From IMG/VR virus record IMGVR_UViG_3300032241_003323, positions 1-64,000 of that record: a stretch of DNA of 64,000 bases; one strand, given 5' to 3'. Of this stretch, positions 1 through 64,000 are shown piece after piece. Below the pieces are notes generated by a model, which saw only the letters and a list, made by a program, of their open reading frames with translations, searched no databases and was not told the origin of the DNA. A program made the position numbers and the translations under genes. Numbering within the stretch: position 1 is the stretch's first letter; the number at the start of each line of letters is the position of its first letter. Source of the DNA: a virus.

Positions 1-23
1 CACCACGAACAACGTGGATAATT

Positions 24-1088
24 TCATTCAGTCAATGGGGCATCTACTATTTTGATTAGAAAACCCTCTGAATCTACAGGAAACCTTCTAATCCAATCAA
101 CCCCATCAACCAATCCACATCCAAAAGTTGAAGGAGTATAAGATGGACTTGTAAAATTTGGAATAATACTAGTGCCAAGAATCATACTAGGATAAGGAGT
201 GATGTCAGGCAAAACAATTTGACTAATATTCCAAGTAATTTGACTAGGATTATCCACAATAATTGGACCACAAACAGGCATAACTGGCTGAGGATGCAAT
301 GGAGGCTCTGGAGGTGCGTTTCCAGGTCCAGGAACCTCATAAAGTCCAGGTTCGTAATTGCTACCATCAGGAACATATGGACCAACAGGACCATATTCCG
401 TTCCTTCGGGATATCCGTTAGAATAAGGAAAATTTGCTTGTTGATCAGAACATGAAGGCAAGCTAGGAACAACAGAAGATTCTAACATTTTTATAAGTTT
501 AAATTCAATATAATAACAACCCGGCAAACAGGTATCATTCAGACCCCATTCATATACAAAAAAACTATCAACCAAAGAATTTTCTGTTGTGGTTCCATCT
601 AATTCAATTATATCTTGATAAATCATTTCTGTTTGACTAGGAGCGTTTATAAATTTCATAATTCTAAGAGGTGTTCCTCTTTTGAAATTTTGAGCAGTTG
701 TTCCATGATAAGCTCTTTCCACAAGCACCAAACGATTATCTTCATCAAACCCAGTAACTAACATTTTTTCAGGAAGTCGTGGGCGATCTATAATAATTAT
801 ATCACCTACCATAATCTGATTAAAGCCTATATTATCTGCCAAAGAAAAATAATTATCTTCTGCTGATAATGGTTTTTTTAATTTACCTTTAGCCCACATT
901 GTAGCCTCTAAAACAAGGCCAGTAAGGTCCATGGGTCCATCGCAATCTTCCATTTTAACTTTAAATACAGGTTTTGTATCGCCTCTACGGATTGTGAAAT
1001 CTGGACAAACGCCAGATATACAACCATATTCATCGGCACAGCCCTGTGGTTGAGGAGAACAACCTATTCCTGATGATTTACATGCCAT
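24..1088 (-). CDS. Putative virion/baseplate structural protein
   Basis: A 354-residue protein. After a Cys-rich N-terminus, residues about 30-145 have a pattern like the N-terminal domain of phage upper baseplate (BppU-type) proteins: a 'TIRRGDT' segment followed by 'DLTG'. Residues about 215-275 form a Pro/Gly/Tyr-rich linker, and the C-terminal part is short and beta-like. No catalytic motif is seen. The start is an ATG with no Shine-Dalgarno; a CATAAATA box ends five bases before it, which suggests late expression from an almost leaderless message. A short hairpin (CCACG/CGTGG) lies just past the stop at the left edge and may be a terminator, but its tail is outside the window. The structural role is inferred from composition and the RGDT/DLTG pattern. 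Confidence 0.45.
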   Translation of the reverse strand: MACKSSGIGCSPQPQGCADEYGCISGVCPDFTIRRGDTKPVFKVKMEDCDGPMDLTGLVLEATMWAKGKLKKPLSAEDNYFSLADNIGFNQIMVGDIIIIDRPRLPEKMLVTGFDEDNRLVLVERAYHGTTAQNFKRGTPLRIMKFINAPSQTEMIYQDIIELDGTTTENSLVDSFFVYEWGLNDTCLPGCYYIEFKLIKMLESSVVPSLPSCSDQQANFPYSNGYPEGTEYGPVGPYVPDGSNYEPGLYEVPGPGNAPPEPPLHPQPVMPVCGPIIVDNPSQITWNISQIVLPDITPYPSMILGTSIIPNFTSPSYTPSTFGCGLVDGVDWIRRFPVDSEGFLIKIVDAPLTE

Positions 1089-1093
1089 AAAAA

Positions 1094-1101
1094 TATTTAT
1101 G
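1094..1101 (-). promoter_or_regulatory. Late-promoter-like box CATAAATA
   Basis: On the minus strand CATAAATA ends five bases before the ATG at 1088, and no Shine-Dalgarno is present. It differs by one base from the T4 late promoter box TATAAATA, which sits at about -13 to -6. Transcription would then start at or next to the start codon. Confidence 0.4.
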
Positions 1102-1115
1102 ATAATTATATAAAA

Positions 1116-1544
1116 TTAATTTGGATCAATCATTTGCATATAATGAATTTCATAATTTTGAGAACTAAATTTATGACAAAAATTGTTTAATTCCTTTTGT
1201 TGTAGATTAGTTAAATATTTTTTCAAAATATTTTCAGGAATTGGAATTCTTGTCGTCCAATTGTTCAAATTCTTAATTTTTCCAAAAAATGATATTGGCA
1301 CATGTCCTAAAGACAAATAATCTTCGCATTCAATATAATAGCTATCCGACTGAGAATCATACATATATCCACCAATTGGCAGACCTCTTTTACAATTAAT
1401 TCGAGTCAAAGTATTGCTCGAATTAATTTTATTTTTTGCAACTATAATCACATAAGTTTTTTCACAAGAAGGAACAATCTCTAAATATCTTTTAAATTCT
1501 TTAAATAATTTATCTTGGGGCAAATCAAAATTATTTTCAATCAT
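1116..1544 (-). CDS. Hypothetical protein
   Basis: About 142 residues from the ATG at 1544, which is preceded by GAGGA four bases away; a TTG five codons upstream is the alternative. The protein is basic and soluble, with no membrane segment or motif I recognise. The middle contains 'IVAKNK' and a run of Tyr residues ('SYYIECEDYLSL') typical of a small beta-rich fold. It lies 19 bases downstream of the preceding membrane-protein gene and is probably co-transcribed with it. Function unknown. Confidence 0.6.
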   Translation of the reverse strand: MIENNFDLPQDKLFKEFKRYLEIVPSCEKTYVIIVAKNKINSSNTLTRINCKRGLPIGGYMYDSQSDSYYIECEDYLSLGHVPISFFGKIKNLNNWTTRIPIPENILKKYLTNLQQKELNNFCHKFSSQNYEIHYMQMIDPN

Positions 1545-1562
1545 AAAATCCTCTTGCAATTA

Positions 1563-1898
1563 TCATAACAAAAGATAAAGCAAAAGCAAGCCCTGAAATA
1601 ATGACAAAACAAAAGAAATTACCAAACCCCAACGAATATTTTTTTTAAATATAAAAATTAATATTCCCAACACGATTATAGTTCCGAACATTTTAATTCC
1701 GACAAAATTACCAATATGCCATCCGTCATATTCCAATATCATTCTAGCTATTGGATTTTTTTCAAGATGCTCAAGACTTTCTTGAGTGTGAACAGTTAAA
1801 GCCGTGTCAAAAGAACTCACCGAGGCAATAAAAATCAAAAAAAATATAAAAATATTATTCTGTATTTTCTTTCTTTTTATTTTTTTGTTGTTTTCCAT
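1563..1898 (-). CDS. Small membrane protein, DUF5658-like
   Basis: About 111 residues from the internal ATG at 1898; the frame stays open further upstream, but that part overlaps the preceding gene and has low-complexity composition. There are three hydrophobic helices: about residues 14-30, 66-84 and the C-terminal 22. Between the first two lies 'FDTALT...EKNPIAR', a pattern shared with DUF5658-type small integral membrane proteins (Asp after helix 1, then Glu-Lys/x-Asn-Pro). It overlaps the end of the upstream gene by 44 bases, so translation is probably coupled. The role is unknown; an inner membrane location is inferred. Confidence 0.5.
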   Translation of the reverse strand: MENNKKIKRKKIQNNIFIFFLIFIASVSSFDTALTVHTQESLEHLEKNPIARMILEYDGWHIGNFVGIKMFGTIIVLGILIFIFKKNIRWGLVISFVLSLFQGLLLLYLLL

Positions 1899-2250
1899 CT
1901 GAGACTGATCGTTCTGATTCTGAATTTTTTCGTTTGTTTGGCTCTTGTTCTGTTCGTCCACCATCAGGTTGCAACATCTTATCTGCTTTTCCTGTGATGT
2001 TTTTTCCTGATTTATCATCTTGTTTTTTATCCTTCTCATTAAATTTATTTTGAATTAATTTCATTTTTTCTTTTGCTTTATCCTTGGCCAATTGCAAATC
2101 TTTTAAGTCTTTTGCAAGATCATCTACTGATTTAAGCCAACGATCAATATCTTGATGTTGAACAACTACACTTTTCTTCTTTTTAGGATGGAGATTTTTT
2201 TTACCCAAACCTTTAATTAACTTTTGCCATTTAGAAAATATATTTTTCAT
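1855..2250 (-). CDS. Lys/Glu-rich hydrophilic protein
   Basis: 131 residues, strongly charged, with a basic N-terminus (KKK clusters), a predicted helical or coiled stretch at about residues 35-75 (repeated Leu/Lys/Asp) and a disordered Lys/Glu/Ser tail. The ATG at 2250 overlaps the stop of the upstream small gene and has an AAGG just before it. Such composition is common in phage prohead core or scaffold-like proteins, but nothing here proves that role. The C-terminal 44 bases overlap the downstream membrane-protein gene in another frame. Confidence 0.55.
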   Translation of the reverse strand: MKNIFSKWQKLIKGLGKKNLHPKKKKSVVVQHQDIDRWLKSVDDLAKDLKDLQLAKDKAKEKMKLIQNKFNEKDKKQDDKSGKNITGKADKMLQPDGGRTEQEPNKRKNSESERSVSDGKQQKNKKKENTE

Positions 2251-2432
2251 CGGCCCTTCTTTTTATTTTTTGGAGAACCAAAACTTTTCTTTAATTTGTT
2301 AAAAATAAATGGAATTGGAGTAGATCTAGACATAAAATCAGCACGAATGGGGTAACTGCCATACCTGCCCCAACCGTCTCTAGCTCTAGTCAAAGGAGAG
2401 CTTTCTAACCACTGCTTGAAACTTATTAACAT
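2247..2432 (-). CDS. Small protein with capsid-targeting-like N-terminus
   Basis: 61 residues. The N-terminus MLISFKQWLE fits the motif F-x-x-[FWY]-[LI]-[ED] shared by several proteins in this window, and resembles the T4 internal-protein targeting peptide (MKTYQEFIAE). The rest is rich in Arg and Pro ('SPLTRARDGWGRYGSYP', 'SRSTPIPF') with a basic tail. The ATG at 2432 has no Shine-Dalgarno; instead TATAAATA ends exactly four bases upstream. Packaging into the head is inferred from the N-terminal motif, and the late promoter box supports late expression. Function otherwise unknown. Confidence 0.6.
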   Translation of the reverse strand: MLISFKQWLESSPLTRARDGWGRYGSYPIRADFMSRSTPIPFIFNKLKKSFGSPKNKKKGR

Positions 2433-2436
2433 ACAA

Positions 2437-2444
2437 TATTTATA
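2437..2444 (-). promoter_or_regulatory. T4-type late promoter box TATAAATA
   Basis: A perfect TATAAATA on the minus strand, four bases before the ATG at 2432. In T4 this octamer occupies about -13 to -6, so transcription would begin at the start codon itself, giving a leaderless message. The same box and spacing occur before the ATG at 32872. Confidence 0.55.
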
Positions 2445-2460
2445 TAAAAATAAAAATTTT

Positions 2461-2486
2461 TAAAATAAAACCCCGAATTAACGGGG
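2461..2486 (-). terminator. Rho-independent terminator
   Basis: On the minus strand, GCCCCGTTAATTCGGGG is followed by TTTTATTTT. The stem CCCCG/CGGGG overlaps the stop codon of the 2478-2801 gene, whose TAA is in the loop. It ends the transcript of the 2478-3213 gene pair and separates it from the late-type genes downstream. Confidence 0.75.
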
Positions 2487-2801
2487 CAAATTTACCTTCC
2501 ACAATTTAGAATTTCCAGACTCTATAAGAGCCAATTCCTCCATATCCATATTTTTTCTAGCTTCTTTATGTGCATTTTGCAAAATTTGAAGGCGAGAATA
2601 AAGTTCTTTCATCCATCTTAATTGACATTTAAATCCAGTATGATCTGGAAAATTATTGTATTCGCCAAAAAGATAAACATATCTAATAAAAGACTGTTGC
2701 AAAGGTGTGTCAAAATATTTAAATAAATATTTTTTATCTTTAGGAAGCTCGACAGTTTCCCACTGTCGAGCTAGAAAGATCAAATCAGAATTCTGTGCCA
2801 A
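2478..2801 (-). CDS. Hypothetical protein
   Basis: 107 residues starting at a TTG (2801) preceded six bases upstream by GAGGGG; no in-frame ATG is better placed. Mostly helical, with aromatic-rich segments ('FIRYVYLFGEYNNFP') and Leu/Lys-rich amphipathic helices at about residues 62-95. No recognisable domain. It overlaps the end of the 2785-3213 gene by 17 bases, so the two are probably translated together, and it is followed at once by a terminator hairpin. Confidence 0.6.
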   Translation of the reverse strand: MAQNSDLIFLARQWETVELPKDKKYLFKYFDTPLQQSFIRYVYLFGEYNNFPDHTGFKCQLRWMKELYSRLQILQNAHKEARKNMDMEELALIESGNSKLWKVNLPR

Positions 2802-3213
2802 TATTTACCCCCTCAACAAACTCCAAATACAAGCACAACATGCCTCCAGCAAGTTGTTGAGGAATTCCTGATCTTGCCAACAAATTTAAAATTTGCGTAA
2901 CCATCTTAATGTCATCATCAAATCCATCACTTGTATTATTTTTCAAATACTTGTAAGCACGATCAACCCCTTGACAAATATCATAGTTAAGAACCATGGA
3001 AATTCTACGTTCGTTAAAAAGTAGAGATTTCGGGATCTTTCCACCACAATGCAGCATTTTATCTTCGAAAAATCTTCCTATATAAAAACGAACCAGACCA
3101 TCAACATCAGAATGAAAAGATTGAGCAAAACCTCTTATTAATTGCTCTTGTTCTTTATCACACTCTTGATCATTGTCTCGCTCTTCCAACTCATCAAGAT
3201 CCTCGCAACTCAT
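2785..3213 (-). CDS. Hypothetical acidic protein
   Basis: 142 residues. The first 25 are very acidic (Glu/Asp-rich, 'DLDELEERDNDQECDKEQEQ'); the rest is helical with Ile/Leu-rich segments. AAGGA lies about eight bases before the ATG at 3213. It is the first gene of a two-gene unit divergent from the lipoprotein gene on the other strand. No domain recognised. Confidence 0.6.
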   Translation of the reverse strand: MSCEDLDELEERDNDQECDKEQEQLIRGFAQSFHSDVDGLVRFYIGRFFEDKMLHCGGKIPKSLLFNERRISMVLNYDICQGVDRAYKYLKNNTSDGFDDDIKMVTQILNLLARSGIPQQLAGGMLCLYLEFVEGVNIGTEF

Positions 3214-3319
3214 CGTTAAATCCTTTCAAAAACTTGATGAAAAAATCTATCGGAAACAAAATTAACACGAAAGGATGAGGTTGTCAATAAATATATTTGA
3301 AAAACTCTTGGAGATCGAA

Positions 3320-3820
3320 ATGAAACAAATCTTTTCCTTAGCACTCATAACCACGCTGTTCACAACAGGATGTGCCAACATAAGTCCTTTAAGTCCTAAA
3401 AACAATTCTCCAATCAATAATCAAAACGGAGAAATTGACGAAATCAACAACAACCAAAATGGCGTGATGGCAGAAATTGGCAAATTAAAACAAGCAGTAG
3501 AACTTCAAAACAGTCAATTAAAAGAAGTTCAAAATGGTCTTCTCAATTTAAACATGTCTATTTCAAGAAATGAAAATAGCGGAGTTCAAATTTTACAGGG
3601 AGATGGATCGTTAATTTTAATATTTTCTTTAGGAGTAATAGGAATGATACTTTATTGGTATCGAGATCGAGCAATTAAAAGCGAAAAATCCGCAAAAATT
3701 ATCGCTTGTGAAGTTGCAAAATTTAACAACCCAGAACTCAACGATAATATACTAAGATCTGCAATTCGTAAAAATTCAGAATCACACGTTTATAATTTAC
3801 TAACTAATGGCAAATCGTAA
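3320..3820 (+). CDS. Putative lipoprotein with coiled coil and membrane anchor
   Basis: 166 residues from the ATG at 3320, which has GGAG seven bases before it; an upstream in-frame ATG at 3275 has no such site. The N-terminus is a lipoprotein signal (MKQIFSLALITTLFTTGC) with the lipobox Cys at residue 18. An Asn/Gln-rich region and a short coiled coil (about residues 50-85) follow, then a hydrophobic helix at about residues 97-115 and a cytoplasm-like tail. Having both a lipid anchor and an internal transmembrane helix is unusual: it could span the periplasm, like a spanin, or sit twice in the inner membrane. Its role in lysis or surface exclusion is only a guess. Confidence 0.6.
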   Translation: MKQIFSLALITTLFTTGCANISPLSPKNNSPINNQNGEIDEINNNQNGVMAEIGKLKQAVELQNSQLKEVQNGLLNLNMSISRNENSGVQILQGDGSLILIFSLGVIGMILYWYRDRAIKSEKSAKIIACEVAKFNNPELNDNILRSAIRKNSESHVYNLLTNGKS

Positions 3821-3908
3821 ATATTTTCACCAAATTTCATTCAATTTATTTTATTTTAAAATTTTTAAAACATAAATAATTAAACTTACCTTATACAAGG
3901 AGTAAAAT

Positions 3909-4226
3909 ATGGATTTTCAAACACTTTTAGCCGCTGTAAATGCCAATGCCGAATTAAAAGTGGCATTCAAAACAGGAAATGGCCCTGCAAATGCTATTCC
4001 TAAGTCTGTTGTTAGCAAAGCCACCAAAGAAACAAGCGACGTTTTGCTAAGTCTTTCTGTAAGCAAAGTTGTAGACACTTGTGCAAACTTGGTTAAAGTT
4101 CTTGCTGGTGTTACAGATGCTGCTGCCCTTCCAGTTCTCGTTGAATGTGAAGGCGTCAAATATGTAGTTTCTTCCAGCGAAGCCGTTGAAGACTACCTAA
4201 TTTTCACAGTCACAAAGGCATCTTAA
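3909..4226 (+). CDS. Small abundant-type protein, unknown
   Basis: 105 residues, rich in Ala, Val, Ser and Lys with no Trp, Met or His in the core. A strong Shine-Dalgarno (AAGGAG) precedes the ATG. It forms a two-gene unit with the next gene, which begins 17 bases later and has its own AAGGAGA site; a strong terminator follows. Clean composition, strong ribosome sites and an isolated transcription unit suggest a highly expressed virion accessory (for example decoration) protein. No family recognised. Confidence 0.6.
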   Translation: MDFQTLLAAVNANAELKVAFKTGNGPANAIPKSVVSKATKETSDVLLSLSVSKVVDTCANLVKVLAGVTDAAALPVLVECEGVKYVVSSSEAVEDYLIFTVTKAS

Positions 4227-4243
4227 TTTTAAAAAGGAGAAAA

Positions 4244-4684
4244 ATGGGAGCTACAAGCGTTACTGGAGTTAGCGGAGCAGGTTCTTCTGAAGCATACAAT
4301 AAAGGTCCAGGAAATAACAGAAATATTTATCAACCATTAACCGGAACATCAATTGTTGCTGCTGGCGAAGTTTTTAATGAGGGTTGCTGGCAGACATTGG
4401 TTCAATTCCCTGCACTAGCAGAATCACCAGATAATTATGTTATCACAGTCACACAATCTGACTGGAGCAACAGTGATGGCGCAGGAAATCGTCCCCCTCA
4501 CGTTGAAAAGCTAGATCAAGATGGATATAATTCGGAATATTGGTATTACGAAACCGGAAATCCTTGGGGTCCAAATTCTAAATTGGGCGGCTTTGTTCTT
4601 CACGGTGGATCTGACTCTCTGCATAAATATGGCTGGATGATCGTTAAAGTTGGTGGAGCTTTCAGTGTTGAAACCTGTTATTGA
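4244..4684 (+). CDS. Putative virion surface protein
   Basis: 146 residues, Gly/Ser/Asn/Trp-rich with beta-like spacing. The first 30 residues are a flexible Gly/Ser/Ala arm; aromatic clusters follow ('SEYWYYETGNPWGP') and the protein ends in Cys-Tyr. AAGGAGA lies five bases before the ATG. It follows the 3909 gene and is closed by a strong terminator. The look is that of a phage structural or carbohydrate-binding protein, but I cannot assign a family. Confidence 0.55.
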   Translation: MGATSVTGVSGAGSSEAYNKGPGNNRNIYQPLTGTSIVAAGEVFNEGCWQTLVQFPALAESPDNYVITVTQSDWSNSDGAGNRPPHVEKLDQDGYNSEYWYYETGNPWGPNSKLGGFVLHGGSDSLHKYGWMIVKVGGAFSVETCY

Positions 4685-4708
4685 TCTTTTTTTAAGACCC
4701 CGATAAAG

Positions 4709-4741
4709 AAAAAATCCCCTGATTTTTCAGGGGATTTTTTT
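4709..4741. terminator. Bidirectional terminator
   Basis: AATCCCCTGA and TCAGGGGATT form a 10-bp perfect stem with a four-base loop, flanked by A and T runs on both sides. It separates convergent genes ending at 4684 (plus) and 4740 (minus) and can serve both. Confidence 0.85.
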
Positions 4742-5033
4742 ATGGCTTGTCTTTATCATATCCTTGCTCGATAAATTTTAACAATGGGTATCCTTTACAA
4801 TTATTACCCATTGGCACATTTTCAGCATAAGGATTTTTTCCTTTTCTGTTGCATTCTCTAATAAAAGAATTAACCTCTTTATCAATAGCTTGTGCTTCTG
4901 AATTCTTTTTAAGACAATAATATTTTGTATAATCATTATCATCTTGAGATAAATAACGACACTTATTGTGAGATTTATCATTAAACAAACAAACGTCTTG
5001 TAGCTGCTTTTTACTTAACATTTTTATATCCAT
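4740..5033 (-). CDS. Hypothetical Cys-containing protein
   Basis: 97 residues with five Cys ('DVCLF', 'NKCRYL', 'YYCLKK', 'RECNRKG', 'NCKGYP') and many Lys/Asp. The Cys/Tyr pattern could bind a metal or form disulphides, but the spacing matches no finger I know. The ATG overlaps the stop of the deformylase gene (TAATG), so it is translationally coupled and last in the bS21-RHH-deformylase unit. Function unknown. Confidence 0.55.
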   Translation of the reverse strand: MDIKMLSKKQLQDVCLFNDKSHNKCRYLSQDDNDYTKYYCLKKNSEAQAIDKEVNSFIRECNRKGKNPYAENVPMGNNCKGYPLLKFIEQGYDKDKP

Positions 5034-5530
5034 TAAATTAATTCAATTTCACGACCAATCATATCAATCATTTTTTCTCTTCCAAGAAAATGATCAATTT
5101 CATGTTGGAAGACAATAGCATACAAACCTTTTTCAGTTCGATCTACATCTTCTATAATTAAATTTGAAGAATCAGATATTTTTAATTGTTTTCCTTTAAT
5201 AGAAACAGATGAATATCTTTCGACCTCAAACCTTCTTAATTCTCCATTTGAATCTCTTAATGACAAGCAACCTTCAATTGACTTGGTTTTTTCCCCAACT
5301 CCAAAATACTCACAATTAAGATAATATTCATATCCATTATTCCTTTGAACAATAAAAAGCTTCAAAGGAATTCCAACTTGAACGGCAGACAATCCAATTC
5401 CATTTTGGTCTGTGCATATTTTTTCCATTCCCGTAATAGTACGAAAAATAGAAATCAAATTATCAAAAGGAACATTAAGTGCCTGTGGAATTAAATTCAC
5501 AGGCACTATAGACATATTATTATTTTTCAT
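5033..5530 (-). CDS. def: Peptide deformylase
   Basis: 165 residues. All three deformylase motifs are present in order: GIGLSAVQVG (motif 1), EGCLS (motif 2, metal-binding Cys) and QHEIDH (motif 3, two His and the catalytic Glu). The enzyme removes the formyl group from the N-terminal Met of new proteins in the cytoplasm, using Fe2+ or a similar metal. The length is usual for the family. The start overlaps the end of the RHH gene by 11 bases, so it is coupled. It shares a transcript with ribosomal protein bS21, which suggests a phage programme that adjusts host translation. Phage deformylases are known in other large and marine phages. Confidence 0.92.
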   Translation of the reverse strand: MKNNNMSIVPVNLIPQALNVPFDNLISIFRTITGMEKICTDQNGIGLSAVQVGIPLKLFIVQRNNGYEYYLNCEYFGVGEKTKSIEGCLSLRDSNGELRRFEVERYSSVSIKGKQLKISDSSNLIIEDVDRTEKGLYAIVFQHEIDHFLGREKMIDMIGREIELI

Positions 5531-5795
5531 TTTTCTTAATTAAAGCTTTTACAATGCCTTCTACTCGAACAGAAAGCCAATCTCTTAACTTTTGTTCGGT
5601 ATCTTTAGTGTCACTTGGAATTCTTAAAATAACTGTGTCTACATTTTCATCAGTTCCAGATAGGTTCTTTTCTACCATATCTCTGATCAATCTAGAAACA
5701 CTAATATTTCTTTTTTTTGCAACAGTCTTCAATCTTTCTTGAACTTCAAGATCAATTGACAAACTCATAATATTTGCAGCTTTTTTATTACTCAT
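5520..5795 (-). CDS. Ribbon-helix-helix regulator
   Basis: 91 residues. The first 45 fit an RHH (CopG/Arc-like) fold: a short strand ('IMSLSIDLEV') followed by helices 'QERLKTVAKKRN' and 'SVSRLIRDMVEKNL'. The C-terminal half has a strand-helix pattern and may mediate dimer contacts or ligand sensing. It overlaps the stop of the bS21 gene by four bases (ATGA) and the deformylase start by 11. It probably represses its own operon or host genes, but no operator was identified. Confidence 0.65.
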   Translation of the reverse strand: MSNKKAANIMSLSIDLEVQERLKTVAKKRNISVSRLIRDMVEKNLSGTDENVDTVILRIPSDTKDTEQKLRDWLSVRVEGIVKALIKKNEK

Positions 5796-6067
5796 TTATC
5801 ACCTTTATTTGAAGAATCTTTTTTACCGCTTCTTTCGGGAAAACTTTCTCTCAATTTATTTTTTAATCTTTGATTTTCTGATTCTTTTCTTTTACGTCGC
5901 CTCTTTTGACCAGGACTCTCATAATATTCGTGCTTTTTATATTCATGCAGAATACCCGCATCAGCAACACTTCTTTTAAATTGAATAAACATCTTTCTAA
6001 AAGCAGCCTCTTTTTCCTGCCAACTAGCATTAGCGGAAACTTCTCTTGATTCAACTCTACAAGCCAT
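5792..6067 (-). CDS. rpsU: Ribosomal protein bS21 homologue
   Basis: 91 residues. The core matches bS21: a helix with 'AAFRKMFIQFKRSVADAGILHEYKK' spacing, then 'HEYYESPGQKRRRKRK', close to the family's RR-x-[FY]-[YF]-E-x-P-x-x-[RK]-R-[RK]. The C-terminal 25 residues are an extra charged tail. bS21 sits on the 30S platform near the anti-Shine-Dalgarno helix of 16S rRNA and acts in initiation. Phage-encoded bS21 is known from huge phages and is thought to replace host S21 and favour phage mRNAs. AAGGA lies before the ATG. It is first in a coupled unit with an RHH regulator and a deformylase. Confidence 0.88.
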   Translation of the reverse strand: MACRVESREVSANASWQEKEAAFRKMFIQFKRSVADAGILHEYKKHEYYESPGQKRRRKRKESENQRLKNKLRESFPERSGKKDSSNKGDK

Positions 6068-6080
6068 TTCTTTTTAATCC

Positions 6081-7223
6081 TTAATCTCTAGTGATTTTTA
6101 AAAATCTAGTGCCAAATTTCTTTTTTTTATTCTTTCGAACAAAAATTTTATAAGGTGTAACCTCGGTAGATTCACCCGTTGAAGGCCATTCTTCTCTATT
6201 CAATTCCGGTAAAAATTTATCTAATTTTTTTAATATGGATTGAAAAATATCTTGACCCCAATTGTATGCATTTCCATCAGATATTATAGTAGAAAATGAA
6301 AAAATATAATTTTTTGGTATTCTATTACCACATATATCATCTATTTCATATTCTTTAAGATTAAAATATCTAGATCGTTCATCAACAGCCAAAAAAGGAC
6401 ATCTAGCTAATATAGCCAATCTTGACAAACCGTTGAATGCATCTAAAACGCATCCTGTTGCACGCATTGCTGCCAAAACACGAGTTATATCATTCTCTTG
6501 TAAAAACACACATCTTCCAGCGAATTCTTGAGAAATATCATATGATAAATAATTCTGCCAAATGACAGGGCTATAATTATTCGCAATAAGTTTTTCAACC
6601 AATTCGACCCAAAATTCTTTTTTTGCCCTAACATTCTGGCTTTTTCCAACATTCCATTGTTTTATAAAAATAGACGGATGTAAGAAAATTTTATATCCAG
6701 GTTTTGTAGAAAGATCACGATTAAAATCTTTTCCTAAAACCATAGATGATGGAACAAATGGTAAAAATCTTTTAGTTGTATTAAATTCTTCAAAAAATTT
6801 ATTTGTCAAACCATTTTGATAGAATGGAACAATTTGATTGTAATCTATTACATCTCTAAAGAATTCATTTAAATTTCTTTTATAAATAGTTGTTAAATTA
6901 GATTGGTTTCTAAAGCCTTCTGCCTTCTCATAAAAACTTCTATAATGTGCTTCATCTGTTATAGACCAATATTCATCAACATAAGGAAAAATTCCCTGAT
7001 ATCCTGGCCAAGATGCCAAAATAAAATATTTAGAATTTTTAACTTCTTGACGATATCTTTGAAGAAGCAGAGAAGACAATACAACCATGCTTCTCACATC
7101 TCCAAAAAATGGCAAAATAATTAAATTACTATAATCAGTTGGAATCTTACGCTCTTCAAAACGCTCACGAACAAAACCATTACGCTCAGAAGATCGTTTT
7201 AAAAAATCTACAACAGAATCCAC
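6081..7223 (-). CDS. Glycosyltransferase family 9-like protein
   Basis: About 381 residues from the GTG at 7223 (AAAGG nine bases upstream); a TTG three codons earlier is also possible. The layout resembles a two-domain GT-B fold of the heptosyltransferase type: 'LIILPFFGDVRSMVVLSSLLLQ' at the N-terminus, 'KIFLHPSI' at the second-domain entry and 'ATGCVLDAFNGLSRLAILARCP' near the expected donor-binding site. It is a paralogue of the next gene upstream: both have '[SC/GW]...VDEYW' at about the same place. With HldE at 33.9-35.2 kb it may add heptose or a related sugar to LPS or to a virion glycan. The substrate is not determined. Confidence 0.5.
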   Translation of the reverse strand: MDSVVDFLKRSSERNGFVRERFEERKIPTDYSNLIILPFFGDVRSMVVLSSLLLQRYRQEVKNSKYFILASWPGYQGIFPYVDEYWSITDEAHYRSFYEKAEGFRNQSNLTTIYKRNLNEFFRDVIDYNQIVPFYQNGLTNKFFEEFNTTKRFLPFVPSSMVLGKDFNRDLSTKPGYKIFLHPSIFIKQWNVGKSQNVRAKKEFWVELVEKLIANNYSPVIWQNYLSYDISQEFAGRCVFLQENDITRVLAAMRATGCVLDAFNGLSRLAILARCPFLAVDERSRYFNLKEYEIDDICGNRIPKNYIFSFSTIISDGNAYNWGQDIFQSILKKLDKFLPELNREEWPSTGESTEVTPYKIFVRKNKKKKFGTRFLKITRD

Positions 7224-7262
7224 TTTTACCAACCTTTTAAAATAGAACTATATTAAAATAGT

Positions 7263-8429
7263 TCATTTCCAACAATTTTGTCTTAAAAGCATTGATTTTA
7301 TAAAATCTGGGGAATCTACCAAACCAATGATATCTTCCCAATTATCTTCATTCATTTCTTTAATCGCACGATTTACCAAATCAATAGCTAAATTTTCATT
7401 TTCCATAACTGCTCGATACTGAGATAATACCAATTTTCTTTTATTGTTATCCGTTGTTAGTGCGATTCTTTTTCCCTCTTGTCCCATGCCAACAATTTGA
7501 TCTGGAGATTCAAAAAGAATCCAAGGAACTCCCATCATAGAAGAAAGACGTGTGCTTGCAGTCCAGAATTGAACGGTAAATCTTAATTGGCAAATAATTG
7601 CCAATGTAAGCTCTAAATTCCTTGCTTCTGGCAAACGGCTAAAATCTATAACATCATCCACAGGACAAGGTAAAACACTTTGTTTTTCGCCCAACCAAAT
7701 TGGGGTGTATCCTTTTTCTCTAAGATTTTCAATAAGTTTTATATAAAATTCTGACGTTAAATTTCGCCCATAACAAACACGACCACGAGCAAAAATTCCA
7801 ACTGGATTCGTGCCCAAATATTTTTTTGCAATTGTTTGCATTTTAATGCTAGGACGTGGAATTTGCACAGCAAACTTTTTATGATAAGGTATATTTGCCA
7901 AAAGAGAGCGATCTATATTGCTAGAATTACACTTTTCACATTTTGCATTTTCATCTTCATTGCCCCAAAAATGCCCACAATCAAAACATGTGTTTCCAAG
8001 ACAAATATGACCCATAAGCAAACCTCTATAAACTTGACCATAATCTTGTAGAGATTCTTCAAGGCTAAATAAATTTTTAGAAGTATTGTGAAACGCTTGA
8101 GAATATTCACGCAACCATTGAAATTGCTCTTCCATTTCCCAATATTCGTCTACTAAATGACGATATAAATATTCTCTTCCATACCACCCAACACAGATAA
8201 CATATGCTCCTGGATTTTTTTGAATAATTTTAGGAATACAATACATTATTGCTAATGATTCACATCCAAACTCACTAAAACAAGTGATAATTAATATTTT
8301 CCTCTTATCTTGAGGACATTCCCTATTGTTAAACTTATGCTTATAAAATTTAATTTGATTAAAAGATTGTTCTTTTGGAACTATCCTTCCATCTCCAGGA
8401 TTTCTGCGATATACCTTAATAAATTTCAT
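7263..8429 (-). CDS. Glycosyltransferase-like protein with zinc-ribbon insert
   Basis: 388 residues, paralogous to the neighbouring 6081-7223 product. The N-terminal domain has 'ILIITCFSEFGCESLAIMYCIPKI' and 'VDEYWEM'. At about residues 145-170 there is an inserted zinc ribbon (CFDCGHFW...CEKC), and the second domain begins around 'NPVGIFARGRV'. A C-terminal region 'QFWTASTRLSSMMGVPWILFESPDQ' fits the donor-site loop of GT-B enzymes. The ATGA overlap with the small zinc-ribbon gene upstream shows coupled translation. A zinc ribbon inside a glycosyltransferase fold is unusual. Activity is inferred, and a non-catalytic role is possible. Confidence 0.45.
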   Translation of the reverse strand: MKFIKVYRRNPGDGRIVPKEQSFNQIKFYKHKFNNRECPQDKRKILIITCFSEFGCESLAIMYCIPKIIQKNPGAYVICVGWYGREYLYRHLVDEYWEMEEQFQWLREYSQAFHNTSKNLFSLEESLQDYGQVYRGLLMGHICLGNTCFDCGHFWGNEDENAKCEKCNSSNIDRSLLANIPYHKKFAVQIPRPSIKMQTIAKKYLGTNPVGIFARGRVCYGRNLTSEFYIKLIENLREKGYTPIWLGEKQSVLPCPVDDVIDFSRLPEARNLELTLAIICQLRFTVQFWTASTRLSSMMGVPWILFESPDQIVGMGQEGKRIALTTDNNKRKLVLSQYRAVMENENLAIDLVNRAIKEMNEDNWEDIIGLVDSPDFIKSMLLRQNCWK

Positions 8430-8626
8430 GACGATTGACTGCTACTATTATTTTTTACTCTAATCTGCTTCGCTATTTGTCCACATTTGGGACATTTAAA
8501 AGTCCTCGGTTTACCACAATTTGAACAAGTTTGAATTTCCACAAGATCTTTAAGATCTTCAGAAATACCTGTAGACATTCTGGCCCATCGACATTTTGCA
8601 CAACGAATAATAAAATTATTTTCCAT
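8426..8626 (-). CDS. Zinc-ribbon protein
   Basis: 66 residues with three CxxC knuckles: CAKC (residue 9), CSNC (about 34) and CPKC (about 45), followed by a Ser-rich tail. These make at least one, perhaps two, rubredoxin-like zinc ribbons. Four bases overlap the start of the downstream glycosyltransferase-like gene, which itself carries a CxxC...CxxC insert, so the two may work together. No Shine-Dalgarno is obvious. Confidence 0.65.
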   Translation of the reverse strand: MENNFIIRCAKCRWARMSTGISEDLKDLVEIQTCSNCGKPRTFKCPKCGQIAKQIRVKNNSSSQSS

Positions 8627-8642
8627 AAAATATCATAGTTAA

Positions 8643-9731
8643 TTACGTTCTAATTACTCGCAAAATTCTCTTTGTTTCTTTTGCATTTAAAACTTTCCAA
8701 ATTTCACATCTAGTCGCATCATCTTCTTCCTCATCAAATGCGGCACCACCTAAACTGTAAGAATAGGCACCTTTTCCTAATTTTCCACCACCACTTCCAT
8801 GTTTTGTTGCTAATTCTTTACAAAGCTGAGGAACCATAACAGAAGCGTTTCTGCTTCTTACACAACCTTCAATCCTGTCACCATCAACAATCGCAAAAGC
8901 AACCGCTGTATTTATATCTTCCCATGAAACCATTCCATCAACCATATCTGCAATCATATCTCTATGTTTAGATGGAATCACTCCCAATCCTACGATGCCA
9001 ACACCTTCTTGAACAATTGCTTTTTCCACAGCAGAAGCTTTATGCTCAATCCAAAATTTCGGTCTTTCAAAATGCACTATTTTCTTCAAAACAACTGAAT
9101 TTCTATAATCAAATAATTCAGACCACGCTTCAAATTCATAATTGGATGTATCATCAGACATCAAAGATTCTGTATCTGTACTAATTCCAACCAACATGGC
9201 AGTTGCCATTTTTATATCATTGTCAACATCATCGTTAAGTTCTAATCTAAAGTTTTTTATAAGATGATATACAGTTGCACAACAACTTCCTGCTTTTAAA
9301 TTAATGAATAATCCAGAAAAACCACCATTTGGAACCTCTTTGTGGTGATCTATAACCAAATCAAAATTTATTTCTTGTTTGCAGACTCCAGCGTTTGCGG
9401 GAACCGTGTCAACCAAAATTCTTAAATCCCAATCTTTAGAATTATATTCCGAAATTGATCTTATGTTCGGATCTAAAAGATTGACCATTGCTATATTTTG
9501 AGGATGGGAAATAACTCCATCAAAAAAACCCATTGTTTCCACAGATGGGTTTAATTTTTTACAAAGCCATTCCATACCAACAATTGAAGCAATCGCATCC
9601 GGGTCCAAATAAGCATGGCTAAATATAGCCACTCTTTTTGCAGATTTAACCAACTTCAAAACAGATTCTGACAAATCAGAACTGCTTTCAACCTCTTCTT
9701 CGTTTTTTCTTTTTTCAGCAATCTTGCTCAT
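8643..9731 (-). CDS. DHH-family phosphoesterase (NrnA-like)
   Basis: 362 residues. Motif I is DPDAIAS (residues 44-50), motif II is LVDTVPANAG, motif III is DHH in 'LVIDHHKE', and the DHHA1 domain near the C-terminus has the Gly-rich 'KHGSGGGKLGKG'. NrnA-type enzymes cleave short oligonucleotides (nanoRNA), pApA or 3',5'-pAp using Mn2+. In a phage this could recycle nucleotides after host DNA and RNA breakdown, or remove cyclic-dinucleotide or oligonucleotide alarm signals; the latter is speculation. Length and motif order are normal. GGTG precedes the ATG, which overlaps the end of the upstream gene by four bases. Confidence 0.85.
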   Translation of the reverse strand: MSKIAEKRKNEEEVESSSDLSESVLKLVKSAKRVAIFSHAYLDPDAIASIVGMEWLCKKLNPSVETMGFFDGVISHPQNIAMVNLLDPNIRSISEYNSKDWDLRILVDTVPANAGVCKQEINFDLVIDHHKEVPNGGFSGLFINLKAGSCCATVYHLIKNFRLELNDDVDNDIKMATAMLVGISTDTESLMSDDTSNYEFEAWSELFDYRNSVVLKKIVHFERPKFWIEHKASAVEKAIVQEGVGIVGLGVIPSKHRDMIADMVDGMVSWEDINTAVAFAIVDGDRIEGCVRSRNASVMVPQLCKELATKHGSGGGKLGKGAYSYSLGGAAFDEEEDDATRCEIWKVLNAKETKRILRVIRT

Positions 9732-10165
9732 TTATACACCAAATTGTTGGAATTTAACCATTTGAGCAAATTAATTTCTTCTTTTTGATTTTGAATTGTT
9801 AAATCAACAATCCACCTTCCGTCCGACTGTTTTTCATACAGAAGAACTTTTGGATTTGTACTATGATTTAACAAATCATAGACCTTTTTTTTGGCTTCAT
9901 CTGTAGCCACAACAGCTAATTTGCCCAAAATTCGAGTATCATCTTTATCGTTCAACGTTAAATCAAATGTGTCGCCACGTAAAACAATTACTCTTTTTAA
10001 ATCAAATTTCTTTCCTTTGCTAGAATCTGAAATAGAAGGAACATTAAAAGCGTCAGGAAGCGGAGGAATAAACTTATTTGATTTATTGTAATAAACAAAA
10101 AGGATTAATGCTATGATTAGCCATAATCCTAAAATTAAAATTTCAATTGCATTTTTACGATTCAT
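9728..10165 (-). CDS. Membrane-anchored hypothetical protein
   Basis: About 145 residues from the ATG at 10165. One N-terminal transmembrane helix (about residues 7-25, 'ILILGLWLIIALILFVYY') is followed by a soluble domain with alternating beta strands and Lys/Asp turns ('GRWIVDLTIQNQ'). The N-in, C-out topology suggests a periplasmic domain. The start lies inside the end of the upstream gene and the stop overlaps the DHH gene. Function unknown. Confidence 0.6.
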   Translation of the reverse strand: MNRKNAIEILILGLWLIIALILFVYYNKSNKFIPPLPDAFNVPSISDSSKGKKFDLKRVIVLRGDTFDLTLNDKDDTRILGKLAVVATDEAKKKVYDLLNHSTNPKVLLYEKQSDGRWIVDLTIQNQKEEINLLKWLNSNNLVYK

Positions 10166-10703
10166 CAGCATCTCCAGCCTGTGAAGCGGCAATGGCATCT
10201 TTCAATTCCATTAAACTGTCGCTCCACAATCCATATCTACGAACATTTTCTGCAAAAACCTCAAGATCTAAAGGTGCCACTTTCCACTTAACATTGCCAT
10301 CATCATCTGTTTTGAATTCTTGTGTGTATTGAGTGCGGCCCCATTCATCTTTAATTTTCTTTTTTTTGCCATTCTCTTCAACCACTTCTGGCATATATTC
10401 CGCAGAACATCGTGTTAACTGCAAATCCAAAAAGGCTTCTCTTTCATCGCCTTTTAAAATTGAGTGCCAGAGATCCATAGGAATGGAAATACAAAAATCG
10501 TGTTTTTCACGATGCCATAATTTAGCCAAAGCACTAAATTTGCTAACTTTACCTAGATTCAACTTATTATTGATAAAAGGCTTGCTCTCATCAAAACAAC
10601 ACACTATTGATGCGTTGGCAAGCCTTTTAGAATGGTGCTTTTCCTTAACATAATTCAGAATTTCAGTGACTTCGTTCGGTGCTTTCCAAGGATTCGTGGA
10701 CAT
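10155..10703 (-). CDS. Phage metallopeptidase-fold protein, catalytic site lost
   Basis: About 182 residues from the ATG at 10703 (AAGGAG nine bases upstream). The pattern follows the putative phage metallopeptidase family (PF18894-like): 'CISIPMDLWHSIL', a helix 'DEREAFLDLQLTRC' where active members carry REALLDHEL.H, a 'KKKKIKDEWGR' turn, and a terminal 'PLDLEVFAENVRRYGLW' matching the family's HDxEEF...RRYGLW. The His-Glu and second His of the metal site are replaced (LQLTR), so it is probably not a protease. The family assignment is from memory of its consensus and is moderately certain. Confidence 0.45.
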   Translation of the reverse strand: MSTNPWKAPNEVTEILNYVKEKHHSKRLANASIVCCFDESKPFINNKLNLGKVSKFSALAKLWHREKHDFCISIPMDLWHSILKGDEREAFLDLQLTRCSAEYMPEVVEENGKKKKIKDEWGRTQYTQEFKTDDDGNVKWKVAPLDLEVFAENVRRYGLWSDSLMELKDAIAASQAGDADES

Positions 10704-10744
10704 TGAGAATTGCTCCTTAACAGAATTATATGGATTATAAACTG

Positions 10745-11350
10745 TCAACCGTCCTTAGTCCACCTGTTTCCGCTCAAAGAATCACTCAATTTATCAATTT
10801 CTTTTTTAATATTATCAATTTTTGATTGGACATCCTTGGTCGAACTTCCTTTTGTGTCCATAGAATTAAGCTTACTTTCTAACTTCTCCAATCCAACCTT
10901 TAATTCTTCTAATTGAAAATGTTCTTTGCCGCCAACTGCCCAATTCTGTGTAGGATCAACGTTTTGATCTTTTCCATATGTGTTAGGATAAACAGGATTA
11001 TGAGCATTGCCAATTTTGTCAGCAACCTTTTTTATATCTTTTTTTGATTCATTTTTTACATCTTTTTTTGATTCATTTTTTACATCTTTTTTTGATTCAT
11101 TTAAAAATTTAGAGTAGTGATAAGAATTGCCAGCCATGCGTGCAACTTCTGACCAATAATCAGTCTGAGACTCATTTAAAGGTTCGTCCATATCATATTC
11201 TGACGAAAGATTTTGTCCAAAAAAATCAGAACCAAAAAAAGAATCTTCAGAATTTTTTACTTTTTTAGGAGCGTCTTTAAAAATTCCCTTTTCTAAAGCA
11301 CTATCCCAAATTTTTGCATACTTGTTAATATCGTCCATCATGTCGCCCAT
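10745..11350 (-). CDS. Hypothetical protein with NESKKDVK repeats
   Basis: 201 residues, highly charged. Residues about 84-107 are three near-perfect copies of the octapeptide NESKKDVK (last copy DIK), and a helical coiled-coil-like tail (about 145-190) follows. AGGAT precedes the ATG. It overlaps the next gene's reading frame only marginally. The repeat may be a flexible linker. No domain recognised. Confidence 0.55.
   Translation of the reverse strand: MGDMMDDINKYAKIWDSALEKGIFKDAPKKVKNSEDSFFGSDFFGQNLSSEYDMDEPLNESQTDYWSEVARMAGNSYHYSKFLNESKKDVKNESKKDVKNESKKDIKKVADKIGNAHNPVYPNTYGKDQNVDPTQNWAVGGKEHFQLEELKVGLEKLESKLNSMDTKGSSTKDVQSKIDNIKKEIDKLSDSLSGNRWTKDG
11037..11102. repeat. 24-bp tandem repeat inside a gene
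   Basis: About 2.7 copies of a 24-bp unit (TTTTTTTGATTCATTTTTTA plus CATC on the plus strand) encode three NESKKD(V/I)K octapeptides. The copies are almost identical at the DNA level, so the expansion is recent. Confidence 0.7.
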
Positions 11351-11404
11351 ATTTTATCCTCTCTGACTAGATCAATAATTTATATATTATACTTATTACA
11401 TTAT

Positions 11405-11965
11405 TTAATAAGGAGGAACCAACAAAGAGTCAATTTCTTCCTTGGTTGGCCTATTTTCATAAAATTGTTTATACCATCCATATTTTTTACCAATATAAAT
11501 GGTATTTCCATCTAAAAATCTATTTACCGCATATTTTGTTGACATTGTGTAGGGATCACTAAATAAAGCTTCATCAAAATTATCTTTTTCTGGAGAATAT
11601 TCAGACCCTGCTCTCAGCAAAATTGTAAAAAGAGATCGTCTCATGGCTTTTGCAGTCCACCAACGGGATGGTTCAACCCACATAATTGTTTTTCTTTGTG
11701 TTGGACCAAAATCCGATCTCGGTTGCACATCTAAAAGATCTTCAACCCTTTGCATAAAAGCTGCAATACAACAGCCTTTTTCAGAGTCATGCGAAAAGAA
11801 AAATAAATTTAAATTACGCAATTGTCTATGAAATAATTCACGACAATAATACCATTCTCCTGCTCTATATTTATCATCTCGAATTCCATTCGGTTTACAA
11901 AAACTTCCAGGCTCGGGACGATATGGGCTGCTAACATACAAAACGTCTCCGAATTTATGCGACAT
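11405..11965 (-). CDS. Hypothetical protein
   Basis: 186 residues, rich in aromatic residues and Arg. Features include 'VLYVSSPYRPEPGSFCKPN' at the N-terminus, 'GEWYYCRELFHRQLRNLNLFFF' and 'IMWVEPSRWWTAKAMRRSLF'. The ATG at 11965 overlaps the stop of the upstream gene by one base. I recognise no family; the acidic C-terminus ends 'SLLVPPY'. It is probably co-transcribed with the polymerase fragment upstream. Confidence 0.6.
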   Translation of the reverse strand: MSHKFGDVLYVSSPYRPEPGSFCKPNGIRDDKYRAGEWYYCRELFHRQLRNLNLFFFSHDSEKGCCIAAFMQRVEDLLDVQPRSDFGPTQRKTIMWVEPSRWWTAKAMRRSLFTILLRAGSEYSPEKDNFDEALFSDPYTMSTKYAVNRFLDGNTIYIGKKYGWYKQFYENRPTKEEIDSLLVPPY

Positions 11966-12435
11966 TAACCCTCTTTTTCTGGCTCCTTCCCAATTACTCT
12001 AGAATGAATTTTGAGCCTTTGATTTGATTTATCTAAAAATTCATCTAGATTCATAATTCCAATAATTGACCAATGGTGATCATCTATTGGCACAAATTCC
12101 TTTTTTGTGTAATAAAAAAACTCGACATTATATTTATACGGTTTCTTTTCTACTTCTTCTAAATTCATACCAAAAATCAAATCTTTGCAAATTTCTTTAC
12201 AAATTTTTATCGCATCAACCTGTGTTGCCCCACCTAATTTTCTCATTACCTGTATAGCAGCAAGTGCTTTGTCATGATTCACCAATAAATCAATAACATC
12301 ACGCTTCATGTTTCCTTCTACAAATTCTGCACTTGCCGTATAGCACGCAATAATATCATCACGTTCTGGGCGAGATACACGACAATCACGAAAATACTCA
12401 GAAAAATTAGATTCATTAATTATAAGTTCACTCAT
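11965..12435 (-). CDS. Hypothetical protein
   Basis: About 156 residues from the ATG at 12435, which has GGAG five bases upstream and sits just past the end of the DnaE fragment. The middle (about residues 45-80, 'KALAAIQVMRKLGGATQVDAIKICKEIC') superficially resembles the C-terminal domain of ribosomal protein bL7/L12 (K-x-x-V-I-K-x-[IV]-R-x-x-T-G-L-x-L-x-x-A-K), as seen in some phage proteins. I treat that as a weak hint only. The tail is beta-rich and basic. Likely in the replication operon. Confidence 0.55.
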   Translation of the reverse strand: MSELIINESNFSEYFRDCRVSRPERDDIIACYTASAEFVEGNMKRDVIDLLVNHDKALAAIQVMRKLGGATQVDAIKICKEICKDLIFGMNLEEVEKKPYKYNVEFFYYTKKEFVPIDDHHWSIIGIMNLDEFLDKSNQRLKIHSRVIGKEPEKEG

Positions 12436-12437
12436 AT

Positions 12438-15206
12438 TCACTCCATGACGCAATTAGAAAAATATTCCAAAACTTCATCGTCAGATAACGCTTTTTCCTT
12501 TTGTTTTTTACCAGGAGCAAGCACATAAACTCTAATATCCTCATGTTTATGACGATATTTCTTCTGACCTCTCCACTTTCCAGCTTGATTGCTTTCCAAA
12601 AGGAAAGTCTTAAAACCGCCCGATGGAGGCTGAAGTCTTACTCTAAGTAAGTTACCTGGAACAAATTTATTTGTTTTTTCATCCCAACCAAACTCTTTTG
12701 ACCACCACTCCCAGTCATCTGGCCAAATGTTTATTGTCGCTTGCTGACCTGTAACATCCTCAGCAACAATCTTCCAATAAGCATTGCCATTCTTGCTTTC
12801 GCATCTTTTTCCATCTTTTATTTTGATTTCAACTGGAGATGTAGACCCCGATAGATCACTATTTAAAGCATCAAACGTCAAATTGCCATGATAATCAGGG
12901 CTTAATTCCAATTCATGAATCCACGCAAATCCATAATATTTTTCCTCACACCCAACAGGATCAGAAAATTCTTTGACCAATTTCGGATCAATATCATATT
13001 CGTGAGGATTAAATTCAGAAAATTTTGGAAGAATTGACCTATCAAAGTTTTGGTATTTTTTGATAGTTTTCTTTCTTTTTTGCCAAAGTTTTCGCAACTC
13101 TTTCCAAGCATTCCAAGTCTTTTTCACATTTTTAGAACGATAAAATACTATAGTTTCTTGTTGAACATACAATCCTGTATCTTCAACTTCAATTTCTTCA
13201 ATTTCAATCCGTTCAATCGCACCTTCATCGTCTTTGCTGCAAACAACATTTTTTGATGCGTCTATTTCTTGATCAATGTCATATTTAGATTTCCACTCTT
13301 CGGAGTCGAATGGATTTTCAACATCCGACTCTAAATCAGCTAACGTGCAGCTTTCTGTTAGTGCTAATTCTTTAAATTCTTGCTCATATCTTTCCAGGGA
13401 AGCATGGTAACGAGCATGAGATGATTCTATCTTTTTAAAACAATTTTTATAATGTTCGGAAAATTTCCAAAGCGTAACAGGATCAGCATCTTTAAAACAA
13501 CGAAGTCCCAACAAAGGCTTTAAAACGTTGGCTTCAGTGCCAAATTTGTACAAAAATTCCTCAAATGAAGAATATGGCTGAGAGGCTACAATTTTTTTAG
13601 CAACTTCTTCTCCAATTCCCTTTATCTTGCTGAATCCAAAATAAATATCGTCTCCGATAAGTTCAAAGTTATCAGAAGCTTTATTTACATCAAGAGATTT
13701 TATGCCAACACCATGAATTTTCGCCTCCATTTTATATTCTTTAATTTTGTCGCTTAAAGTCTCACAGCTTAAAATAGAATTATAAAATTCATGACGATAA
13801 TGAGCTTTCAAATACAGAAGCCGCATTGAAATATATGTGTAGCTAACCGCATGGGATTTATTAAAGCCGTATTCACTAAATGATTCAACTTGATTATAAA
13901 AATCATTAATTTCTTTATCGGTACATCCTAAATTTTTTCTTCCGTTGCACAAAAACATTTCTTTATATTTGGCAATCATATCAATTTTCTTCTTTGAAAT
14001 TGCCTTACGTACAATTTCACAGTCCCGAAGAGGAATTTCACCAACAACATTTAAAATTTGCATAATTTGTTCTTGAAAAACCATAACTCCATAAGTTTTT
14101 TCAAGAATCGGTCGAATCAAAGGATGTAAATCAAATTTCTCACGACCACGCTTTCTTTCGATATATCGCTCATGCATGCGACAATTCAAAGGACCAGGAC
14201 GAAACAAACTGGCATAAACAACTAAATCCTCAAATCTATCAACACCACCAGCCCTAACTAAATTACGAATTCCTTCAGAATCAAATTGGAATATACACTT
14301 TAAATCTCCACTGTTGGCCATTTTTAAAGAATCAGGATCATTTCTCCACTTTGCAACATCAGTCCAATCAGAGCCTCCAGGTCTATTGCAAATTCCATCA
14401 ATTCCATGACGCTTTTTGATTAATTCACAACATCTTGCAATTTGCAAAAGGTTGGAAATAACCAACAAGTCAAATTTAATCAAACCCACGGGTTGCAAGT
14501 CTTGTCCGTGTAATCCTTCCACCCAAGCACTTGCTTGTGGACTGTCTTTTCTTTTAACTAAAGGAACAAGATCGTGTATGGGCATTTTAGATATGATTAA
14601 ACCACCAGCATGTAGCCCCATGCCACGATTACGATTCAATAATTTTTTAGCGGCAACTGCAACATCTGGATGTTCTTCACAATATTTATTCAGTTCAGGA
14701 TACTGCTTCATAGCAGCATCCCAAGTCATAGCATTTCCATCTTCATCTTTATTATCAACATTTTTTGTTAAAGCCAAAACTTCATCACGGCTTAAATCAT
14801 GAACACGAGCCATATCAATCAAAGCAGATTTCAAACCAAATGTTGTATAATTGCTAATATTACAAACATAATCCTCTCCAAATGTTTGAGGAGCCCAAAC
14901 ATTTTTCAAAATATCTCTAATGTCTGCAATATAATCCACATCAACGTCTGGCAAATCTCCATCAAATCTAGAATTAGGCTCTTTTTCTATAGAATAATCA
15001 GGAGCAATTCCCAAAAGCCAACAAACAATTAAATTGTTCTCATTATAAGCAACTTTTAATCCCTTTTGATATAAATCTGCAAAATAACCAACCTTGTTTT
15101 TGGCAATTATTTCTTCTTTTTCCCATTTAAGCCTTTTTTGATACCTAACATCTTTGTCTAGATTTAAATCAACCAATTTTTTCTGGCAAATATCAAAAAT
15201 GTCCAT
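12438..15206 (-). CDS. dnaE: DNA polymerase III alpha subunit, C-terminal part
   Basis: 922 residues, the catalytic-core and C-terminal half of a C-family replicase. The palm aspartates are in PDVDVD (residues 86-91), with the third in 'LIKFDLL'. Other family blocks follow in order: 'GLHAGGLIIS', 'FQFDSEGIRNL', 'LFRPGPL', 'YGVMVFQEQIMQI', 'FNKSHAVSYTYISMRLLYLK', a helix-hairpin-helix ('FSKIKGIGEEVAKKIV') and a C-terminal OB domain ('YWKIVAEDVTGQQATINIW'). The PHP domain and the GRGSxAGS loop are missing; they are encoded by 19305-20718. Residues about 24-50 still carry the helix that normally precedes GRGSxAGS, so this segment exists in both halves. GAGG lies eight bases before the ATG. Both parts must pair in trans to make an active enzyme. 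Confidence 0.93.
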   Translation of the reverse strand: MDIFDICQKKLVDLNLDKDVRYQKRLKWEKEEIIAKNKVGYFADLYQKGLKVAYNENNLIVCWLLGIAPDYSIEKEPNSRFDGDLPDVDVDYIADIRDILKNVWAPQTFGEDYVCNISNYTTFGLKSALIDMARVHDLSRDEVLALTKNVDNKDEDGNAMTWDAAMKQYPELNKYCEEHPDVAVAAKKLLNRNRGMGLHAGGLIISKMPIHDLVPLVKRKDSPQASAWVEGLHGQDLQPVGLIKFDLLVISNLLQIARCCELIKKRHGIDGICNRPGGSDWTDVAKWRNDPDSLKMANSGDLKCIFQFDSEGIRNLVRAGGVDRFEDLVVYASLFRPGPLNCRMHERYIERKRGREKFDLHPLIRPILEKTYGVMVFQEQIMQILNVVGEIPLRDCEIVRKAISKKKIDMIAKYKEMFLCNGRKNLGCTDKEINDFYNQVESFSEYGFNKSHAVSYTYISMRLLYLKAHYRHEFYNSILSCETLSDKIKEYKMEAKIHGVGIKSLDVNKASDNFELIGDDIYFGFSKIKGIGEEVAKKIVASQPYSSFEEFLYKFGTEANVLKPLLGLRCFKDADPVTLWKFSEHYKNCFKKIESSHARYHASLERYEQEFKELALTESCTLADLESDVENPFDSEEWKSKYDIDQEIDASKNVVCSKDDEGAIERIEIEEIEVEDTGLYVQQETIVFYRSKNVKKTWNAWKELRKLWQKRKKTIKKYQNFDRSILPKFSEFNPHEYDIDPKLVKEFSDPVGCEEKYYGFAWIHELELSPDYHGNLTFDALNSDLSGSTSPVEIKIKDGKRCESKNGNAYWKIVAEDVTGQQATINIWPDDWEWWSKEFGWDEKTNKFVPGNLLRVRLQPPSGGFKTFLLESNQAGKWRGQKKYRHKHEDIRVYVLAPGKKQKEKALSDDEVLEYFSNCVME

Positions 15207-15216
15207 AGCAAAAACC

Positions 15217-15765
15217 TCAAAGATCTATTTCGTGTCCATATTTTGTATGAACAATTAAACGAAATCCTTCAACTTCAATCGTTTTTTTGTCTGGGCAAAT
15301 TTTTGACCATATTTGATCAAAAAATTTAACGGACCTTTCTTTTATTGTTTCGATGTGCCAATCTTCTGGCTCTACATCAAAAAATATACCAACACTCAAA
15401 GGAGCAGGAAAATTATAATCATTATAATTTTCTTCAGTCAAAAATGCATATTCTCCACGAGCATTGTAACCATATTTTTTATTTAACCAAACACAACAAG
15501 GAGAGTAATCTTGATTTTCATCAATTCTCTGAGCAATAAAACCATAAAAAGGATTTTTTTGCTCAGAAACTTGACCTTTGGGGAATTCATCGTCTGCTAT
15601 TCCCTGATCTAAGTAAAAAAGATCAGCAAATTTCTCCCCTTTATCAGATTCATCAATAAATCCTGTGCAGTAAGCACACAATTCTTTTGCAAATCTCTCA
15701 GAAAAAGAATTAGTATCAATGACTAATATGTATTCTGTAGAAATAAGAACCTGATTGCTCATCAT
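15217..15765 (-). CDS. Hypothetical protein
   Basis: 182 residues starting with a Met-Met pair that overlaps the end of the AAA ATPase gene by four bases. It is acidic, with 'YILVIDTNSFSERFAKELCAYCTG' at the N-terminus and a beta-rich C-terminus ('EGFRLIVHTKYGHEIDL'). No known motif. Its place between the ATPase and dnaE suggests the same transcript. Confidence 0.6.
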   Translation of the reverse strand: MMSNQVLISTEYILVIDTNSFSERFAKELCAYCTGFIDESDKGEKFADLFYLDQGIADDEFPKGQVSEQKNPFYGFIAQRIDENQDYSPCCVWLNKKYGYNARGEYAFLTEENYNDYNFPAPLSVGIFFDVEPEDWHIETIKERSVKFFDQIWSKICPDKKTIEVEGFRLIVHTKYGHEIDL

Positions 15766-16799
15766 CGTCTCTTTTTTGTTTGGGTTCGAGAAGAAAATCC
15801 AAAATCCTTACGATCAACATCTTGGAAAGAATCTGGAGCTTCTTCTTTCATAAGATTCAAACACTCTAGAGAATCCTCGTAATTATCTCCCAAGATGACA
15901 ACAGCGGTAAAAAGCTCCTTCAAATGAGCCAAGCTAAATTCATGAGTATCAACAACCCATTTTTGCAAGTCAATATTCAAAGAATCAATGTTATCTTTTC
16001 CAATAAGATGTTCAAGATAAATGCGACGACTTTCTTCATTGGGATATCCAATTTTAAATCTCTTATCAAAACGACTAGGACGATTAATAATTCTTGGTCC
16101 TAGTTTTTCTGGGTAATTGGTTGTTGCCAAGAAAACAACTTTTTCAATTTGATTAATTCCATCCAAAATATTAAGAACTTCACTCTCGGAATAATTCTCC
16201 AATATGCTATCAATATCTTCCATTAAAACAACAATTGGAGTAATTGGCTGAATTTCTCTAAATTTACGAACGCCTTCAATAAACAAACTCGGCACAGTAA
16301 ATTTGATAACAATCCCGCCACGATCCACCACATCTCGCATAATCAATTGGATCGTGCAACTTTTGCCAGATCCCGGTGGACCCCAAAGAATAATTCCTCT
16401 TTTATACACCAAATTATATTGGCGAAAGATTTTCTCTTTCTTCCAAAACTTTTGAATTTCTGTAACGACTTTTTCAGAATTTGTTTCTGGAAATCTTATC
16501 AATCCAGTATCTAAAACAGGAATTTGCTCAAAATAAATACCAGTTGTATTGCTAACTCTAATATCATAAGCACCAGGAGTTATCTTCTTTACGCTTTTTC
16601 CAGAAGGTATAAATCTTTTTCCATCCGATGTGGCCCACTGAGAATATCCGCCCATTAAATCTTCCTCTTTTTCTGAATCCTCTAAATAATTTTCATTTTC
16701 TTTTATTTGTTCGCCATAAGATGGCAATGCCGCTAGCTCTCTCATAAACACAGCATCTGAAATTAAATGCTTTTTAAAAAAGTCATCCTCTTTAGACAT
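15762..16799 (-). CDS. AAA+ ATPase (BCS1/FtsH-like fold)
   Basis: About 345 residues from the ATG at 16799 (GGAG seven bases upstream). Walker A is GPPGSGKS, Walker B is VVLMEDID, sensor 1 is 'ATTN', and 'NRPSRFDKRFKIGYPNEESR' carries the arginine-finger and post-sensor region; the small helical domain follows. This is a single AAA module of the type found in BCS1, proteasomal ATPases and FtsH, preceded by a roughly 120-residue unique N-domain that may choose the substrate. No protease or membrane segment is attached. It lies upstream of the DnaE fragment, but the motifs are not those of a clamp loader. Large phages often carry such ATPases of unknown role. Confidence 0.85.
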   Translation of the reverse strand: MSKEDDFFKKHLISDAVFMRELAALPSYGEQIKENENYLEDSEKEEDLMGGYSQWATSDGKRFIPSGKSVKKITPGAYDIRVSNTTGIYFEQIPVLDTGLIRFPETNSEKVVTEIQKFWKKEKIFRQYNLVYKRGIILWGPPGSGKSCTIQLIMRDVVDRGGIVIKFTVPSLFIEGVRKFREIQPITPIVVLMEDIDSILENYSESEVLNILDGINQIEKVVFLATTNYPEKLGPRIINRPSRFDKRFKIGYPNEESRRIYLEHLIGKDNIDSLNIDLQKWVVDTHEFSLAHLKELFTAVVILGDNYEDSLECLNLMKEEAPDSFQDVDRKDFGFSSRTQTKKRR

Positions 16800-16890
16800 T
16801 TCAAGCTCCGAAAACAATGTAGATTGAACGAGATGATTATAAACAAAAAAACCTAAAAATAAAGATAAAACTATAATTTTTTATTTACAA

Positions 16891-18093
16891 TCAAATTTGA
16901 AAGCCGCCAGGAGTGCGACCGGAAAATTTTAACAAATCGGCCTTTGTATAAACAATGTTATGACATTTGTGCCAATCAGTAGGAAAGAAATTTTTTATTC
17001 TATTCAACTGAAATTTTACAGGAGTTCCTATACTCTTTGCCTGATCTGCATAGGCGTAGTACCAAAAACTATTACTATTCCAAAAAGAAATATTTCTAGG
17101 ATCTTGAAAAGCCCCACGACCGTCAGTTGATGGAGTTTGTGTTAAAAACCAACCATTTGGAGCCAAACACCTATAAACCTCTGTCATTGTGTGAATAGGC
17201 TTTAAATATTGCAAAGCATCATGAGCACGAAACAAACCAATTGTTCCATCTTCAAATGGCCATTTTTCATTAAAACCTTTTGTAATATCAAAAAATTCAT
17301 ATCCGTTTGTTTTATTTTCATCACTACAAATATCCACTTTTCTCAGACCATTAATATCACACCATTTTTCCACCAAAGAATAAATATACTTATCATGAAT
17401 ATCCAAAGTCATTTCTTGAATTTTTAAATTCTTTTCGCCATAACACGTATTTTCAGCATGAATATGATACAAATAAAGAGGTTTATCTATATGTTTCATT
17501 GCTCCATTAATATAAGTCCTACATAAAATATCCTGATCATCCAGGATGTCCATTTCAATGTCGTGACCACCAATTTTTTTATAAAAACTAGATTTCCAAG
17601 CACGAAAATGATTGGGGGCATACCATATTTTACTAATTGAAGCTGGACTTGGAGAAAAAGAAAGCATCTCTTTTAAATCATAACTTTTATATTTACAAGG
17701 TCTAAACAACCAACCATATTCAGAATCAAAAATTCTTGGCTTATAATTTTCCTCAACACTACAGCAATTAGAATACACAAAATCAATCAAAGGATCTTGA
17801 AAAGCATTAAAACACTCCTCAAACGCTTCTGGAAACAATTCATCATCATGATCTACTTCTATTAAAATATCGCCAGTTGCCATGTTCGCTGCATAGTTTT
17901 TTAAAAACCCAATATTTTTAGATTTATCACAAGGACAAATTTTAATTCTTTCATCGGGAATTGGTTCAATCATCACTCCATTATTTGGAACAATAATCCA
18001 TTCCCAATTTTTATAAGTTTGCTCTAAAAAAGAAGAATACAAACGATTAATAAATTTAGGATTATGTGTTGGAGTAAATGCTGAAATTTTCAT
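16891..18093 (-). CDS. GT2 glycosyltransferase fused to methyltransferase-like domain
   Basis: 400 residues from the ATG at 18093. The N-terminal ~225 residues are a GT-A family 2 domain: 'ISAFTPTHNPKFINRLYSSFLEQTYKNWEW' pattern, 'IEVDHDDE' with the DxD metal site and 'DDQDILCR' as the acceptor-site acid. The C-terminal ~150 residues look like the second half of a class I methyltransferase: 'FDITKGFNEKWPFEDGTIGLFRAHDALQYL' then 'EVYRCLAPNGWFLTQTPS', as in the Methyltransf_11 family. The first SAM loop is not clear, so methylation is less certain. Probably modifies a glycan, on the virion or the host surface. Confidence 0.75.
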   Translation of the reverse strand: MKISAFTPTHNPKFINRLYSSFLEQTYKNWEWIIVPNNGVMIEPIPDERIKICPCDKSKNIGFLKNYAANMATGDILIEVDHDDELFPEAFEECFNAFQDPLIDFVYSNCCSVEENYKPRIFDSEYGWLFRPCKYKSYDLKEMLSFSPSPASISKIWYAPNHFRAWKSSFYKKIGGHDIEMDILDDQDILCRTYINGAMKHIDKPLYLYHIHAENTCYGEKNLKIQEMTLDIHDKYIYSLVEKWCDINGLRKVDICSDENKTNGYEFFDITKGFNEKWPFEDGTIGLFRAHDALQYLKPIHTMTEVYRCLAPNGWFLTQTPSTDGRGAFQDPRNISFWNSNSFWYYAYADQAKSIGTPVKFQLNRIKNFFPTDWHKCHNIVYTKADLLKFSGRTPGGFQI

Positions 18094-18185
18094 AAAAGTA
18101 CAATAGTTATTGGATTTTAAAACATATATAAAATAATTATAAAAAAACAAAAAGGCAACTAAATAATAAAAATGGAGATAATTTT

Positions 18186-19256
18186 ATGTCATATATCAAA
18201 TTTCAAGAATATCTAGAACGAAAGAAAAAAGTTCCAGTAGAAAAGGTTCCAGAATATAAAGGCAAAGTGGTATCTTCCCCAGACAATGAAGATATGCATA
18301 AAAATGCTGGCGGCAAAGGCCAAAAAGGAAAGCAAAATCCATATAAATCAGGACAAGACGCAAAAGACCCAAACAAAGGCAAATTGAGTGATGGATTTGC
18401 AACAAAGGGTGATAAAAAATTAAAATATGAGCCAAGCGATGCCCTATACGGAGGAACTGGCAACGTGAGTAAAAGCGAACAAGGAGTTCCTGGGGGAAAA
18501 AAGGTTGCTGACTGGCCTAAAACAAAAACACAAGAATGGGTAGATAGAACTAAGAGTTTATCTTTAGCAGAATTTACAAAAAAAATTCGTGAGGAAAATT
18601 TGAAAGGTGTAGAAGACTTTGAAGATACTCCACATGATTCTATTCAAAAAACAGTTTCAATTTGCAATCGAAACAAAAAATATATTTCTGATTTAGTTCG
18701 TGAAATGAAAAGAAATAGACTTTTCGGAAAACTAATGAAAGAAATGATGAATCACCCAGAAACATTTGAAAATTTGACAGAACTTATGCAAAATGAATCA
18801 TACAGCCACAAATTTTCAAAATTAATCCATGAAATGGTAGGACCACCAATTGGTGGGGAAGACGACAAAGAAATGAACAAATCTCCAAAATCTTTACCAT
18901 CTCCAAGCATGGGACACGATGATATGGATCATGATGAAGACCATGAAGACATGGATCATGACGATCACGATGATATGGGACACGATGATATGGATCATGA
19001 TGATCACGATGACATGGGACATGACGACATGGATCATGATGATCATGATGATGAAGACCATGACGACATGGGCCACGATGATGAAGACCATGACGACATG
19101 GATCATGATGATCACGATGACATGGGACATGACGACATGGACCACGATGATCATGATATAGACCTAGATCATGATCATCCTTCTTCACAAAAGATTTCTC
19201 CTCACCAAAAATTAATGAATGCTATGAAAAACCATCCTGCATTCCATGGAAAATAA
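18186..19256 (+). CDS. His/Asp/Met-repeat protein with capsid-targeting-like N-terminus
   Basis: 356 residues. The N-terminus MSYIKFQEYLER fits the head-targeting motif seen on other products here. A Lys/Gly-rich disordered region (about 15-115) is followed by a helical part (about 120-220). Residues about 240-330 are built of DHDDMGHDDMDHDD-type units: very many Asp and His with regular Met, ending 'DLDHDHP'. This should bind divalent or soft metal ions (Cu, Zn, Ni or Ca) and be extremely acidic. GGAG lies eight bases before the ATG. It is a lone plus-strand gene between minus-strand replication genes, with a shared terminator after it. An internal head protein that carries metal or mimics DNA charge is my inference. 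Confidence 0.7.
   Translation: MSYIKFQEYLERKKKVPVEKVPEYKGKVVSSPDNEDMHKNAGGKGQKGKQNPYKSGQDAKDPNKGKLSDGFATKGDKKLKYEPSDALYGGTGNVSKSEQGVPGGKKVADWPKTKTQEWVDRTKSLSLAEFTKKIREENLKGVEDFEDTPHDSIQKTVSICNRNKKYISDLVREMKRNRLFGKLMKEMMNHPETFENLTELMQNESYSHKFSKLIHEMVGPPIGGEDDKEMNKSPKSLPSPSMGHDDMDHDEDHEDMDHDDHDDMGHDDMDHDDHDDMGHDDMDHDDHDDEDHDDMGHDDEDHDDMDHDDHDDMGHDDMDHDDHDIDLDHDHPSSQKISPHQKLMNAMKNHPAFHGK
18906..19170. repeat. Degenerate GATGA/CATGAC repeats encoding the His-Asp-Met tract
   Basis: Short interleaved units such as GATCATGATGATCACGATGA and GACATGGGACATGACGAC recur through about 265 bp. They encode D-H-D-D-M-G/D blocks. Codon-level variation between the units (GAT/GAC, CAT/CAC) shows the amino-acid pattern is maintained by selection rather than by very recent slippage. 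Confidence 0.8.
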
Positions 19257-19265
19257 TTAAAATAA

Positions 19266-19297
19266 AAAAGACCACATAAATTATGTGGTCTTTTTTT
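19266..19297. terminator. Bidirectional terminator
   Basis: AAAAGACCACATAA and its complement TTATGTGGTCTTTT form a 14-bp perfect stem with a four-base loop and T runs on both strands. It lies between the ends of the His/Asp/Met gene (plus) and the DnaE N-terminal gene (minus) and can terminate both. Confidence 0.88.
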
Positions 19298-19304
19298 ATA
19301 AAAA

Positions 19305-20718
19305 TCACGCAGGAATTGCGTCTTTAAATTCAAGAATTAAAGACCTACCACCACGAGCTTCACTCATAAATCTACTAAACAAAAGATCTTCATAAATTGG
19401 GTCCACATTAGTTACACCCAAAAGATAAAGAGTCAATGATCCTGCACCACTTCCTCTTCCTGGACCAACTGCCTGAGATCCATCTCCATAACCAAGAATT
19501 TCTTTACATATGCGACGAGCTTCATCAGTCATCATTTTTTGAATCAAAAAATAACTAGAAAATCCTTTTCGGGTAATAAGACTGTACTCTTCTTTAATTC
19601 GCTCAATATATTCTCTAGTTTGCGATAATCCACGCATTTTAATGCCTTTAATTATTTCTTCTTTAAGAATTTCATCGGCATCTGGAATTTCTGGAAGTTT
19701 TAACGACCTGTCTAATTTTACACCTTTAGCCTTATTACATATTTCAACTGTATTCATCTTCGCTTGACAAAATAATTCATAAGGAATTACATCAGAATAA
19801 TCCTTTAACCACTTTTCATTTATTTCTTCTTCGGATTTCATCCAAAGATTCGCATCCTGTAATTCAAAAAAATCTTGCATCTGATCTTGAGCCATCGCAT
19901 TCTTAATGTCCATTATTGTTCTATTGGTTTGAACCATAAGCATTAATCTTTGAAAATGACTATCCTCCTGATTGCAATAATGACAGTCGTTTGAAATTAT
20001 AATTTTTAATCCATATTTTTCGTGAGCTTTAACAATAAATGCGTCATATGGTTTTTGCTTGTGAAAATCAAGAAGCATCATTTCTAAGAAATAATGATCT
20101 TTTCCAAACATGTCAACATAACGCTCTATTACATCAAACGCTGCATCTTCTCCGTGTTGATCAAACGCTCTTCCAACTTCGCTGTTGTAGCAACACGATG
20201 TAAAAAACAACCCTTCTTTATGTTTTAAAAGCTGATCATAATTAACTCTTGGGCGACGATAAAATCCTTTAACCCATGCCCAAGAAGACAATCTGACCAA
20301 ATTTTTATATCCAACTTCATTATATGCAATTGCCAACAAGTGAGGACTTGATCTGCATTCCTTCTTTTCATCCTCATTTAAATCATCCATGTACTTTTGC
20401 ATATAATCCAATCCAGTAGATTCTGGCTGGAGATTGTTTACATATAACTCGACTGCAAAAATAGGAGAAAGAGTATCTTTCCCCATTTTATCGTTTATTT
20501 TATCGCACGCTTTAATTTGACGTGGAACGGCACTCATCATGCCGTGATCGCTTATTGTCAAAAATTTTTGATTAATTTTAGGAGCACGTTGTGAATATTC
20601 TTCTACAGTTCCAAAACCATCTAATAAAGACATATCGGTATAGCTAGTGCAAGTGAAGATGTTCAAAACCGACAATCTTCACTTGCGACTGGCCTCCTTT
20701 CAAAATAATCTGAGTCAT
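19305..20718 (-). CDS. dnaE: DNA polymerase III alpha subunit, N-terminal part, with apparent frameshift
   Basis: Encodes the PHP domain and the first part of the palm. An ATG at 20718 with a good site (GAGGAG) opens a 24-codon frame ending 'GFEHLHLH' then TAG (20644-20646). In the next frame the protein goes on at once with 'SYTDMSLLDG...ISDHG', so HLHLH plus this restores the canonical PHP start; a +1 shift (or one-base indel) is needed. Without it, only a poor TTG at 20675 could start the 456-residue frame. Later PHP blocks ('NDCHYC') and palm motif GPGRGSGAGS are intact. The protein stops after 'LLFSRFMSEARGG' plus a 13-residue tail, exactly where PDxDxD should follow; that part is in the separate gene at 12438-15206. 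It overlaps the upstream small gene by ATGA. Confidence 0.85.
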
Positions 20719-20912
20719 CTGACTCTCCTCGGTGTGATATTTTTTGAAATGAGCCAACTCTCAAATTGAGTTGGATCGTATTTGCCGCCTTTTGAGATGT
20801 TCTCGTTATACATCATGGGTTGAAGATTGTCAAGGCTATTGATCGCTTTAATGTCAGTGACGCCATAATCAATAAAGGCTTTAATTGGATGATTTTTTAT
20901 AATAATAAACAA
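20715..20912 (-). CDS. Small hypothetical protein upstream of dnaE-N
   Basis: Up to 65 residues if it begins at the TTG at 20912; the first ATG in frame is at 20816 (33 residues) and neither has a clear ribosome site. The stop TGA overlaps the dnaE-N ATG (ATGA), a coupling arrangement common in this genome, which supports it as real. The C-terminus is basic ('SKNITPRRVR'). No family recognised. Confidence 0.4.
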   Translation of the reverse strand: MFIIIKNHPIKAFIDYGVTDIKAINSLDNLQPMMYNENISKGGKYDPTQFESWLISKNITPRRVR

Positions 20913-21579
20913 GCATTGTTTTTTCAGAACTCATCATTCCACGATTTTCATTTCCAACATAATACAATTTTTGATCAAAAGGCAGCGATGCTTCGTTGGA
21001 AAATAATTTCATGAACCAATTACCAATTTTTAAAATTAAATAAATTGGCGAAGAAACAATATCCTTAATATATTCAGGATCTACCAAAGGATATCCAACG
21101 TTTTTATAAATTGTAGCAACACATTCTGTACAATAAAATTTATTAGGATCAGAAAACGTAAAATCATAGTCTGGATCTAAATCCAGAACATTTTGAATTT
21201 GTTGTGAAATTTTATCTCTTAAATCTTGATCAATATTTTTCAATCTATAAATTGAAAAATCATCCCCATAAGAAGTATCCAACCAATCAACCAATCTATA
21301 AAGAACAGTTCCTTGATCATTTATTTCTAATACAAATTGAGAATCTTCTTTTATAAATGCAATTGCGGAATGAGAATATTTTCCTTTAGATAGCAAAGAA
21401 ACCAATCGGCTAAAAGGAAGTCCTAAAGGACCAATTGCATTGCTAGATCGGTAAAGAATATCTCCAGTTTCAAGAGGTATTTTTTTTAATTGATCTTCAA
21501 TTTGATATCGGACCTCATGAAGAGGTCCGAATTTGAACATCAATTCTTTAACTTTTTCATCGGTAGTCTTTTGCACCAT
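20881..21579 (-). CDS. NlpC/P60-type (YiiX-like) cysteine peptidase
   Basis: About 232 residues from the ATG at 21579; GGTGG lies a few bases upstream. The frame is open further, but that part is the shadow of the tail-spike gene. The order of motifs is that of circularly permuted NlpC/P60 proteins such as YiiX: 'TGDILYRSSNA', 'GKYSHSAIAF' with the candidate His, and 'FYCTECVATIYK' with the candidate Cys. Such enzymes cleave peptides of the cell wall or act as lipid-anchored amidases. The start overlaps the end of the tail-spike gene by 23 bases, so the two are coupled and may act together at the cell envelope. Confidence 0.65.
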   Translation of the reverse strand: MVQKTTDEKVKELMFKFGPLHEVRYQIEDQLKKIPLETGDILYRSSNAIGPLGLPFSRLVSLLSKGKYSHSAIAFIKEDSQFVLEINDQGTVLYRLVDWLDTSYGDDFSIYRLKNIDQDLRDKISQQIQNVLDLDPDYDFTFSDPNKFYCTECVATIYKNVGYPLVDPEYIKDIVSSPIYLILKIGNWFMKLFSNEASLPFDQKLYYVGNENRGMMSSEKTMLVYYYKKSSN

Positions 21580-23908
21580 AATATCCACCAGGATTTTTGT
21601 CAATTGCTGGAATGTTTGTAGGTGTGTACTGAGCCACATAATCATTATATGTATAATACGCATTATACATTCCAGACCAACTTCCCACAGCCCTACTCTT
21701 AAAATAATTAAATAAACCCATGACATAGTTTACATCAGGAAGATTTTTTGAAGCAAAGGTTGGATCAGCAGTTAGAACAACAGAATTAACGTCTAATCCA
21801 ATAGATTGCCATGGATTTATATCGGCAGAATATTGATTTCCAAATTTAAAACTTGTCTTACAATTATTTTTCTGATATGCATTATAATTCCATGACAATT
21901 TATTAACAGGGACTGGATTTTCTATAATGGCAGCCGACATAAGAGGATTATTCTTATAATCAACTCCAGTCGCAATCCTATTAATAACTAGATTATGATC
22001 AATAATTGCTTTTTTGGTTGGTGAATGATTATTCATACCAATTCCACCAGCATCAATTGTTGTTTCGTGACGAACAGCAATATAAGCAGGATAATTAGGA
22101 CCACCACTATCATGAAGGAAAGCATAAATTCCATCAAAATTAGCAACTTGCTTCCTGGTTTGATCTATTCCAGAGTTACCAATAGTGAAATTAAAGTCGT
22201 GAATTCCAACATATCCATAACTTGGTCCTGGTGACACAATATGATTATAAAGACCCACATTAAAGAATAAGTTCTTATAACACATGTGAGTGTCATCAGA
22301 ATTATAATTAGATGGGTTTCCTGCAAATACATTATATGCAGCAACACCACCACCTCTCATTTGCATTCCACTCAAACCGCCATCAAAGAAATAACATCCA
22401 TGAGCCACAACCTGCCTAGACATAGCAGAAAGATAAACATTATGATTAAATATATCATTATATTGTGGATCTTTTAAATCTTTCCATCCATTTTTAACAA
22501 ATTGAGATTGACTAAACAACCAATCTCCACAATGAGCAGCAAAAAATCCTTGAACGTGTGCAGGAAAAGTTGGAGAACTCAAAGAAGAGTGAACTAAAGT
22601 TCTATGAAACATACAACCAATAGGAGCAATATGTTGAGCACTTCCATAACTTCCAACTAAACAGAAATTTTGAAAAATACAATCGCTTAACACAACAAAA
22701 TCATTTGGAGTGTTAGTAACCCAATAAGTATTGGCAACTAAACTTGTATCTCTTCTAAATTCCAATCCTCTAAAATATTGATAAGGCCAACCACCATATA
22801 AAGCCCTGCCGCCACAAGTTGTATCGCCTTGACCAAATAAAGTGAATCCATTTTTGTATGAATCAGGATCTGATGAATCTTGCAATACAGGACGAGCATG
22901 AGGGTCATTTCCATAAGCAGGATTCCAATAACTTTCATAAAGAGTTGGAGTTGAAATTCCTGTTCCCCAATGCGCAGTAATCCATGGATCTGCTGGCCAA
23001 ACGTATCCACGAAGCCAAGCAAAACGAACATTTTTCTGATCGCTTTTAATAATAGTATCGGCATATTTCTTAGTTTTAAAAGGCTTATCCATAGTTCCAG
23101 CATCTGGACTATCAACACCATGAGAATAAGAAATATAAACAGAACGTGTGAAAGTAAACCTATCTGTTGCTAAAAATCCAATATTATTTACTACAGACAA
23201 ATTAACAGCATTATAATTTACGACTTGTTCTGTTCCTAAACCATTTTCATCAACAACAATATTAGCAGGAGCATTAATTGAAACCTGATTTCCGCAAACA
23301 ATTGATGTTGCAAGCAAACATGTTACTGTTACTGTTACCGACTTGCTTGACCAAGGCTTGGTAACATCTGAGCTTCCATTATCTAAAATATAACTAGTTG
23401 GGCTATTTAAATTCGCAAATGGAACATTAGCAACCAAAGCAAGATTTTTTACAATTGGAACTGATGTGCATGCGTAAATATTTACAGATTGATCCGGTTG
23501 AACTGGAACCCTCCAATTCAACAATACTTTATTTTTATTGTCAAGACAAAAACCACTTTGTTCACCATAAGCATAAATCGGAGGACCAGTAAATATTTCA
23601 TTGCCGTTTTGATCTGCAATTGCGATCAAAAAATAATAATTTCCAGCAACGAAATTTCCTCCAGAATATGGTGGATCTGCCCATGGCAAAGGCATATTCC
23701 AGTCCTCTGCCTGAACGCCGATTACCTCTGCTTGTTGTCCATTAACGGATACAGATAATCCGCTATTTTTTCCAGGAAGATAATCAAAAAATCCACAATC
23801 ATTAATTCGATTTAAAGGCTGTTGTCCAACTGAAACTCCAGCCTCAAACTGCATTCTAACCGTCAATCCATCACCAAGAACCTTAGCCGACGTTAATTTA
23901 AAACTCAT
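21557..23908 (-). CDS. Large tail-spike or receptor-binding protein, beta-helix type
   Basis: 783 residues. The N-terminal ~270 residues are beta-rich with Ig-like spacing. From about residue 275 the composition changes to parallel beta-helix style with repeated short strands and Asn/Gly/His turns, for example 'NDFVVLSDCIFQNFCLVGS', 'IFNHNVYLSAMSRQVVAHGCYFF' and 'AIIDHNLVINRIATGV'. This resembles pectate-lyase-fold tail spikes and depolymerases. I cannot point to catalytic acids. It is the largest non-enzymatic gene here, and its end overlaps the NlpC/P60-type gene. It probably binds, and perhaps degrades, host surface polysaccharide. Confidence 0.65.
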   Translation of the reverse strand: MSFKLTSAKVLGDGLTVRMQFEAGVSVGQQPLNRINDCGFFDYLPGKNSGLSVSVNGQQAEVIGVQAEDWNMPLPWADPPYSGGNFVAGNYYFLIAIADQNGNEIFTGPPIYAYGEQSGFCLDNKNKVLLNWRVPVQPDQSVNIYACTSVPIVKNLALVANVPFANLNSPTSYILDNGSSDVTKPWSSKSVTVTVTCLLATSIVCGNQVSINAPANIVVDENGLGTEQVVNYNAVNLSVVNNIGFLATDRFTFTRSVYISYSHGVDSPDAGTMDKPFKTKKYADTIIKSDQKNVRFAWLRGYVWPADPWITAHWGTGISTPTLYESYWNPAYGNDPHARPVLQDSSDPDSYKNGFTLFGQGDTTCGGRALYGGWPYQYFRGLEFRRDTSLVANTYWVTNTPNDFVVLSDCIFQNFCLVGSYGSAQHIAPIGCMFHRTLVHSSLSSPTFPAHVQGFFAAHCGDWLFSQSQFVKNGWKDLKDPQYNDIFNHNVYLSAMSRQVVAHGCYFFDGGLSGMQMRGGGVAAYNVFAGNPSNYNSDDTHMCYKNLFFNVGLYNHIVSPGPSYGYVGIHDFNFTIGNSGIDQTRKQVANFDGIYAFLHDSGGPNYPAYIAVRHETTIDAGGIGMNNHSPTKKAIIDHNLVINRIATGVDYKNNPLMSAAIIENPVPVNKLSWNYNAYQKNNCKTSFKFGNQYSADINPWQSIGLDVNSVVLTADPTFASKNLPDVNYVMGLFNYFKSRAVGSWSGMYNAYYTYNDYVAQYTPTNIPAIDKNPGGYYGAKDYR

Positions 23909-23932
23909 AGTAAATAATTCCTTAAATAAATC

Positions 23933-24142
23933 TCAAGAACCTTGTTTAGAATTTTTCCAACTTTGGAAATCTTCTTCTAATTTTTTAGCTTGATCTTCTA
24001 AATCTTTAATTTCTGACTGAACTTTTTCGTAATAAGATTTTAATTCAGCAAGTTTAGATTTTTTCTTTTCAAGAATATCTTTAACTTTATTAGAAAAATC
24101 TATAAATTCATCAGTCAACAACCAATTTTGTTCCTCGGGCAT
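23933..24142 (-). CDS. Small coiled-coil protein
   Basis: About 69 residues from the ATG at 24142 (GAGGAA seven bases upstream). Nearly the whole length is a coiled coil with heptads of Leu/Ile/Val ('VKDILEKKKSKLAELKSYYEKV...LEDQAKKLEEDF'). It starts four bases after the end of the upstream gene. Possibly a chaperone or structural trimer helper for the neighbouring tail-spike protein; this is inferred from position only. Confidence 0.6.
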   Translation of the reverse strand: MPEEQNWLLTDEFIDFSNKVKDILEKKKSKLAELKSYYEKVQSEIKDLEDQAKKLEEDFQSWKNSKQGS

Positions 24143-24146
24143 TCTA

Positions 24147-24746
24147 TTATTCCTCAATAAATTTATGAAATTTAATTTCTTTTCCTTCAATTAAAACTTT
24201 AGGATCAATAAATGATAAAAGTTTTGGCTTTCTAGATTTAGCATCATAATGAAGCCAAATCTGACATTTTTTATAAATTTTAGAACTCAAAACTAGTTTT
24301 GCACCATAACCAAAAGGCTTTATATTCGTCAAAATATTTGATTCTAAAAATTCGTTCCACATCGCATTGTTGATTTTATGCACCGTCTTCCCATTGACCA
24401 CTCTAATCATACCTTTAATAACTGATACATACATAAAATACTCATATTTCATGTCTCTTCCTACAATATTGTCAGGACTATCAAAACCATAAAAAGGATC
24501 AAATAAAGAAGATAAAATATCTGTTTTAGAAGATTCTAACTCTTCTTTTGAGTTTAATCTTACTTTAATTGCACATCGCAAAGGCTTACCCGATTTCGCC
24601 ACTGTCCAACAATCAGTTTTCTCACGACAGTCTTCATAAAATGTGCTTTCATGTAAATTATATCCATTATTATTTAAATAAATACGAATGCGGTCTTCCC
24701 AACTTTTCCCAATTTTAACACGCTCTGAAATGCTCAAACTATTCAT
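24147..24746 (-). CDS. Hypothetical protein, possible PD-(D/E)XK nuclease fold
   Basis: 199 residues. An N-terminal helix with Glu ('GKSWEDRIRIYLNNNGY') is followed by 'REKTDCWTVAKSGKPLRCAIKVRL', which fits the core E...D...(x)IKxR of restriction-endonuclease-like folds. The following region includes 'IVGRDMKYEYFMYVSV'. GAGG lies eight bases before the ATG. The family is uncertain; the nuclease idea rests on the spacing of Asp45 and Lys in 'AIKVR' only. Confidence 0.45.
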   Translation of the reverse strand: MNSLSISERVKIGKSWEDRIRIYLNNNGYNLHESTFYEDCREKTDCWTVAKSGKPLRCAIKVRLNSKEELESSKTDILSSLFDPFYGFDSPDNIVGRDMKYEYFMYVSVIKGMIRVVNGKTVHKINNAMWNEFLESNILTNIKPFGYGAKLVLSSKIYKKCQIWLHYDAKSRKPKLLSFIDPKVLIEGKEIKFHKFIEE

Positions 24747-24820
24747 ATAGCGAACCTCAAAAAGTTGGATTTCAAATCAATTTAAATTATATAAAAAATT
24801 TTTATCTCAAACAATCAAAT

Positions 24821-25504
24821 TTAAAAACATTCTTTTATTTTTTCTAAACTATCGAAATCATTTTGACCAAAAACACCATCGGAAAAACCATAATAAACTG
24901 ACTCTTCTGCGTTTAAATTCCAATCTCCCAATCTTCTAATTTTTTTATCAATAAATTTCATGACCGCTTCATGATTCATTTTCTTTTGAACAAAATAAGA
25001 ACCATTTACAGCTCTGTTCGCATATATTTGCAGCATTCTAATATCCATTTTTTTATTCCACGCTGCATTAGACTGAACTGTAGTTGTAACACCTTCCAAG
25101 CTAAGAAACCCACGATGAATCATAAATTCACAGGATGGCATCATAATTCTTTTACATGCCGATTGAAGCAATATACTGCTCATTGAAGACACTTCGCCAT
25201 AAGCCAATATCGTGACTGGAGAAATGGCTGCTTTTATAGCGTCAAACATTGCCATACCATGAGACCAATCTCCACCCGGACTCTGTAAGTGAACCAATAT
25301 GTTTTGCTTGGTATTATCTCGATCTAATAAGTGTAAATTTTTAACAAATTGAGTGGCCATTCGATATTCAATTCCATTTTCTTCCTCATGACCAGAATAA
25401 TGACTGTGTAAATAAATTTCACGACTTAAAAAATTCAAATCATAATTATGAATTTGATTTGTTAATTCTATAAAATTATCTGAAAAATTTTTCTTTTTAG
25501 ACAT
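24821..25504 (-). CDS. clpP: ClpP-like serine protease
   Basis: 227 residues. Family blocks are present: 'ILVHLQSPGGDWSHGMAMFDAI', then the catalytic Ser in 'YGEVSSMSSILL' and the His in 'SCEFMIHRGFLS'. The third residue (Asp) is expected in the 'DIRMLQIYANR' region. The protein is a little longer than bacterial ClpP. It could form a barrel protease with a host ATPase (ClpX/ClpA), or process phage head or tail proteins. The ATG overlaps the SpoVR stop by one base, so it is translationally coupled to the SpoVR-YeaH-PrkA block. Active-site identity is from the motif, the substrate is unknown. Confidence 0.85.
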   Translation of the reverse strand: MSKKKNFSDNFIELTNQIHNYDLNFLSREIYLHSHYSGHEEENGIEYRMATQFVKNLHLLDRDNTKQNILVHLQSPGGDWSHGMAMFDAIKAAISPVTILAYGEVSSMSSILLQSACKRIMMPSCEFMIHRGFLSLEGVTTTVQSNAAWNKKMDIRMLQIYANRAVNGSYFVQKKMNHEAVMKFIDKKIRRLGDWNLNAEESVYYGFSDGVFGQNDFDSLEKIKECF

Positions 25505-27093
25505 TATTCTCTCTCAAACTCCTTACGAGTAACAACTTGAACATCTCTATCGCTGTTTAATCCATAGCAACAAAAAACTTTTTCAGTACCATCTTCATCT
25601 TTTGTGGCCAAGAAAACATCTTCATTCCAAATTGCTCTCAGTGAAGTCAAAACATCTGCAATATAAGGCTCATAAATATTTCTACCATCATAGTAATGCT
25701 GAAGAAACATCGAGCCTTGTCCTCGATAATTAGGCTCAGTAATTCGAATGTCGGGAAGACCTCCATTCAAATGCCGTCTCATTAAAAGATGTTTGATTTC
25801 TTTATAATCTCTGTTTTCAATTTTAAATTCTCCATTTGGATAATGCTTCCAGTGGAAATATTCCTGTTCTCTACAAAAATCTTCAGTAAAAAATTCATGA
25901 ATGAATGTAAAATCATCATAATATTTTCGAACTTCAAAAATCTTTTCTTTGCCAAGATTTGCACCTGTATCCCAGCTTTCCTTTGTTTTAATGTTAGAAC
26001 AATTGTCCCATTCTGTTCCAAATCTTCCCTTGTCCCATCTTTCACGAATATCTTTTAATAAATAATATCCAAGTTTATAAGGATTCATTGAATATTTTCC
26101 ACCTAAAACTCCCATCTTATGATTGGCGTATTCAACAATCCCGCAATCATGCGATTTTTGACCCAAAGCAACAAATCCCTGTTCTGCCATAATCACAGAA
26201 TCAGTCATTGAAGCCCAACCCTCATTAAGAGTTTTAGTTTGTCTTTGTGGAAAAAAGTACATAGCCTCTTCATACAACATCGAAATAATGTCAGCCTGCC
26301 AAGGTTTGAGAGGGGCATTATCTCTCAAAAATGCAAGCACATTTTTAGTTGGTTCTTTAAAAACACCAATTTCGTCCGCAGCATCTTTTTCAATAATTTC
26401 ATTATTTTGTTTTTCTTTAAAATCGTTTGTATTTAGGAATGGCTCCATATACAAACGATTTTTATCAACAGTCAATCTTCTGGGTTGATGGTAGACTCTT
26501 GCATCACGAATATTTTTTTCTTTAATAATTCGATCAGTCCACGCTTCAGCCCCATCAATTAAAGTCTCTAATCGCATCACATAATCAAGAAACTCAGTTA
26601 CTCTTTCTTTGCCCCATCTGGCCATATATTTTCTAATACGTGTTCCATGATTTGCCATTTTGTTCATCATGTTAGTGTCTGTAGCACTAAAGTGAATATT
26701 ATTCTTAAAAAAATCATTATGTCCAGTAGCGTGTGCAACTACAGTCAAATGATCAAGCAACGTATTAGAACTTAAATTGTATATATAGCATGGATTGGTA
26801 TTCACGACCATTTCATATATTTTATGCATACCAAATTCATATCCACGCTGTAATTCTTCATATTCCATACCAAATGACCAGTGTGGAAACCTAACAGGAA
26901 AGCCACCATAAGAGGCAATTTCGCTAATTTCATCATAAGTCAGTAATTGAACTACAGTAGGATAAAAATCCAAACCCCAGTCCCTACATGCCTGAAGAAT
27001 TTTAGGGATTAAATCTTTTAACTCTTTTGAAAGTTGAACTCCAGGAACAGTATTATCACCAAGAAGAATTGGAGCACCATGCATAAATCCCAT
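25504..27093 (-). CDS. SpoVR family protein (YcgB-like)
   Basis: 529 residues, full length for the family. Recognisable blocks are 'DFYPTVVQLLTYDEISEIASYGGFP', 'RFPHWSFGMEYEEL', 'NPCYIYNLSSNTLLDHLTVVAHATGHNDFF' and 'FFPQRQTKTLNEGWASM', with several conserved His/Glu pairs that could bind metal. SpoVR is needed for spore cortex formation in Bacillus, and its E. coli homologue YcgB is genetically tied to the PrkA kinase (YeaG) and YeaH. The same three-gene set is present here, on one strand with YeaH directly upstream. Its biochemical activity is unknown in any organism. GAGGG lies before the ATG. Confidence 0.92.
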   Translation of the reverse strand: MGFMHGAPILLGDNTVPGVQLSKELKDLIPKILQACRDWGLDFYPTVVQLLTYDEISEIASYGGFPVRFPHWSFGMEYEELQRGYEFGMHKIYEMVVNTNPCYIYNLSSNTLLDHLTVVAHATGHNDFFKNNIHFSATDTNMMNKMANHGTRIRKYMARWGKERVTEFLDYVMRLETLIDGAEAWTDRIIKEKNIRDARVYHQPRRLTVDKNRLYMEPFLNTNDFKEKQNNEIIEKDAADEIGVFKEPTKNVLAFLRDNAPLKPWQADIISMLYEEAMYFFPQRQTKTLNEGWASMTDSVIMAEQGFVALGQKSHDCGIVEYANHKMGVLGGKYSMNPYKLGYYLLKDIRERWDKGRFGTEWDNCSNIKTKESWDTGANLGKEKIFEVRKYYDDFTFIHEFFTEDFCREQEYFHWKHYPNGEFKIENRDYKEIKHLLMRRHLNGGLPDIRITEPNYRGQGSMFLQHYYDGRNIYEPYIADVLTSLRAIWNEDVFLATKDEDGTEKVFCCYGLNSDRDVQVVTRKEFERE

Positions 27094-27147
27094 GTTTTTT
27101 CCCTCAGTTAAATTTAAAAAAAATTATATAGAAAAATGTTCAACCGT

Positions 27148-28359
27148 TCAATCAGATTCTTTTGAAATTTTAGAAGGATTTCCAAGCAATTTCTTAATTG
27201 CATTCATAATTTGATTGTTTCGATCTTCTTCACTTAAAATCGACATTCCATGTCTATTGGGCTGATCGGGTCCAATTGAAACAGTGCGAACACATTCAGA
27301 ATCCAACCGACCTTCTACAATGGCTCTATCAACATTATCTTTAACACTGTCTTGGTAACTATAAGCTAGAATTTGAGTGATACCAGTAAAATTAACAACA
27401 TCTGGAGTAAATTCTTCCTCTAAAGTTTTTATGAAAACTTCATTGTCATCATGCCAATTATCACCATCTGTAAAATAAAACACATAAACATTCCACTTTT
27501 CGGGAGGATAACGATTTTCAAATTGTTTTGAAATAAATTTAAGTGCAGAAGAACATGTTGTTCCTCCACCAAACCTATATTTATAAAATTTATCTTCGTC
27601 AACTTCCATTGCAATCGAATCATGCCAAACATAAAGACGATCTACACGATCATAGAATCTACGAATCCATGTATCAATCCACCACGACATATCTGAAACG
27701 ATATCGCACTTGGCATCGTCCATTGATCCTGATCCATCTCTTGCAAAAACGATTAACGCATTGCTAGATGGAATTTTTATTTCATTATATTGTCTATATC
27801 TCTTATCATCATTAATAGGTTGTAAAACACGCACAGGATCTTTTAGTCCAGGCACATGCTTCAACTTATCCAGAGTTCCCTCTAATGCCTGTCTCTTTAG
27901 TGTTTGCATTAGAGTTCTGCGATTGTGTCTAAGAGATTCTGGACCAATTAAAGAAATATTATTATATTTTATTTTGACCTCATCATAAACTTCGTTAGGC
28001 TTCTTTTTTAAATTAGGAAGTTGAAGTTCATCTTGCATAAATTTAAGGACTTCCTCCAAGTCCAAATTTATTACAATGCCTTCTGACTCATCTTGACCAG
28101 CACCCTTACCTTTACCCTTGCCTGGATCTTTTCCAATTACATCTCCATCTTTTCCTTCGCCACGACCAACTCCCTCGTTGCCACTTCCATATACAATGTG
28201 AGGAATATCGACTTTGGGAATAGTGAAAGAAATCTTTCCGTTCTTTCCCCTTTTTCTAATAATATTTCCACTCTTTATAAACTTTTTCAAAGCTCTTCGA
28301 ATACGACCAGAAACAACATCTCTAAAATCTTTATGATCTTCTTCTATGCGTCTTGGCAT
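27148..28359 (-). CDS. YeaH/DUF444 protein with vWA-like domain
   Basis: 403 residues. The N-terminus starts with the family signature MPRRIEEDHKDFRDVVSGR; a Gly/Lys-rich linker (about residues 65-95) follows. A von Willebrand A-type domain begins about residue 200 with a MIDAS-like 'DGSGSMDDAK' (the usual motif is DxSxS). In bacteria YeaH and the PrkA kinase YeaG form a stress-response pair active under starvation. Upstream of it here lie a small gene and prkA, downstream SpoVR. GAGG precedes the ATG. Confidence 0.92.
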   Translation of the reverse strand: MPRRIEEDHKDFRDVVSGRIRRALKKFIKSGNIIRKRGKNGKISFTIPKVDIPHIVYGSGNEGVGRGEGKDGDVIGKDPGKGKGKGAGQDESEGIVINLDLEEVLKFMQDELQLPNLKKKPNEVYDEVKIKYNNISLIGPESLRHNRRTLMQTLKRQALEGTLDKLKHVPGLKDPVRVLQPINDDKRYRQYNEIKIPSSNALIVFARDGSGSMDDAKCDIVSDMSWWIDTWIRRFYDRVDRLYVWHDSIAMEVDEDKFYKYRFGGGTTCSSALKFISKQFENRYPPEKWNVYVFYFTDGDNWHDDNEVFIKTLEEEFTPDVVNFTGITQILAYSYQDSVKDNVDRAIVEGRLDSECVRTVSIGPDQPNRHGMSILSEEDRNNQIMNAIKKLLGNPSKISKESD

Positions 28360-28370
28360 GTTTACCTCTT

Positions 28371-28727
28371 TTATAACTTTACAATAAATTTAAAAGAATT
28401 TTCTTCAGTATTACAATGAAATTGTAATACTTCCATTTCGCACATAAACCAATCATAAAGTTTATTTTCAGAATTATCCATAAATCTTTCAAATAAAAGA
28501 TCTTTAAAAGTATCTTTTCCATCATTGCTGAAGGAAAGATCAAACGATCCATGACCATCCTGGTTTCCATCAGCACCAGAAATATGCATAGATTCCAATA
28601 AATCTATTTGATCCTCTGACAAAGAAAAATAAATATCATTAAAATATTTACAATCTTTGATTATTTCAGAAATGACAGAACCTAAATCTTCAAACTTGTT
28701 TGTTTTGCTTAACCAATAGTTTTTCAT
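28371..28727 (-). CDS. Hypothetical acidic protein in the PrkA block
   Basis: 118 residues, acidic and Phe-rich ('DGHGSFDLSFSNDGKDTFKDLLFERFM'). GGAG lies seven bases before the ATG. It sits between prkA and yeaH, a position that in bacterial operons is not normally occupied, so it may be a phage-specific regulator or adaptor of the kinase. No family recognised. Confidence 0.55.
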   Translation of the reverse strand: MKNYWLSKTNKFEDLGSVISEIIKDCKYFNDIYFSLSEDQIDLLESMHISGADGNQDGHGSFDLSFSNDGKDTFKDLLFERFMDNSENKLYDWFMCEMEVLQFHCNTEENSFKFIVKL

Positions 28728-28759
28728 CGCAATCTCCAGTGTTTTAAAATTATATGATT

Positions 28760-28789
28760 GAGAGGGGAGCCATACAAGCTTCCCCTCTC
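28760..28789. terminator. Intercistronic hairpin after prkA
   Basis: GAGAGGGGA and TCCCCTCTC form a perfect 9-bp stem with a 12-base loop between prkA and the following gene. No T run follows on the minus strand, so it may be an attenuator, RNA-processing or mRNA-stability element rather than a full terminator. The stem sequence recurs in terminators at 53651 and 60663. Confidence 0.6.
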
Positions 28790-28802
28790 ATAAATGGAAA
28801 AA

Positions 28803-30881
28803 TCAATCATCTTCTGCAAGATCGCCACGAGCAAAAATTCCACCCACAAAATCTAACACATCCGTTGCACTTCTTTCGTTATATCCATACTGTTTGATCA
28901 AACGAGTTTTAATCGCATCAATCTTTTCTTGAATGTCCTTGTCCACAACAGTGGCACCACTGACATTCAGGGCACTTAATTTAATCGTATCCTTGACATC
29001 TTCGAAAAGCTTCATTTCTAAGGCTTTTCTAAGTTTTGGATTGCTGTCCCAACGGAACGACTTGCCCTTATGAGCCAAGTCACCAATAAATGCTGCAATT
29101 TGCCGACGAAAATCTTCACATCCAGTATCAGGAATTTGAATCTTCTCTTCGATCTGTCTCATCAATCTTTCGTCAGGCTTGCGGTCTTGACCTGTGATTG
29201 GATCTTTAATCTTGGACTTATTGATAAATGCCATAACATTATCAATATAATTAGAACACAGTCTAATAATCGCATCTTCGTCTCCAACCAAAGCCTTTTG
29301 AACCTCATTCTTCAAAATGTCAGTTAGCTTTTTAAGAGACAAGTCAATACAAGTAATGTAACGTCCGACTTGCTCTCTATTAGTCAAGAGAGAAGAGTGC
29401 TCAAGACCATCTCGAAGTTCGTTTAACACCATGAACATGTTTACATAATCATGGTTATTAGCCAAACAATTTGAAATTTTATCCTGAAGATATCGAACGC
29501 TAACCCCGCCATTCATACCTTCATCTGGATACTTGTCTTTCATTTCCTTAACAGAATCTTCTGTCCATCCAGGAAGAAGCCTGTTATCATAAAGCTCTGC
29601 TTTTTCAACCAGACTAATTTTCCCATCTTTATCATCTTGAAGACGGGTCAATACACTCCATAAAGCAGCAATTTCCAATGTATGTGGAGCAATATGCTGT
29701 TTCACCTTGCCTGGACCGTAGTCCTTCTCAAGAATTTGTAGTTCCTCAGACCACTTCAAAGTATAAGGAACATCAATCTTTGTAGTGCGATCCCGAAATG
29801 CTTCCATATACTGATTGCTTCTAAGCTTTTGGAATTCAGGATCGTTTGTGTGAGCTATAATAGCTTCATCAATTGAAACCTGAGAAAACTTCTTCGGCTT
29901 AATGCACTGCTCTTGAGAAGCACCCAAAAGATCATAAAGGAATGCAGTATCGAGCTTCAAAGCCTCGATAAATTCTACAATTCCACGATTGCCAACGCAA
30001 AATTCACCATCAAAAGAGAACGCTCTTGGATCAGAATCAGATCCAAAATTGCCAATTTGACGGAAATTAATGTCACCAGTAAGTTCTGTGCTATCCTGAT
30101 TCTTCTCATCTTTAGGTTGAAATGTTGCAATGCCACAACGATCAGATTCACTATAAACTTTACGAATTACTCTAACGTGATTTTCAAGAACCTTTTCAAG
30201 ATCACCATCGTACTTCTTCAACAAAACATTCATGAATTTGTTGCAAAGAGGATCTAATTCAGTGTTACACTTTAACGTGTAAAGATCTTGCTTTCTTTCC
30301 TCTGAAGCGTTCTCTTCATGAATTCTATTTAATTCCTCCATAAGAGAAATTCTGGACTCTAAAGGAAGAAGTTTAAGTGGCTGCTCATGCATTGGGCATA
30401 AACATTCATTGTCCGTGTAAATTCCATCAATTCCTGTGGGCAAGTTTACCCATTTAAATGAATACCAAGACCCAGGTTCTGTCCTAGAATATCGTTCTAG
30501 CCCACGCTTAATCAATCTACAAATCGTAGATTTGGCACTTCCAACAGGCCCATGTAACAAAAGAATTCTTCGCTCAGTTCCATAACCACCAGCAGCACCT
30601 TTAATGAATTTGACCAAGGAATCCTTCATTGGGGTCAAACCCACAATTGGAATTTCCTCATCATCAAAAAAATTATAATGAATATAAGTTTTGCGGTATT
30701 CCTCAACAGGAAAACATCCTTTTTCCATGATCATATCATAAATTGTTTGCCATGCGTTTCTTAACAAGAAGGGCTTCTCATAGCAAAGCTCTAAATATTC
30801 TGAAAAACTCATTTCAGAATTAATTGTACGAAACTGATTTCTATTAAAATTGCCTATGACTTTCTTTAAAGCTGTTGTCAT
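28803..30881 (-). CDS. prkA: PrkA-type serine protein kinase (YeaG-like)
   Basis: 692 residues, close to the bacterial PrkA length. The AAA-like P-loop is 'LLHGPVGSAKSTICRLIK' (about residues 108-125). The rest keeps family landmarks including 'EELNRIHEE', the long region with 'GNRGIVEFIEALKLDTAFLYDLL' (sensor-like region, common in PrkA as 'NRG...EF.E..K') and 'TNDPEFQ', and the PrkA C-terminal domain with 'GGVSVRYLQDKIS'. In bacteria it phosphorylates proteins in starvation and stationary-phase responses, or acts as a AAA+ protease regulator. Upstream of a small gene, yeaH, spoVR and clpP on one strand. GGAGG precedes the ATG. Confidence 0.94.
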   Translation of the reverse strand: MTTALKKVIGNFNRNQFRTINSEMSFSEYLELCYEKPFLLRNAWQTIYDMIMEKGCFPVEEYRKTYIHYNFFDDEEIPIVGLTPMKDSLVKFIKGAAGGYGTERRILLLHGPVGSAKSTICRLIKRGLERYSRTEPGSWYSFKWVNLPTGIDGIYTDNECLCPMHEQPLKLLPLESRISLMEELNRIHEENASEERKQDLYTLKCNTELDPLCNKFMNVLLKKYDGDLEKVLENHVRVIRKVYSESDRCGIATFQPKDEKNQDSTELTGDINFRQIGNFGSDSDPRAFSFDGEFCVGNRGIVEFIEALKLDTAFLYDLLGASQEQCIKPKKFSQVSIDEAIIAHTNDPEFQKLRSNQYMEAFRDRTTKIDVPYTLKWSEELQILEKDYGPGKVKQHIAPHTLEIAALWSVLTRLQDDKDGKISLVEKAELYDNRLLPGWTEDSVKEMKDKYPDEGMNGGVSVRYLQDKISNCLANNHDYVNMFMVLNELRDGLEHSSLLTNREQVGRYITCIDLSLKKLTDILKNEVQKALVGDEDAIIRLCSNYIDNVMAFINKSKIKDPITGQDRKPDERLMRQIEEKIQIPDTGCEDFRRQIAAFIGDLAHKGKSFRWDSNPKLRKALEMKLFEDVKDTIKLSALNVSGATVVDKDIQEKIDAIKTRLIKQYGYNERSATDVLDFVGGIFARGDLAEDD

Positions 30882-30970
30882 TTTTCCTCCAAGGAATGGA
30901 TATATTCAGACAGAACAAATAAAATATAACAATTTATAATTTGTCGTTCAACAATCTAAAATAAAAAAAT

Positions 30971-31004
30971 AAAAAAATCCAGTATTTTATTCCTGGATTT
31001 TTTT
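30971..31004 (-). terminator. Rho-independent terminator
   Basis: AAAAAAATCCAG and CTGGATTTTTTT form a 12-bp perfect stem with a 10-base loop and T runs on both sides. It separates the 31022-31360 gene from prkA, so prkA must have its own promoter in 30882-30970. Confidence 0.85.
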
Positions 31005-31021
31005 AAAATTTACAAATATCA

Positions 31022-31360
31022 TCAAACAATGTCATCATCATCATCATCATCAATCATCCAATCATATTCATAAAATTTAGCTTTTCTTCTTGGCAGTTTA
31101 TCTAAATTTTTAAAATCTATTTCAAAAAGTATTGGTTGCAGCATACTGATTGGTGAATTATAGACAAACTCTATAATCTTACCAAAAACATCGACCATCA
31201 GTTTTCTATTTTCTTCTGTCAATTCTTTCCAAGGTTTGTTTAATTCTACTTGACATTTGTGTTGTATAGCAGAATCAGCATAAATTTCATAAAATTTCTC
31301 GGCAAGTTTTTCACCAGTAAGCGGCATTAAAAATTCTTTCTTAATTCCTGTGTAAATCAT
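31022..31360 (-). CDS. Hypothetical protein with Asp-run tail
   Basis: 112 residues from the ATG at 31360, which has no clear Shine-Dalgarno; an internal ATG at residue 12 is the alternative. Mostly helical, with a tail of consecutive Asp residues encoded by a GAT repeat near the stop. 'AEKFYEIYADSAIQHKCQVELNKPWKELTEENRKL' looks like a small regulatory fold. Function unknown. Confidence 0.5.
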   Translation of the reverse strand: MIYTGIKKEFLMPLTGEKLAEKFYEIYADSAIQHKCQVELNKPWKELTEENRKLMVDVFGKIIEFVYNSPISMLQPILFEIDFKNLDKLPRRKAKFYEYDWMIDDDDDDDIV

Positions 31361-31372
31361 GATATTTAAAAT

Positions 31373-31432
31373 AAATTTCGATTAAAAATTTTTAATTAAA
31401 TTTTTTTTGATTTAATTTTTTAATCGAAATTT
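31373..31432. repeat. Long AT-rich inverted repeat
   Basis: AAATTTCGATTAAAAA (31373-31388) is repeated inverted at 31417-31432. Inside it, AATTAAAT and ATTTAATT form a second nested pair. The whole 60 bp can form a cruciform or a long hairpin in the 109-base gap between two minus-strand genes. There is no GC-rich stem, so it is more likely a regulatory or promoter-region structure than a terminator. Confidence 0.6.
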
Positions 31433-31469
31433 ACATAATAATATATTTTTTATTTACTATTTTTTAATT

Positions 31470-31826
31470 TTATTTGACTTCGCCCCAAGCATTGTCATTA
31501 TCTAAATCATTTATGGGATTATAAACATCTGTTCCCATGTGAGATTTTTCTTCGGCGTTTCTCCGCTCCTCAATAACCCTCGGAAGATTATGATGAAAAC
31601 GATAATCGTGGCCAGAAGTTTCACTGTTCCAACGATCAGTGCCTTCAGGATTAGAAAACATAAAACCACAAACAGAAAGCAATTTTTCTTTACTTTTTGA
31701 TCCACAATCGGGACATTTTACAGTTTTATATTTCCCAGTTGAGTCACATGATGTCAACTCTTCATAAACTTTAAAACATTTTCTACATTTAAATTCATAT
31801 AAGGGCAAAATAAACCTCTCATTCAT
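31470..31826 (-). CDS. FmdB-type zinc-ribbon protein
   Basis: 118 residues. The N-terminus 'LPLYEFKCRKCFKVYEEL' followed by 'VKCPDCGSKSKEK' is the FmdB/Zn-ribbon signature: P-x-Y-[ED]-[FY]-x-C-x-x-C then C-P-x-C-G. The C-terminal half is charged and specific ('TDRWNSETSGHDYRFHHNLP'). FmdB proteins are putative regulators and occur in several phages. The start lies within the end of the upstream gene, so it is coupled. Confidence 0.75.
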   Translation of the reverse strand: MNERFILPLYEFKCRKCFKVYEELTSCDSTGKYKTVKCPDCGSKSKEKLLSVCGFMFSNPEGTDRWNSETSGHDYRFHHNLPRVIEERRNAEEKSHMGTDVYNPINDLDNDNAWGEVK

Positions 31827-32103
31827 CTTCTAATTGAATAAATTGACTGTATGTAGTGCTAATCATCTTTAATCGAGTATTGTGAGAATAAAATGCCCAA
31901 AAAAATGATTTTTCACAAGCTCTTATGGCTGCACGAAGAGTTCTATGATTCAAGTCTCTATGCAAAAAACCCATTTGAATTTCTTGCATCATCTTTTCCT
32001 CTTCTAAAATTTCTTTATATTCAGAAGAATCCGAATCTTCGCCAAAGAACTTGTCTACTTCATCTCTAAAATTTTCATTGTCATCGTAATTAAATCTTCT
32101 CAT
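31819..32103 (-). CDS. Hypothetical acidic protein
   Basis: 94 residues. The first half is very acidic (Asp/Glu/Ser), the second half basic and aromatic ('LNHRTLRAAIRACEKSFFWAFYSHNTRLKM'). AGGGG precedes the ATG. It lies one base after the upstream gene and overlaps the FmdB-like gene by eight bases. No family recognised. Confidence 0.55.
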   Translation of the reverse strand: MRRFNYDDNENFRDEVDKFFGEDSDSSEYKEILEEEKMMQEIQMGFLHRDLNHRTLRAAIRACEKSFFWAFYSHNTRLKMISTTYSQFIQLEDE

Positions 32104-32104
32104 T

Positions 32105-32683
32105 TTATCCCCTTGATACGATTTGAAACAAAGGAGTTGCCGAAATCCATAATTTTTCTATCCGATTTTCATTCACAGTCAAATTACCTTGAGCATGCTT
32201 GATATCAGATATAAAAGGACAACCCATTTTATTTATCCAGGAAGCTGTAACAAAGTTGCCCCATCCTTTTGAATATGTCACAAAAACACACGAACGATCC
32301 TGCTTACAATCGCAAGACAAATCGTCATCCAACATCTTGACTCCAGAAAAATCTGAATTAATTCCAGATTCTTCAAAGTCTCTTATACAAATAACTTCTG
32401 GTCCAATTACAAGAATTGGCTCTTTAACGCCATGGTTAATCGCACAATCAATTTGACCCTGAGTATCTGTAGACTTATGAAGAAATAAAGGAACTTTGCA
32501 TCTTCTTGTCCAGTTAAACAAATCATAATTCATAACATTTCGATTAGATGTAACAAAAACATTAGCATCTGGTAAATTTTTTGATATCGAATACCAACAA
32601 ATAAAAGACATCCAATCATGATGTGTAAGATAATCACAAACAATCAAAATATTTAAACCATCTCCAGTCGAAGATATTTTCAT
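32105..32683 (-). CDS. Hypothetical protein, possible glycosyltransferase-like fold
   Basis: 192 residues starting 'DGLNILIVCDYLTHHDWMSFICWYSISKNLPDANVFVTSNR', a Rossmann-like beta-alpha start resembling nucleotide-diphospho-sugar transferases that act on phage glycans. It also contains 'DCKQDRSCVFVTYSKGWGNFV' and ends 'WISATPLFQIVSRG'. No DxD-type metal site is certain. There is no strong ribosome site at the ATG. Confidence 0.45.
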   Translation of the reverse strand: MKISSTGDGLNILIVCDYLTHHDWMSFICWYSISKNLPDANVFVTSNRNVMNYDLFNWTRRCKVPLFLHKSTDTQGQIDCAINHGVKEPILVIGPEVICIRDFEESGINSDFSGVKMLDDDLSCDCKQDRSCVFVTYSKGWGNFVTASWINKMGCPFISDIKHAQGNLTVNENRIEKLWISATPLFQIVSRG

Positions 32684-32695
32684 ATTATAAAATAG

Positions 32696-32872
32696 TTACT
32701 TCCCCACAACTCCACTCACTCGTTTCCCAAAATTTAAACTTCTATAGCCAATTTTTGCCGGATTTGCTGGTTTGATTGCTTTAAAAGCCATCCCAGGAGA
32801 ATGGCCAGTTCCAATTCCGTAAACTTTTGTAATTTTTTGCTTCTCATCCAGAAATTGTAAAAAAGTAATCAT
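32696..32872 (-). CDS. Small protein with capsid-targeting-like N-terminus
   Basis: 58 residues, found by reading the minus strand between two longer genes. The N-terminus MITFLQFLDE has the F-x-x-F-L-D form of the shared head-targeting motif. The remainder is Gly/Lys/Arg-rich ('YGIGTGHSPGMAFKAIKPANPAK'). The ATG at 32872 has no Shine-Dalgarno, but TATAAATA ends exactly four bases upstream, as for the 2247-2432 gene. A DNA-bound internal head protein is an inference from the basic composition and the N-terminus. Confidence 0.55.
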   Translation of the reverse strand: MITFLQFLDEKQKITKVYGIGTGHSPGMAFKAIKPANPAKIGYRSLNFGKRVSGVVGK

Positions 32873-32876
32873 ATTA

Positions 32877-32884
32877 TATTTATA
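32877..32884 (-). promoter_or_regulatory. T4-type late promoter box TATAAATA (minus)
   Basis: Perfect TATAAATA on the minus strand, four bases before the ATG at 32872. It lies back to back with the plus-strand box at 32893, forming a small divergent late promoter pair. Confidence 0.55.
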
Positions 32885-32892
32885 TCAATAAG

Positions 32893-32900
32893 GATAAATA
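32893..32900 (+). promoter_or_regulatory. Late-promoter-like box GATAAATA (plus)
   Basis: GATAAATA ends four bases before the ATG at 32905. AAGGA overlaps its upstream edge and could act as a ribosome site if transcription starts earlier, so this case is less clear than the minus-strand partner. Confidence 0.4.
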
Positions 32901-32904
32901 TAAT

Positions 32905-33168
32905 ATGAAAACATTTAAACATTTTTTAGAAGATCGTGGTTGGTTTGAAGATGTTGCCACAACAATATCTAATCAAAGAAAAGCACAACAAACCGCATCA
33001 GATATTGTTTTAGCAAATAAATCTGATAAAACAATAAAAATTGGTGCAACTCCACCCAATAAGGTCGCTCAAATCCTCAAAAAAACAACAGTAAAACCAA
33101 CAATTGCGGCAAATGTCGCACAAATTTTACAAAAACCAAGCGATAATGATGATAATGTGCCGCAATAA
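32905..33168 (+). CDS. Protein with T4-like capsid-targeting N-terminus
   Basis: 87 residues. MKTFKHFLED closely matches the T4 internal-protein targeting peptide MKTYQEFIAE. The rest is Lys/Ala/Thr/Gln-rich with three related blocks: 'ANKSDKTIKIGATPPNKVAQILKKT', 'KPTIAANVAQILQKP'. The repeated 'VAQIL[KQ]K' element occurs twice. It is a lone plus-strand gene transcribed divergently from another candidate head protein. Packaging in the capsid and injection with the DNA is inferred. Confidence 0.65.
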   Translation: MKTFKHFLEDRGWFEDVATTISNQRKAQQTASDIVLANKSDKTIKIGATPPNKVAQILKKTTVKPTIAANVAQILQKPSDNDDNVPQ

Positions 33169-33172
33169 AATT

Positions 33173-33445
33173 TTAATTCCATTTTTCTTCACCATCTATC
33201 CAATAATGTAAAATATATCGACCCGCTGTAGACATATATTTTCTATCTATAATAATCATTTTTGCGTGTATTTTTCGATGACACGTAGCACAAACTGTCA
33301 AGCTATTAAATTCAGAATATTTTCCACCTTCTGATCCTTCGACAATTCTATGAACATCTAAAAGTTCATACTTGTCACAATCACAAAAATAACATTTTTT
33401 ATCAAATTTCTTTTTTGCTATTTTATTTATAAGTTTTCTTGACAC
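33173..33445 (-). CDS. HNH endonuclease
   Basis: About 90 residues from the GTG at 33445, which has AAGGAGG five bases upstream; the longer frame to 33484 lacks such a site. The HNH core is clear: CYFCDCDKYE with the first Cys pair, 'LLDVHRIVEGSEGG' with the first His, 'EFNSLTVCATCHRKIH' with the Asn, second Cys pair and final His. Small free-standing HNH genes are often homing endonucleases in phages. Length fits a minimal HNH. Target unknown. Confidence 0.85.
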   Translation of the reverse strand: MSRKLINKIAKKKFDKKCYFCDCDKYELLDVHRIVEGSEGGKYSEFNSLTVCATCHRKIHAKMIIIDRKYMSTAGRYILHYWIDGEEKWN

Positions 33446-33496
33446 ATATCCCTCCTTAGAATAATATCTAAAAGGGACAAACAAAAAAATAATTTT

Positions 33497-33643
33497 ATGG
33501 AAAAAATTTATAATTGGTCAAACAAATGCATGGTCTACCACGAAGAAACAAAAACAGATGATCGTCCAGGGTGTGCCAGAGAATTCGGAGTCTATGGAGC
33601 CAATAGAATAAAATGCTCACAGAATCTCAAATCAAAAAACTAA
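33497..33643 (+). CDS. Small hypothetical protein
   Basis: 48 residues with Cys at 11, 26 and 40 and 'DDRPGCAREFGVYGANRIKC'. No ribosome site is visible at the ATG. Its end overlaps the start of the next plus-strand gene, so it may serve as a coupled leader frame. Support is weak beyond protein-like composition. Confidence 0.35.
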   Translation: MEKIYNWSNKCMVYHEETKTDDRPGCAREFGVYGANRIKCSQNLKSKN

Positions 33644-33864
33644 TTGTTTTAAAACTATACCGATTACAAGGATGCAAAGACAGAGAAACCATTATTAAAC
33701 ACATTCATCTTTTTAGAGGAATGTTAATGGTCATGCTGGAAAGAGATCCAGGCGATCTAGACAATGTTCCAGATATTTTAGATTTAATAAATATTCCATA
33801 TAAAAATGAATATAATGAATATTATATTGATGAAAATTGGCTAGAAGAAAATGGAATTAAATAG
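33613..33864 (+). CDS. Hypothetical protein
   Basis: 83 residues; N-terminal helix-rich ('ESQIKKLIVLKLYRLQGCKDRETIIKHIHLF') and an acidic C-terminus ending 'YYIDENWLEENGIK'. The ATG is 13 bases after a GGAG, so translation may depend on the overlapping 33497 frame. Converges on and overlaps the hldE stop by eight bases. No family recognised. Confidence 0.5.
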   Translation: MLTESQIKKLIVLKLYRLQGCKDRETIIKHIHLFRGMLMVMLERDPGDLDNVPDILDLINIPYKNEYNEYYIDENWLEENGIK

Positions 33865-35224
33865 ATTTAATTTTATTTATAATATCTGTTGTAGACAAAT
33901 TATTCACCATTGGTGCCAATACAATTTTTGGAACAATATCATATCCAGCTATACTCTCTACTTTATATTCTGATCCTTTTACCAAAACATCTGGCATTAT
34001 TTCTTTAATCAGATTTAATGGCGTATCTTCATTAAAAGGCACAACAAAATCAACAAATTCTAAAGATTCCAATAATTTCATGCGATTTTCAAGCGATACA
34101 ATTGGCCTTCCTGACTTTATCCTTGAAACACTTTCATCAGAATTTACTGCAACAATCAATTTGTCGCCTAAAGATTTTGCAAATTTTAACGTCTCTATAT
34201 GACCGACATGCAATATATCAAAACAACCATTTGTAAAAACCAATTTATAATCTCGTGAAGAAAAATCAAAATTTCTCAAAATCTTAGGAGAAAAGTCATT
34301 TTTGCATAAAGGTTTATTATGTTTACTTTTCACATAAATCACTCCAGCATTCCAAGCAAGCAGAGCAGATTCCCTAATTGACATACCACGAGCCATTGCC
34401 ATTGCCAAAAATGCAGAAAAGCAATCTCCAGCACCAATTACAGACTCTGCGGGATTTAACTTGTTTTCTGGCTTAAATTCAACAAATCCCGATTCATCAA
34501 ATACAGTGACTCCATCTCCAGCCTGTGTAATAACAACTGCTTTACATTTGATCTTATCAAGCAAGTAAATGCCAGCATCTTTTACAGTAGAACATCCCGA
34601 TAATGTCAACGCTTCTTGTTTGTTTGGCTTAAAAATTGTGCATCCCTTCCAACGCTCTAAATCTCCAGATTTAGGATCAACAATACTTATTTTTGCTTTA
34701 GAAATTAATTTATAAAGATGATTAGAAAAAATTCCTTTGCTATAATCCGAAAAAATTAAAACATCAAAATTAGAAATATAATTTTCAGCCTTATCATAAA
34801 GATCACAACAAAATTTTTCTAAATCTTTGCCTAAACCGTAATTTTCCTGTTCTAAATCCCATCTATAAACAGGAAAATCTTCACTATAAAACCTTCTTTT
34901 TCTAGGAATTTTATTTTTAATTACAGAACATAAAGATGTGTCTATTCCTTTGCAAATTAAAACAGATTGTGACTCTCTATCCAAAAAGGAAATAAGTTTT
35001 ACATCACAATTAAAGTGCTTAAATTGATAGGCGACATTAGACGCACCTCCAGGAAAATTTTCAGATTTATCATTATCTGAATGCATTATCGGTATTGGAA
35101 ATTCAGGCGATATCCTCTTTACATGAACATTAAAATATTGATCTATCATAGAATCGCCAACAACACCAATAGAAATCCTCCTATTGGTGTTGTTTAAATT
35201 TAAAAATTTTTCCAAAATATTCAT
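33857..35224 (-). CDS. hldE: Bifunctional heptose-7-P kinase / heptose-1-P adenylyltransferase
   Basis: 455 residues, the usual length of HldE. The N-terminal ~310 residues are a PfkB/ribokinase kinase: 'GVVGDSMIDQYFNV', 'FPGGASNVAYQFKHF' and the catalytic 'VIGAGDCFSAFLAMAMARG'. The C-terminal ~140 are a cytidylyltransferase-like domain: 'VFTNGCFDILHVGHIETLKFAKSLGDKLIVAVNSD', containing HxGH, and 'EDTPLNLI'. The enzyme makes heptose-1,7-bisphosphate from heptose-7-phosphate, then ADP-heptose after a phosphatase step, for LPS core synthesis. GmhA, GmhB and HldD are not in the window. With the heptosyltransferase-like genes at 6-8 kb it could feed a phage glycan or LPS modification. AAGGGG precedes the ATG, which overlaps thyX by four bases. 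Confidence 0.93.
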   Translation of the reverse strand: MNILEKFLNLNNTNRRISIGVVGDSMIDQYFNVHVKRISPEFPIPIMHSDNDKSENFPGGASNVAYQFKHFNCDVKLISFLDRESQSVLICKGIDTSLCSVIKNKIPRKRRFYSEDFPVYRWDLEQENYGLGKDLEKFCCDLYDKAENYISNFDVLIFSDYSKGIFSNHLYKLISKAKISIVDPKSGDLERWKGCTIFKPNKQEALTLSGCSTVKDAGIYLLDKIKCKAVVITQAGDGVTVFDESGFVEFKPENKLNPAESVIGAGDCFSAFLAMAMARGMSIRESALLAWNAGVIYVKSKHNKPLCKNDFSPKILRNFDFSSRDYKLVFTNGCFDILHVGHIETLKFAKSLGDKLIVAVNSDESVSRIKSGRPIVSLENRMKLLESLEFVDFVVPFNEDTPLNLIKEIMPDVLVKGSEYKVESIAGYDIVPKIVLAPMVNNLSTTDIINKIKSI

Positions 35225-36123
35225 TCTGTCCCCTTAAAATCTATACCAAGAAAAGCTGCCTTTTCTCTCCATTCTAATTCTTCTCTATTATTTCCAGAAT
35301 TTAAACTAGGAAACTCTGACAAACCTTCATTCAATTTCACTGAATTTAAGTAATTTCTCAAAGCATCGACTTCTAGTCTGGTAAACTTAATAGCTCCACG
35401 CATTGGATGATAATCATTCCATGCTTCAATAGCAATCGGAACAATCGGAGTGATTAATTTAAGCATTGCATCTGCAAAAACCCTAATTTCATATTGAGCG
35501 TGAGAATCACATCTCAACGCTAAAAAATGAAAAAGATTATGAAGATCAATCTTCCAATACCATTCAGTATAGTTGTTAACTGGCAAAATCATCCGTGATT
35601 GCTCTCTGGCAAATCTTTTTGAATTAAAATCTTCATAAATTTTATATAATTTATCACACGTTTCATTCAAAATTTCCAAAAATTCTTGAGCATCTACCAA
35701 AGATGCCTGTTGGTCGCCACCCTGTTTATTGTTTTTGGATTGCTGACGAATGTGATCAATATCTGGTATATAAAATTCATCCTTCATTACCGAATAACGG
35801 CCACTATATTCATTTATATTTGCAGTTCTATGCCGTATCCATTGTCTGGCAATAAATATTGGCATTTTACAATGAAATTTAAATTCACACATTTCAAAAG
35901 GAGTTGTGTGAGAATGTCGCAAAAGATATCGAATTAACCCTCGATCTTCGTTGACTGTTTTAGTTCCATCTCCATAAGAAACCCTAGCAGCTTGAACAAT
36001 TGCAAAATCTGAAGTTTTCCGATCATCTGGAACAAGTCTTGGCATAACATCAACAAGCGAAACAAAACCTTTGTCAAGACATTTAATGTTCAGTTCTGGA
36101 ACATTTTGCATTACGTCGTACAT
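35221..36123 (-). CDS. thyX: Flavin-dependent thymidylate synthase
   Basis: 300 residues. The ThyX signature is present as RHRTANINEYSGRYS (canonical RHRxxSxNExSxRYS, with Asn in place of the first Ser). Further blocks include 'VQAARVSYGDGTKT', 'SHTTPFEMCEFKFHCKMPIFIARQW', 'QSRMILPVNNYTEWYWKIDLHNLFHFLALR' and 'HAQYEIRVFADAML'. The enzyme makes dTMP from dUMP using FAD, NADPH and methylene-tetrahydrofolate, supplying thymidine for phage DNA. GAGG lies before the ATG. The gene directly precedes hldE and overlaps it. Confidence 0.95.
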   Translation of the reverse strand: MYDVMQNVPELNIKCLDKGFVSLVDVMPRLVPDDRKTSDFAIVQAARVSYGDGTKTVNEDRGLIRYLLRHSHTTPFEMCEFKFHCKMPIFIARQWIRHRTANINEYSGRYSVMKDEFYIPDIDHIRQQSKNNKQGGDQQASLVDAQEFLEILNETCDKLYKIYEDFNSKRFAREQSRMILPVNNYTEWYWKIDLHNLFHFLALRCDSHAQYEIRVFADAMLKLITPIVPIAIEAWNDYHPMRGAIKFTRLEVDALRNYLNSVKLNEGLSEFPSLNSGNNREELEWREKAAFLGIDFKGTE

Positions 36124-36186
36124 TGCTCATCCTCAAAACAAAGAATTGGGCCAACCAATATAAAATAATAAAAAATTTAAAAAAAA

Positions 36187-36516
36187 TCAATCATTATTTT
36201 CCAAACAAGCCAAAAATGCCAAACAAATTATTTCAACATTTTCTCTGGCTGTAAAATCTCCCTCTATGCATCCAGTGCTACAAACAATTCTTCCTTCAGA
36301 AAGAATATCTTGATAAATCAATTTAGAAACACCATTATCAATCCAAACAATATTTATATGTGCATAAACACCATTTGGATAAGAGACCCGACAACATGTT
36401 AAAACAAGTTGCTTATTATTTTCAGTTGCTATGAAAACTTCTTTATTCTGTTTTTCATTTTTATAATGATCGACGTTAGCGGAAGCAATCCATTTGGCCA
36501 AAAATTCAGCTTTCAT
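36187..36516 (-). CDS. Hypothetical protein
   Basis: 109 residues, alpha/beta with 'KQLVLTCCRVSYPNGVYAHINIVWID' in the middle and Cys residues at 'LTCCRV', 'VCSTGC' and 'ICLAFLAC'. The N-terminus is basic with a Trp. The start overlaps the end of the upstream gene by 11 bases. No family recognised. Confidence 0.55.
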   Translation of the reverse strand: MKAEFLAKWIASANVDHYKNEKQNKEVFIATENNKQLVLTCCRVSYPNGVYAHINIVWIDNGVSKLIYQDILSEGRIVCSTGCIEGDFTARENVEIICLAFLACLENND

Positions 36517-36958
36517 TTAATAGTTCTTCAATCTTTTTACAAACGCTTATATCATCTAAAATAGAAGTTCCTTGATAAATTTTAGGTTTAAATTTATCAA
36601 GGAATTCTAAAAATAATATCGCATTATCTGTTTTTAAATTATAAGAAAAATCATCACTCGACAATATTATATTTTCATATAAATTTTTCGATTCTCCAAA
36701 AAAAATAAAACTAGAAAATGAAGAACATAGAATTGATTTAACTTCTGGAGCATTAGAACCAAAACTTAAAACATATCTCTCACCCAAACCAGAAAGCATA
36801 GGATTGAAACGAAAAATAAAACAATGATTTTTTATCCAATCTCCTTTTCTAAATTCAGCACCTTTTTCTTCTACAATTTTTTTATTTTTATCTGAAATCT
36901 TTTGCTGAATTAAATGCATTTGCTCTTGCAATTCTTTTAGCGATTCATTTTCTGACAT
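36506..36958 (-). CDS. Hypothetical protein
   Basis: About 150 residues from the ATG at 36958, which has a good AGGAGA site; further upstream the frame is open but lacks one. An N-terminal coiled coil ('SLKELQEQMHLIQQKISDKNKKIVEEKGAEF') is followed by an alpha/beta domain with Phe- and Ser-rich strands. No family recognised. Confidence 0.6.
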   Translation of the reverse strand: MSENESLKELQEQMHLIQQKISDKNKKIVEEKGAEFRKGDWIKNHCFIFRFNPMLSGLGERYVLSFGSNAPEVKSILCSSFSSFIFFGESKNLYENIILSSDDFSYNLKTDNAILFLEFLDKFKPKIYQGTSILDDISVCKKIEELLNES

Positions 36959-37002
36959 TTTATTTCTCCTAAAATAAAATATATCAAAAATAAAAAAATG
37001 AA

Positions 37003-38082
37003 TCAATGAGTTCTTAAATAATTCAATAGATTAGAAACATCTGGTGTTCCTAAGCCAGTGCAAGCATCCCATCCTCTTACAGCCGAATAGGCTCCATTAT
37101 TTCCACTTGTAATATCGTGAAATGGTTTGATATTTCCATTATAATTAAGAATAGGATATAAAACAGGATTAATAAATCCCAATTTTCTATTCAAAGCTTG
37201 GTTTAAAACAGCTACAACACCAGCCCAAAAAGGAGCCGAAGCACTGGTGCCACCAACAACTAAATTTTGACCATCAGTAATAACTCGAATTCCTGTGGCT
37301 GGATCTGCGTCAGACGCAACATCGGGAACACCTCTTTGATTTCTATAAATATTATTTTGAGGTTGATAAGATGGTTTTGCAAAAAAAGAACTTACTCCAC
37401 CACCCGTTGCTCCATAAGCGTCATTCCATACCGTCTCGTTTAAAATAACACCATTTGATGCAACACATGTTGTACCTCCGCAACAGAGAACATAAGGAGA
37501 ACTTCCAGGAAAATCCACATTATTTCCTGATCCTCCATCAGAAGACCCATTATCGCCCGAAGCACAACAAACTGTAATGCCTTGATTGGATGCATTTAAC
37601 AACGTGGAATTCATTAAATTTCGTTGCGATGTCGTCCAAGACCTCTCAGATGCACCCCAAGATATACTGATGACGTTGACTTTATCAACTATAGCTCTTG
37701 CAACAGCATCAACAAACCCTTTAAAAGAATTTGGGGCCATATAAACTTTAGGAGTTATTCCATTTGCAACTCCTATTGCAACGCAAAGGTCCAACATTAC
37801 CTCTACATCATCTGAATTTGCATTGGTAGGATGATTAATTCCACCATCAACCGAAACAAATTGTACGGGGTTTGAGTTTAAACCCAAAGAACTAAAATAA
37901 TTGTCTAAATCTCTTTGAACAAAACCACCACCTAATTCAATAAATGCAACAGTCTGTCCAGATCCATTATAATTTGCAGGAAAATTATATATTCTTTTTA
38001 AATCGACAGGAGTATAAACCGGATTAACAACATTTGAATTAAAAGAATATTCTTTAAGAACACGATAATAAGGTTTGAACAT
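37003..38082 (-). CDS. S53 family serine protease (sedolisin), propeptide-less
   Basis: 359 residues from the ATG at 38082 (AAGGAGG three bases upstream). It is a complete sedolisin catalytic domain: 'VYTPVDLKRIYNFP' entry, Glu and Asp of the triad in 'DDVEVMLDLCVAIG', the oxyanion Asp region 'NVISISWGASER', the Ser in 'VVGGTSASAPFWAG', and a Ca-binding end 'FHDITSGNNGAYSAVRGWDACTGLGTPD'. Cellular sedolisins are made with a large N-terminal propeptide that keeps them inactive; none is present and no signal peptide is seen. It could be a virion protease that acts during assembly or entry, released with the lysate. A TATAAATA box at 38114 suggests late expression. Confidence 0.9.
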   Translation of the reverse strand: MFKPYYRVLKEYSFNSNVVNPVYTPVDLKRIYNFPANYNGSGQTVAFIELGGGFVQRDLDNYFSSLGLNSNPVQFVSVDGGINHPTNANSDDVEVMLDLCVAIGVANGITPKVYMAPNSFKGFVDAVARAIVDKVNVISISWGASERSWTTSQRNLMNSTLLNASNQGITVCCASGDNGSSDGGSGNNVDFPGSSPYVLCCGGTTCVASNGVILNETVWNDAYGATGGGVSSFFAKPSYQPQNNIYRNQRGVPDVASDADPATGIRVITDGQNLVVGGTSASAPFWAGVVAVLNQALNRKLGFINPVLYPILNYNGNIKPFHDITSGNNGAYSAVRGWDACTGLGTPDVSNLLNYLRTH

Positions 38083-38113
38083 CTTCCTCCTTGTTTGTTT
38101 CAAACTCTATATT

Positions 38114-38121
38114 TATTTATA
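38114..38121 (-). promoter_or_regulatory. T4-type late promoter box TATAAATA
   Basis: Perfect TATAAATA on the minus strand 32 bases before the protease ATG, leaving room for a leader with the AAGGAGG site. It overlaps the end of the upstream gene. This is the usual spacing of a T4-type late gene. Confidence 0.55.
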
Positions 38122-38707
38122 TATCGGCCACCGGATCTTTAGGAAATTCTTTTGGATTTTTTAAAATGTAATTAATATAATCTTTTCTCATTTGTTGATT
38201 TCTAGTTCCTGAGATTTTTTCATAATCCTCTGGATCTACAAGATTATAAGCACCTAAAACAAAAATTACTCTGCTTAATTTATCAGAGTTTCTTAAAAAA
38301 TAATGTATTTCTTCCTGAGTGTAAGTTCTTTCTTTTCTATCCTCTAAAATATTATCTGGAATAAAGAATATAATATTTTTATCATCATTTGTAATATGAT
38401 CCAAAAATTTATCTGTAATTCTAGGATCATTAATCTGATTTGACCATTTACGACCAAACGCTTTAGCATATGCACTTGGCCAATCAATTAAATTTAAAGC
38501 ACTAGCAAGATGAAAATATATACCTTTTATTCCACTTTGACCGTGACTTGTCAATCCAAGAGCGTAAGATCCCCTTGCATCAGGTGGAGGATTTTCTAAA
38601 AAATCATTTACTGTCATAACAGCTTTAGCACGAGAGAATACCTGTGATGGTATTCCAGACTCTCTTTTTAAAGATTCTAAATTTGTTTTCTTTAAAAAAA
38701 AGTTCAT
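38117..38707 (-). CDS. Hypothetical protein
   Basis: About 196 residues from the ATG at 38707; no ribosome site is obvious. A basic N-terminus ('MNFFLKKTNLESLKRE') is followed by an alpha/beta domain with 'NIIFFIPDNILEDRKERTYTQEEIHYFLRN' and 'RVIFVLGAYNLVDPEDYEK'. Pro-rich 'ENPPPDARGSY' is a likely loop. No family recognised. A strong palindromic terminator or regulatory element lies upstream at 38729. Confidence 0.6.
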   Translation of the reverse strand: MNFFLKKTNLESLKRESGIPSQVFSRAKAVMTVNDFLENPPPDARGSYALGLTSHGQSGIKGIYFHLASALNLIDWPSAYAKAFGRKWSNQINDPRITDKFLDHITNDDKNIIFFIPDNILEDRKERTYTQEEIHYFLRNSDKLSRVIFVLGAYNLVDPEDYEKISGTRNQQMRKDYINYILKNPKEFPKDPVADI

Positions 38708-38728
38708 TATAAAAACTAAGATATTCAA

Positions 38729-38764
38729 AAAATGTTATCATAAATCTATTTATAATAACATTTT
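38729..38764. terminator. 36-bp near-perfect palindrome
   Basis: AAAATGTTATCATAAAT and ATTTATAATAACATTTT pair over 17 positions with one mismatch and a two-base loop, and the minus strand continues TTTTTTG. It probably terminates the 38783-39220 transcript. It also contains TATAAATA on the minus strand, so it may double as a late promoter region for the 38707 gene. Confidence 0.65.
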
Positions 38765-38782
38765 TCAAAATATCTCAATTTA

Positions 38783-39220
38783 TCAAGACAATTCATCCAT
38801 AATTGCCTGAAGTTCAAGTTCAACACGCAATTCTGGGCTTATGATGGCATTAAGGCGAGATTCCAAAGATTCCAATTTAGTGCGTTTTTTACCAATTTGA
38901 ATCTTATCAATTCTAGACTTAATATCATCAAGCCAGTCTTGCTTGGAAAATCCATTCCAGAGAAATTCAGGAGCTTCAACATTCAATTCTTTGCATGCGA
39001 TATCGTAGAATCTCTCTTTTTCTATAATAAAAGATGCCATTTTAATCAAGTTTCTAACATCAGACTCAACATGAATATTGATCGCATCGTTTAAACGACC
39101 TTCTACATAAACAAAAGCACAATTTGTTTTCCAATTGGGCTTTTCAATTTTACTAATTTCAGCCTTTTTTCTTTGTACGTCTTTGATCAAATCAAGAGTC
39201 TTTTTGTCTGTTTCTGCCAC
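38783..39220 (-). CDS. Hypothetical helical protein
   Basis: 145 residues, starting at a GTG (39220) with AGGAG nine bases upstream. Almost entirely helical with charged residues; N-terminal Lys-rich coiled coil and 'GRLNDAINIHVESDVRNLIKMASFIIEKERFYDIACKEL'. Ends acidic ('LELQAIMDELS'). No family recognised. Confidence 0.6.
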   Translation of the reverse strand: MAETDKKTLDLIKDVQRKKAEISKIEKPNWKTNCAFVYVEGRLNDAINIHVESDVRNLIKMASFIIEKERFYDIACKELNVEAPEFLWNGFSKQDWLDDIKSRIDKIQIGKKRTKLESLESRLNAIISPELRVELELQAIMDELS

Positions 39221-39256
39221 TTTGAATTCTCCTATGGTAAAGTGTAAAGAGTAAAA

Positions 39257-40459
39257 TTAGTCTAAAGATGTCGAACATTGCCATGCCTCAGCAAGCGAAC
39301 CATCACTTAAAAATATTTGATTGCCAAGCCTAAAATTAGAACCACTTTCAAGCTCTACCCACAATTCACAATCTTCGACTGGCAACTCTTCAAAATGAAA
39401 TTTTTCATAATACGGTAAATACGGGAATCTAAAATCTTTTGAATTATATTTTTTTGAACACTGATAATAGATATCTGATTTTTCCCAAATCAGGCAATCA
39501 TTTTCAATAGAATAAAAACACTTATTCACAATTGTTGGAACTTTTTCATAAACTCTAGTTGATTGATTAAAAACCTCATTTTCCTTGCGACTATAAACAA
39601 CAAATGATTTTTTTAAATCATCATAAAAAGAAAAATCAGAAAGCCCATAGCGAGCATCTTCTTTAGAATAATCTTCAAAAGGTTTCAAAAACAAATTAAT
39701 TGGTTTGCTCCCATAGCAAGATTTTTTATATAAATCTAAAATTTCTGCATAGTTTTCAACAACAGTATCCGAATATTGTTTTGAAAGTTGCTTCAAACTA
39801 TTAGGAAATATAAATTTTTTGCCATCATAAAAAACATGAAAAAACCCACTTTTCCCGTAATTATTATACTTGTAATCATTATCATTAAATAAACATTTCA
39901 TTGCATGCTTGTAAAGCCTTCCAACATACGTAACAATATTTTGTTTCTTTGTCTGATATTTCATTCCAGGAATTAAACTCTTGGCATTTACACTAGAATT
40001 TTGTAAACTTGTAAAGTTTTGAGATTGAATATAATCTTGTGATGTTGCTGGCAGCAGGACAAGGCTTGTATATTCCCAAGAATATACAAATTTGCCCTCT
40101 AGTCCCTTGCCTTTGCTACAATCACATTCTCTGAGAATAAACAGCAAATTTTCAACGCTAATTTCAAACTCAAAACCTCTTGGATCATAAACTCTAATAT
40201 ATTCATTACGACTATTCCAACCATAAGAATTTCGAACTCCACCTACCCCTTTATTGAGCACAAATCCTTCTGTTGGCACATTATCAAAAATTAATGGATC
40301 AATACGTTTATCTCGCCAAGATTCCCACGATTTCTCTTTTCTCAAAACACCTTTTTGATCAAAATATATAACATAAGCTAATTTTTTTGTATAGGTATCA
40401 TTTCTATTTTGAAAGCCGACTTTAATGGTTTTAGGAATAAAAAGCTGATTGTTTGACAT
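39257..40459 (-). CDS. Conserved large-phage protein of unknown function
   Basis: 400 residues. The opening 'FIPKTIKVGFQNRNDTYTKKLAYVIYFDQKGVLRKEKSWESWRD' is a pattern I have seen in uncharacterised proteins of very large T4-related myophages; this is from memory, not a search. The rest is beta-rich with many Tyr, Phe and Trp and a CDC near residue 118. It may be a virion-independent DNA/RNA-binding or host-takeover protein; nothing points to catalysis. GGAG lies 11 bases before the ATG. Confidence 0.6.
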   Translation of the reverse strand: MSNNQLFIPKTIKVGFQNRNDTYTKKLAYVIYFDQKGVLRKEKSWESWRDKRIDPLIFDNVPTEGFVLNKGVGGVRNSYGWNSRNEYIRVYDPRGFEFEISVENLLFILRECDCSKGKGLEGKFVYSWEYTSLVLLPATSQDYIQSQNFTSLQNSSVNAKSLIPGMKYQTKKQNIVTYVGRLYKHAMKCLFNDNDYKYNNYGKSGFFHVFYDGKKFIFPNSLKQLSKQYSDTVVENYAEILDLYKKSCYGSKPINLFLKPFEDYSKEDARYGLSDFSFYDDLKKSFVVYSRKENEVFNQSTRVYEKVPTIVNKCFYSIENDCLIWEKSDIYYQCSKKYNSKDFRFPYLPYYEKFHFEELPVEDCELWVELESGSNFRLGNQIFLSDGSLAEAWQCSTSLD

Positions 40460-40570
40460 GATTAATTTGACTCCATTTGTTGTATCGGCAGGTTTTGAAA
40501 AAAATCATTAAAGACAATCAAAAAATCTGTTCAATTTTTATCATAATGTAAAATTTCAATTCTATCAATA

Positions 40571-40903
40571 CTAATCTTGATAGAAACGCTCATCTACAAT
40601 TAAAGACCCATATTTTTCTAAATCCTCCAACTCTTTCTGAAGAGTGTTTATTCCAGCAACAAAATCACAATTTTTCTTAACAAAACTTCCCTGATACAAT
40701 ACACTCCAAATTTTTGCAGCCAAAGCTCGATGTTTGCTGTCCCGTAAAGTGCTGATAGGCTCAGATAATTTTGGAATTTTATTCAATTTTTCATTACAAG
40801 ATTCACAAATTTCATCTTGTTTCAATCCTCCTACTAAATTTTTAATTTTATCAAAAGTATCATTAACATTCTTTAATTCATCATAAATTTCTTTGGTTTC
40901 CAT
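40571..40903 (-). CDS. Hypothetical protein
   Basis: 110 residues, helical. A CxxC ('ICESCNEKLNKIP') sits near residue 36 and the C-terminus is acidic ('DLEKYGSLIVDERFYQD'). A single CxxC could be part of a metal site shared by a dimer. The ribosome site is weak. No family recognised. Confidence 0.55.
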   Translation of the reverse strand: METKEIYDELKNVNDTFDKIKNLVGGLKQDEICESCNEKLNKIPKLSEPISTLRDSKHRALAAKIWSVLYQGSFVKKNCDFVAGINTLQKELEDLEKYGSLIVDERFYQD

Positions 40904-40954
40904 TAAAGTTCTTTCTAGATTATTTGTGATTCTTGATTACATTAGAAAATAAAT

Positions 40955-41629
40955 TCACTTCTTTGATTTTTCTTTACGAAAACTATACTTTTTATCAAAT
41001 CCATGAGATTCCAATCGTACCTCATCGGATACTTCTGGAATGGGATTTGTCTTAGAAAGTAAAACTCCCCCCACATACATTGAAACCTCCTGCCATGCAG
41101 TATATGCGTCAAAAACTCTATAAAATTCATATCCATAAAGAATAGGATTTATATAAAGATGTTTGTTGTCATAAACAAAGATCGGACAATTGTATTCTGT
41201 AAATTTTTCCTTAAAATCTTTATAAATTGTCTCAAATTGATTAAAATAATCAACCAAATCACACCTATTAAAATTCTCTAACCTACTATAGCCTCCAAAA
41301 AACTTTCTTTTCCCGTGGTAATTGTTCTCATAGAATTCCATTTTTTGAGAATCATAATTGTTTTGTGCAAATTTATCAGCTTCTTCCAAACTATAACAAA
41401 AAGCACTGGTGGTTTTTGTTGTATTGTAATCCCACTTGGTGTGAAAAAGCCTAACTGCTGGATATAGCTTTCCACAAAATCCAACAACCAAAGGATCATA
41501 ATGTTTATCGCTCATTTTATTATTGAAATGATAAATTTCTTTAAAACTTCTTAGGTAAATGAGAGACGCATCATAACCCAAACCCATCCCAATGTCATAA
41601 TAATCGTTTCTGTTGTCAATAATTCTCAT
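40955..41629 (-). CDS. Hypothetical protein
   Basis: 224 residues, Tyr- and Phe-rich, alpha/beta. Blocks such as 'VVGFCGKLYPAVRLFH' and 'AFCYSLEEADKFAQNN' recur in uncharacterised proteins of very large T4-like phages as far as I remember. 'TAWQEVSMYVGGVLLSKTNPIP' near the end is also typical. GGAG lies seven bases before the ATG. No catalytic motif recognised. Confidence 0.6.
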   Translation of the reverse strand: MRIIDNRNDYYDIGMGLGYDASLIYLRSFKEIYHFNNKMSDKHYDPLVVGFCGKLYPAVRLFHTKWDYNTTKTTSAFCYSLEEADKFAQNNYDSQKMEFYENNYHGKRKFFGGYSRLENFNRCDLVDYFNQFETIYKDFKEKFTEYNCPIFVYDNKHLYINPILYGYEFYRVFDAYTAWQEVSMYVGGVLLSKTNPIPEVSDEVRLESHGFDKKYSFRKEKSKK

Positions 41630-41697
41630 TTCAAAACTCCATGCTAAAAATAAAAATCTTAATCTCGATCACAAAGTTACAAATACACTAATCTGTT

Positions 41698-42677
41698 TCA
41701 AAAAAGCTTTTCAATCGACCATAGTTCTGGTAAATATTTTGGATTCATTGTCTCAACAAAATGTCTTCGCCAACGCTCGACAAAAATTTGAATGTTATCA
41801 ATATTTTCAACAACAAATTTTCCATATTCTTTATAACCTTCAGAAATTTTCCACATATAATGTCCTGCAACTTCATTTATATCATCATCGGTAATTTGAT
41901 CTTTTTTAAGATATTCTTTAATTACACTCAACAAAAAAAGATAACGAGATTCAGGAATTTTTTTGCCAAAATTACACAATGCACGAGCGGCATTAACAGC
42001 TTTTCCAACATCAGGCATATACACTTGATTTGATCCAAATTTAAGATCATAGCCTAATTCTTTGCAAATAAATTTTTTAAATTTATTTGCTTCTAATTCA
42101 TATTTTTCATGACATGAAAGACATAAAAGAAGAATATCATGATAATTGTGTTCTTTGACAAATTCAGGCATATGACGACGAAATACATGAGGAACAACAT
42201 GATGTCGATTTAAATTTTCGGCATCCCCACAAACAACACATTGATTTAATTTTTTGGCAAAATAATAAGAATCTTTACCCCATCCTAAACCACCCGGATT
42301 AAAATTAAATCGTAAAATAGGAGGACAATCAGAAACTATATCTACAGCACTACGATTTAAATACCACAAAGCTTTACGATAATCACAATAAAACATAAAA
42401 TCTCCATCTGGAGATTGCACACAAATATTTCCATAAAGTGTTTTTTCAATGCAATACGTGATCCTTTTTTTGAATTATCCTTCATAAATTTCACATCGTC
42501 CCATTCTTTTGCATCTAATTCAAATTGAATCGTTGTTGGTTTAATAAAAAGTAATTTACAAAATCCACAATCCAACAAATGGCCAGCATCGTTTTGGCTA
42601 ACCATACGAATAAAATTGTTTGATTTATCAATCAATTTTATTCTCGGATCTTTGTTATAATTATTCAAATCTTTCAC
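41698..42677 (-). pseudogene. HNH endonuclease gene interrupted by one frameshift
   Basis: Two overlapping frames make one protein. The first (GTG at 42677, AAGGA eight bases upstream) runs to '...GSRIALKK' and then reads out of frame to 42357. The second, from about 42446 down to 41698, continues 'TLYGNICVQSPDGDFMFYCDYRKALWYL...' and holds the HNH core: CVVCGDAENLNRHHVVP and 'DILLLCLSCHEKYE'. The join is at a run of six A (minus strand); a -1 shift or one extra A restores a single frame of about 325 residues. The second frame has no good start of its own. So this is a frameshifted gene, an assembly indel, or programmed frameshifting. It lies next to the CRISPR array. Confidence 0.7.
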
Positions 42678-42727
42678 TTTAAAAATCCTTCAATTTGATT
42701 TGACGGGTGTATGTAACTATTTTTTAG

Positions 42728-42898
42728 CTATTCATCTCTTAGATTTTCAACAATTGAACAAAACAGTTCTTTTTGTTTTGTGGTCATTTGATTGTAGCCA
42801 CATTTTGGATAGCCAGAATGAATATAGCAATGTTTGATTAAATCGCAAAGATCTTTACGACACAGACTACTCCACCAATGACACAATTTTTCAAACAT
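42728..42898 (-). CDS. Small Cys-rich protein downstream of the array
   Basis: 56 residues from the ATG at 42898. Five Cys and several His ('KLCHWWSSLCRKDLCDLIKHCYIHSGYPKCGY') suggest a zinc-bound fold. The frame stays open upstream into the CRISPR repeats, but that part is translated repeat and not real. No ribosome site is visible. It would be transcribed with the array. Could be a small CRISPR-linked or unrelated protein. Confidence 0.4.
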   Translation of the reverse strand: MFEKLCHWWSSLCRKDLCDLIKHCYIHSGYPKCGYNQMTTKQKELFCSIVENLRDE

Positions 42899-42933
42899 TA
42901 AAAATACTTTAAAAAATTTAATTGTGGCAGGTT

Positions 42934-43964
42934 GTGTCAACGAAGGACACAATTTTTGGTGATTGCAAGAGGATTTTGGCGGAACACAAGGCTGTCGCAA
43001 GAAGGTGTCAACGAAGGACACAATTGTTGGCGATTTAAAATTACATTGCAAGAGAAGTCCATTGAACATCCCGTTTTGAGGTACATCGTGTCAACGAAGG
43101 ACACAATTGTTGGTGCAAGCTCTTCGAGGCCAACCAATGAAGTGTCAACGAAGGACACAATTTTTGGTGATTGCAAGATAATTCCAGTCAAAGAATCGTA
43201 GACGGCCAGCGAAGTGTCAACGAAGGACACAATTGTTGGTGATTACAAGATGAGGATGCTTGCAAGAGCCTGCAATTGAAGGTAGTGTCAACGAAGGACA
43301 CAATTGTGTGTCAACGAAGGACACAATTGTTGGTGATTGCAAGTTGATTATGAAGACAAAAAAAATGGATGTTTTCAGATCGTGTCAACGAATGACACAA
43401 TTGCTGGTGATTGCAAGCAGTAGACGATTCCCATTAGGTGTCAACGAAGGACACAATTATTGGTGATTGCAAGGAATTTAAAGGGAAAAAGTAAGAAAGA
43501 GAGAATTTAGGTGTCAACGAAGGACACAATTTTTGGTGATTGCAAACCAGTGCATTTTCGATTCTGGTCCCCGCTCGAAAGGCGTGTCAACGAAGGACAC
43601 AATTTTTGGTGATTGCAAAAATTTAAAATCAATTGGTGTGTGTCAACGAAGGACACAATTTTTGGTGATTGCAAAATATTTCTGATCCTGAAACCGGATC
43701 AACTCTAGCCCGTGTCAACGAAGGACACAATTTTTGGTGATTGCAAATTGTAAAGCTAATTCATCAGTACCAATTTCATTCATGTGTCAACGAAGGACAC
43801 AATTTTTGGTGATTGCAAAGATGGAGTTAATCTATAAAACATATTACAGGAGAATGTGTCAACGAAGGACACAATTTTTGGTGATTGCAAAGGAGTAACT
43901 AGGGATATGTGCATTATTCCCCCTTCTTGTGTCAACGAAGGACACAATTTTTGGTGATTGCAAA
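42934..43964 (-). CRISPR. CRISPR array, 16 repeats, type V-I-like repeat
   Basis: Repeat of 36 bp; on the minus (crRNA) strand it begins TTTGCAATCACC and ends in GTGTCCTTCGTTGACAC, where GTGTC and GACAC form a 5-bp stem just before each spacer, the layout of Cas12i repeats. The seven repeats nearest the effector (43511-43964) are identical. The nine distal ones end in G instead of A on the plus strand and carry point changes; one has a 12-bp insertion (43005-43052), one a 4-bp deletion (43088-43119), and one is cut to 23 bp and abuts the next (43285-43307). There are 14 spacers: eleven of 35-38 bp and three of only 20-22 bp (43120, 43418, 43620). The degenerate end is the old trailer, so the leader faces the effector gene at 44152-47307. 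Confidence 0.97.
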
Positions 43965-43994
43965 GGCACCCCTTGAAAACACCTTACATTAAGG

Positions 43995-44023
43995 ATCATA
44001 ACATGAACCTTGCGAGCGGTCAA
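43995..44023 (-). promoter_or_regulatory. Sigma70-type promoter for the CRISPR array
   Basis: On the minus strand, TTGACC (44023-44018), a 17-bp spacer, then TATGAT (44000-43995). Both hexamers differ by one base from consensus and the spacing is optimal. The start would fall at about 43988, some 25 bases before the first repeat at 43964. Host RNA polymerase could therefore make pre-crRNA from the beginning of infection. Confidence 0.75.
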
Positions 44024-44092
44024 GATTTTTATTGCAAATTTCTTCAATAAACAAAGATTTATGATTCACAAATCTTTACCACAAAACAGCTT

Positions 44093-44147
44093 ATCATTTG
44101 CGAGCGACCAAGCGGTTTTTGAGACCACCTAATCGCTCGCAAATGAT
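44093..44147. terminator. 15-bp inverted repeat after the effector gene
   Basis: ATCATTTGCGAGCGA (44093-44107) and TCGCTCGCAAATGAT (44133-44147) pair perfectly around a 25-base loop, starting four bases after the effector's stop. No T run follows on the minus strand, so it may be an RNA-processing or stabilising hairpin or an operator. The core TTGCGAGCG also occurs at 44010-44024 (13 of 15 bases alike), where it overlaps the -35 region of the array promoter, so a protein could bind both. Confidence 0.55.
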
Positions 44148-44151
44148 TCAA

Positions 44152-47100
44152 TCAACTATTTTGCTGAGGAAAGATTGTCAATCCAACATTGATAGCCGCC
44201 ACTTCATCAGCATCGGATAAATAACAGGAGCCACCAAATGAGAAAGGAACTGCCCCTGTAACAACATTCTTAGAAGCAAGATAATATCTTCCACCCCTAA
44301 GAGGCATCACAATATTCACATTGCCAAAATTCTTAATTAAAATATCTTTAAATTTAGAAAGTGACAATTTGTTTTTAGTAATTTTTTCTTCATGCTCGAC
44401 CAAACCATAATGATCCAAAAATTGTTTGGTCGCAGAGTTGTAATAATAAGCAGTTCCGTTCTTATTGTTTTTCAAATAAGACGAAAGCTTTTTAAGATGC
44501 CATTCTTCCACATCATCAACTGAAAGATAAGCAAATCTTGCTTTCATATGATCCACAGATTCCACTTTCAACAAAGTATTATTGTAAACGAATGGATCTT
44601 GATGACTGGTGTAATGAGGTGGAGCATCTTTAAAATGTATATTGTGAAGTAGACACATTTCTTTAATCTTCTTCTCAACACCTCGTGCCAACCAATCCAT
44701 ATTTTTATTGTTTTGCTTTTTCGTATTGTTTTTACTTCCAGTAGAAGAAAGTCCAAATTCTCCACAAATAATATTGCAACCTTCCATATTGGCGATTGTC
44801 ACAATGGTATTGGAAATTTTGTTAATTTTTTCTCGACATTTGTTTTTACGACTTCGCTCAAGATCCTTACGGATCTCAAAAATCTCAGGATCATTATCCT
44901 GTTTTTGCTCATCGGTACTGATGTTCAAACCAGTGCTTGCTGCAAAATAAGCACTAATCAAACTCTTTGCCGACCTAAAAGCCGAAAAAGAATGGTGATT
45001 CAAAGAGGAAACGTTTCGGATTGAAGCTTGCTCTTTAGCAAGAAAAGAAATAATTTCTTTGCGACATTCATCCAATTTCACACCAGAAGTTCCTCTAACA
45101 ATCTTCCTTAAAATTGCAGAGTATTTGTAATTATACTCATAAAGACTTGGCTTCCGACTCTCAATCTTCTCCAATTCTTCCAACATATCACAATTTTCAT
45201 TATTTTTTCCAATAATGAAACGATATTTTGAAACGAAATTTTTACGTTGATTTCTCCAATTTTCATATTTCTCAAAAGATAGACCAGAATAACTCAATGG
45301 ATCATAATTATTTTGGCCAACTTGAATATTGGAACGAATCTTTCCTGTTTCATTCACTTGAACATAATGACCCCTGAAAGGGATTGCACCAGAATCAAAT
45401 GAATTACAAACGTTCATAACAGCATAAGCATGAGATTGAGTCTGATTCTGATCATAACTCATAATCTTATCTCCCACCTTCAAACCTTCAAACTTTTTAT
45501 GATTAACTTTAATTTTAAAGTTAATTGTTGCTTTGAAATTATTATGATCAAATCTAACACCAATAGAAGCAATTTTCTCGTTCCAATTGATGTTTGGCAA
45601 AGAGTTGTTTTTGATTGATTCCTGAAGACGTAGCAACCTTTTCTTGGTTTTACGGTACTTTTGAGGATTTTCACGCAAAGATTGCAAGCTAGACTCACAA
45701 ATCTTTTTGCCAATGCCACCAAAACGACCTCCACGAATAGCTACAGGATCTCCCTTGAATTCAGGATTGTGTGCATAAACCTCTTCTAAAAACCTCACAT
45801 TGTGAATGTAATAATGATGATCTTCCCATTTTTTGCCATTCAAGACCCTGAGAATCATCCAAATTCTAGAATCTGGAGATCCTGGACGATCTGTTTTTTT
45901 AGCCTTATTAGGGGGAATCAAACAACCATACATTGCCGAACCCGTAGAAAATGTATAATTGTTATTTCCGTCTTTGGTAGGATGAACTTTGTGATCTTTA
46001 TATCTTTGAATCAATTGATTGTACGAAGCCGCACCAATAATTTGTTTGCAACTTAGATCTCGTAGAGTCAAAACATACTCACACAAAGATGGAATCGGAT
46101 CTTTGACAGAACCCCTTAATTCGGAACAATATTCTTTAACTGCTTCAGTTGAATCCCCAATATTTTTATAAATTTTGAATAACTGAGAAAGATTCTCGCC
46201 ACCCAAATGGTAAGGACAAATCACAAAATTGTTAGAACCTTGGAAATAATGGCTATCAAAATAATTGTTAAGCATCGCAGAATTCTGCATAGCTTGAACA
46301 TTTGATTCTAAATCTTTCTTGTTTTGCAACCTTTTTACAGCGAAATTATAATTTACAGTGTTTTTAGGTTGAATTTCAGCCAAAGCTGCCTTGAAACATT
46401 CGCTATATGCTTTCGGATCATAAGAAAGATCAGATTGAATTTCAATATATTTAAGAAGACCCTGATTGTTTTTCCAAATCAATTTAGAGCTTTTTTCACA
46501 AACAATTTCATCGCATTTTTCCAATACTGATTGAATTGTGTTGGCTCCTAATTTTTTATTACTGTTTTCCAACAAAATATTCTGAATTTTTCCTCGCCGT
46601 CCTGCCGCTTTTCCAACATAAGTCTTGCTAAATTCTTTCATATCTTTTGCACCAGCAGCAGACAAAATAATCTGTTGCAAAACAGAATAATCATCTCCTA
46701 AATCTGAATTTAGAATAAGTTCTTTGATCTTTTTAACCACGCCAACTTTGAATTCCCTATCTTCTTTTTTACCATTGCCAAAAATTCTAGAAATAGATGC
46801 CGATGCTTCTATATTTGGAAAATTATAAATTGGCAAAATGTTTTCACGAACCATGACTTTCAAATCATAATCAAAATCACCAATCTGTGATTTAAGATCT
46901 TCATAAGCCCGAAGACCATCAATCCAAACATAATCTTCACCAATCGGAGAATTCAAAAATTCAGCAGCCAATTCACTGGCTTCGTGGCCAACAACAGATT
47001 CAAATTTGCCTCGCATAACAGGTTGAGGAATTTGATATTTCGCCAAATCAGAATTAGAACGAACAGGTCTAAAGCGATTAATGGCGTAAATCAAATCCAT

Positions 47101-47307
47101 GTCCAAACTTTTTTCTTTTTTGATAATTTTAATATTTTCCCGAGCAATTTCAGGAGTTATTCCACCATAAAAAGCAACAAGAAGACCCCGAAAAACATTT
47201 GTGGTGTTTTTTAGAGCAACACCTGTATCTCGAAGATACTTAATGTTCTTCTCACTGTTTGCAAAAAGATTAGAATTATAGGTCTTAATGGCAGTAATCT
47301 CAGACAT
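44152..47307 (-). CDS. cas12i: Cas12i-like type V CRISPR effector
   Basis: 1,051 residues from the ATG at 47307 (AAGGA eight bases upstream); the frame is open to a TTG at 47361 that lacks a site. The C-terminal half has a split RuvC nuclease: motif I 'GDKIMSYDQNQT' (Asp619), motif II 'IICGEFGLS' (Glu850), motif III 'LSDADEVAAINVGL' (Asp1032/1034). There is no HNH domain and no CxxC zinc finger. Size, RuvC order and the repeat hairpin fit Cas12i, which needs only a crRNA, processes it itself and cuts or nicks DNA guided by it. The N-terminal ~600 residues (recognition and wedge lobes) are not recognisable by motif. The array lies 188 bases downstream on the same strand. No cas1, cas2 or cas4 is present. 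Another small type V subtype (such as V-C) is the main alternative. Confidence 0.85.
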   Translation of the reverse strand: MSEITAIKTYNSNLFANSEKNIKYLRDTGVALKNTTNVFRGLLVAFYGGITPEIARENIKIIKKEKSLDMDLIYAINRFRPVRSNSDLAKYQIPQPVMRGKFESVVGHEASELAAEFLNSPIGEDYVWIDGLRAYEDLKSQIGDFDYDLKVMVRENILPIYNFPNIEASASISRIFGNGKKEDREFKVGVVKKIKELILNSDLGDDYSVLQQIILSAAGAKDMKEFSKTYVGKAAGRRGKIQNILLENSNKKLGANTIQSVLEKCDEIVCEKSSKLIWKNNQGLLKYIEIQSDLSYDPKAYSECFKAALAEIQPKNTVNYNFAVKRLQNKKDLESNVQAMQNSAMLNNYFDSHYFQGSNNFVICPYHLGGENLSQLFKIYKNIGDSTEAVKEYCSELRGSVKDPIPSLCEYVLTLRDLSCKQIIGAASYNQLIQRYKDHKVHPTKDGNNNYTFSTGSAMYGCLIPPNKAKKTDRPGSPDSRIWMILRVLNGKKWEDHHYYIHNVRFLEEVYAHNPEFKGDPVAIRGGRFGGIGKKICESSLQSLRENPQKYRKTKKRLLRLQESIKNNSLPNINWNEKIASIGVRFDHNNFKATINFKIKVNHKKFEGLKVGDKIMSYDQNQTQSHAYAVMNVCNSFDSGAIPFRGHYVQVNETGKIRSNIQVGQNNYDPLSYSGLSFEKYENWRNQRKNFVSKYRFIIGKNNENCDMLEELEKIESRKPSLYEYNYKYSAILRKIVRGTSGVKLDECRKEIISFLAKEQASIRNVSSLNHHSFSAFRSAKSLISAYFAASTGLNISTDEQKQDNDPEIFEIRKDLERSRKNKCREKINKISNTIVTIANMEGCNIICGEFGLSSTGSKNNTKKQNNKNMDWLARGVEKKIKEMCLLHNIHFKDAPPHYTSHQDPFVYNNTLLKVESVDHMKARFAYLSVDDVEEWHLKKLSSYLKNNKNGTAYYYNSATKQFLDHYGLVEHEEKITKNKLSLSKFKDILIKNFGNVNIVMPLRGGRYYLASKNVVTGAVPFSFGGSCYLSDADEVAAINVGLTIFPQQNS

Positions 47308-47336
47308 TTTGAATTCCTTTTTGAAAATGGGAAAAA

Positions 47337-47362
47337 GAGTCAACGAAGGACGAGCTTGCAAG
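47337..47362 (-). repeat. Isolated CRISPR-repeat-like element in the cas12i leader
   Basis: GAGTCAACGAAGGAC (plus strand) matches 14 of the first 15 repeat bases, and TTGCAAG follows after only four bases, so the middle of the repeat is missing. It keeps the orientation of the array and lies 30-55 bases before the effector ATG, inside its likely 5' leader. It could be a relic of a second array, a Cas12i binding site for autoregulation, or the repeat part of a guide acting on the cas promoter. Confidence 0.7.
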
Positions 47363-47386
47363 GTACAAATACGCTAAAATCACTAT

Positions 47387-47914
47387 TCACTTGTTCATAA
47401 AATCCATTCGGAAGAATTCAATTGATTTTCCTTTAAATCTTGAATCATTTTTGTTTTGATTGTAATGATCACGAATCTTTTTAATCTCTTCGGGAGTTAA
47501 ATTAGAAGATCCTTTTAAATTGTTACAAATAGAACACATGGTTTGATAGTTTGAGACATAATCTTTGCCACCAAGAGACTTAGGAACAATATGATCCTTA
47601 GTCATCAAAATCAATTCGCCATCTTCTTCTGCATAAAGATTGAAATGCGGACTTTCATCCGAACGAAAACGCTCTAAAAAAAATTTAGTTCCAGCTATGC
47701 CACAAGAAACACAATTCATACTTTTTTGAAATGTAAAATATCTTTGTGAATTCATCTTTACAAGATACTTCACACCATTAACTTCATATTCTCTTTTCGG
47801 ATCAAATTCAAAAGAATTTTCGATAAATGGCATTACGTCTTCAATTTTGAATTCACCGAGCCTAATAAGATTCTTTGTATTTTTTTGTTGGTTTTTTTGG
47901 CGACAACCAGACAT
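47387..47914 (-). CDS. HNH endonuclease
   Basis: 175 residues from the ATG at 47914 (GGAG eight bases upstream). The C-terminal half is a classic HNH: 'MNCVSCG', 'MTKDHIVPKSLGGKDYVSNYQTMCSICNNLKG' with two Cys pairs, His of 'DHIVP', Asn of 'NYQ' and Asn/His end. The N-terminal 80 residues are not recognised. It lies 79 bases upstream of the cas12i ATG on the same strand. It may be a homing nuclease or a host-DNA nuclease; a part in CRISPR function is possible but not shown. Confidence 0.85.
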   Translation of the reverse strand: MSGCRQKNQQKNTKNLIRLGEFKIEDVMPFIENSFEFDPKREYEVNGVKYLVKMNSQRYFTFQKSMNCVSCGIAGTKFFLERFRSDESPHFNLYAEEDGELILMTKDHIVPKSLGGKDYVSNYQTMCSICNNLKGSSNLTPEEIKKIRDHYNQNKNDSRFKGKSIEFFRMDFMNK

Positions 47915-48002
47915 GAACAAAACTCCAGTTTTTAGAAAAATTTTTCAATACCCAATAAACTAATACCATGAATTCTAAATAAGTCAATATTTTTCTTAAC
48001 AA

Positions 48003-48039
48003 CCAAAAAAAATAAAAAGCCAGCCTGAAAAGGATGGCT
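48003..48039 (-). terminator. Rho-independent terminator
   Basis: On the minus strand AGCCATCC, loop TTTTCA, GGCTGGCT, then TTTTTATTTTTTTT. The stem has one mismatch. It closes the transcript of the small head-protein genes at 48168-48827 and isolates the HNH/cas12i/CRISPR unit. The rest of 47915-48167 holds no convincing gene. Confidence 0.75.
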
Positions 48040-48167
48040 GTGTATCTCTGACATCTCTTTAAGGAGGAAAATACTATTCCATCCAATATCGGCGTGCCAG
48101 AAGCCGCTGGCATTGTTTGGCCAAGTTTTTGCCATTTTCGGTCAACGCAACCGAACAAAAAGCATAT

Positions 48168-48347
48168 TCAAATACAGCCCAAAGCCTTTTTACCTTTTTT
48201 CTTGCATGCCTCTGGACCATGAAACCCAATAGTATCAAGAGGCTTTCTTCTGACCATTTCTCCAGCCCCTATAGGCAAAGAATATACCGCAATTGAATTG
48301 GTTCCTGTGCCAGATTCCTTTAACTCAAGCCACTCTTTAAATCCCAT
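48168..48347 (-). CDS. Small protein with capsid-targeting-like N-terminus
   Basis: 59 residues found on the minus strand between longer genes. It begins MGFKEWLELKE, the F-x-x-W-L-E form of the shared head-targeting motif. The remainder is small and basic ('MVRRKPLDTIGFHGPEACKKKGKKALGCI'). AGGAG lies six bases before the ATG at 48347, an excellent site. It follows another candidate head protein and is closed by a terminator. DNA-binding or internal head protein is inferred. Confidence 0.7.
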   Translation of the reverse strand: MGFKEWLELKESGTGTNSIAVYSLPIGAGEMVRRKPLDTIGFHGPEACKKKGKKALGCI

Positions 48348-48359
48348 AAATAGCTCCTA

Positions 48360-48827
48360 TTAAGACATAGCTGGAGGACCAGATTGACCTTGCAATGCTG
48401 GAGTCCATCCAGTAGTGATAAATTTTTCCAATTCCTCTCGACCCAAATGATATTCTTTCGTGTCTTTATAACTGGACTTATTCAATCTATTGCCATGCAA
48501 ATAACTTCTATCACGTTTTTGTGGTTTAAGTCGAATAGAAGCACCTCCTTGTGGAGTCATAGAACCAGGAACGATTTCCCAAGCTGAAAGTTTGTACATA
48601 ACATCTGGATCTTTTCCAATACCAAAGTGAGCAGAAACTTGTGGTTCTTTTAGTGCTTTAACAATGTCTTTCCATTCAATTCCCATTTCATCGCCAAGAA
48701 CAGCAAAATAATCTTCTTTATCTGAAGATTTATCTGAATTATCACCCATAGACGAATCACGAGATTTTTCTGGAGTTGGGTCCATATCTTCTATAAATTT
48801 CTTAAAACCATATAAAGTGAATTTCAT
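48360..48827 (-). CDS. Hypothetical protein with capsid-targeting-like N-terminus
   Basis: 155 residues from the ATG at 48827; upstream in-frame sequence is the shadow of the opposite-strand gene. The N-terminus MKFTLYGFKKFIEDMDP carries F-x-x-F-I-E, as in the other head-targeting candidates. A Ser/Asp/Lys linker leads to a domain with 'AVLGDEMGIEWKDIVKALKEPQVSAHFGIG', then 'YKLSAWEIVPGSMTPQGGASIRLKPQ'. No enzyme motif. It is followed at 48347 by another small protein of the same class. Confidence 0.6.
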   Translation of the reverse strand: MKFTLYGFKKFIEDMDPTPEKSRDSSMGDNSDKSSDKEDYFAVLGDEMGIEWKDIVKALKEPQVSAHFGIGKDPDVMYKLSAWEIVPGSMTPQGGASIRLKPQKRDRSYLHGNRLNKSSYKDTKEYHLGREELEKFITTGWTPALQGQSGPPAMS

Positions 48828-48855
48828 AATTGTATATATAATAGTCGGAGGAATT

Positions 48856-49296
48856 ATGAATAATAACAAATATTTTAACACACCATCTCCAGGATTTTCT
48901 AAATTCCGTGAACTTATGGATTGCTGGGATAAACACTGTTTTTTTGAACAACAAGAAAAATCTATTAATGATCTAATGGATCGCCACGGAATGATACTAT
49001 TTTTCAAAAAAGATAACGATTTGTTTGGATCACCTGAAGATAGCCGATTAATATTTGCAAAATTAAAAAATGATGAAGAAGACGATCCAATGCAACCTGG
49101 ATTTAAAGATGAAGCTAAATTTTTAGGAATTAATATTCTAAAAGCTATGTTTGGATCTTCTGAAGATTCTGTAGAAAATTTATTTGGCAACAATGATATT
49201 CCGCATATTCATGTCTGTGATAGAGAAGATGTCATTAAAACAATCATGAGTCATAAACCAAAAAAAGAAAAATCCAAAAAGAAGAAAAAGAAATAA
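48856..49296 (+). CDS. Hypothetical protein
   Basis: 146 residues from the ATG at 48856 (GGAGG four bases upstream). Acidic and Phe-rich, with a Lys-only tail ('KPKKEKSKKKKKK'). It contains 'DRHGMILFFKKDNDLFGSPEDSRLIFAKLKND' and a mid-protein 'FLGINILKAMFGSSEDSVENLFG'. Seven bases separate it from the next plus-strand gene. No family recognised. Confidence 0.6.
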   Translation: MNNNKYFNTPSPGFSKFRELMDCWDKHCFFEQQEKSINDLMDRHGMILFFKKDNDLFGSPEDSRLIFAKLKNDEEDDPMQPGFKDEAKFLGINILKAMFGSSEDSVENLFGNNDIPHIHVCDREDVIKTIMSHKPKKEKSKKKKKK

Positions 49297-49303
49297 GGTT
49301 TAA

Positions 49304-49972
49304 ATGTTACCATTCCCTTCAGATAACGGCAAAAGAAAGTATCAATGCTTTGTTTGTGGAATAACTTTTGAAGAATATGAAAATTATAAAAATCACATTC
49401 TTGAAAGCCACGAAGAGGGCAGAGAATTTGTAATTTGTCCTCTTAATCGTTGCGGAGCACCAGTTAGAGATTTAAGATCCCATTATAAATCACGCCATCC
49501 GTATGAAAAGTCCGTTCCGAAAACAGGGCAAATGAAAGCTATTATCTGGAAAGATCAAAGCTCCAAAAAAGATGGAAAACTAAAACAAAGAAAACCCAAA
49601 TTTAGAGAAGGTTATTTAATATCAACTAAAAATGGTGGAAAAGAAATGCATTATAGATCAGGAATGGAATGCAATGTCTATGAATGCCTAGAAGCAATGA
49701 CAGAATGTATTGGATATGAAGTCGAACCTTTTAAAGTTCAATATTCATTTATGGGAGAAATTCACGAATATAATCCAGACTTAAAAGTATGTTTTGCAGA
49801 TGGAAGAATTGAAATTTGGGAAATTAAACCATCAAACCAAACACATCTGCCCAAAAATTCAGCTAAATGGGCAGCGTGCAATCAATATTGTGAAGCAAGA
49901 GGGTATGGATTTATGGTTTTAACAGAAATTGGAATGAATAAATTAAAACAATCACTGACCAAGAATCTTTAA
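49304..49972 (+). CDS. Zinc-finger protein with TnsA-like nuclease domain
   Basis: 222 residues. The N-terminus has a C2H2-type finger (CFVCGITFEEYENYKNHILESH) and a second Cys/His cluster ('VICPLNRCGAPVRDLRSHYKSRH'). The C-terminal ~100 residues look like a PD-(D/E)XK nuclease of the TnsA or head-completion type: 'EYNPDLKVCFADGRIEIWEIKP' has the PD, the E-x-K and following 'AKWAACNQYCEARGYGFMVLTE'. It may cut or trim DNA ends in packaging. No TnsB or other transposon gene is near. AAGG precedes the ATG. It overlaps the converging dNMP kinase by 21 bases. Confidence 0.7.
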   Translation: MLPFPSDNGKRKYQCFVCGITFEEYENYKNHILESHEEGREFVICPLNRCGAPVRDLRSHYKSRHPYEKSVPKTGQMKAIIWKDQSSKKDGKLKQRKPKFREGYLISTKNGGKEMHYRSGMECNVYECLEAMTECIGYEVEPFKVQYSFMGEIHEYNPDLKVCFADGRIEIWEIKPSNQTHLPKNSAKWAACNQYCEARGYGFMVLTEIGMNKLKQSLTKNL

Positions 49973-50554
49973 ATCCATCAAAATGTTTTTCCCTTTTTCA
50001 TACAACTCTTCTTTTGTACCATCGTTTGAAATAATGTTTTCAAAATCAGAAGAAAATAGAGAATTTTCACTGGCATGATTGGATGAATACTGAACATTTG
50101 ATCTAACAATATACAAACAATAAGCATTCATTTCTTTTAGAACGCTCAGTTCATTTGGAAATCTTAAATCATCGCAAACAAACAAACCTTCAGAAAACCT
50201 TCGTTTGAATTCTTTTATGTGAAAATCTACATCATGATCACGCAAAACATCTGTTCCAATATATTCTAAAGCCTCTCTTCTTGTTTTAAATTGTTTTTCT
50301 GATTTAAATACAATATTTTGTCCGATAATTTTCGATAAATGGTCACATGCAATCTCATCCCATAAAACAGGATTATATAGTAAAGATTCTTTTCCTTCTG
50401 GGCTATTTAATTCGTCTTGATTCCAGTTATATAATTTACCAACATACTCTTTTAAACCAGTTGCAAAACTTGCTTTTTCATAGCCATGCTCAATAAATAC
50501 TTGAGCTAAAGTTGTTTTGCCACTAAGCTTCTTGCCAGCAATACCAATAATCAT
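49952..50554 (-). CDS. Deoxynucleoside monophosphate kinase (T4 gp1-like)
   Basis: 200 residues. The P-loop 'GIAGKKLSGKTTLAQVFIEHG' opens the protein; 'REALEYIGTDVLRDHD' and 'GLFVCDDLRFPNELSVLKEM' are the further blocks seen in phage dNMP kinases. The enzyme phosphorylates dNMPs for DNA synthesis and would work with ThyX. Alternatively an adenylate-kinase-like enzyme. AAGGA precedes the ATG. Length fits the family. Confidence 0.78.
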   Translation of the reverse strand: MIIGIAGKKLSGKTTLAQVFIEHGYEKASFATGLKEYVGKLYNWNQDELNSPEGKESLLYNPVLWDEIACDHLSKIIGQNIVFKSEKQFKTRREALEYIGTDVLRDHDVDFHIKEFKRRFSEGLFVCDDLRFPNELSVLKEMNAYCLYIVRSNVQYSSNHASENSLFSSDFENIISNDGTKEELYEKGKNILMDLKILGQ

Positions 50555-50628
50555 GTTTAGATTCCTTTATTGTTGCCAAAGTCAGCATTTATTTTAATTC
50601 AAACAGTCTTTTTATTCAATTGATAATC

Positions 50629-50913
50629 ATGATCTTTAAGAAAATATTTAAGAAAAAGAAAAAATTAAAAAAAGTTTGTGGCAATTGTTTGCTTTACAAC
50701 AACAAGAAAAAAGAATGTAAGGTTGCAATTATATTAGAAGGCGAAGAATATCACATGCCAGTTCACCACGACGACAAATGTCACATGGACGAATTAAATA
50801 TTCCAGTAGAACAAGTCAGATGGTGGGTTGAAGATGAAAATGGAAAACCAACAGAAGGAAAAGGAAAAGTTAAAATGGAATACCCAATTGGATTTTTTGG
50901 ACAGGAGCAATAA
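50629..50913 (+). CDS. Small zinc-binding hypothetical protein
   Basis: 94 residues from the ATG at 50629. A very basic N-terminus (Lys run) is followed by CxxC ('VCGNCLLYNNKKKECKV'), then HH and a further Cys ('MPVHHDDKCHMDE'), fitting one zinc site, then 'RWWVEDENGKPTEGKGKV'. The ribosome site is weak. Its stop overlaps the ATG of the Cys-rich gene that follows. Function unknown. Confidence 0.55.
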   Translation: MIFKKIFKKKKKLKKVCGNCLLYNNKKKECKVAIILEGEEYHMPVHHDDKCHMDELNIPVEQVRWWVEDENGKPTEGKGKVKMEYPIGFFGQEQ

Positions 50914-51563
50914 TGTCATGTAGCCCACCATATTGCAAAGGATCTGGAGGATTTTGTAACTGTAATTGCAACTGCTGTCCCCCTTCACCTTGTTATACAA
51001 GCTGGGTGTATTCTTATGATTGTGGAAGCCCATCATCACAATGGAACCCAAGTATCGTGCCGAACTTAGGATGCAATTGCACTCAAATTTATTTCACTAA
51101 ATACAAACCTACTCAAGCTGAAAATGATGGCTATGTATTTATACAAGGCACTGGTGGTGGAGGTAGTGGAGGTCCATGTTCTACTCCTTGCACAAAAGCG
51201 ACCGCAACACTTACATCGAATGCATGCTGTCTTAATGGGACCGGAAATTCTTTTGTTGTAATTGGAACAAAAGGTCAATACTACACTGCAACATTAACCT
51301 TAAACAATCCCACATGTGCTACATCCATGGAAGTATCTTTAGGTTCAACATCAGGAGGAACTTTTCATTCCGGGACTTCAGTAACAATAACAGTTCCAGC
51401 ATGCACAACAATTAATGCAGGAGTTTTAGTGCCACAAGCAGTTGACTGTTGTGTATGCTGCAAACCGGGCACTAGCAATCCTGGAAATCAAATTGCATTT
51501 AGATCAAAGAAGATAACACCTATAAAAACTAAGTTTATTTCAAAAACAAAAAAATCAAGTTAA
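50913..51563 (+). CDS. Cys-rich putative extracellular or virion protein
   Basis: 216 residues with more than twenty Cys, many in CC or CxC pairs ('FCNCNCNCCPPSPC', 'CCVCCKPG'), and Gly/Ser/Thr-rich beta regions in the middle ('ATATLTSNACC...ATLTLNNPTCATSMEVSLG'). It looks like a disulphide-linked or metal-binding surface protein and may have an Ig-like or adhesin domain (about residues 100-175). No signal peptide. AGGAG lies before the ATG. A tail is basic. Unknown, perhaps virion decoration. Confidence 0.5.
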   Translation: MSCSPPYCKGSGGFCNCNCNCCPPSPCYTSWVYSYDCGSPSSQWNPSIVPNLGCNCTQIYFTKYKPTQAENDGYVFIQGTGGGGSGGPCSTPCTKATATLTSNACCLNGTGNSFVVIGTKGQYYTATLTLNNPTCATSMEVSLGSTSGGTFHSGTSVTITVPACTTINAGVLVPQAVDCCVCCKPGTSNPGNQIAFRSKKITPIKTKFISKTKKSS

Positions 51564-53582
51564 AGAAATCTTTTTAAAATGTTTCATTGCCTCTTCGGCA
51601 GATTCTTTTTTCATGTTAATTAGTGTCTTAAATTTTTCAAAGTTCATGCTGGCAACATCATCAACCGTTTTAAATCCAGCATCATATAACTTTTGAGCCC
51701 TTACCTTGCCAATGTTAGGAACTCGACACAAATCAACAAGATAAGATGGAACACCGTTTATAACCCTGCTCTCCAAATTAGTAAAAAATCCATCTTTTTG
51801 CCAATTGCCCCCAAAAGCATCCAAAGCACGAAGAACTTGGGACATTCTTCCAAAATCAAATTGAAGTGTTCTTTGTGTGGTAGCACATGCTTGTGTGTTT
51901 TTGCCAGTCAACAAACTGTAGTAACAAAATCCAGCCTTTAAAGAACTATCGTTAAGGTATTTATCCGGCATCATAGCCTTAACTTTTGCTGCATACATAC
52001 TCATCTCTTCTTTTTCTAATCTAGAAACGATAGCCAATCTTTGACTATCAATGTCGCCCAAAGCAATCGACAAATAATAATCATTATTTTCTCGATTATC
52101 AGCGAAAAGTTCTTTAAAGTTAAAATAAAGACCCGAGACATCAAATGGACTAAAATAAAACATACTAGAAACTTTGCCAATTGGACGACAAGACCACTGA
52201 CCATCTTCTTGGAAAATTGCACCAAGTTTAGATAAAAGAGTCAGTGTTGCATCTACAACTGTTTGATCTAACGTCTTATTTTGAAAATAAGCCAAAGATC
52301 GACCATACCAATGATGCACATCATCGGTAGTTTTTATATCTCCATGATAAATTTCGCTGACAAGATGAAATGCCAATGTTTTATGATGATTTCCATTTTT
52401 TTCTAAAAGTTGAGATTCAATTCTATTCGGTTTGCTAAATTTTTGACGATACATAGATTCTTTAGATTCTGGGACAAGAATATAAGCATCTCCCATTGGA
52501 TCAATTCCAAGCCTACCGCTTCTTCCAATCATCTGAAGAATATCATGAGTTTCTACTTCATTAATTCCTCGATGAACTCCTAAAATAATAACCCTTCGAG
52601 CAGGAAGATTTAACCCCCAAGCTAGGGTTGAAGTGGCAACAATGACACGAAGTTTAGGGTCATTTTTAAAGCGATCTTCTACTTTAGCTCTTTCTCCAGC
52701 TTCCAAATCGGCATTATGAAACTGAGCTTCTACTCCAATAGAGCGAAGCTGTTGTTTCATTAAATCCCCGGTTCTTTTTGTATGAGCAAATATCAAAAAT
52801 TTATCGTCAGGATACCACTCAACAATTTCCAATGCTTTGTTTACTTTTTCTTCTTCAACTTGATCATATCGACCAACATCATAATAAGACTCATAATGAA
52901 CAGTTAAAGGAACTGGTCGATATTTTGACTTCAACATGAATGTATCACGTTTTGTCAATGAGTAAGAAATCCAATCGGCAATTTCTTCAACATTAGGCAT
53001 TGTGGCAGAAAGCAATACCAATCTTGCATTGGGATTAATTTCTGTAAATTTCATCAATCCAACTTCTAAATGATCTCCACGACCAGCAACAGTTAAAAGA
53101 TGGCTTTCATCAATGACCAAAGTTCCAATTTCTTTTAGAAATTCTGAATTTTCTGTTTTATAATTACGACACCTACTGTTTAACATTTCAGATGTCATAA
53201 TAATAATATTTGCATCATTCAATTCTTTTACACGTTCTTTAGTTAATCGAAAATCTCCAGTACAAATAGAAATTTTCTGATCATGGAAGTGATAGTTTTT
53301 ATTTTCCCAATCATTAATTTTTTCACGAGCTAACGCACGAAGTGGGGCCAAATACATTCCTTTTCCGCCCCTTTTACGGATTTCTTGACTGATAAATTGT
53401 TCTGCAATTACAGTTTTTCCTGCACTTGTGGCGGCAGCAATTAAACCATTTGTATCTTTATCGTAAAATTCCATAATCCGGCTTTGAACCGGATTGAACT
53501 TTTCAAATTTCCATTTTGCATAAGGATATTCGGTTGTGGCAACTAAAATCGGCTGATCTTCGACTTTGACAACTGGCGGCAT
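51555..53582 (-). CDS. Ski2-like superfamily 2 helicase (Hel308-type)
   Basis: 675 residues. Helicase motifs in order: I 'AATSAGKT', Ia 'LAPLRALAREK', II DESH, III 'LSATM', IV/V 'VIVATSTLAWGLNLPA' and VI 'QMIGRSGR'. A Ski2-family C-terminal region follows, ending in a helix-hairpin-helix ('LCRVPNIGKVRAQKLYDAGFKTVDDVA') as in Hel308. It probably unwinds branched DNA at stalled forks or in recombination, working with RecA/UvsX and the SSB. AGGAG precedes the ATG. It overlaps the converging Cys-rich gene by nine bases. Confidence 0.9.
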   Translation of the reverse strand: MPPVVKVEDQPILVATTEYPYAKWKFEKFNPVQSRIMEFYDKDTNGLIAAATSAGKTVIAEQFISQEIRKRGGKGMYLAPLRALAREKINDWENKNYHFHDQKISICTGDFRLTKERVKELNDANIIIMTSEMLNSRCRNYKTENSEFLKEIGTLVIDESHLLTVAGRGDHLEVGLMKFTEINPNARLVLLSATMPNVEEIADWISYSLTKRDTFMLKSKYRPVPLTVHYESYYDVGRYDQVEEEKVNKALEIVEWYPDDKFLIFAHTKRTGDLMKQQLRSIGVEAQFHNADLEAGERAKVEDRFKNDPKLRVIVATSTLAWGLNLPARRVIILGVHRGINEVETHDILQMIGRSGRLGIDPMGDAYILVPESKESMYRQKFSKPNRIESQLLEKNGNHHKTLAFHLVSEIYHGDIKTTDDVHHWYGRSLAYFQNKTLDQTVVDATLTLLSKLGAIFQEDGQWSCRPIGKVSSMFYFSPFDVSGLYFNFKELFADNRENNDYYLSIALGDIDSQRLAIVSRLEKEEMSMYAAKVKAMMPDKYLNDSSLKAGFCYYSLLTGKNTQACATTQRTLQFDFGRMSQVLRALDAFGGNWQKDGFFTNLESRVINGVPSYLVDLCRVPNIGKVRAQKLYDAGFKTVDDVASMNFEKFKTLINMKKESAEEAMKHFKKISLT

Positions 53583-53650
53583 TTGATTCTCCTGAATTTG
53601 ATGAAATCAAACTAAACCACAACACAAGAAAAAATGCAATGTCAAAAAAA

Positions 53651-53682
53651 ATAAAGGGGAGAGTTTTACCTCTCCCCTTTAT
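53651..53682 (-). terminator. Rho-independent terminator
   Basis: ATAAAGGGGAGAG and CTCTCCCCTTTAT form a 13-bp perfect stem with a six-base loop; the minus strand continues into TTTATTTTTTTT. It ends the 53686-53943 gene transcript. Its GGGGAGAG stem is shared with hairpins at 28760 and 60663. Confidence 0.88.
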
Positions 53683-53685
53683 TCG

Positions 53686-53943
53686 TCAAGATTCTACCAT
53701 GCTAAATCTTTTATCATTTTCTTTTGTAACAACAGATTCAATTAGATCTATCATATCATAAAGTTCATTGCTCGTTTGTGCAGATGAAAGCCAACGATCA
53801 ATTTCTTTAACATTCGCCAAAAAATCTACAACTTCCGCTAAATCACCAGATAACTTTTGATTCAACCTTGGTGCCAAAAACTTTAAATTTTCATCCGAAA
53901 GTCTCTGACAATACTCTTTTAAATACACATCTGGCTTTTTCAT
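53686..53943 (-). CDS. Hypothetical protein
   Basis: 85 residues, helical and charged. 'DVYLKEYCQRLSDENLKFLAPRLNQKLSGDLAEVVDFLANVKEIDRWLSS' looks like a small four-helix fold. It is divergent from the 53962 gene with 18 bases between the starts. A strong terminator follows. No family recognised. Confidence 0.6.
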   Translation of the reverse strand: MKKPDVYLKEYCQRLSDENLKFLAPRLNQKLSGDLAEVVDFLANVKEIDRWLSSAQTSNELYDMIDLIESVVTKENDKRFSMVES

Positions 53944-53961
53944 TAGAAATGAACTCCGAAC

Positions 53962-54300
53962 ATGAAATTAGAAAACGTCTTCAAAGAAGACAAACTCGAA
54001 GAAATATTAGTTGCAAACTGGACACAGTTTTTGGATAGCTCAAAATTATTGGGTTTCGTTTTAAAAAATGTAAAAGAAAACATCAACAATTTAGCCGTAA
54101 TTAACTCAAAAGAATTAAAACGCAAAGGCCCATCCATTACGTTATCCCGTTTTTACCGGATAAACACAGGGTTCAGCCTGTGGGTTGAGTTCCACGTTCC
54201 TATAGATGAAAATAAAACATCCGAAGGAACAATGGAACTTTATTTATCCAGCAACGGAATTATAACGTATGTGACCATGACAGGGAATATTTATTTTTAA
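53962..54300 (+). CDS. Hypothetical protein
   Basis: 112 residues. Helical first half with 'VLKNVKENINNLAVINSKELKRKG', then a beta half ('PSITLSRFYRINTGFSLWVEFHVPID...TMELYLSSNGIITYVTMTGNIYF'). It resembles small phage regulators or structural adaptors, but no family is recognised. The ribosome site is poor. Converges with the 54316 gene. Confidence 0.55.
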   Translation: MKLENVFKEDKLEEILVANWTQFLDSSKLLGFVLKNVKENINNLAVINSKELKRKGPSITLSRFYRINTGFSLWVEFHVPIDENKTSEGTMELYLSSNGIITYVTMTGNIYF

Positions 54301-54315
54301 TAAAATAAATATTTT

Positions 54316-54615
54316 TTATACAACGTCTACACGCCTCACCTGTTCTCCATTTTTATCTACAAATTTGTCCTCTAAAATCATAATTTTTTCATCGTCAGCA
54401 AAACGAAGCCCCATATTATAGGAATCAAGACTCATGACACGATTACCTTGCGATGCAATTACCCAGCAATAATCATTTTTAATTGTCAACTTCCCATCTT
54501 GATTTTCTTGTGTAAGACCAATCTCAAGAGTTACACCATCAGGAAGAGCGATCTCAATCTGTCCATGCTTGAGAAGATGTTCAACAATCAGCGATTGAAT
54601 TTTGTTTTGTTTCAT
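54316..54615 (-). CDS. Hypothetical protein
   Basis: 99 residues from the ATG at 54615 (GAGGG eight bases upstream); the longer frame would overlap the divergent gene. A short basic N-terminus is followed by a beta-rich fold 'IEIALPDGVTLEIGLTQENQDGKLTIKNDYCWVIAS' and 'MILEDKFVDKNGEQVRRVDVV'. The 54616-54693 gap holds a late promoter box reading the other way. No family recognised. Confidence 0.6.
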   Translation of the reverse strand: MKQNKIQSLIVEHLLKHGQIEIALPDGVTLEIGLTQENQDGKLTIKNDYCWVIASQGNRVMSLDSYNMGLRFADDEKIMILEDKFVDKNGEQVRRVDVV

Positions 54616-54647
54616 TTTATGGACCCTCGTTAAAAGGTTGCTTGCAT

Positions 54648-54655
54648 ATAAATAT
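54648..54655 (+). promoter_or_regulatory. T4-type late promoter box TATAAATA in a small palindrome
   Basis: TATAAATA on the plus strand, inside TGCATAT-AA-ATATGCA (54644-54659), a 7-bp inverted repeat. It lies 38 bases before the likely start of the CCA-adding enzyme gene, which itself has AAGGAAGG. This is normal spacing for a late gene with a leader. Confidence 0.5.
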
Positions 54656-54693
54656 GCATTGATAATATATATCCACAAAGGAAGGAATATACA

Positions 54694-56013
54694 TTGATTT
54701 ACAGCCAACAAAAAAGATGTTATGATGAAAAAAATTTAAAATTCAAAGAGTTTTTAGAACACATGGAAGAACGATACGAAAGCATTAAAGCCGACATTCC
54801 AATGCCCCCCGCAGTAAAAACCCTCAGTGAACTTTTTTCAAACCAAGGTGCATCCCTATTCGCTGTCGGTGGGGTAATCCGAGATTATCTTTTTTCAAAA
54901 CATCATGGTGGTAAATTTTCACCGAAAGACGTTGATCTGGCCACAGAAATTCCACCAAATGAAGTTTTAAACATTTTAAATAGCCCCGAGGCTTTGGCTA
55001 AAGGAGTTAAAAGCTTTCCTAAAGGAGAGGCTTTTGGTGTAATTTCAGCCATCATCAACAAAGAAGAATATGAAATTGCGACATTTAGAGAAGATGGGCA
55101 ATATACTGATGGTCGTCGTCCTGATTCTGTCATTTTTAGCACCCCAGCAAAAGATGCTCAACGCAGGGATTTAACCTATAACGCATTATTTTACGACATC
55201 AACAACAAAGAAATTAGAGATTATAATTTAGATGGAAATGGTGATGGGCAAGGATTCCAAGACATTAAAAATTTAGTTGCCAGACCAGTTGGCAATGCTC
55301 GTGACAGATTCAAGGAAGATAAACTCAGAATCCCAAGATTAATACGATTCTTTTCAAGATTTAATCCTGGCGAAATTATGCACCATTTAGATAAAAACAC
55401 ATTAGATGCGATACAAGAATTTAAAAATCTTGCCGGTGTTTCTCCAGAAAGAATTTCAGCAGAATTTATTTCTGGACTACAAAAATCGGCCAAACCAACA
55501 AATTATATCAAAAACTATGAAGTTACTGGTTTGCTTCCAGCAGTATTTCCAGGGCTATCTCCAAACTTAAAAGATATAGAAAATATAGGAAATACAAAAA
55601 ATATAAAAGCTGTTTTAGCATGGATTTTCAGAGATGGTGATCCTCAAAAAATAAGATCAGCATTAAATAGAATGAAATATCCAAATAACATTTCTGATGG
55701 TGTTGGCTTTTTAATTCGAGTCCATCAGATGGATGAGTCCCAAATTTATCAAATTTTAAAACAGAGAGACATTTACAAACAATTAAAAGATCCATTGCTA
55801 CAAACAGAGGCAAAAAAAGATATGGAAAAAGATATAATGGATTTTGCACACATTGCAGGAACTCAAAGTGCTCTCCAGCATTTTTTAAATTATCAATCTC
55901 AAATTAAATCACAAGATTTCATGCATTTAAAAGGAAAAGAAATCAGCGATGCCATGTCAAATGCAGAAAAAATTTCATATCTTAATTCTAGAAACGCAAA
56001 TCTACAAAAATGA
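54694..56013 (+). CDS. CCA-adding tRNA nucleotidyltransferase / poly(A) polymerase family
   Basis: 439 residues if it begins at the TTG at 54694 (AAGGAAGG ten bases upstream). The class II nucleotidyltransferase core is clear: 'FAVGGVIRDYLFSK' (GGxxRD), 'FSPKDVDLATE' (DxD), 'ATFREDGQYTDGRRPDSVIF' and 'DAQRRDLTYNALFYD'. Before it, residues 15-22 'LKFKEFLE' fit the head-targeting motif; a one-base indel in a seven-A run would give an ATG start right before it (Met-Met-Lys-Lys), so the true N-terminus is uncertain. It would repair the 3' CCA of tRNAs or add A tails. Overlaps the 2H phosphoesterase gene by ATGA. Confidence 0.87.
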   Translation: MIYSQQKRCYDEKNLKFKEFLEHMEERYESIKADIPMPPAVKTLSELFSNQGASLFAVGGVIRDYLFSKHHGGKFSPKDVDLATEIPPNEVLNILNSPEALAKGVKSFPKGEAFGVISAIINKEEYEIATFREDGQYTDGRRPDSVIFSTPAKDAQRRDLTYNALFYDINNKEIRDYNLDGNGDGQGFQDIKNLVARPVGNARDRFKEDKLRIPRLIRFFSRFNPGEIMHHLDKNTLDAIQEFKNLAGVSPERISAEFISGLQKSAKPTNYIKNYEVTGLLPAVFPGLSPNLKDIENIGNTKNIKAVLAWIFRDGDPQKIRSALNRMKYPNNISDGVGFLIRVHQMDESQIYQILKQRDIYKQLKDPLLQTEAKKDMEKDIMDFAHIAGTQSALQHFLNYQSQIKSQDFMHLKGKEISDAMSNAEKISYLNSRNANLQK

Positions 56014-56417
56014 AACCAACCATTTTCAAAAGCCAAGGAATTCTTCGTTATTCCAATTATAACGAAGAATTTAAATTAATTCTTGAAGTAGACCAAGGAA
56101 TTGTTCTTTTTTATCGAAGTTTAATTCCAAAATATATTTCAATAAATAAACAGAAATATGATCCACACATTTCTGTAGTTCGCAAAGAAATCCCCATAAA
56201 CAAAAATTTTTGGGGATTATATGAAGGAAAAGAAATTGAATTTGAATATTCCAATCAAATTTATCATGGAAAAGTGTATTGGTGGCTTAATGCATTCAGC
56301 AAAGAGCTAGAAAATATTCGAACAGAATTAGGATTACCAGTTTCCAGCGAATTTACACGGCCACCAAGTGAAAAATATATAAAATGCTTCCACATAACCA
56401 TAGGAAATATGAAATAA
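56010..56417 (+). CDS. 2H phosphoesterase-like protein
   Basis: 135 residues with two H-x-[TS] motifs: 'DPHISVV' near residue 53 and 'CFHITIGN' at the C-terminus, about 75 residues apart. That is the catalytic pattern of 2H (LigT/CPDase) enzymes, which open or close cyclic phosphates at RNA 3' ends or cleave 2',5' linkages. The ATG overlaps the stop of the CCA-adding gene. Together they could heal cut tRNAs. Enzymatic role is inferred from motif and context; other 2H enzymes degrade 2',5'-oligoadenylate. Confidence 0.65.
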   Translation: MKPTIFKSQGILRYSNYNEEFKLILEVDQGIVLFYRSLIPKYISINKQKYDPHISVVRKEIPINKNFWGLYEGKEIEFEYSNQIYHGKVYWWLNAFSKELENIRTELGLPVSSEFTRPPSEKYIKCFHITIGNMK

Positions 56418-56428
56418 TTATTTCATAT
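56407..56428. repeat. 22-bp perfect palindrome
   Basis: ATATGAAATAA and its complement TTATTTCATAT meet without a loop, at the stop of the 2H gene and eight bases before the GNAT ATG. It may be an operator or a weak hairpin. No T run follows. Confidence 0.55.
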
Positions 56429-56435
56429 ATAATTT

Positions 56436-56924
56436 ATGTTAAAATTTATAGAGTGGTCTTTACTTAAAGAAGGATTGTCAATAATTGACATAAACCCAGA
56501 AGATGATTGGGAATACGGAGAACAAGCATATAGAATTGCCAAAGAAGTAGGAATTAGACCTTCTTCTGATAAATCTCCAACAATTATTGCATTAAACGAC
56601 AAAGATGAAGTAATCGGTGCTGTTTTTACATCTTGGTCAGATGATCATGAAATGAGCCAAGAGGCTGGAGAACGTGTAGCACAATGGAACTTTGATGTAG
56701 TTGTCGATAAAAAATGGCAAGGATATAAAATGATAGGAATGCAACTAATTCGTCGTGCCGAAGAAGAAAAAAAGAATTTAGAAAGTATGTTTGACCAAAA
56801 AGCACAAACCAAATTATGGGTAGTAAATCCCAAATTAGCAAAAGTTCTACAACATCCAAAATATGGATACAATGTAGACGCAGAACATGGCGATGGATCT
56901 GCACATTTGAGCAAATGGGATTAA
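56436..56924 (+). CDS. GNAT-type acetyltransferase with possible capsid-targeting N-terminus
   Basis: 162 residues. Core GNAT features: 'AVFTSWSDDHEMSQEAGERVAQWNFDVVVDKKWQGYKMIGMQLIRRAEEEK', where the second part is motif A (V-x-[KR]-x-x-[QR]-G-x-G/K-[IM]-G) though the usual G-x-G is Y-K-M; then 'LWVVNPKLAKVLQHPKYGYNV'. It starts MLKFIEWSLLKE, a variant of the shared N-terminal motif. No Shine-Dalgarno. Third in line after the CCA enzyme and 2H genes. It acetylates an unknown protein or small molecule. Confidence 0.6.
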   Translation: MLKFIEWSLLKEGLSIIDINPEDDWEYGEQAYRIAKEVGIRPSSDKSPTIIALNDKDEVIGAVFTSWSDDHEMSQEAGERVAQWNFDVVVDKKWQGYKMIGMQLIRRAEEEKKNLESMFDQKAQTKLWVVNPKLAKVLQHPKYGYNVDAEHGDGSAHLSKWD

Positions 56925-57389
56925 TCAATAAAAATTTACTTGATTTGGCTGCATATAAAGATAATTGAATCCTTCAAATTCGCACTCTTCGGATTCTGTT
57001 TCATGGGGAATAGGTATTGAATTTCCATCTTGATCCACACAAACAGTCCAAATGTATATTTTTCTGTTATCTTTAAATATTTCAATAAGCGATAAATTGC
57101 CGTCTCCCAAAAATCTTTTGCCAAGTTTACAAATCAAATTAAATGGCAAAAAAGGGCTGTTTTTATTATAAATCTGAAGAATTTCTGTAAAATACTCATC
57201 ATAATCAGACTTTTGATAATTTAAAACAATCTGGTAGCCATCAACAACTGCCTCTCTTTGTTTTAAAACAGACAAATCATCCTCCATCATTGTTGGCATC
57301 ATTTTGGGAAAATTATAGGGAACTAAAACATTTCCCAACGACTTCATCCTTTTAATGATATCGTCTAATTTCAATTCCTTGTAAAACAT
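56925..57389 (-). CDS. Hypothetical protein
   Basis: 154 residues, with AGGTG before the ATG. Mixed alpha/beta with 'KYIWTVCVDQDGNSIPIPHETESEECEFEGFNYLYMQ'-like blocks at the C-terminus and a Met-rich loop ('PKMMPTMMEDD'). It is last in a two-gene unit with the amidoligase, whose partner it may be. No family recognised. Confidence 0.6.
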   Translation of the reverse strand: MFYKELKLDDIIKRMKSLGNVLVPYNFPKMMPTMMEDDLSVLKQREAVVDGYQIVLNYQKSDYDEYFTEILQIYNKNSPFLPFNLICKLGKRFLGDGNLSLIEIFKDNRKIYIWTVCVDQDGNSIPIPHETESEECEFEGFNYLYMQPNQVNFY

Positions 57390-57400
57390 AAATCACCTTT

Positions 57401-58429
57401 TTATATACGAAACTTATCACTATAAATATCATCGTCTGAAATATTAAATTCATAAGGAAAATATTCACAAAGACGATCTATTTGCTCACGAGATATTCTA
57501 CGTCCCAAACTACTCATGATCCCAGAAAAATTATTATTTTTCGTGTTAACATCCAATCTTGAGACAAACCAAGATCGCACCTGTTCCAATCCTGGAGAAA
57601 GATCACACTGATCTGGCATAAATCCTAAAATTTCAAAAACATCAAAGGGATCAAGCCAACAATAGCTTGACCATTTATTTCCACGCTCATAAGGCAATGG
57701 AGTTCCTTTAAATGCTATCGTTTCAACAAAATGTAAAATCAATCTAACCCAATTTTTAGCCATCCAAGGAAATAAACAACATTTATTGTCCATAATCCTA
57801 AATTCTATTGTTTTTCTTCTTTTGTTATAATAATGATAAGTATTTACAGTATAATATTTACAAATTCCTAATTTTTTAATTAATTGATCTGGAGGTATTA
57901 ATCCTTCCTCCACATCACTAAACATATCTGTCATCCCAATAAATTGACAATATTGATTCTTTTTTCTACATTCGGGAACAGAATCCATAAAGACAGGCTC
58001 ACATTTAATCCACCATGATAAAACATTAGCAATTTGAACATCTGTTAAATCAGAAACATCTATATGCACATGAAATGAACACCGTTGATCTGCAAGTATT
58101 TTATAATCTTTTTTAAAACTATCAATTACACGACAAAGACTTAAAAGTCCAGTCCAACCTTTTAAAACTGGGGTGCAAACCTCCATTCCGCAACTTCCAT
58201 CCGGTTTTACAATCCAAAAATCATTATAATGATCATTCCTCCATTTGTGAATTACAACCTTTTCTTGAGTAATTTTTTGAACAATATTGCCTATATAATG
58301 TATTCCTTCGGGCAATTTTCCCACCTCATAGCCAACCGGCCTACTTTTCAAATCAAAAGAATTTAATTCAATTTCAACACCAAATCTACGATAATAATTT
58401 AAATTCAATTTCTTTTTATCACAGTCCAT
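57401..58429 (-). CDS. Amidoligase family enzyme
   Basis: 342 residues with the landmarks of the putative amidoligase (Amidoligase_2) family, related to glutamine synthetase-like COOH-NH2 ligases: 'RRFGVEIELNSFD' at the N-terminus, 'SFHVHIDVSDLTDVQIANVLSWWIKCEPVF', and 'YNKRRKTIEFRIMDN' (the R-x-x-T-[IV]-E-[FI]-R block). Such enzymes link amino groups to carboxylates and occur near peptide-modifying or cell-wall genes in bacteria and in large phages. The substrate is unknown. It may ligate an amine to a phage or host protein. Confidence 0.75.
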   Translation of the reverse strand: MDCDKKKLNLNYYRRFGVEIELNSFDLKSRPVGYEVGKLPEGIHYIGNIVQKITQEKVVIHKWRNDHYNDFWIVKPDGSCGMEVCTPVLKGWTGLLSLCRVIDSFKKDYKILADQRCSFHVHIDVSDLTDVQIANVLSWWIKCEPVFMDSVPECRKKNQYCQFIGMTDMFSDVEEGLIPPDQLIKKLGICKYYTVNTYHYYNKRRKTIEFRIMDNKCCLFPWMAKNWVRLILHFVETIAFKGTPLPYERGNKWSSYCWLDPFDVFEILGFMPDQCDLSPGLEQVRSWFVSRLDVNTKNNNFSGIMSSLGRRISREQIDRLCEYFPYEFNISDDDIYSDKFRI

Positions 58430-58529
58430 AGTAATTTTCCAAAAAATTATAATTAAGCAAAATATTATACAAAATTACTACCAATTCATCAATCCCTACC
58501 ATATAATTTGATTGCACAGGAGAAAAATT

Positions 58530-58991
58530 ATGAAATGTCTGCTTATAGAAACCAAAGACAATCGAAAATTTGTCACACATGAAAAAAATTTCATACAACT
58601 TATTGAATTCTCAAAAGCATTTAATGCTCAAATTTCTACAGTAAAGCTAGAAGAAGGAACAGTTTTAGAATTAGAAGAACTGGCTCCTGCAATTTGTGAT
58701 CCAAATTACAAAAAAACCAAATTACAATATGAAATTATTGAAACAAAAGTATTATCAGCCATCAAATCAAGAAATGAAATGTTGGAAGTTGCAAATAAAA
58801 TAAAAAAATATATCTCTGATGAATTTTCAAACAAAAAATCTGTTAGTCTTAAAAATCTAAAAAAAGAATTTAAAAGCTATAAACTTAGTGATGCTGCACT
58901 GTGTAATCATATTCGACGTGTAAAAATGGAAATGGAAAGAAATGGATATAAATTCCACAAAATCGGAGTTGGAGAATACCAAACACAATAA
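58530..58991 (+). CDS. Hypothetical protein, possible winged-helix C-terminus
   Basis: 153 residues from the ATG at 58530 (AGGAGA six bases upstream). The N-terminal half has 'LEEGTVLELEELAPAICDPNYKKTK'; the C-terminal half is a helix-turn-helix-like region ('KSVSLKNLKKEFKSYKLSDAALCNHIRRVKMEMERNGYKFHKIG'), typical of a small winged helix. Probably a DNA-binding regulator. A TATAAT-like box lies at 58502 but no good -35 was found. Confidence 0.6.
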   Translation: MKCLLIETKDNRKFVTHEKNFIQLIEFSKAFNAQISTVKLEEGTVLELEELAPAICDPNYKKTKLQYEIIETKVLSAIKSRNEMLEVANKIKKYISDEFSNKKSVSLKNLKKEFKSYKLSDAALCNHIRRVKMEMERNGYKFHKIGVGEYQTQ

Positions 58992-59107
58992 TTTTAAATC
59001 TTTAAAATAAAAATTATTGATACAATTCAAAAAATTTTCAATTAGAAAAGATTTAATAGAATATATATATAAGAAAGGAATCCTTTTAATTCTAACAGGA
59101 GAGAACT

Positions 59108-59332
59108 ATGGCGAATTATCAAGTTAACTTGACCCCAAGCTTAATCAATCTAGGAACCGAAGGTAGCCTAGACACCTCAATTGTAAACGGTGCTTCAATT
59201 CAACGCACCTATGTTGACCTAGATGTCGTTACAAACTCTGGTCGTAAAAAAGTTGGTCGTCTTAAAGATGGCGAAACATTCAACGATACAATTGTTGGAC
59301 TCGGTGGTTACGAAGACATTACAGCTCTTTGA
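59108..59332 (+). CDS. Small strongly expressed protein
   Basis: 74 residues with a strong Shine-Dalgarno (AGGAGA) before the ATG. Beta-rich, small residues, 'GRKKVGRLKDGETFNDTIVGLGGYEDITAL'. Alone on the plus strand, with its own terminator. Like the 3909 product it has the look of an abundant virion or decoration protein, but no family is recognised. Confidence 0.6.
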   Translation: MANYQVNLTPSLINLGTEGSLDTSIVNGASIQRTYVDLDVVTNSGRKKVGRLKDGETFNDTIVGLGGYEDITAL

Positions 59333-59352
59333 TTTTAATGCAACCCAAACAA

Positions 59353-59382
59353 AAAAAGCCCCAGAGCAATCTGGGGCTTTTT
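59353..59382. terminator. Bidirectional terminator
   Basis: AAAAAGCCCCAGA and TCTGGGGCTTTTT form a 13-bp perfect stem with a four-base loop, with A and T runs on both sides. It serves the small plus-strand gene and the converging recA gene. Confidence 0.9.
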
Positions 59383-59388
59383 TTGTTT

Positions 59389-60627
59389 TTATCCTTCTAA
59401 TTCTTCATCAATATCATCATCATCGTCTTCATCAACAACATCATTAACTTCAATATTAGAATCATCTTCTGGTCTAAAATTTATAGCCTCCTGATAAGGC
59501 TCTAAATAATCAACCACTTGTTCTGATGAAGTTGCATCAATCAATGCTGGACATTTAAGAAGAATATCCATAGGAACATCATTGCGATCCATGCTGGCTT
59601 TGAACTTAATTTCAGATCCACCAGCCCAAGGTTCCTTAACAGCAAAATTTCCAGAACCTTTTATTTCAATCCGATCTGCATCCAAAAGACAGCTTAGAAG
59701 GCCGCTAATTGGATTAATCCCCTTATCAAACAACAATTGAATGTTATCTGATTCTACAAATGGCCTATGAGTTTTGTTTTTAACATTTTTCAACTTAACA
59801 TTAATTCCAAGAATTTTCTTTTTCTTGGCTGTTACCTTTTTTTCAATCTTCATTTGCGTCTTCGTTTCGAGTCTGCATGAAGCATAGAAAGGCAAAGCGT
59901 TGCCGCCACCAGCAGTCGTTTTGGCTTGCATTCCCATAGGAGCAAAGCCACCAATCTTATCACGAGTTTGATTAAGAATGATTACTGTTGCATTCTTTTG
60001 TTCCATTACTGTATTTAGCTTACGAAACTCCCTAGAACAGATCTTTGCACGTTCTCCTGGTTGTTCGTTACCACCTACAATTTTCTTAAATTCTGCTGCT
60101 GTATAATTTTCTGGAAGTTTAACTTCTCTAAGTTCTCTTTCAGATGGAGAAACACCAATCGAATCATAAACAATTACAATTGGTGTTTCCATTGGAACTT
60201 TTTCTCTTGCAACCTCAATAACCTTATACATTTTAGAAAAAACTTGTTCAAGCGATTGAGGAGTATGCCTTACAATTCTCTTCAAATTACAATGCGAAGC
60301 TTTTTGAATAAACTCTTTATTTGCACTATTTTCACAATCCATTAAAACTGCAATACCTTTTGCACGTTGTGTTCCAAATAAAATATTCGCCCCAATCAAA
60401 GATTTAGAAGAGGAGTTTGGACCATAAATCTCTGTAAGCTTTCCTCCTGGAATGCCTCCAGTAATAAATTGACCAGAGCAAATATAGTTAAGTGCCAGAC
60501 TACCTGTATCAACAAAATATTTAATAGAATCAATATTATCTAGAACATCACCACCAGTTGTCTCTGCCAGTTCTTCAAAAAAATTATCACTAACGTGAGA
60601 ATCAGCCGCTGCTTTCTTCTTAGCCAT
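59389..60627 (-). CDS. recA: RecA/UvsX family recombinase
   Basis: 412 residues. Walker A is 'EIYGPNSSSKS' (GPxxxxKS/T), Walker B-like 'PIVIVYDSIG', and L2-type region 'GGFAPMGMQAKTTAGGGNALPFYASCRLE'. Other blocks: 'GKLTEIYG', 'AVLMDCENSANKEF' and the C-terminal domain. The tail is very acidic (several Asp/Glu runs, 'DVVDEDDDDDIDEELEG'), as in RecA and UvsX, and may control filament loading. It coats single-stranded DNA for strand exchange, recombination-dependent replication and repair. It sits next to the SSB gene. GAGG lies before the ATG. Confidence 0.94.
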   Translation of the reverse strand: MAKKKAAADSHVSDNFFEELAETTGGDVLDNIDSIKYFVDTGSLALNYICSGQFITGGIPGGKLTEIYGPNSSSKSLIGANILFGTQRAKGIAVLMDCENSANKEFIQKASHCNLKRIVRHTPQSLEQVFSKMYKVIEVAREKVPMETPIVIVYDSIGVSPSERELREVKLPENYTAAEFKKIVGGNEQPGERAKICSREFRKLNTVMEQKNATVIILNQTRDKIGGFAPMGMQAKTTAGGGNALPFYASCRLETKTQMKIEKKVTAKKKKILGINVKLKNVKNKTHRPFVESDNIQLLFDKGINPISGLLSCLLDADRIEIKGSGNFAVKEPWAGGSEIKFKASMDRNDVPMDILLKCPALIDATSSEQVVDYLEPYQEAINFRPEDDSNIEVNDVVDEDDDDDIDEELEG

Positions 60628-60662
60628 TTTAATAAACCTCTATAAATTTTTACAAAAAAAAT

Positions 60663-60693
60663 TAGAGAGGGAAACATTAAATTCCCCTCTCTA
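60663..60693 (-). terminator. Rho-independent terminator after the SSB gene
   Basis: TAGAGAGGG and CCCTCTCTA form a 9-bp perfect stem; the minus strand continues AATTTTTTTTG. It separates the SSB gene from recA, so recA should have its own promoter or depend on read-through. Confidence 0.8.
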
Positions 60694-60704
60694 TAACCAG
60701 TTAA

Positions 60705-61691
60705 TCAAAGACCAGCAAGCTCACTCATAAAGTCTTCGTCAGCCAACTGCTCTTCTTCCTTGTAATAAGAATTTGTAGAAGAAGTAGTAACTGCTAATTC
60801 TTCACGAACAGTATTAGAAACTGTTGACGATGGCTCTTCACGTTTAGCAGAACGGAATTCACTCAAATCATCATCTTCTTCTGAATCTCCTTCTTTTACC
60901 ATGCCCAAATGAACACGAAGAGCATGTTTAAGTTCATCAGGAGTTTTAATGCTCCTGAGAGCTTGGAGATCATGAAGGTTTTCAATCCAAGTTTTAAGGT
61001 TTTCTGGAGATCCGGCAGGAGAAACACCTTCAAACTTTGATTGATCATAGTTTGGATATTCACTTCCACCGCCACCCTTAACAACCTTCTTAATGAGCTT
61101 GAAATCACGCCCATTAATTGGATGTGTGATGTCTCCCAATGCTTCTTCGCCAGTGGATTCATCACCTAACATCGCACGAAGAATTCTTGCATGCGTTGTT
61201 TTTCCGCAAGAAAAGATCTTAGGACCAACGTTTTTATGAATTTCGTTAGTCTTGAAATCTTTCTCCGAACGAACTATTACATTGTAGTAATATCGCTCAA
61301 CAGGTTTAATTTCACGAGCCTGATTTTGCAAATCATCTTTGGCCTTTCCATTCAAGGCTTCAGATTTTTGCCATGTATCAGAATAATACTTACAGATAAT
61401 ACAATCGCCCTGCCATCGTGGGCCTTTATCTGTATGAACAAGAACCTTTGGGCAGTGATAGGCTCTCTTCTTATTAGTTGTCGGGTTGTTTAAGGTGTGT
61501 GTTCGAGTAGCACAATAATGCTTTCCTCCCTTTTTGCGGGGAAGAATTCTCATCAACACAAAACCATCTCGATCAGGCATTCTGACAAATTTTTGCAAAT
61601 AATCGTCAGAGTTATTAGCGTTGGACTGAGATGAAACTCTTTGATATTCCTGTTGCATCTCATTTAGGTCTAGTGATTCGTAGTCTGCCAA
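60705..61691 (-). CDS. T4 gp32-like single-stranded DNA-binding protein
   Basis: About 328 residues from a TTG at 61691 with GGAG six bases upstream; the longer open frame to 61739 has no site. The core matches T4 gp32: 'LMRILPRKKGGKHYCATRTHTL' on the DNA-binding face and a zinc site H-x-C...C-x-x-C: 'AYHCPKVLVHTDKG...GDCIICKYY'. The acidic Ser/Asp-rich C-terminus (from about residue 270) fits the protein-interaction tail. It coats single-stranded DNA in replication and recombination. A TATAAATA box lies 76 bases upstream of the start. Confidence 0.88.
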   Translation of the reverse strand: MADYESLDLNEMQQEYQRVSSQSNANNSDDYLQKFVRMPDRDGFVLMRILPRKKGGKHYCATRTHTLNNPTTNKKRAYHCPKVLVHTDKGPRWQGDCIICKYYSDTWQKSEALNGKAKDDLQNQAREIKPVERYYYNVIVRSEKDFKTNEIHKNVGPKIFSCGKTTHARILRAMLGDESTGEEALGDITHPINGRDFKLIKKVVKGGGGSEYPNYDQSKFEGVSPAGSPENLKTWIENLHDLQALRSIKTPDELKHALRVHLGMVKEGDSEEDDDLSEFRSAKREEPSSTVSNTVREELAVTTSSTNSYYKEEEQLADEDFMSELAGL

Positions 61692-61766
61692 GTTAATCTC
61701 CAGTCGTTTGAAAGTTATAGAACGCAAACAAAAAGTCAAAGTAACATTCTTTTGCGTTCGTGGGTT

Positions 61767-61774
61767 TATTTATA
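61767..61774 (-). promoter_or_regulatory. T4-type late promoter box TATAAATA
   Basis: Perfect TATAAATA on the minus strand, 76 bases before the proposed SSB start codon, in a 171-base intergenic gap. Such spacing is normal for a gene with a leader. That an SSB gene uses a late box is plausible, since T4 gene 32 has several promoters. Confidence 0.45.
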
Positions 61775-61862
61775 GTTTATATCGGCAGGTGAATCAATAG
61801 TTTCCAAATTATTTTTATTTTTTTATATTTACATCAAAATATTTTTATTTACATCAAAACTT

Positions 61863-62267
61863 TTAAACTTCTGACCCTTGGGTATCTAATGCTTTTTTGT
61901 GAAGAGCATCCATTTTTTCTTTAATTGTCAAGTGCCCTTCAGACTCTAATTCTTGATTAGCTTTTTCACGACTGGCTTGTTCCATTTCATATTCCTGCTC
62001 AAGTGCCTCTAGAATCTCCATATTCTTTTTTAACTTTTCTGTAATAGCTTGAGATCTAGCCTCATCTCTCTTCAAAGCAAGTTCTGGATTATTGATAATT
62101 GGAACCGGCTTTCCATATACCATTTCTTGTAATTCTTTTTCTTTTTTCTGTTCTTCGATGGCCATTTTTCTTTCCTTTCTCATCTTTTCTTTTTGGAAAA
62201 GACTTTTTGCACGAACGTTTCTTTCTCTTTCTTTTTTCTTTTGCTGCTTCTTTTGTTGACTTGCCAT
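61863..62267 (-). CDS. Lys/Glu-rich coiled-coil protein
   Basis: 134 residues, with AGGA before the ATG. A very basic first half (Lys/Arg/Gln runs, 'QQKKQQKKKERERNVRAKSLFQKEKMRKERKM') and a second half of amphipathic helix ('EILEALEQEYEMEQASREKANQELE'). It may be a scaffold, prohead core or nucleic-acid-binding protein. Near the capsid gene, so a head-assembly role is plausible but unproven. Confidence 0.55.
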   Translation of the reverse strand: MASQQKKQQKKKERERNVRAKSLFQKEKMRKERKMAIEEQKKEKELQEMVYGKPVPIINNPELALKRDEARSQAITEKLKKNMEILEALEQEYEMEQASREKANQELESEGHLTIKEKMDALHKKALDTQGSEV

Positions 62268-62359
62268 TTTTATTCCTATTTTTTACGAAGGGTCAAATTT
62301 TATTATATAATAAAAAATAACCTACCACAAAGAAAATTAATTTTAAAATATAATTTTTA

Positions 62360-63154
62360 TTACCGTCTTCTAATGTCTGGCATGTCTGGCTCCATATTGG
62401 CCCCTCCCCAATAAAGTTTCCCACCGTCTCTTTGTTGTTGATTTTGAGAAAATCCCAACTCTTTATCGCCAAACAAATTAGTATTAGGAACAAAATATTT
62501 ATCAGAAACCAATTGATCTCTGCCATTGTCGTCAAGAACCAAATATGCCTCTCCACCCATTGGAAGACTTCTCTTTTCAAAAATTGGATATTTTTTGTCA
62601 GGAGTTAAACGTAAATTCTTCTGTTTGATTTCTTGCATGTGATGTAATTCAGGACAAAATATCATCAAATCTACAGGGCGACGTGGACGATTTTGTTCAT
62701 GAGGATGAATTGAAACAGATTGTTGTGTATTGGTATTTTGATTAACAACCGAATACTTTTCCACAAAATCACGCATAGGATCAGGAACAGGATGCTGGAA
62801 AGGAGCAGGATGATGCGTTTGTGCAGGAGAAATTGTCACATTTTGAAATATGTCTTGAACAATAACTGAAGAAGAATCTTCACCACCTCCATCAAATAAA
62901 AACTTTTTATTTTTAAGTATTATTCCACCTTTGGCCTCTTTAAAGCTTATTGGCTTACGTGACAATTCAAAAACTTCGACATCAACAATCCAAACATCTC
63001 GACGAGCAAGTTGTGCCATAATAGCACCTGCCAACTTTTCTAAAGAAACATCATCAAAAGGGTCTCCAACCTTCTTTTTGAAAACTTTTACTTCGTCTCG
63101 GTTGTAACCATCTTCTGTTCGCTCATAAAATTGATAAGAAACTTCGTAACCCAT
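62360..63154 (-). CDS. Conserved hypothetical protein, likely virion-associated
   Basis: 264 residues; the ATG overlaps the stop of the capsid-like gene (TAATG), so translation is coupled. The N-terminal 70 residues form a compact alpha/beta unit ('GYEVSYQFYERTEDGYNRDEVKVFKKKVGDPFDD'), followed by a strand-rich part, a Pro/His-rich linker ('PAQTHHPAPFQHPVPDPMRDF') and a basic-aromatic tail ('YLVLDDNGRDQLVSDKYFVP'). Conserved wording of this type occurs in large-phage proteins as far as I recall. A head or tail connector role is inferred from position. Confidence 0.55.
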   Translation of the reverse strand: MGYEVSYQFYERTEDGYNRDEVKVFKKKVGDPFDDVSLEKLAGAIMAQLARRDVWIVDVEVFELSRKPISFKEAKGGIILKNKKFLFDGGGEDSSSVIVQDIFQNVTISPAQTHHPAPFQHPVPDPMRDFVEKYSVVNQNTNTQQSVSIHPHEQNRPRRPVDLMIFCPELHHMQEIKQKNLRLTPDKKYPIFEKRSLPMGGEAYLVLDDNGRDQLVSDKYFVPNTNLFGDKELGFSQNQQQRDGGKLYWGGANMEPDMPDIRRR

Positions 63155-64000
63155 TATTCCTCACTTTCTTGCAATTCTTTTTCTGTATCTTCTAATGGAG
63201 TTAAATCTGGCAAGTTTTCCATTTTAATTGTTCCATAAAAATTTGAATTTATAAGTTTTTTGCCATAAGTCATAAAAACTTCAGATGGTTCAGAATCCTC
63301 TGAAATAACCGGACAATCTAAAACAAATGGAGAATATATATATCCACTTAAATAATTGTTATGTAAATCTTTAAGACCTAACAATATATTTCCAGATGGT
63401 GCCAAACAATCTTCAAAAATAAATAATTTTTTATTTAATTTGCCAATGTAATTAACGCCATCATCCAAATAATCAAAATTATCTTCTTTTTTTTCTATAT
63501 ATTTATCTAAAATTTTTACAATCAAAGAACTTGTGACCACCCAAGTGGCCTCTTTTCCAAAACATTTAGCCGCAATATAAGCACCCATTCCTTCAATAAG
63601 AGAAAGCAAATGATCTTCATCTTTGTAGTCATAAACTACAGATTTATCAGCATTTGCTGAAATATCTCTAATTATTTCTCGTGTTATTTCATTTCTAACA
63701 TTATTTACAAAATATTCTATCGCTGCACATTCAGCATCAAGCCCCAGAACAAAACTTTCACCCATAAATTTAAAATTTCTATCATTGTAATCGGGCTTTT
63801 CCCAAAAAGTAGCGAATCTTCTGCGATTGCTGGAAACAATATGAGAATTCATTCTTCCATCAAAACCAAAAGAATAAACATTCTGTTGAACTTCACTTAA
63901 CGGCTGAACAGATACAAGATCATTTCCTATAAAATTATTTGAAAATAACCTGCGAATTATTGGAACAGAAACTCTTATCCATTGCTTAAAATAATATTTT
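63154..64000 (-). CDS. gp23-like major capsid protein, 5' end cut by the window edge
   Basis: The frame is open to the right edge, so the ATG at 63852 is internal and this is the C-terminal 281 residues or so. Landmarks of T4 gp23-type capsid proteins: 'WIRVSVPIIRRLFSNNFIGNDLVSVQPLSEV' (RRxFPN-like start of the HK97-fold E-loop region), 'LGLDAECAAIEYFVNNVRNEITREIIRDIS' (spine helix) and a terminal 'GYIYSPFVLDCPVISEDSEPSEVFMTYGKKL' (P-domain end with 'YSP'). A vertex or paralogous capsid protein (gp24-like) is the alternative. Downstream genes overlap it by one base. Confidence 0.7.
   Translation of the reverse strand, partial: KYYFKQWIRVSVPIIRRLFSNNFIGNDLVSVQPLSEVQQNVYSFGFDGRMNSHIVSSNRRRFATFWEKPDYNDRNFKFMGESFVLGLDAECAAIEYFVNNVRNEITREIIRDISANADKSVVYDYKDEDHLLSLIEGMGAYIAAKCFGKEATWVVTSSLIVKILDKYIEKKEDNFDYLDDGVNYIGKLNKKLFIFEDCLAPSGNILLGLKDLHNNYLSGYIYSPFVLDCPVISEDSEPSEVFMTYGKKLINSNFYGTIKMENLPDLTPLEDTEKELQESEE

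Follow-up and report, generated by a model that had tools for sequence, protein, structure and literature searches.

Large phages carry an inherited PrkA-YeaH-SpoVR operon of bacterial type, with a ClpP-like protease as its probably facultative neighbour

Bacterial PrkA, YeaH and SpoVR are associated with starvation and sporulation. The counterparts of the genes described here are the prkA/yhbH/spoVR families of Bacillus subtilis and yeaGH together with ycgB of Escherichia coli. Pairs of an AAA+ ATPase and a MIDAS protein commonly remodel one dedicated client. In E. coli, YeaG and YeaH jointly form a 'metabolic brake' in nitrogen starvation, an effect that was abolished in the catalytically defective control YeaG K426A (PMC10954441). 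A yeaG mutant remains metabolically active in starvation and its viability is lower (PMC4664914). Among phages, earlier annotations record PrkA and SpoVR in Thermus phages and in RsoM2USA, a jumbo phage of Ralstonia (PMC8504454).

The window analysed here is a stretch of 64,000 nucleotides which forms part of a 70,041-base virus record. A sequence-only reading had noticed a run of five genes on its minus strand, and the list of open reading frames and profile searches bear this out at 24821-30881. The genes of the run and those flanking it are:

31470-31826, minus strand: FmdB-like zinc-ribbon protein (Zn_ribbon_8 slightly under cut-off)
28803-30881, minus strand: PrkA (YeaG family), AAA+ ATPase, 692 aa (AAA_PrkA 1e-76, PrkA C-terminal 6e-71)
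28371-28727, minus strand: 118-aa acidic ORF, pI 4.4, without family
27148-28359, minus strand: YeaH/DUF444, von Willebrand A protein with MIDAS, 403 aa (Pfam DUF444 2e-61)
25504-27093, minus strand: SpoVR (YcgB family), 529 aa, with SpoVR_C (Pfam SpoVR 7e-105)
24821-25504, minus strand: ClpP-like serine protease, 227 aa (Pfam CLP_protease 3e-25)
24147-24746, minus strand: 199-aa ORF after ClpP, no assigned function, syntenic in close relatives

From the ORF coordinates, the intergenic gaps are 75 nt between PrkA and the 118-aa ORF, 11 nt between this ORF and YeaH and 54 nt between YeaH and SpoVR, and the SpoVR stop and the ClpP start overlap by one base (TAATG). In this phage clade the trio usually has the FmdB-like zinc ribbon upstream of it, and that gene is syntenic in most phage loci. 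No relative of the 118-aa ORF was found in the fetched loci or in an IMG/VR scan, and as a homologue-less ORF it was rejected as a fourth component. No RNA families were found at 20-36 kb of the window. The 41 promoter matches are no more than chance would give (36.4 in shuffles), and there were 7 terminator-like sites against 3.1 +/- 1.9, most of them lying within genes. The record also codes for UvsX recombinase, a phage SSB and a match to a major head protein. Bacterial contamination was ruled out by these phage genes, by the terminases in related contigs and by the single phage clade described below.

YeaH matches the DUF444 (PF04285) profile and has the vWA MIDAS pattern (DxSxS, T, D), of which D208, S210, S212, T267 and D298 were invariant in 30 phage sequences. 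The fold predicted by AlphaFold is that of a von Willebrand A domain (mean pLDDT 73), and Foldseek matches to the model include the MIDAS domains of Rea1/MDN1 and the NorQD complex. SpoVR matches the SpoVR (PF04293) profile and SpoVR_C and has the HxxxH and NEGxA motifs. Residues H71, E94, H121, H125 and E291 are retained even in E. coli YcgB and the Thermus phages, and this His/Glu set could be a metal site. The AlphaFold model of SpoVR (pLDDT 80) gave no PDB match at E<=0.001 with Foldseek and thus the candidate metal site is put forward as a proposal only.

PrkA comprises an AAA_PrkA domain (residues 24-418) and a PrkA C-terminal domain (PF06798, residues 425-678), both far over cut-off, and residues 15-685 match a solved homologue, PDB 9xip (E 2e-208). 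Walker A, E303/E306, H344/N346 and R365 did not vary among 55 phage and 76 bacterial sequences, and the AAA+ residues including Walker A were unchanged throughout a comparison of 138 sequences, which included those of Thermus phages and E. coli YeaG. The position of E. coli YeaG K426 is occupied by Asp in 52/55 large-phage and 75/76 bacterial rows, and a Lys follows one position later, likewise in 52/55 and 75/76 rows, in an alignment that is ambiguous by one residue. In the same ambiguous alignment, the PrkA of Thermus phages has neither this Asp nor this Lys. Because of this ambiguity, the Asp does not disprove kinase activity. For the PrkA of B. anthracis, both kinase and protease activities were negligible in vitro; it undergoes ATP-driven oligomerisation and by prediction is a clade III AAA+ protein that has a pore loop (PMC13001217). 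A reading of PrkA as an AAA+ motor is therefore preferred to that as a kinase. The label 'kinase', given to this gene from the sequence alone, thus appears doubtful, since the invariant part of the protein is the AAA+ core and the B. anthracis protein has so little of that activity.

Loci for comparison were fetched from IMG/VR (29 SpoVR loci and the best 80 of 143 PrkA loci) and made non-redundant by clustering PrkA at 95%, and the window genes were mapped onto them. The order PrkA-YeaH-SpoVR was found in 49/49 assessable non-redundant loci of large phages and in 40/58 of the bacterial loci that the phage PrkA retrieved, both being conditional frequencies because the loci were chosen by PrkA similarity. 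Several bacterial phyla carry the trio, and the nearest bacterial PrkA loci are mostly from Myxococcota, Bdellovibrionota and Planctomycetota. A survey of carriage by phages had also been proposed, and in INPHARED few phages have the trio: PrkA matches came from 16 of 50,697 records, for the most part those of Thermus phages and huge phages. For phage pairs without saturation, dN/dS was ~0.02-0.10 in all four genes, and by this measure the trio is under strong purifying selection. As judged from gene linkage, the real unit is PrkA-YeaH-SpoVR, with the 118-aa ORF and ClpP outside it; the window trio, three adjacent co-inherited genes on one strand, qualifies as an operon. Its naming as the bacterial stress trio therefore holds on bacterial order, intact motifs and purifying selection. 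A loss of catalytic residues in several members was looked for and the motifs were found to be invariant.

The phage copies might also be decoys which poison the PrkA-YeaH-SpoVR complex of the host by mixed assembly. The PrkA family oligomerises with ATP (PMC13001217) and a host complex to poison would be available in several phyla. However, a decoy could do without a full set of three genes and without unchanging ATPase and MIDAS residues, yet all of these are kept under the selection noted above, and this explanation has only a small chance of being correct. The retention of three genes with intact motifs suggests that an activity is being supplied to the host rather than the host's own activity being poisoned.

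Phylogeny of each trio protein gave a single, fully supported clade for the large-phage proteins. In the PrkA tree all 55 large-phage sequences form one clade (SH-aLRT 100, stem 0.98) inside the bacterial radiation, where the deep branching is weakly supported, and the SpoVR and YeaH trees (31 rows each) have one large-phage clade apiece with support 100. Since one phage clade is found in each of the three trees, the whole operon was probably captured once with vertical descent afterwards, this being the simplest reading. Unrelated origins without linkage, which had been raised as a possible outcome, are not what these trees display: there is one clade per protein and the linkage is kept. The branches are long, and naming an exact bacterial donor is therefore unsafe. 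Recent theft from a host was ruled out by the long stem and by the identity of the window PrkA to the best bacterial copy, which is ~54%. The Thermus phages, like the huge phages LR745206 and LR756504, fall outside the large-phage PrkA clade, and the simplest reading of this placement is that other phages acquired the genes independently at least twice more. Taken together, the comparisons of sequences, trees and gene order show the trio to be a phage version, passed on by descent, of the bacterial PrkA-YeaH-SpoVR operon.

The sequence-only reading had taken the linked ClpP as a hint that the set may act through proteolysis. PrkA would then unfold substrates selected by YeaH/SpoVR and feed them to the phage ClpP. 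The ClpP start does lie on the SpoVR stop codon here, ClpP directly follows SpoVR in 22/41 non-redundant phage loci and its Ser-His-Asp catalytic set (PF00574) is intact, with S107 and H130 invariant and D194 nearly so (Glu in L063). However, ClpP was found in none of 35 bacterial trio loci, and roughly every second phage locus lacks it. No ClpP match was found anywhere on ten trio contigs of 107-381 kb, which may be fragments, and four other trio contigs had exactly one each, beside SpoVR. In a ClpP-centred scan, 12 of 47 classifiable non-redundant relatives had no adjoining trio, and several of the ClpP cousins in such trio-less phages directly precede a terminase-like gene. The most telling case is that of the closely related contigs L214 and L221 (92% for the zinc ribbon, 93% for ClpP, 88% for RNA ligase): in L221 the trio stands between the zinc-ribbon gene and ClpP, whereas L214 has nothing at that site, and no PrkA was found anywhere on its 73-kb contig. 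The L214 ClpP is nested among the ClpPs of trio phages (SH-aLRT 99), hence L214 would most simply have lost the trio as a block and kept ClpP. On the linkage counts and L214, ClpP as the proteolytic arm of the trio was rejected as the main reading and must be considered very unlikely. The functional link suggested earlier is thus not supported, and ClpP is probably a separate phage gene, a facultative neighbour and not part of the machine.

The window ClpP scores under the NCBIfam cut-offs for cellular ATP-dependent ClpP (for example 71 bits against 249 for PRK00277 and 57 against 309 for clpP), and among PHROGs a head maturation protease is its best match. G002 and G009 are trio phages in which ClpP lies ~155-205 kb from TerL and from a T4 gp21-type prohead protease, which is itself near TerL. 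ClpP is therefore unlikely to be the prohead protease of these two phages, and the separate gp21-type protease and the distance to TerL led this assignment to be disfavoured in trio phages. No TerL match was found in the window's own record.

Relatives of SpoVR contain stop-free, in-frame inserts which start with Cys and end with His-Asn before Thr/Ser. Twelve distinct inserts are at N98/T99. At A294/S295, within NEGWAS, there are seven phage and five bacterial ones, including short inserts in Chloroflexota, so that the NEGWA/S site is common to phages and bacteria. The phage loci with SpoVR inserts are L019-L031, L045, L053, L079-L086, L101 and L106, and the bacterial loci are L121, L124, L157, L177 and L179. 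Similar inserts are present in the PrkA of L220 and L221, at F294/C295 and R286/287. From these sequence features the inserts are predicted inteins, marking strongly conserved motifs of SpoVR and PrkA. The window copies of SpoVR and PrkA are intein-free. No paper combining 'intein' with 'SpoVR' was found in the literature collection searched.

In the explanation that we favour, PrkA would be a ring-forming AAA+ motor, YeaH its MIDAS (vWA) partner in the manner of NorQ-NorD or Rea1/Midasin and SpoVR an enzyme or client activated by the pair. The phage would supply this activity in infection and thereby push the host into, or hold it in, a quiescent, stress-tolerant state; the adjacent ClpP would be a phage protease at the same spot, persisting without the trio. 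We consider the chances of this account, a phage-supplied PrkA motor and YeaH MIDAS partner working on or with SpoVR to shift host physiology, to be about even. The host-state role is plausible by analogy with the E. coli work (PMC4664914, PMC10954441). According to PMC9429907, sporulation sigma factors encoded by phages alter dormancy, which shows that phages do target such processes. The E. coli phenotype may not transfer to large phages because YeaG K426 aligns, in the ambiguous alignment, with Asp. The dispensability of the trio in L214 also counts against the account.

The tendency of AAA+/MIDAS pairs to remodel a dedicated client could also mean that the trio works as a chaperone which remodels some phage protein, in the assembly of heads or tails for instance, rather than as a host-state module. 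In the Thermus phage Lalka27a, unlike the large phages, YeaH-SpoVR-PrkA has a minor head protein on one side and TerL on the other (L194:4660-11382), and the trio of phiYS40 is near the terminase. The large-phage trio, however, is more than 100 kb from TerL where both were seen (G001, G002, G009), and L214 is without it although the neighbours stay. A chaperone of this kind is therefore thought unlikely. A role in phage-phage competition or counter-defence instead of host metabolism would agree with the presence or absence of the cassette as a unit and with the occurrence of other such systems in large phages, for instance at the window's Cas12i locus. Set against this are the links of the bacterial counterparts to starvation and sporulation and the lack of any convincing PADLOC match for PrkA, YeaH or SpoVR, and we regard such a role as improbable. 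Assignment to a known defence system was rejected, PADLOC having given one chance-level match only (E 0.0097).

The favoured host-state explanation can be taken further, in a form that seems doubtful at present: a heritable, losable AAA+/MIDAS/SpoVR cassette might give a protected, quiescent cell for long infections, with SpoVR as an unrecognised metal-dependent enzyme.

Several other genes of the window may be recorded. A Cas12i (type V-I) effector of 1069 aa is encoded at 44152-47361 on the minus strand (PADLOC E 3e-210; PDB Cas12i2 E 3e-162). A CRISPR-like array of at least 16 repeats adjoins it at 42926-43979. From one repeat start to the next the distance is mostly 71-74, although 54-56, 83 and other values occur too, the spacers being unequal in length. 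DNA polymerase III alpha is split into two minus-strand ORFs, 12438-15206 and 19305-20675, separated by ~4 kb and other genes, the parts being the PHP domain with the start of the NTPase domain and the remaining NTPase domain with the fingers. A subtilase-family serine protease of 366 aa lies at 37003-38103 on the minus strand (Peptidase_S8 1e-10), and a YaeF/YiiX-like C92 amidase ORF at 20881-21726, also minus strand, overlaps the end of a family-less 783-aa ORF. An HldE-like sugar kinase/nucleotidylyltransferase (33857-35224) was recognised by eye from its sequence alone. The ORF at 54694-56013 encodes a CCA-adding/poly(A) polymerase-like protein.

The new points are that the large-phage clade is deep and passed on by descent, that the trio behaves as one unit, that a close relative cleanly lacks it, that ClpP is dissociated from it and that predicted inteins have invaded SpoVR and PrkA. 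The phage copies offer a natural experiment, with close relatives with and without the cassette, genes kept together and inteins on functional sites, and this compact phage-borne set is testable in a laboratory strain without its own genes. If the host-state reading is true, large phages would govern bacterial quiescence by a borrowed machine, beyond sigma factors alone.

In comparison with known systems, the bacterial prkA-yeaH-spoVR operons share with the window trio the families, gene order, strand and AAA+ and MIDAS residues, and the closest subtype is that of the three phyla named above. The large-phage trio differs from them in forming one deep clade with stricter linkage (49/49 against 40/58), in often having ClpP next to it and in having inteins at extra sites. 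In the Thermus phages phiYS40, TMA, phiLo, Lalka and MN1, PrkA, YeaH and SpoVR, where annotated or matched, are together as in the window. However, their order is YeaH-SpoVR-PrkA, their PrkA is ~30% identical to the window's and it occupies a separate branch of the tree, and because of these differences the Thermus trio is read as an independent acquisition. RsoM2USA (PMC8504454) and the huge phages LR745206, LR756502 and LR756504 also have SpoVR and PrkA. The PrkA of these huge phages is of the E. coli-like type; it shares ~25% identity with the window PrkA and falls outside the large-phage clade, and that of RsoM2USA is of the same type judging from the best-match table of PMC8504454. NorQ-NorD, Rea1/Midasin and RavA-ViaA likewise have an AAA+ motor gene beside a vWA protein with a complete MIDAS, but PrkA is an AAA+ family of its own (PF08298), so that the likeness is in working only, and SpoVR has no counterpart in any of the three.
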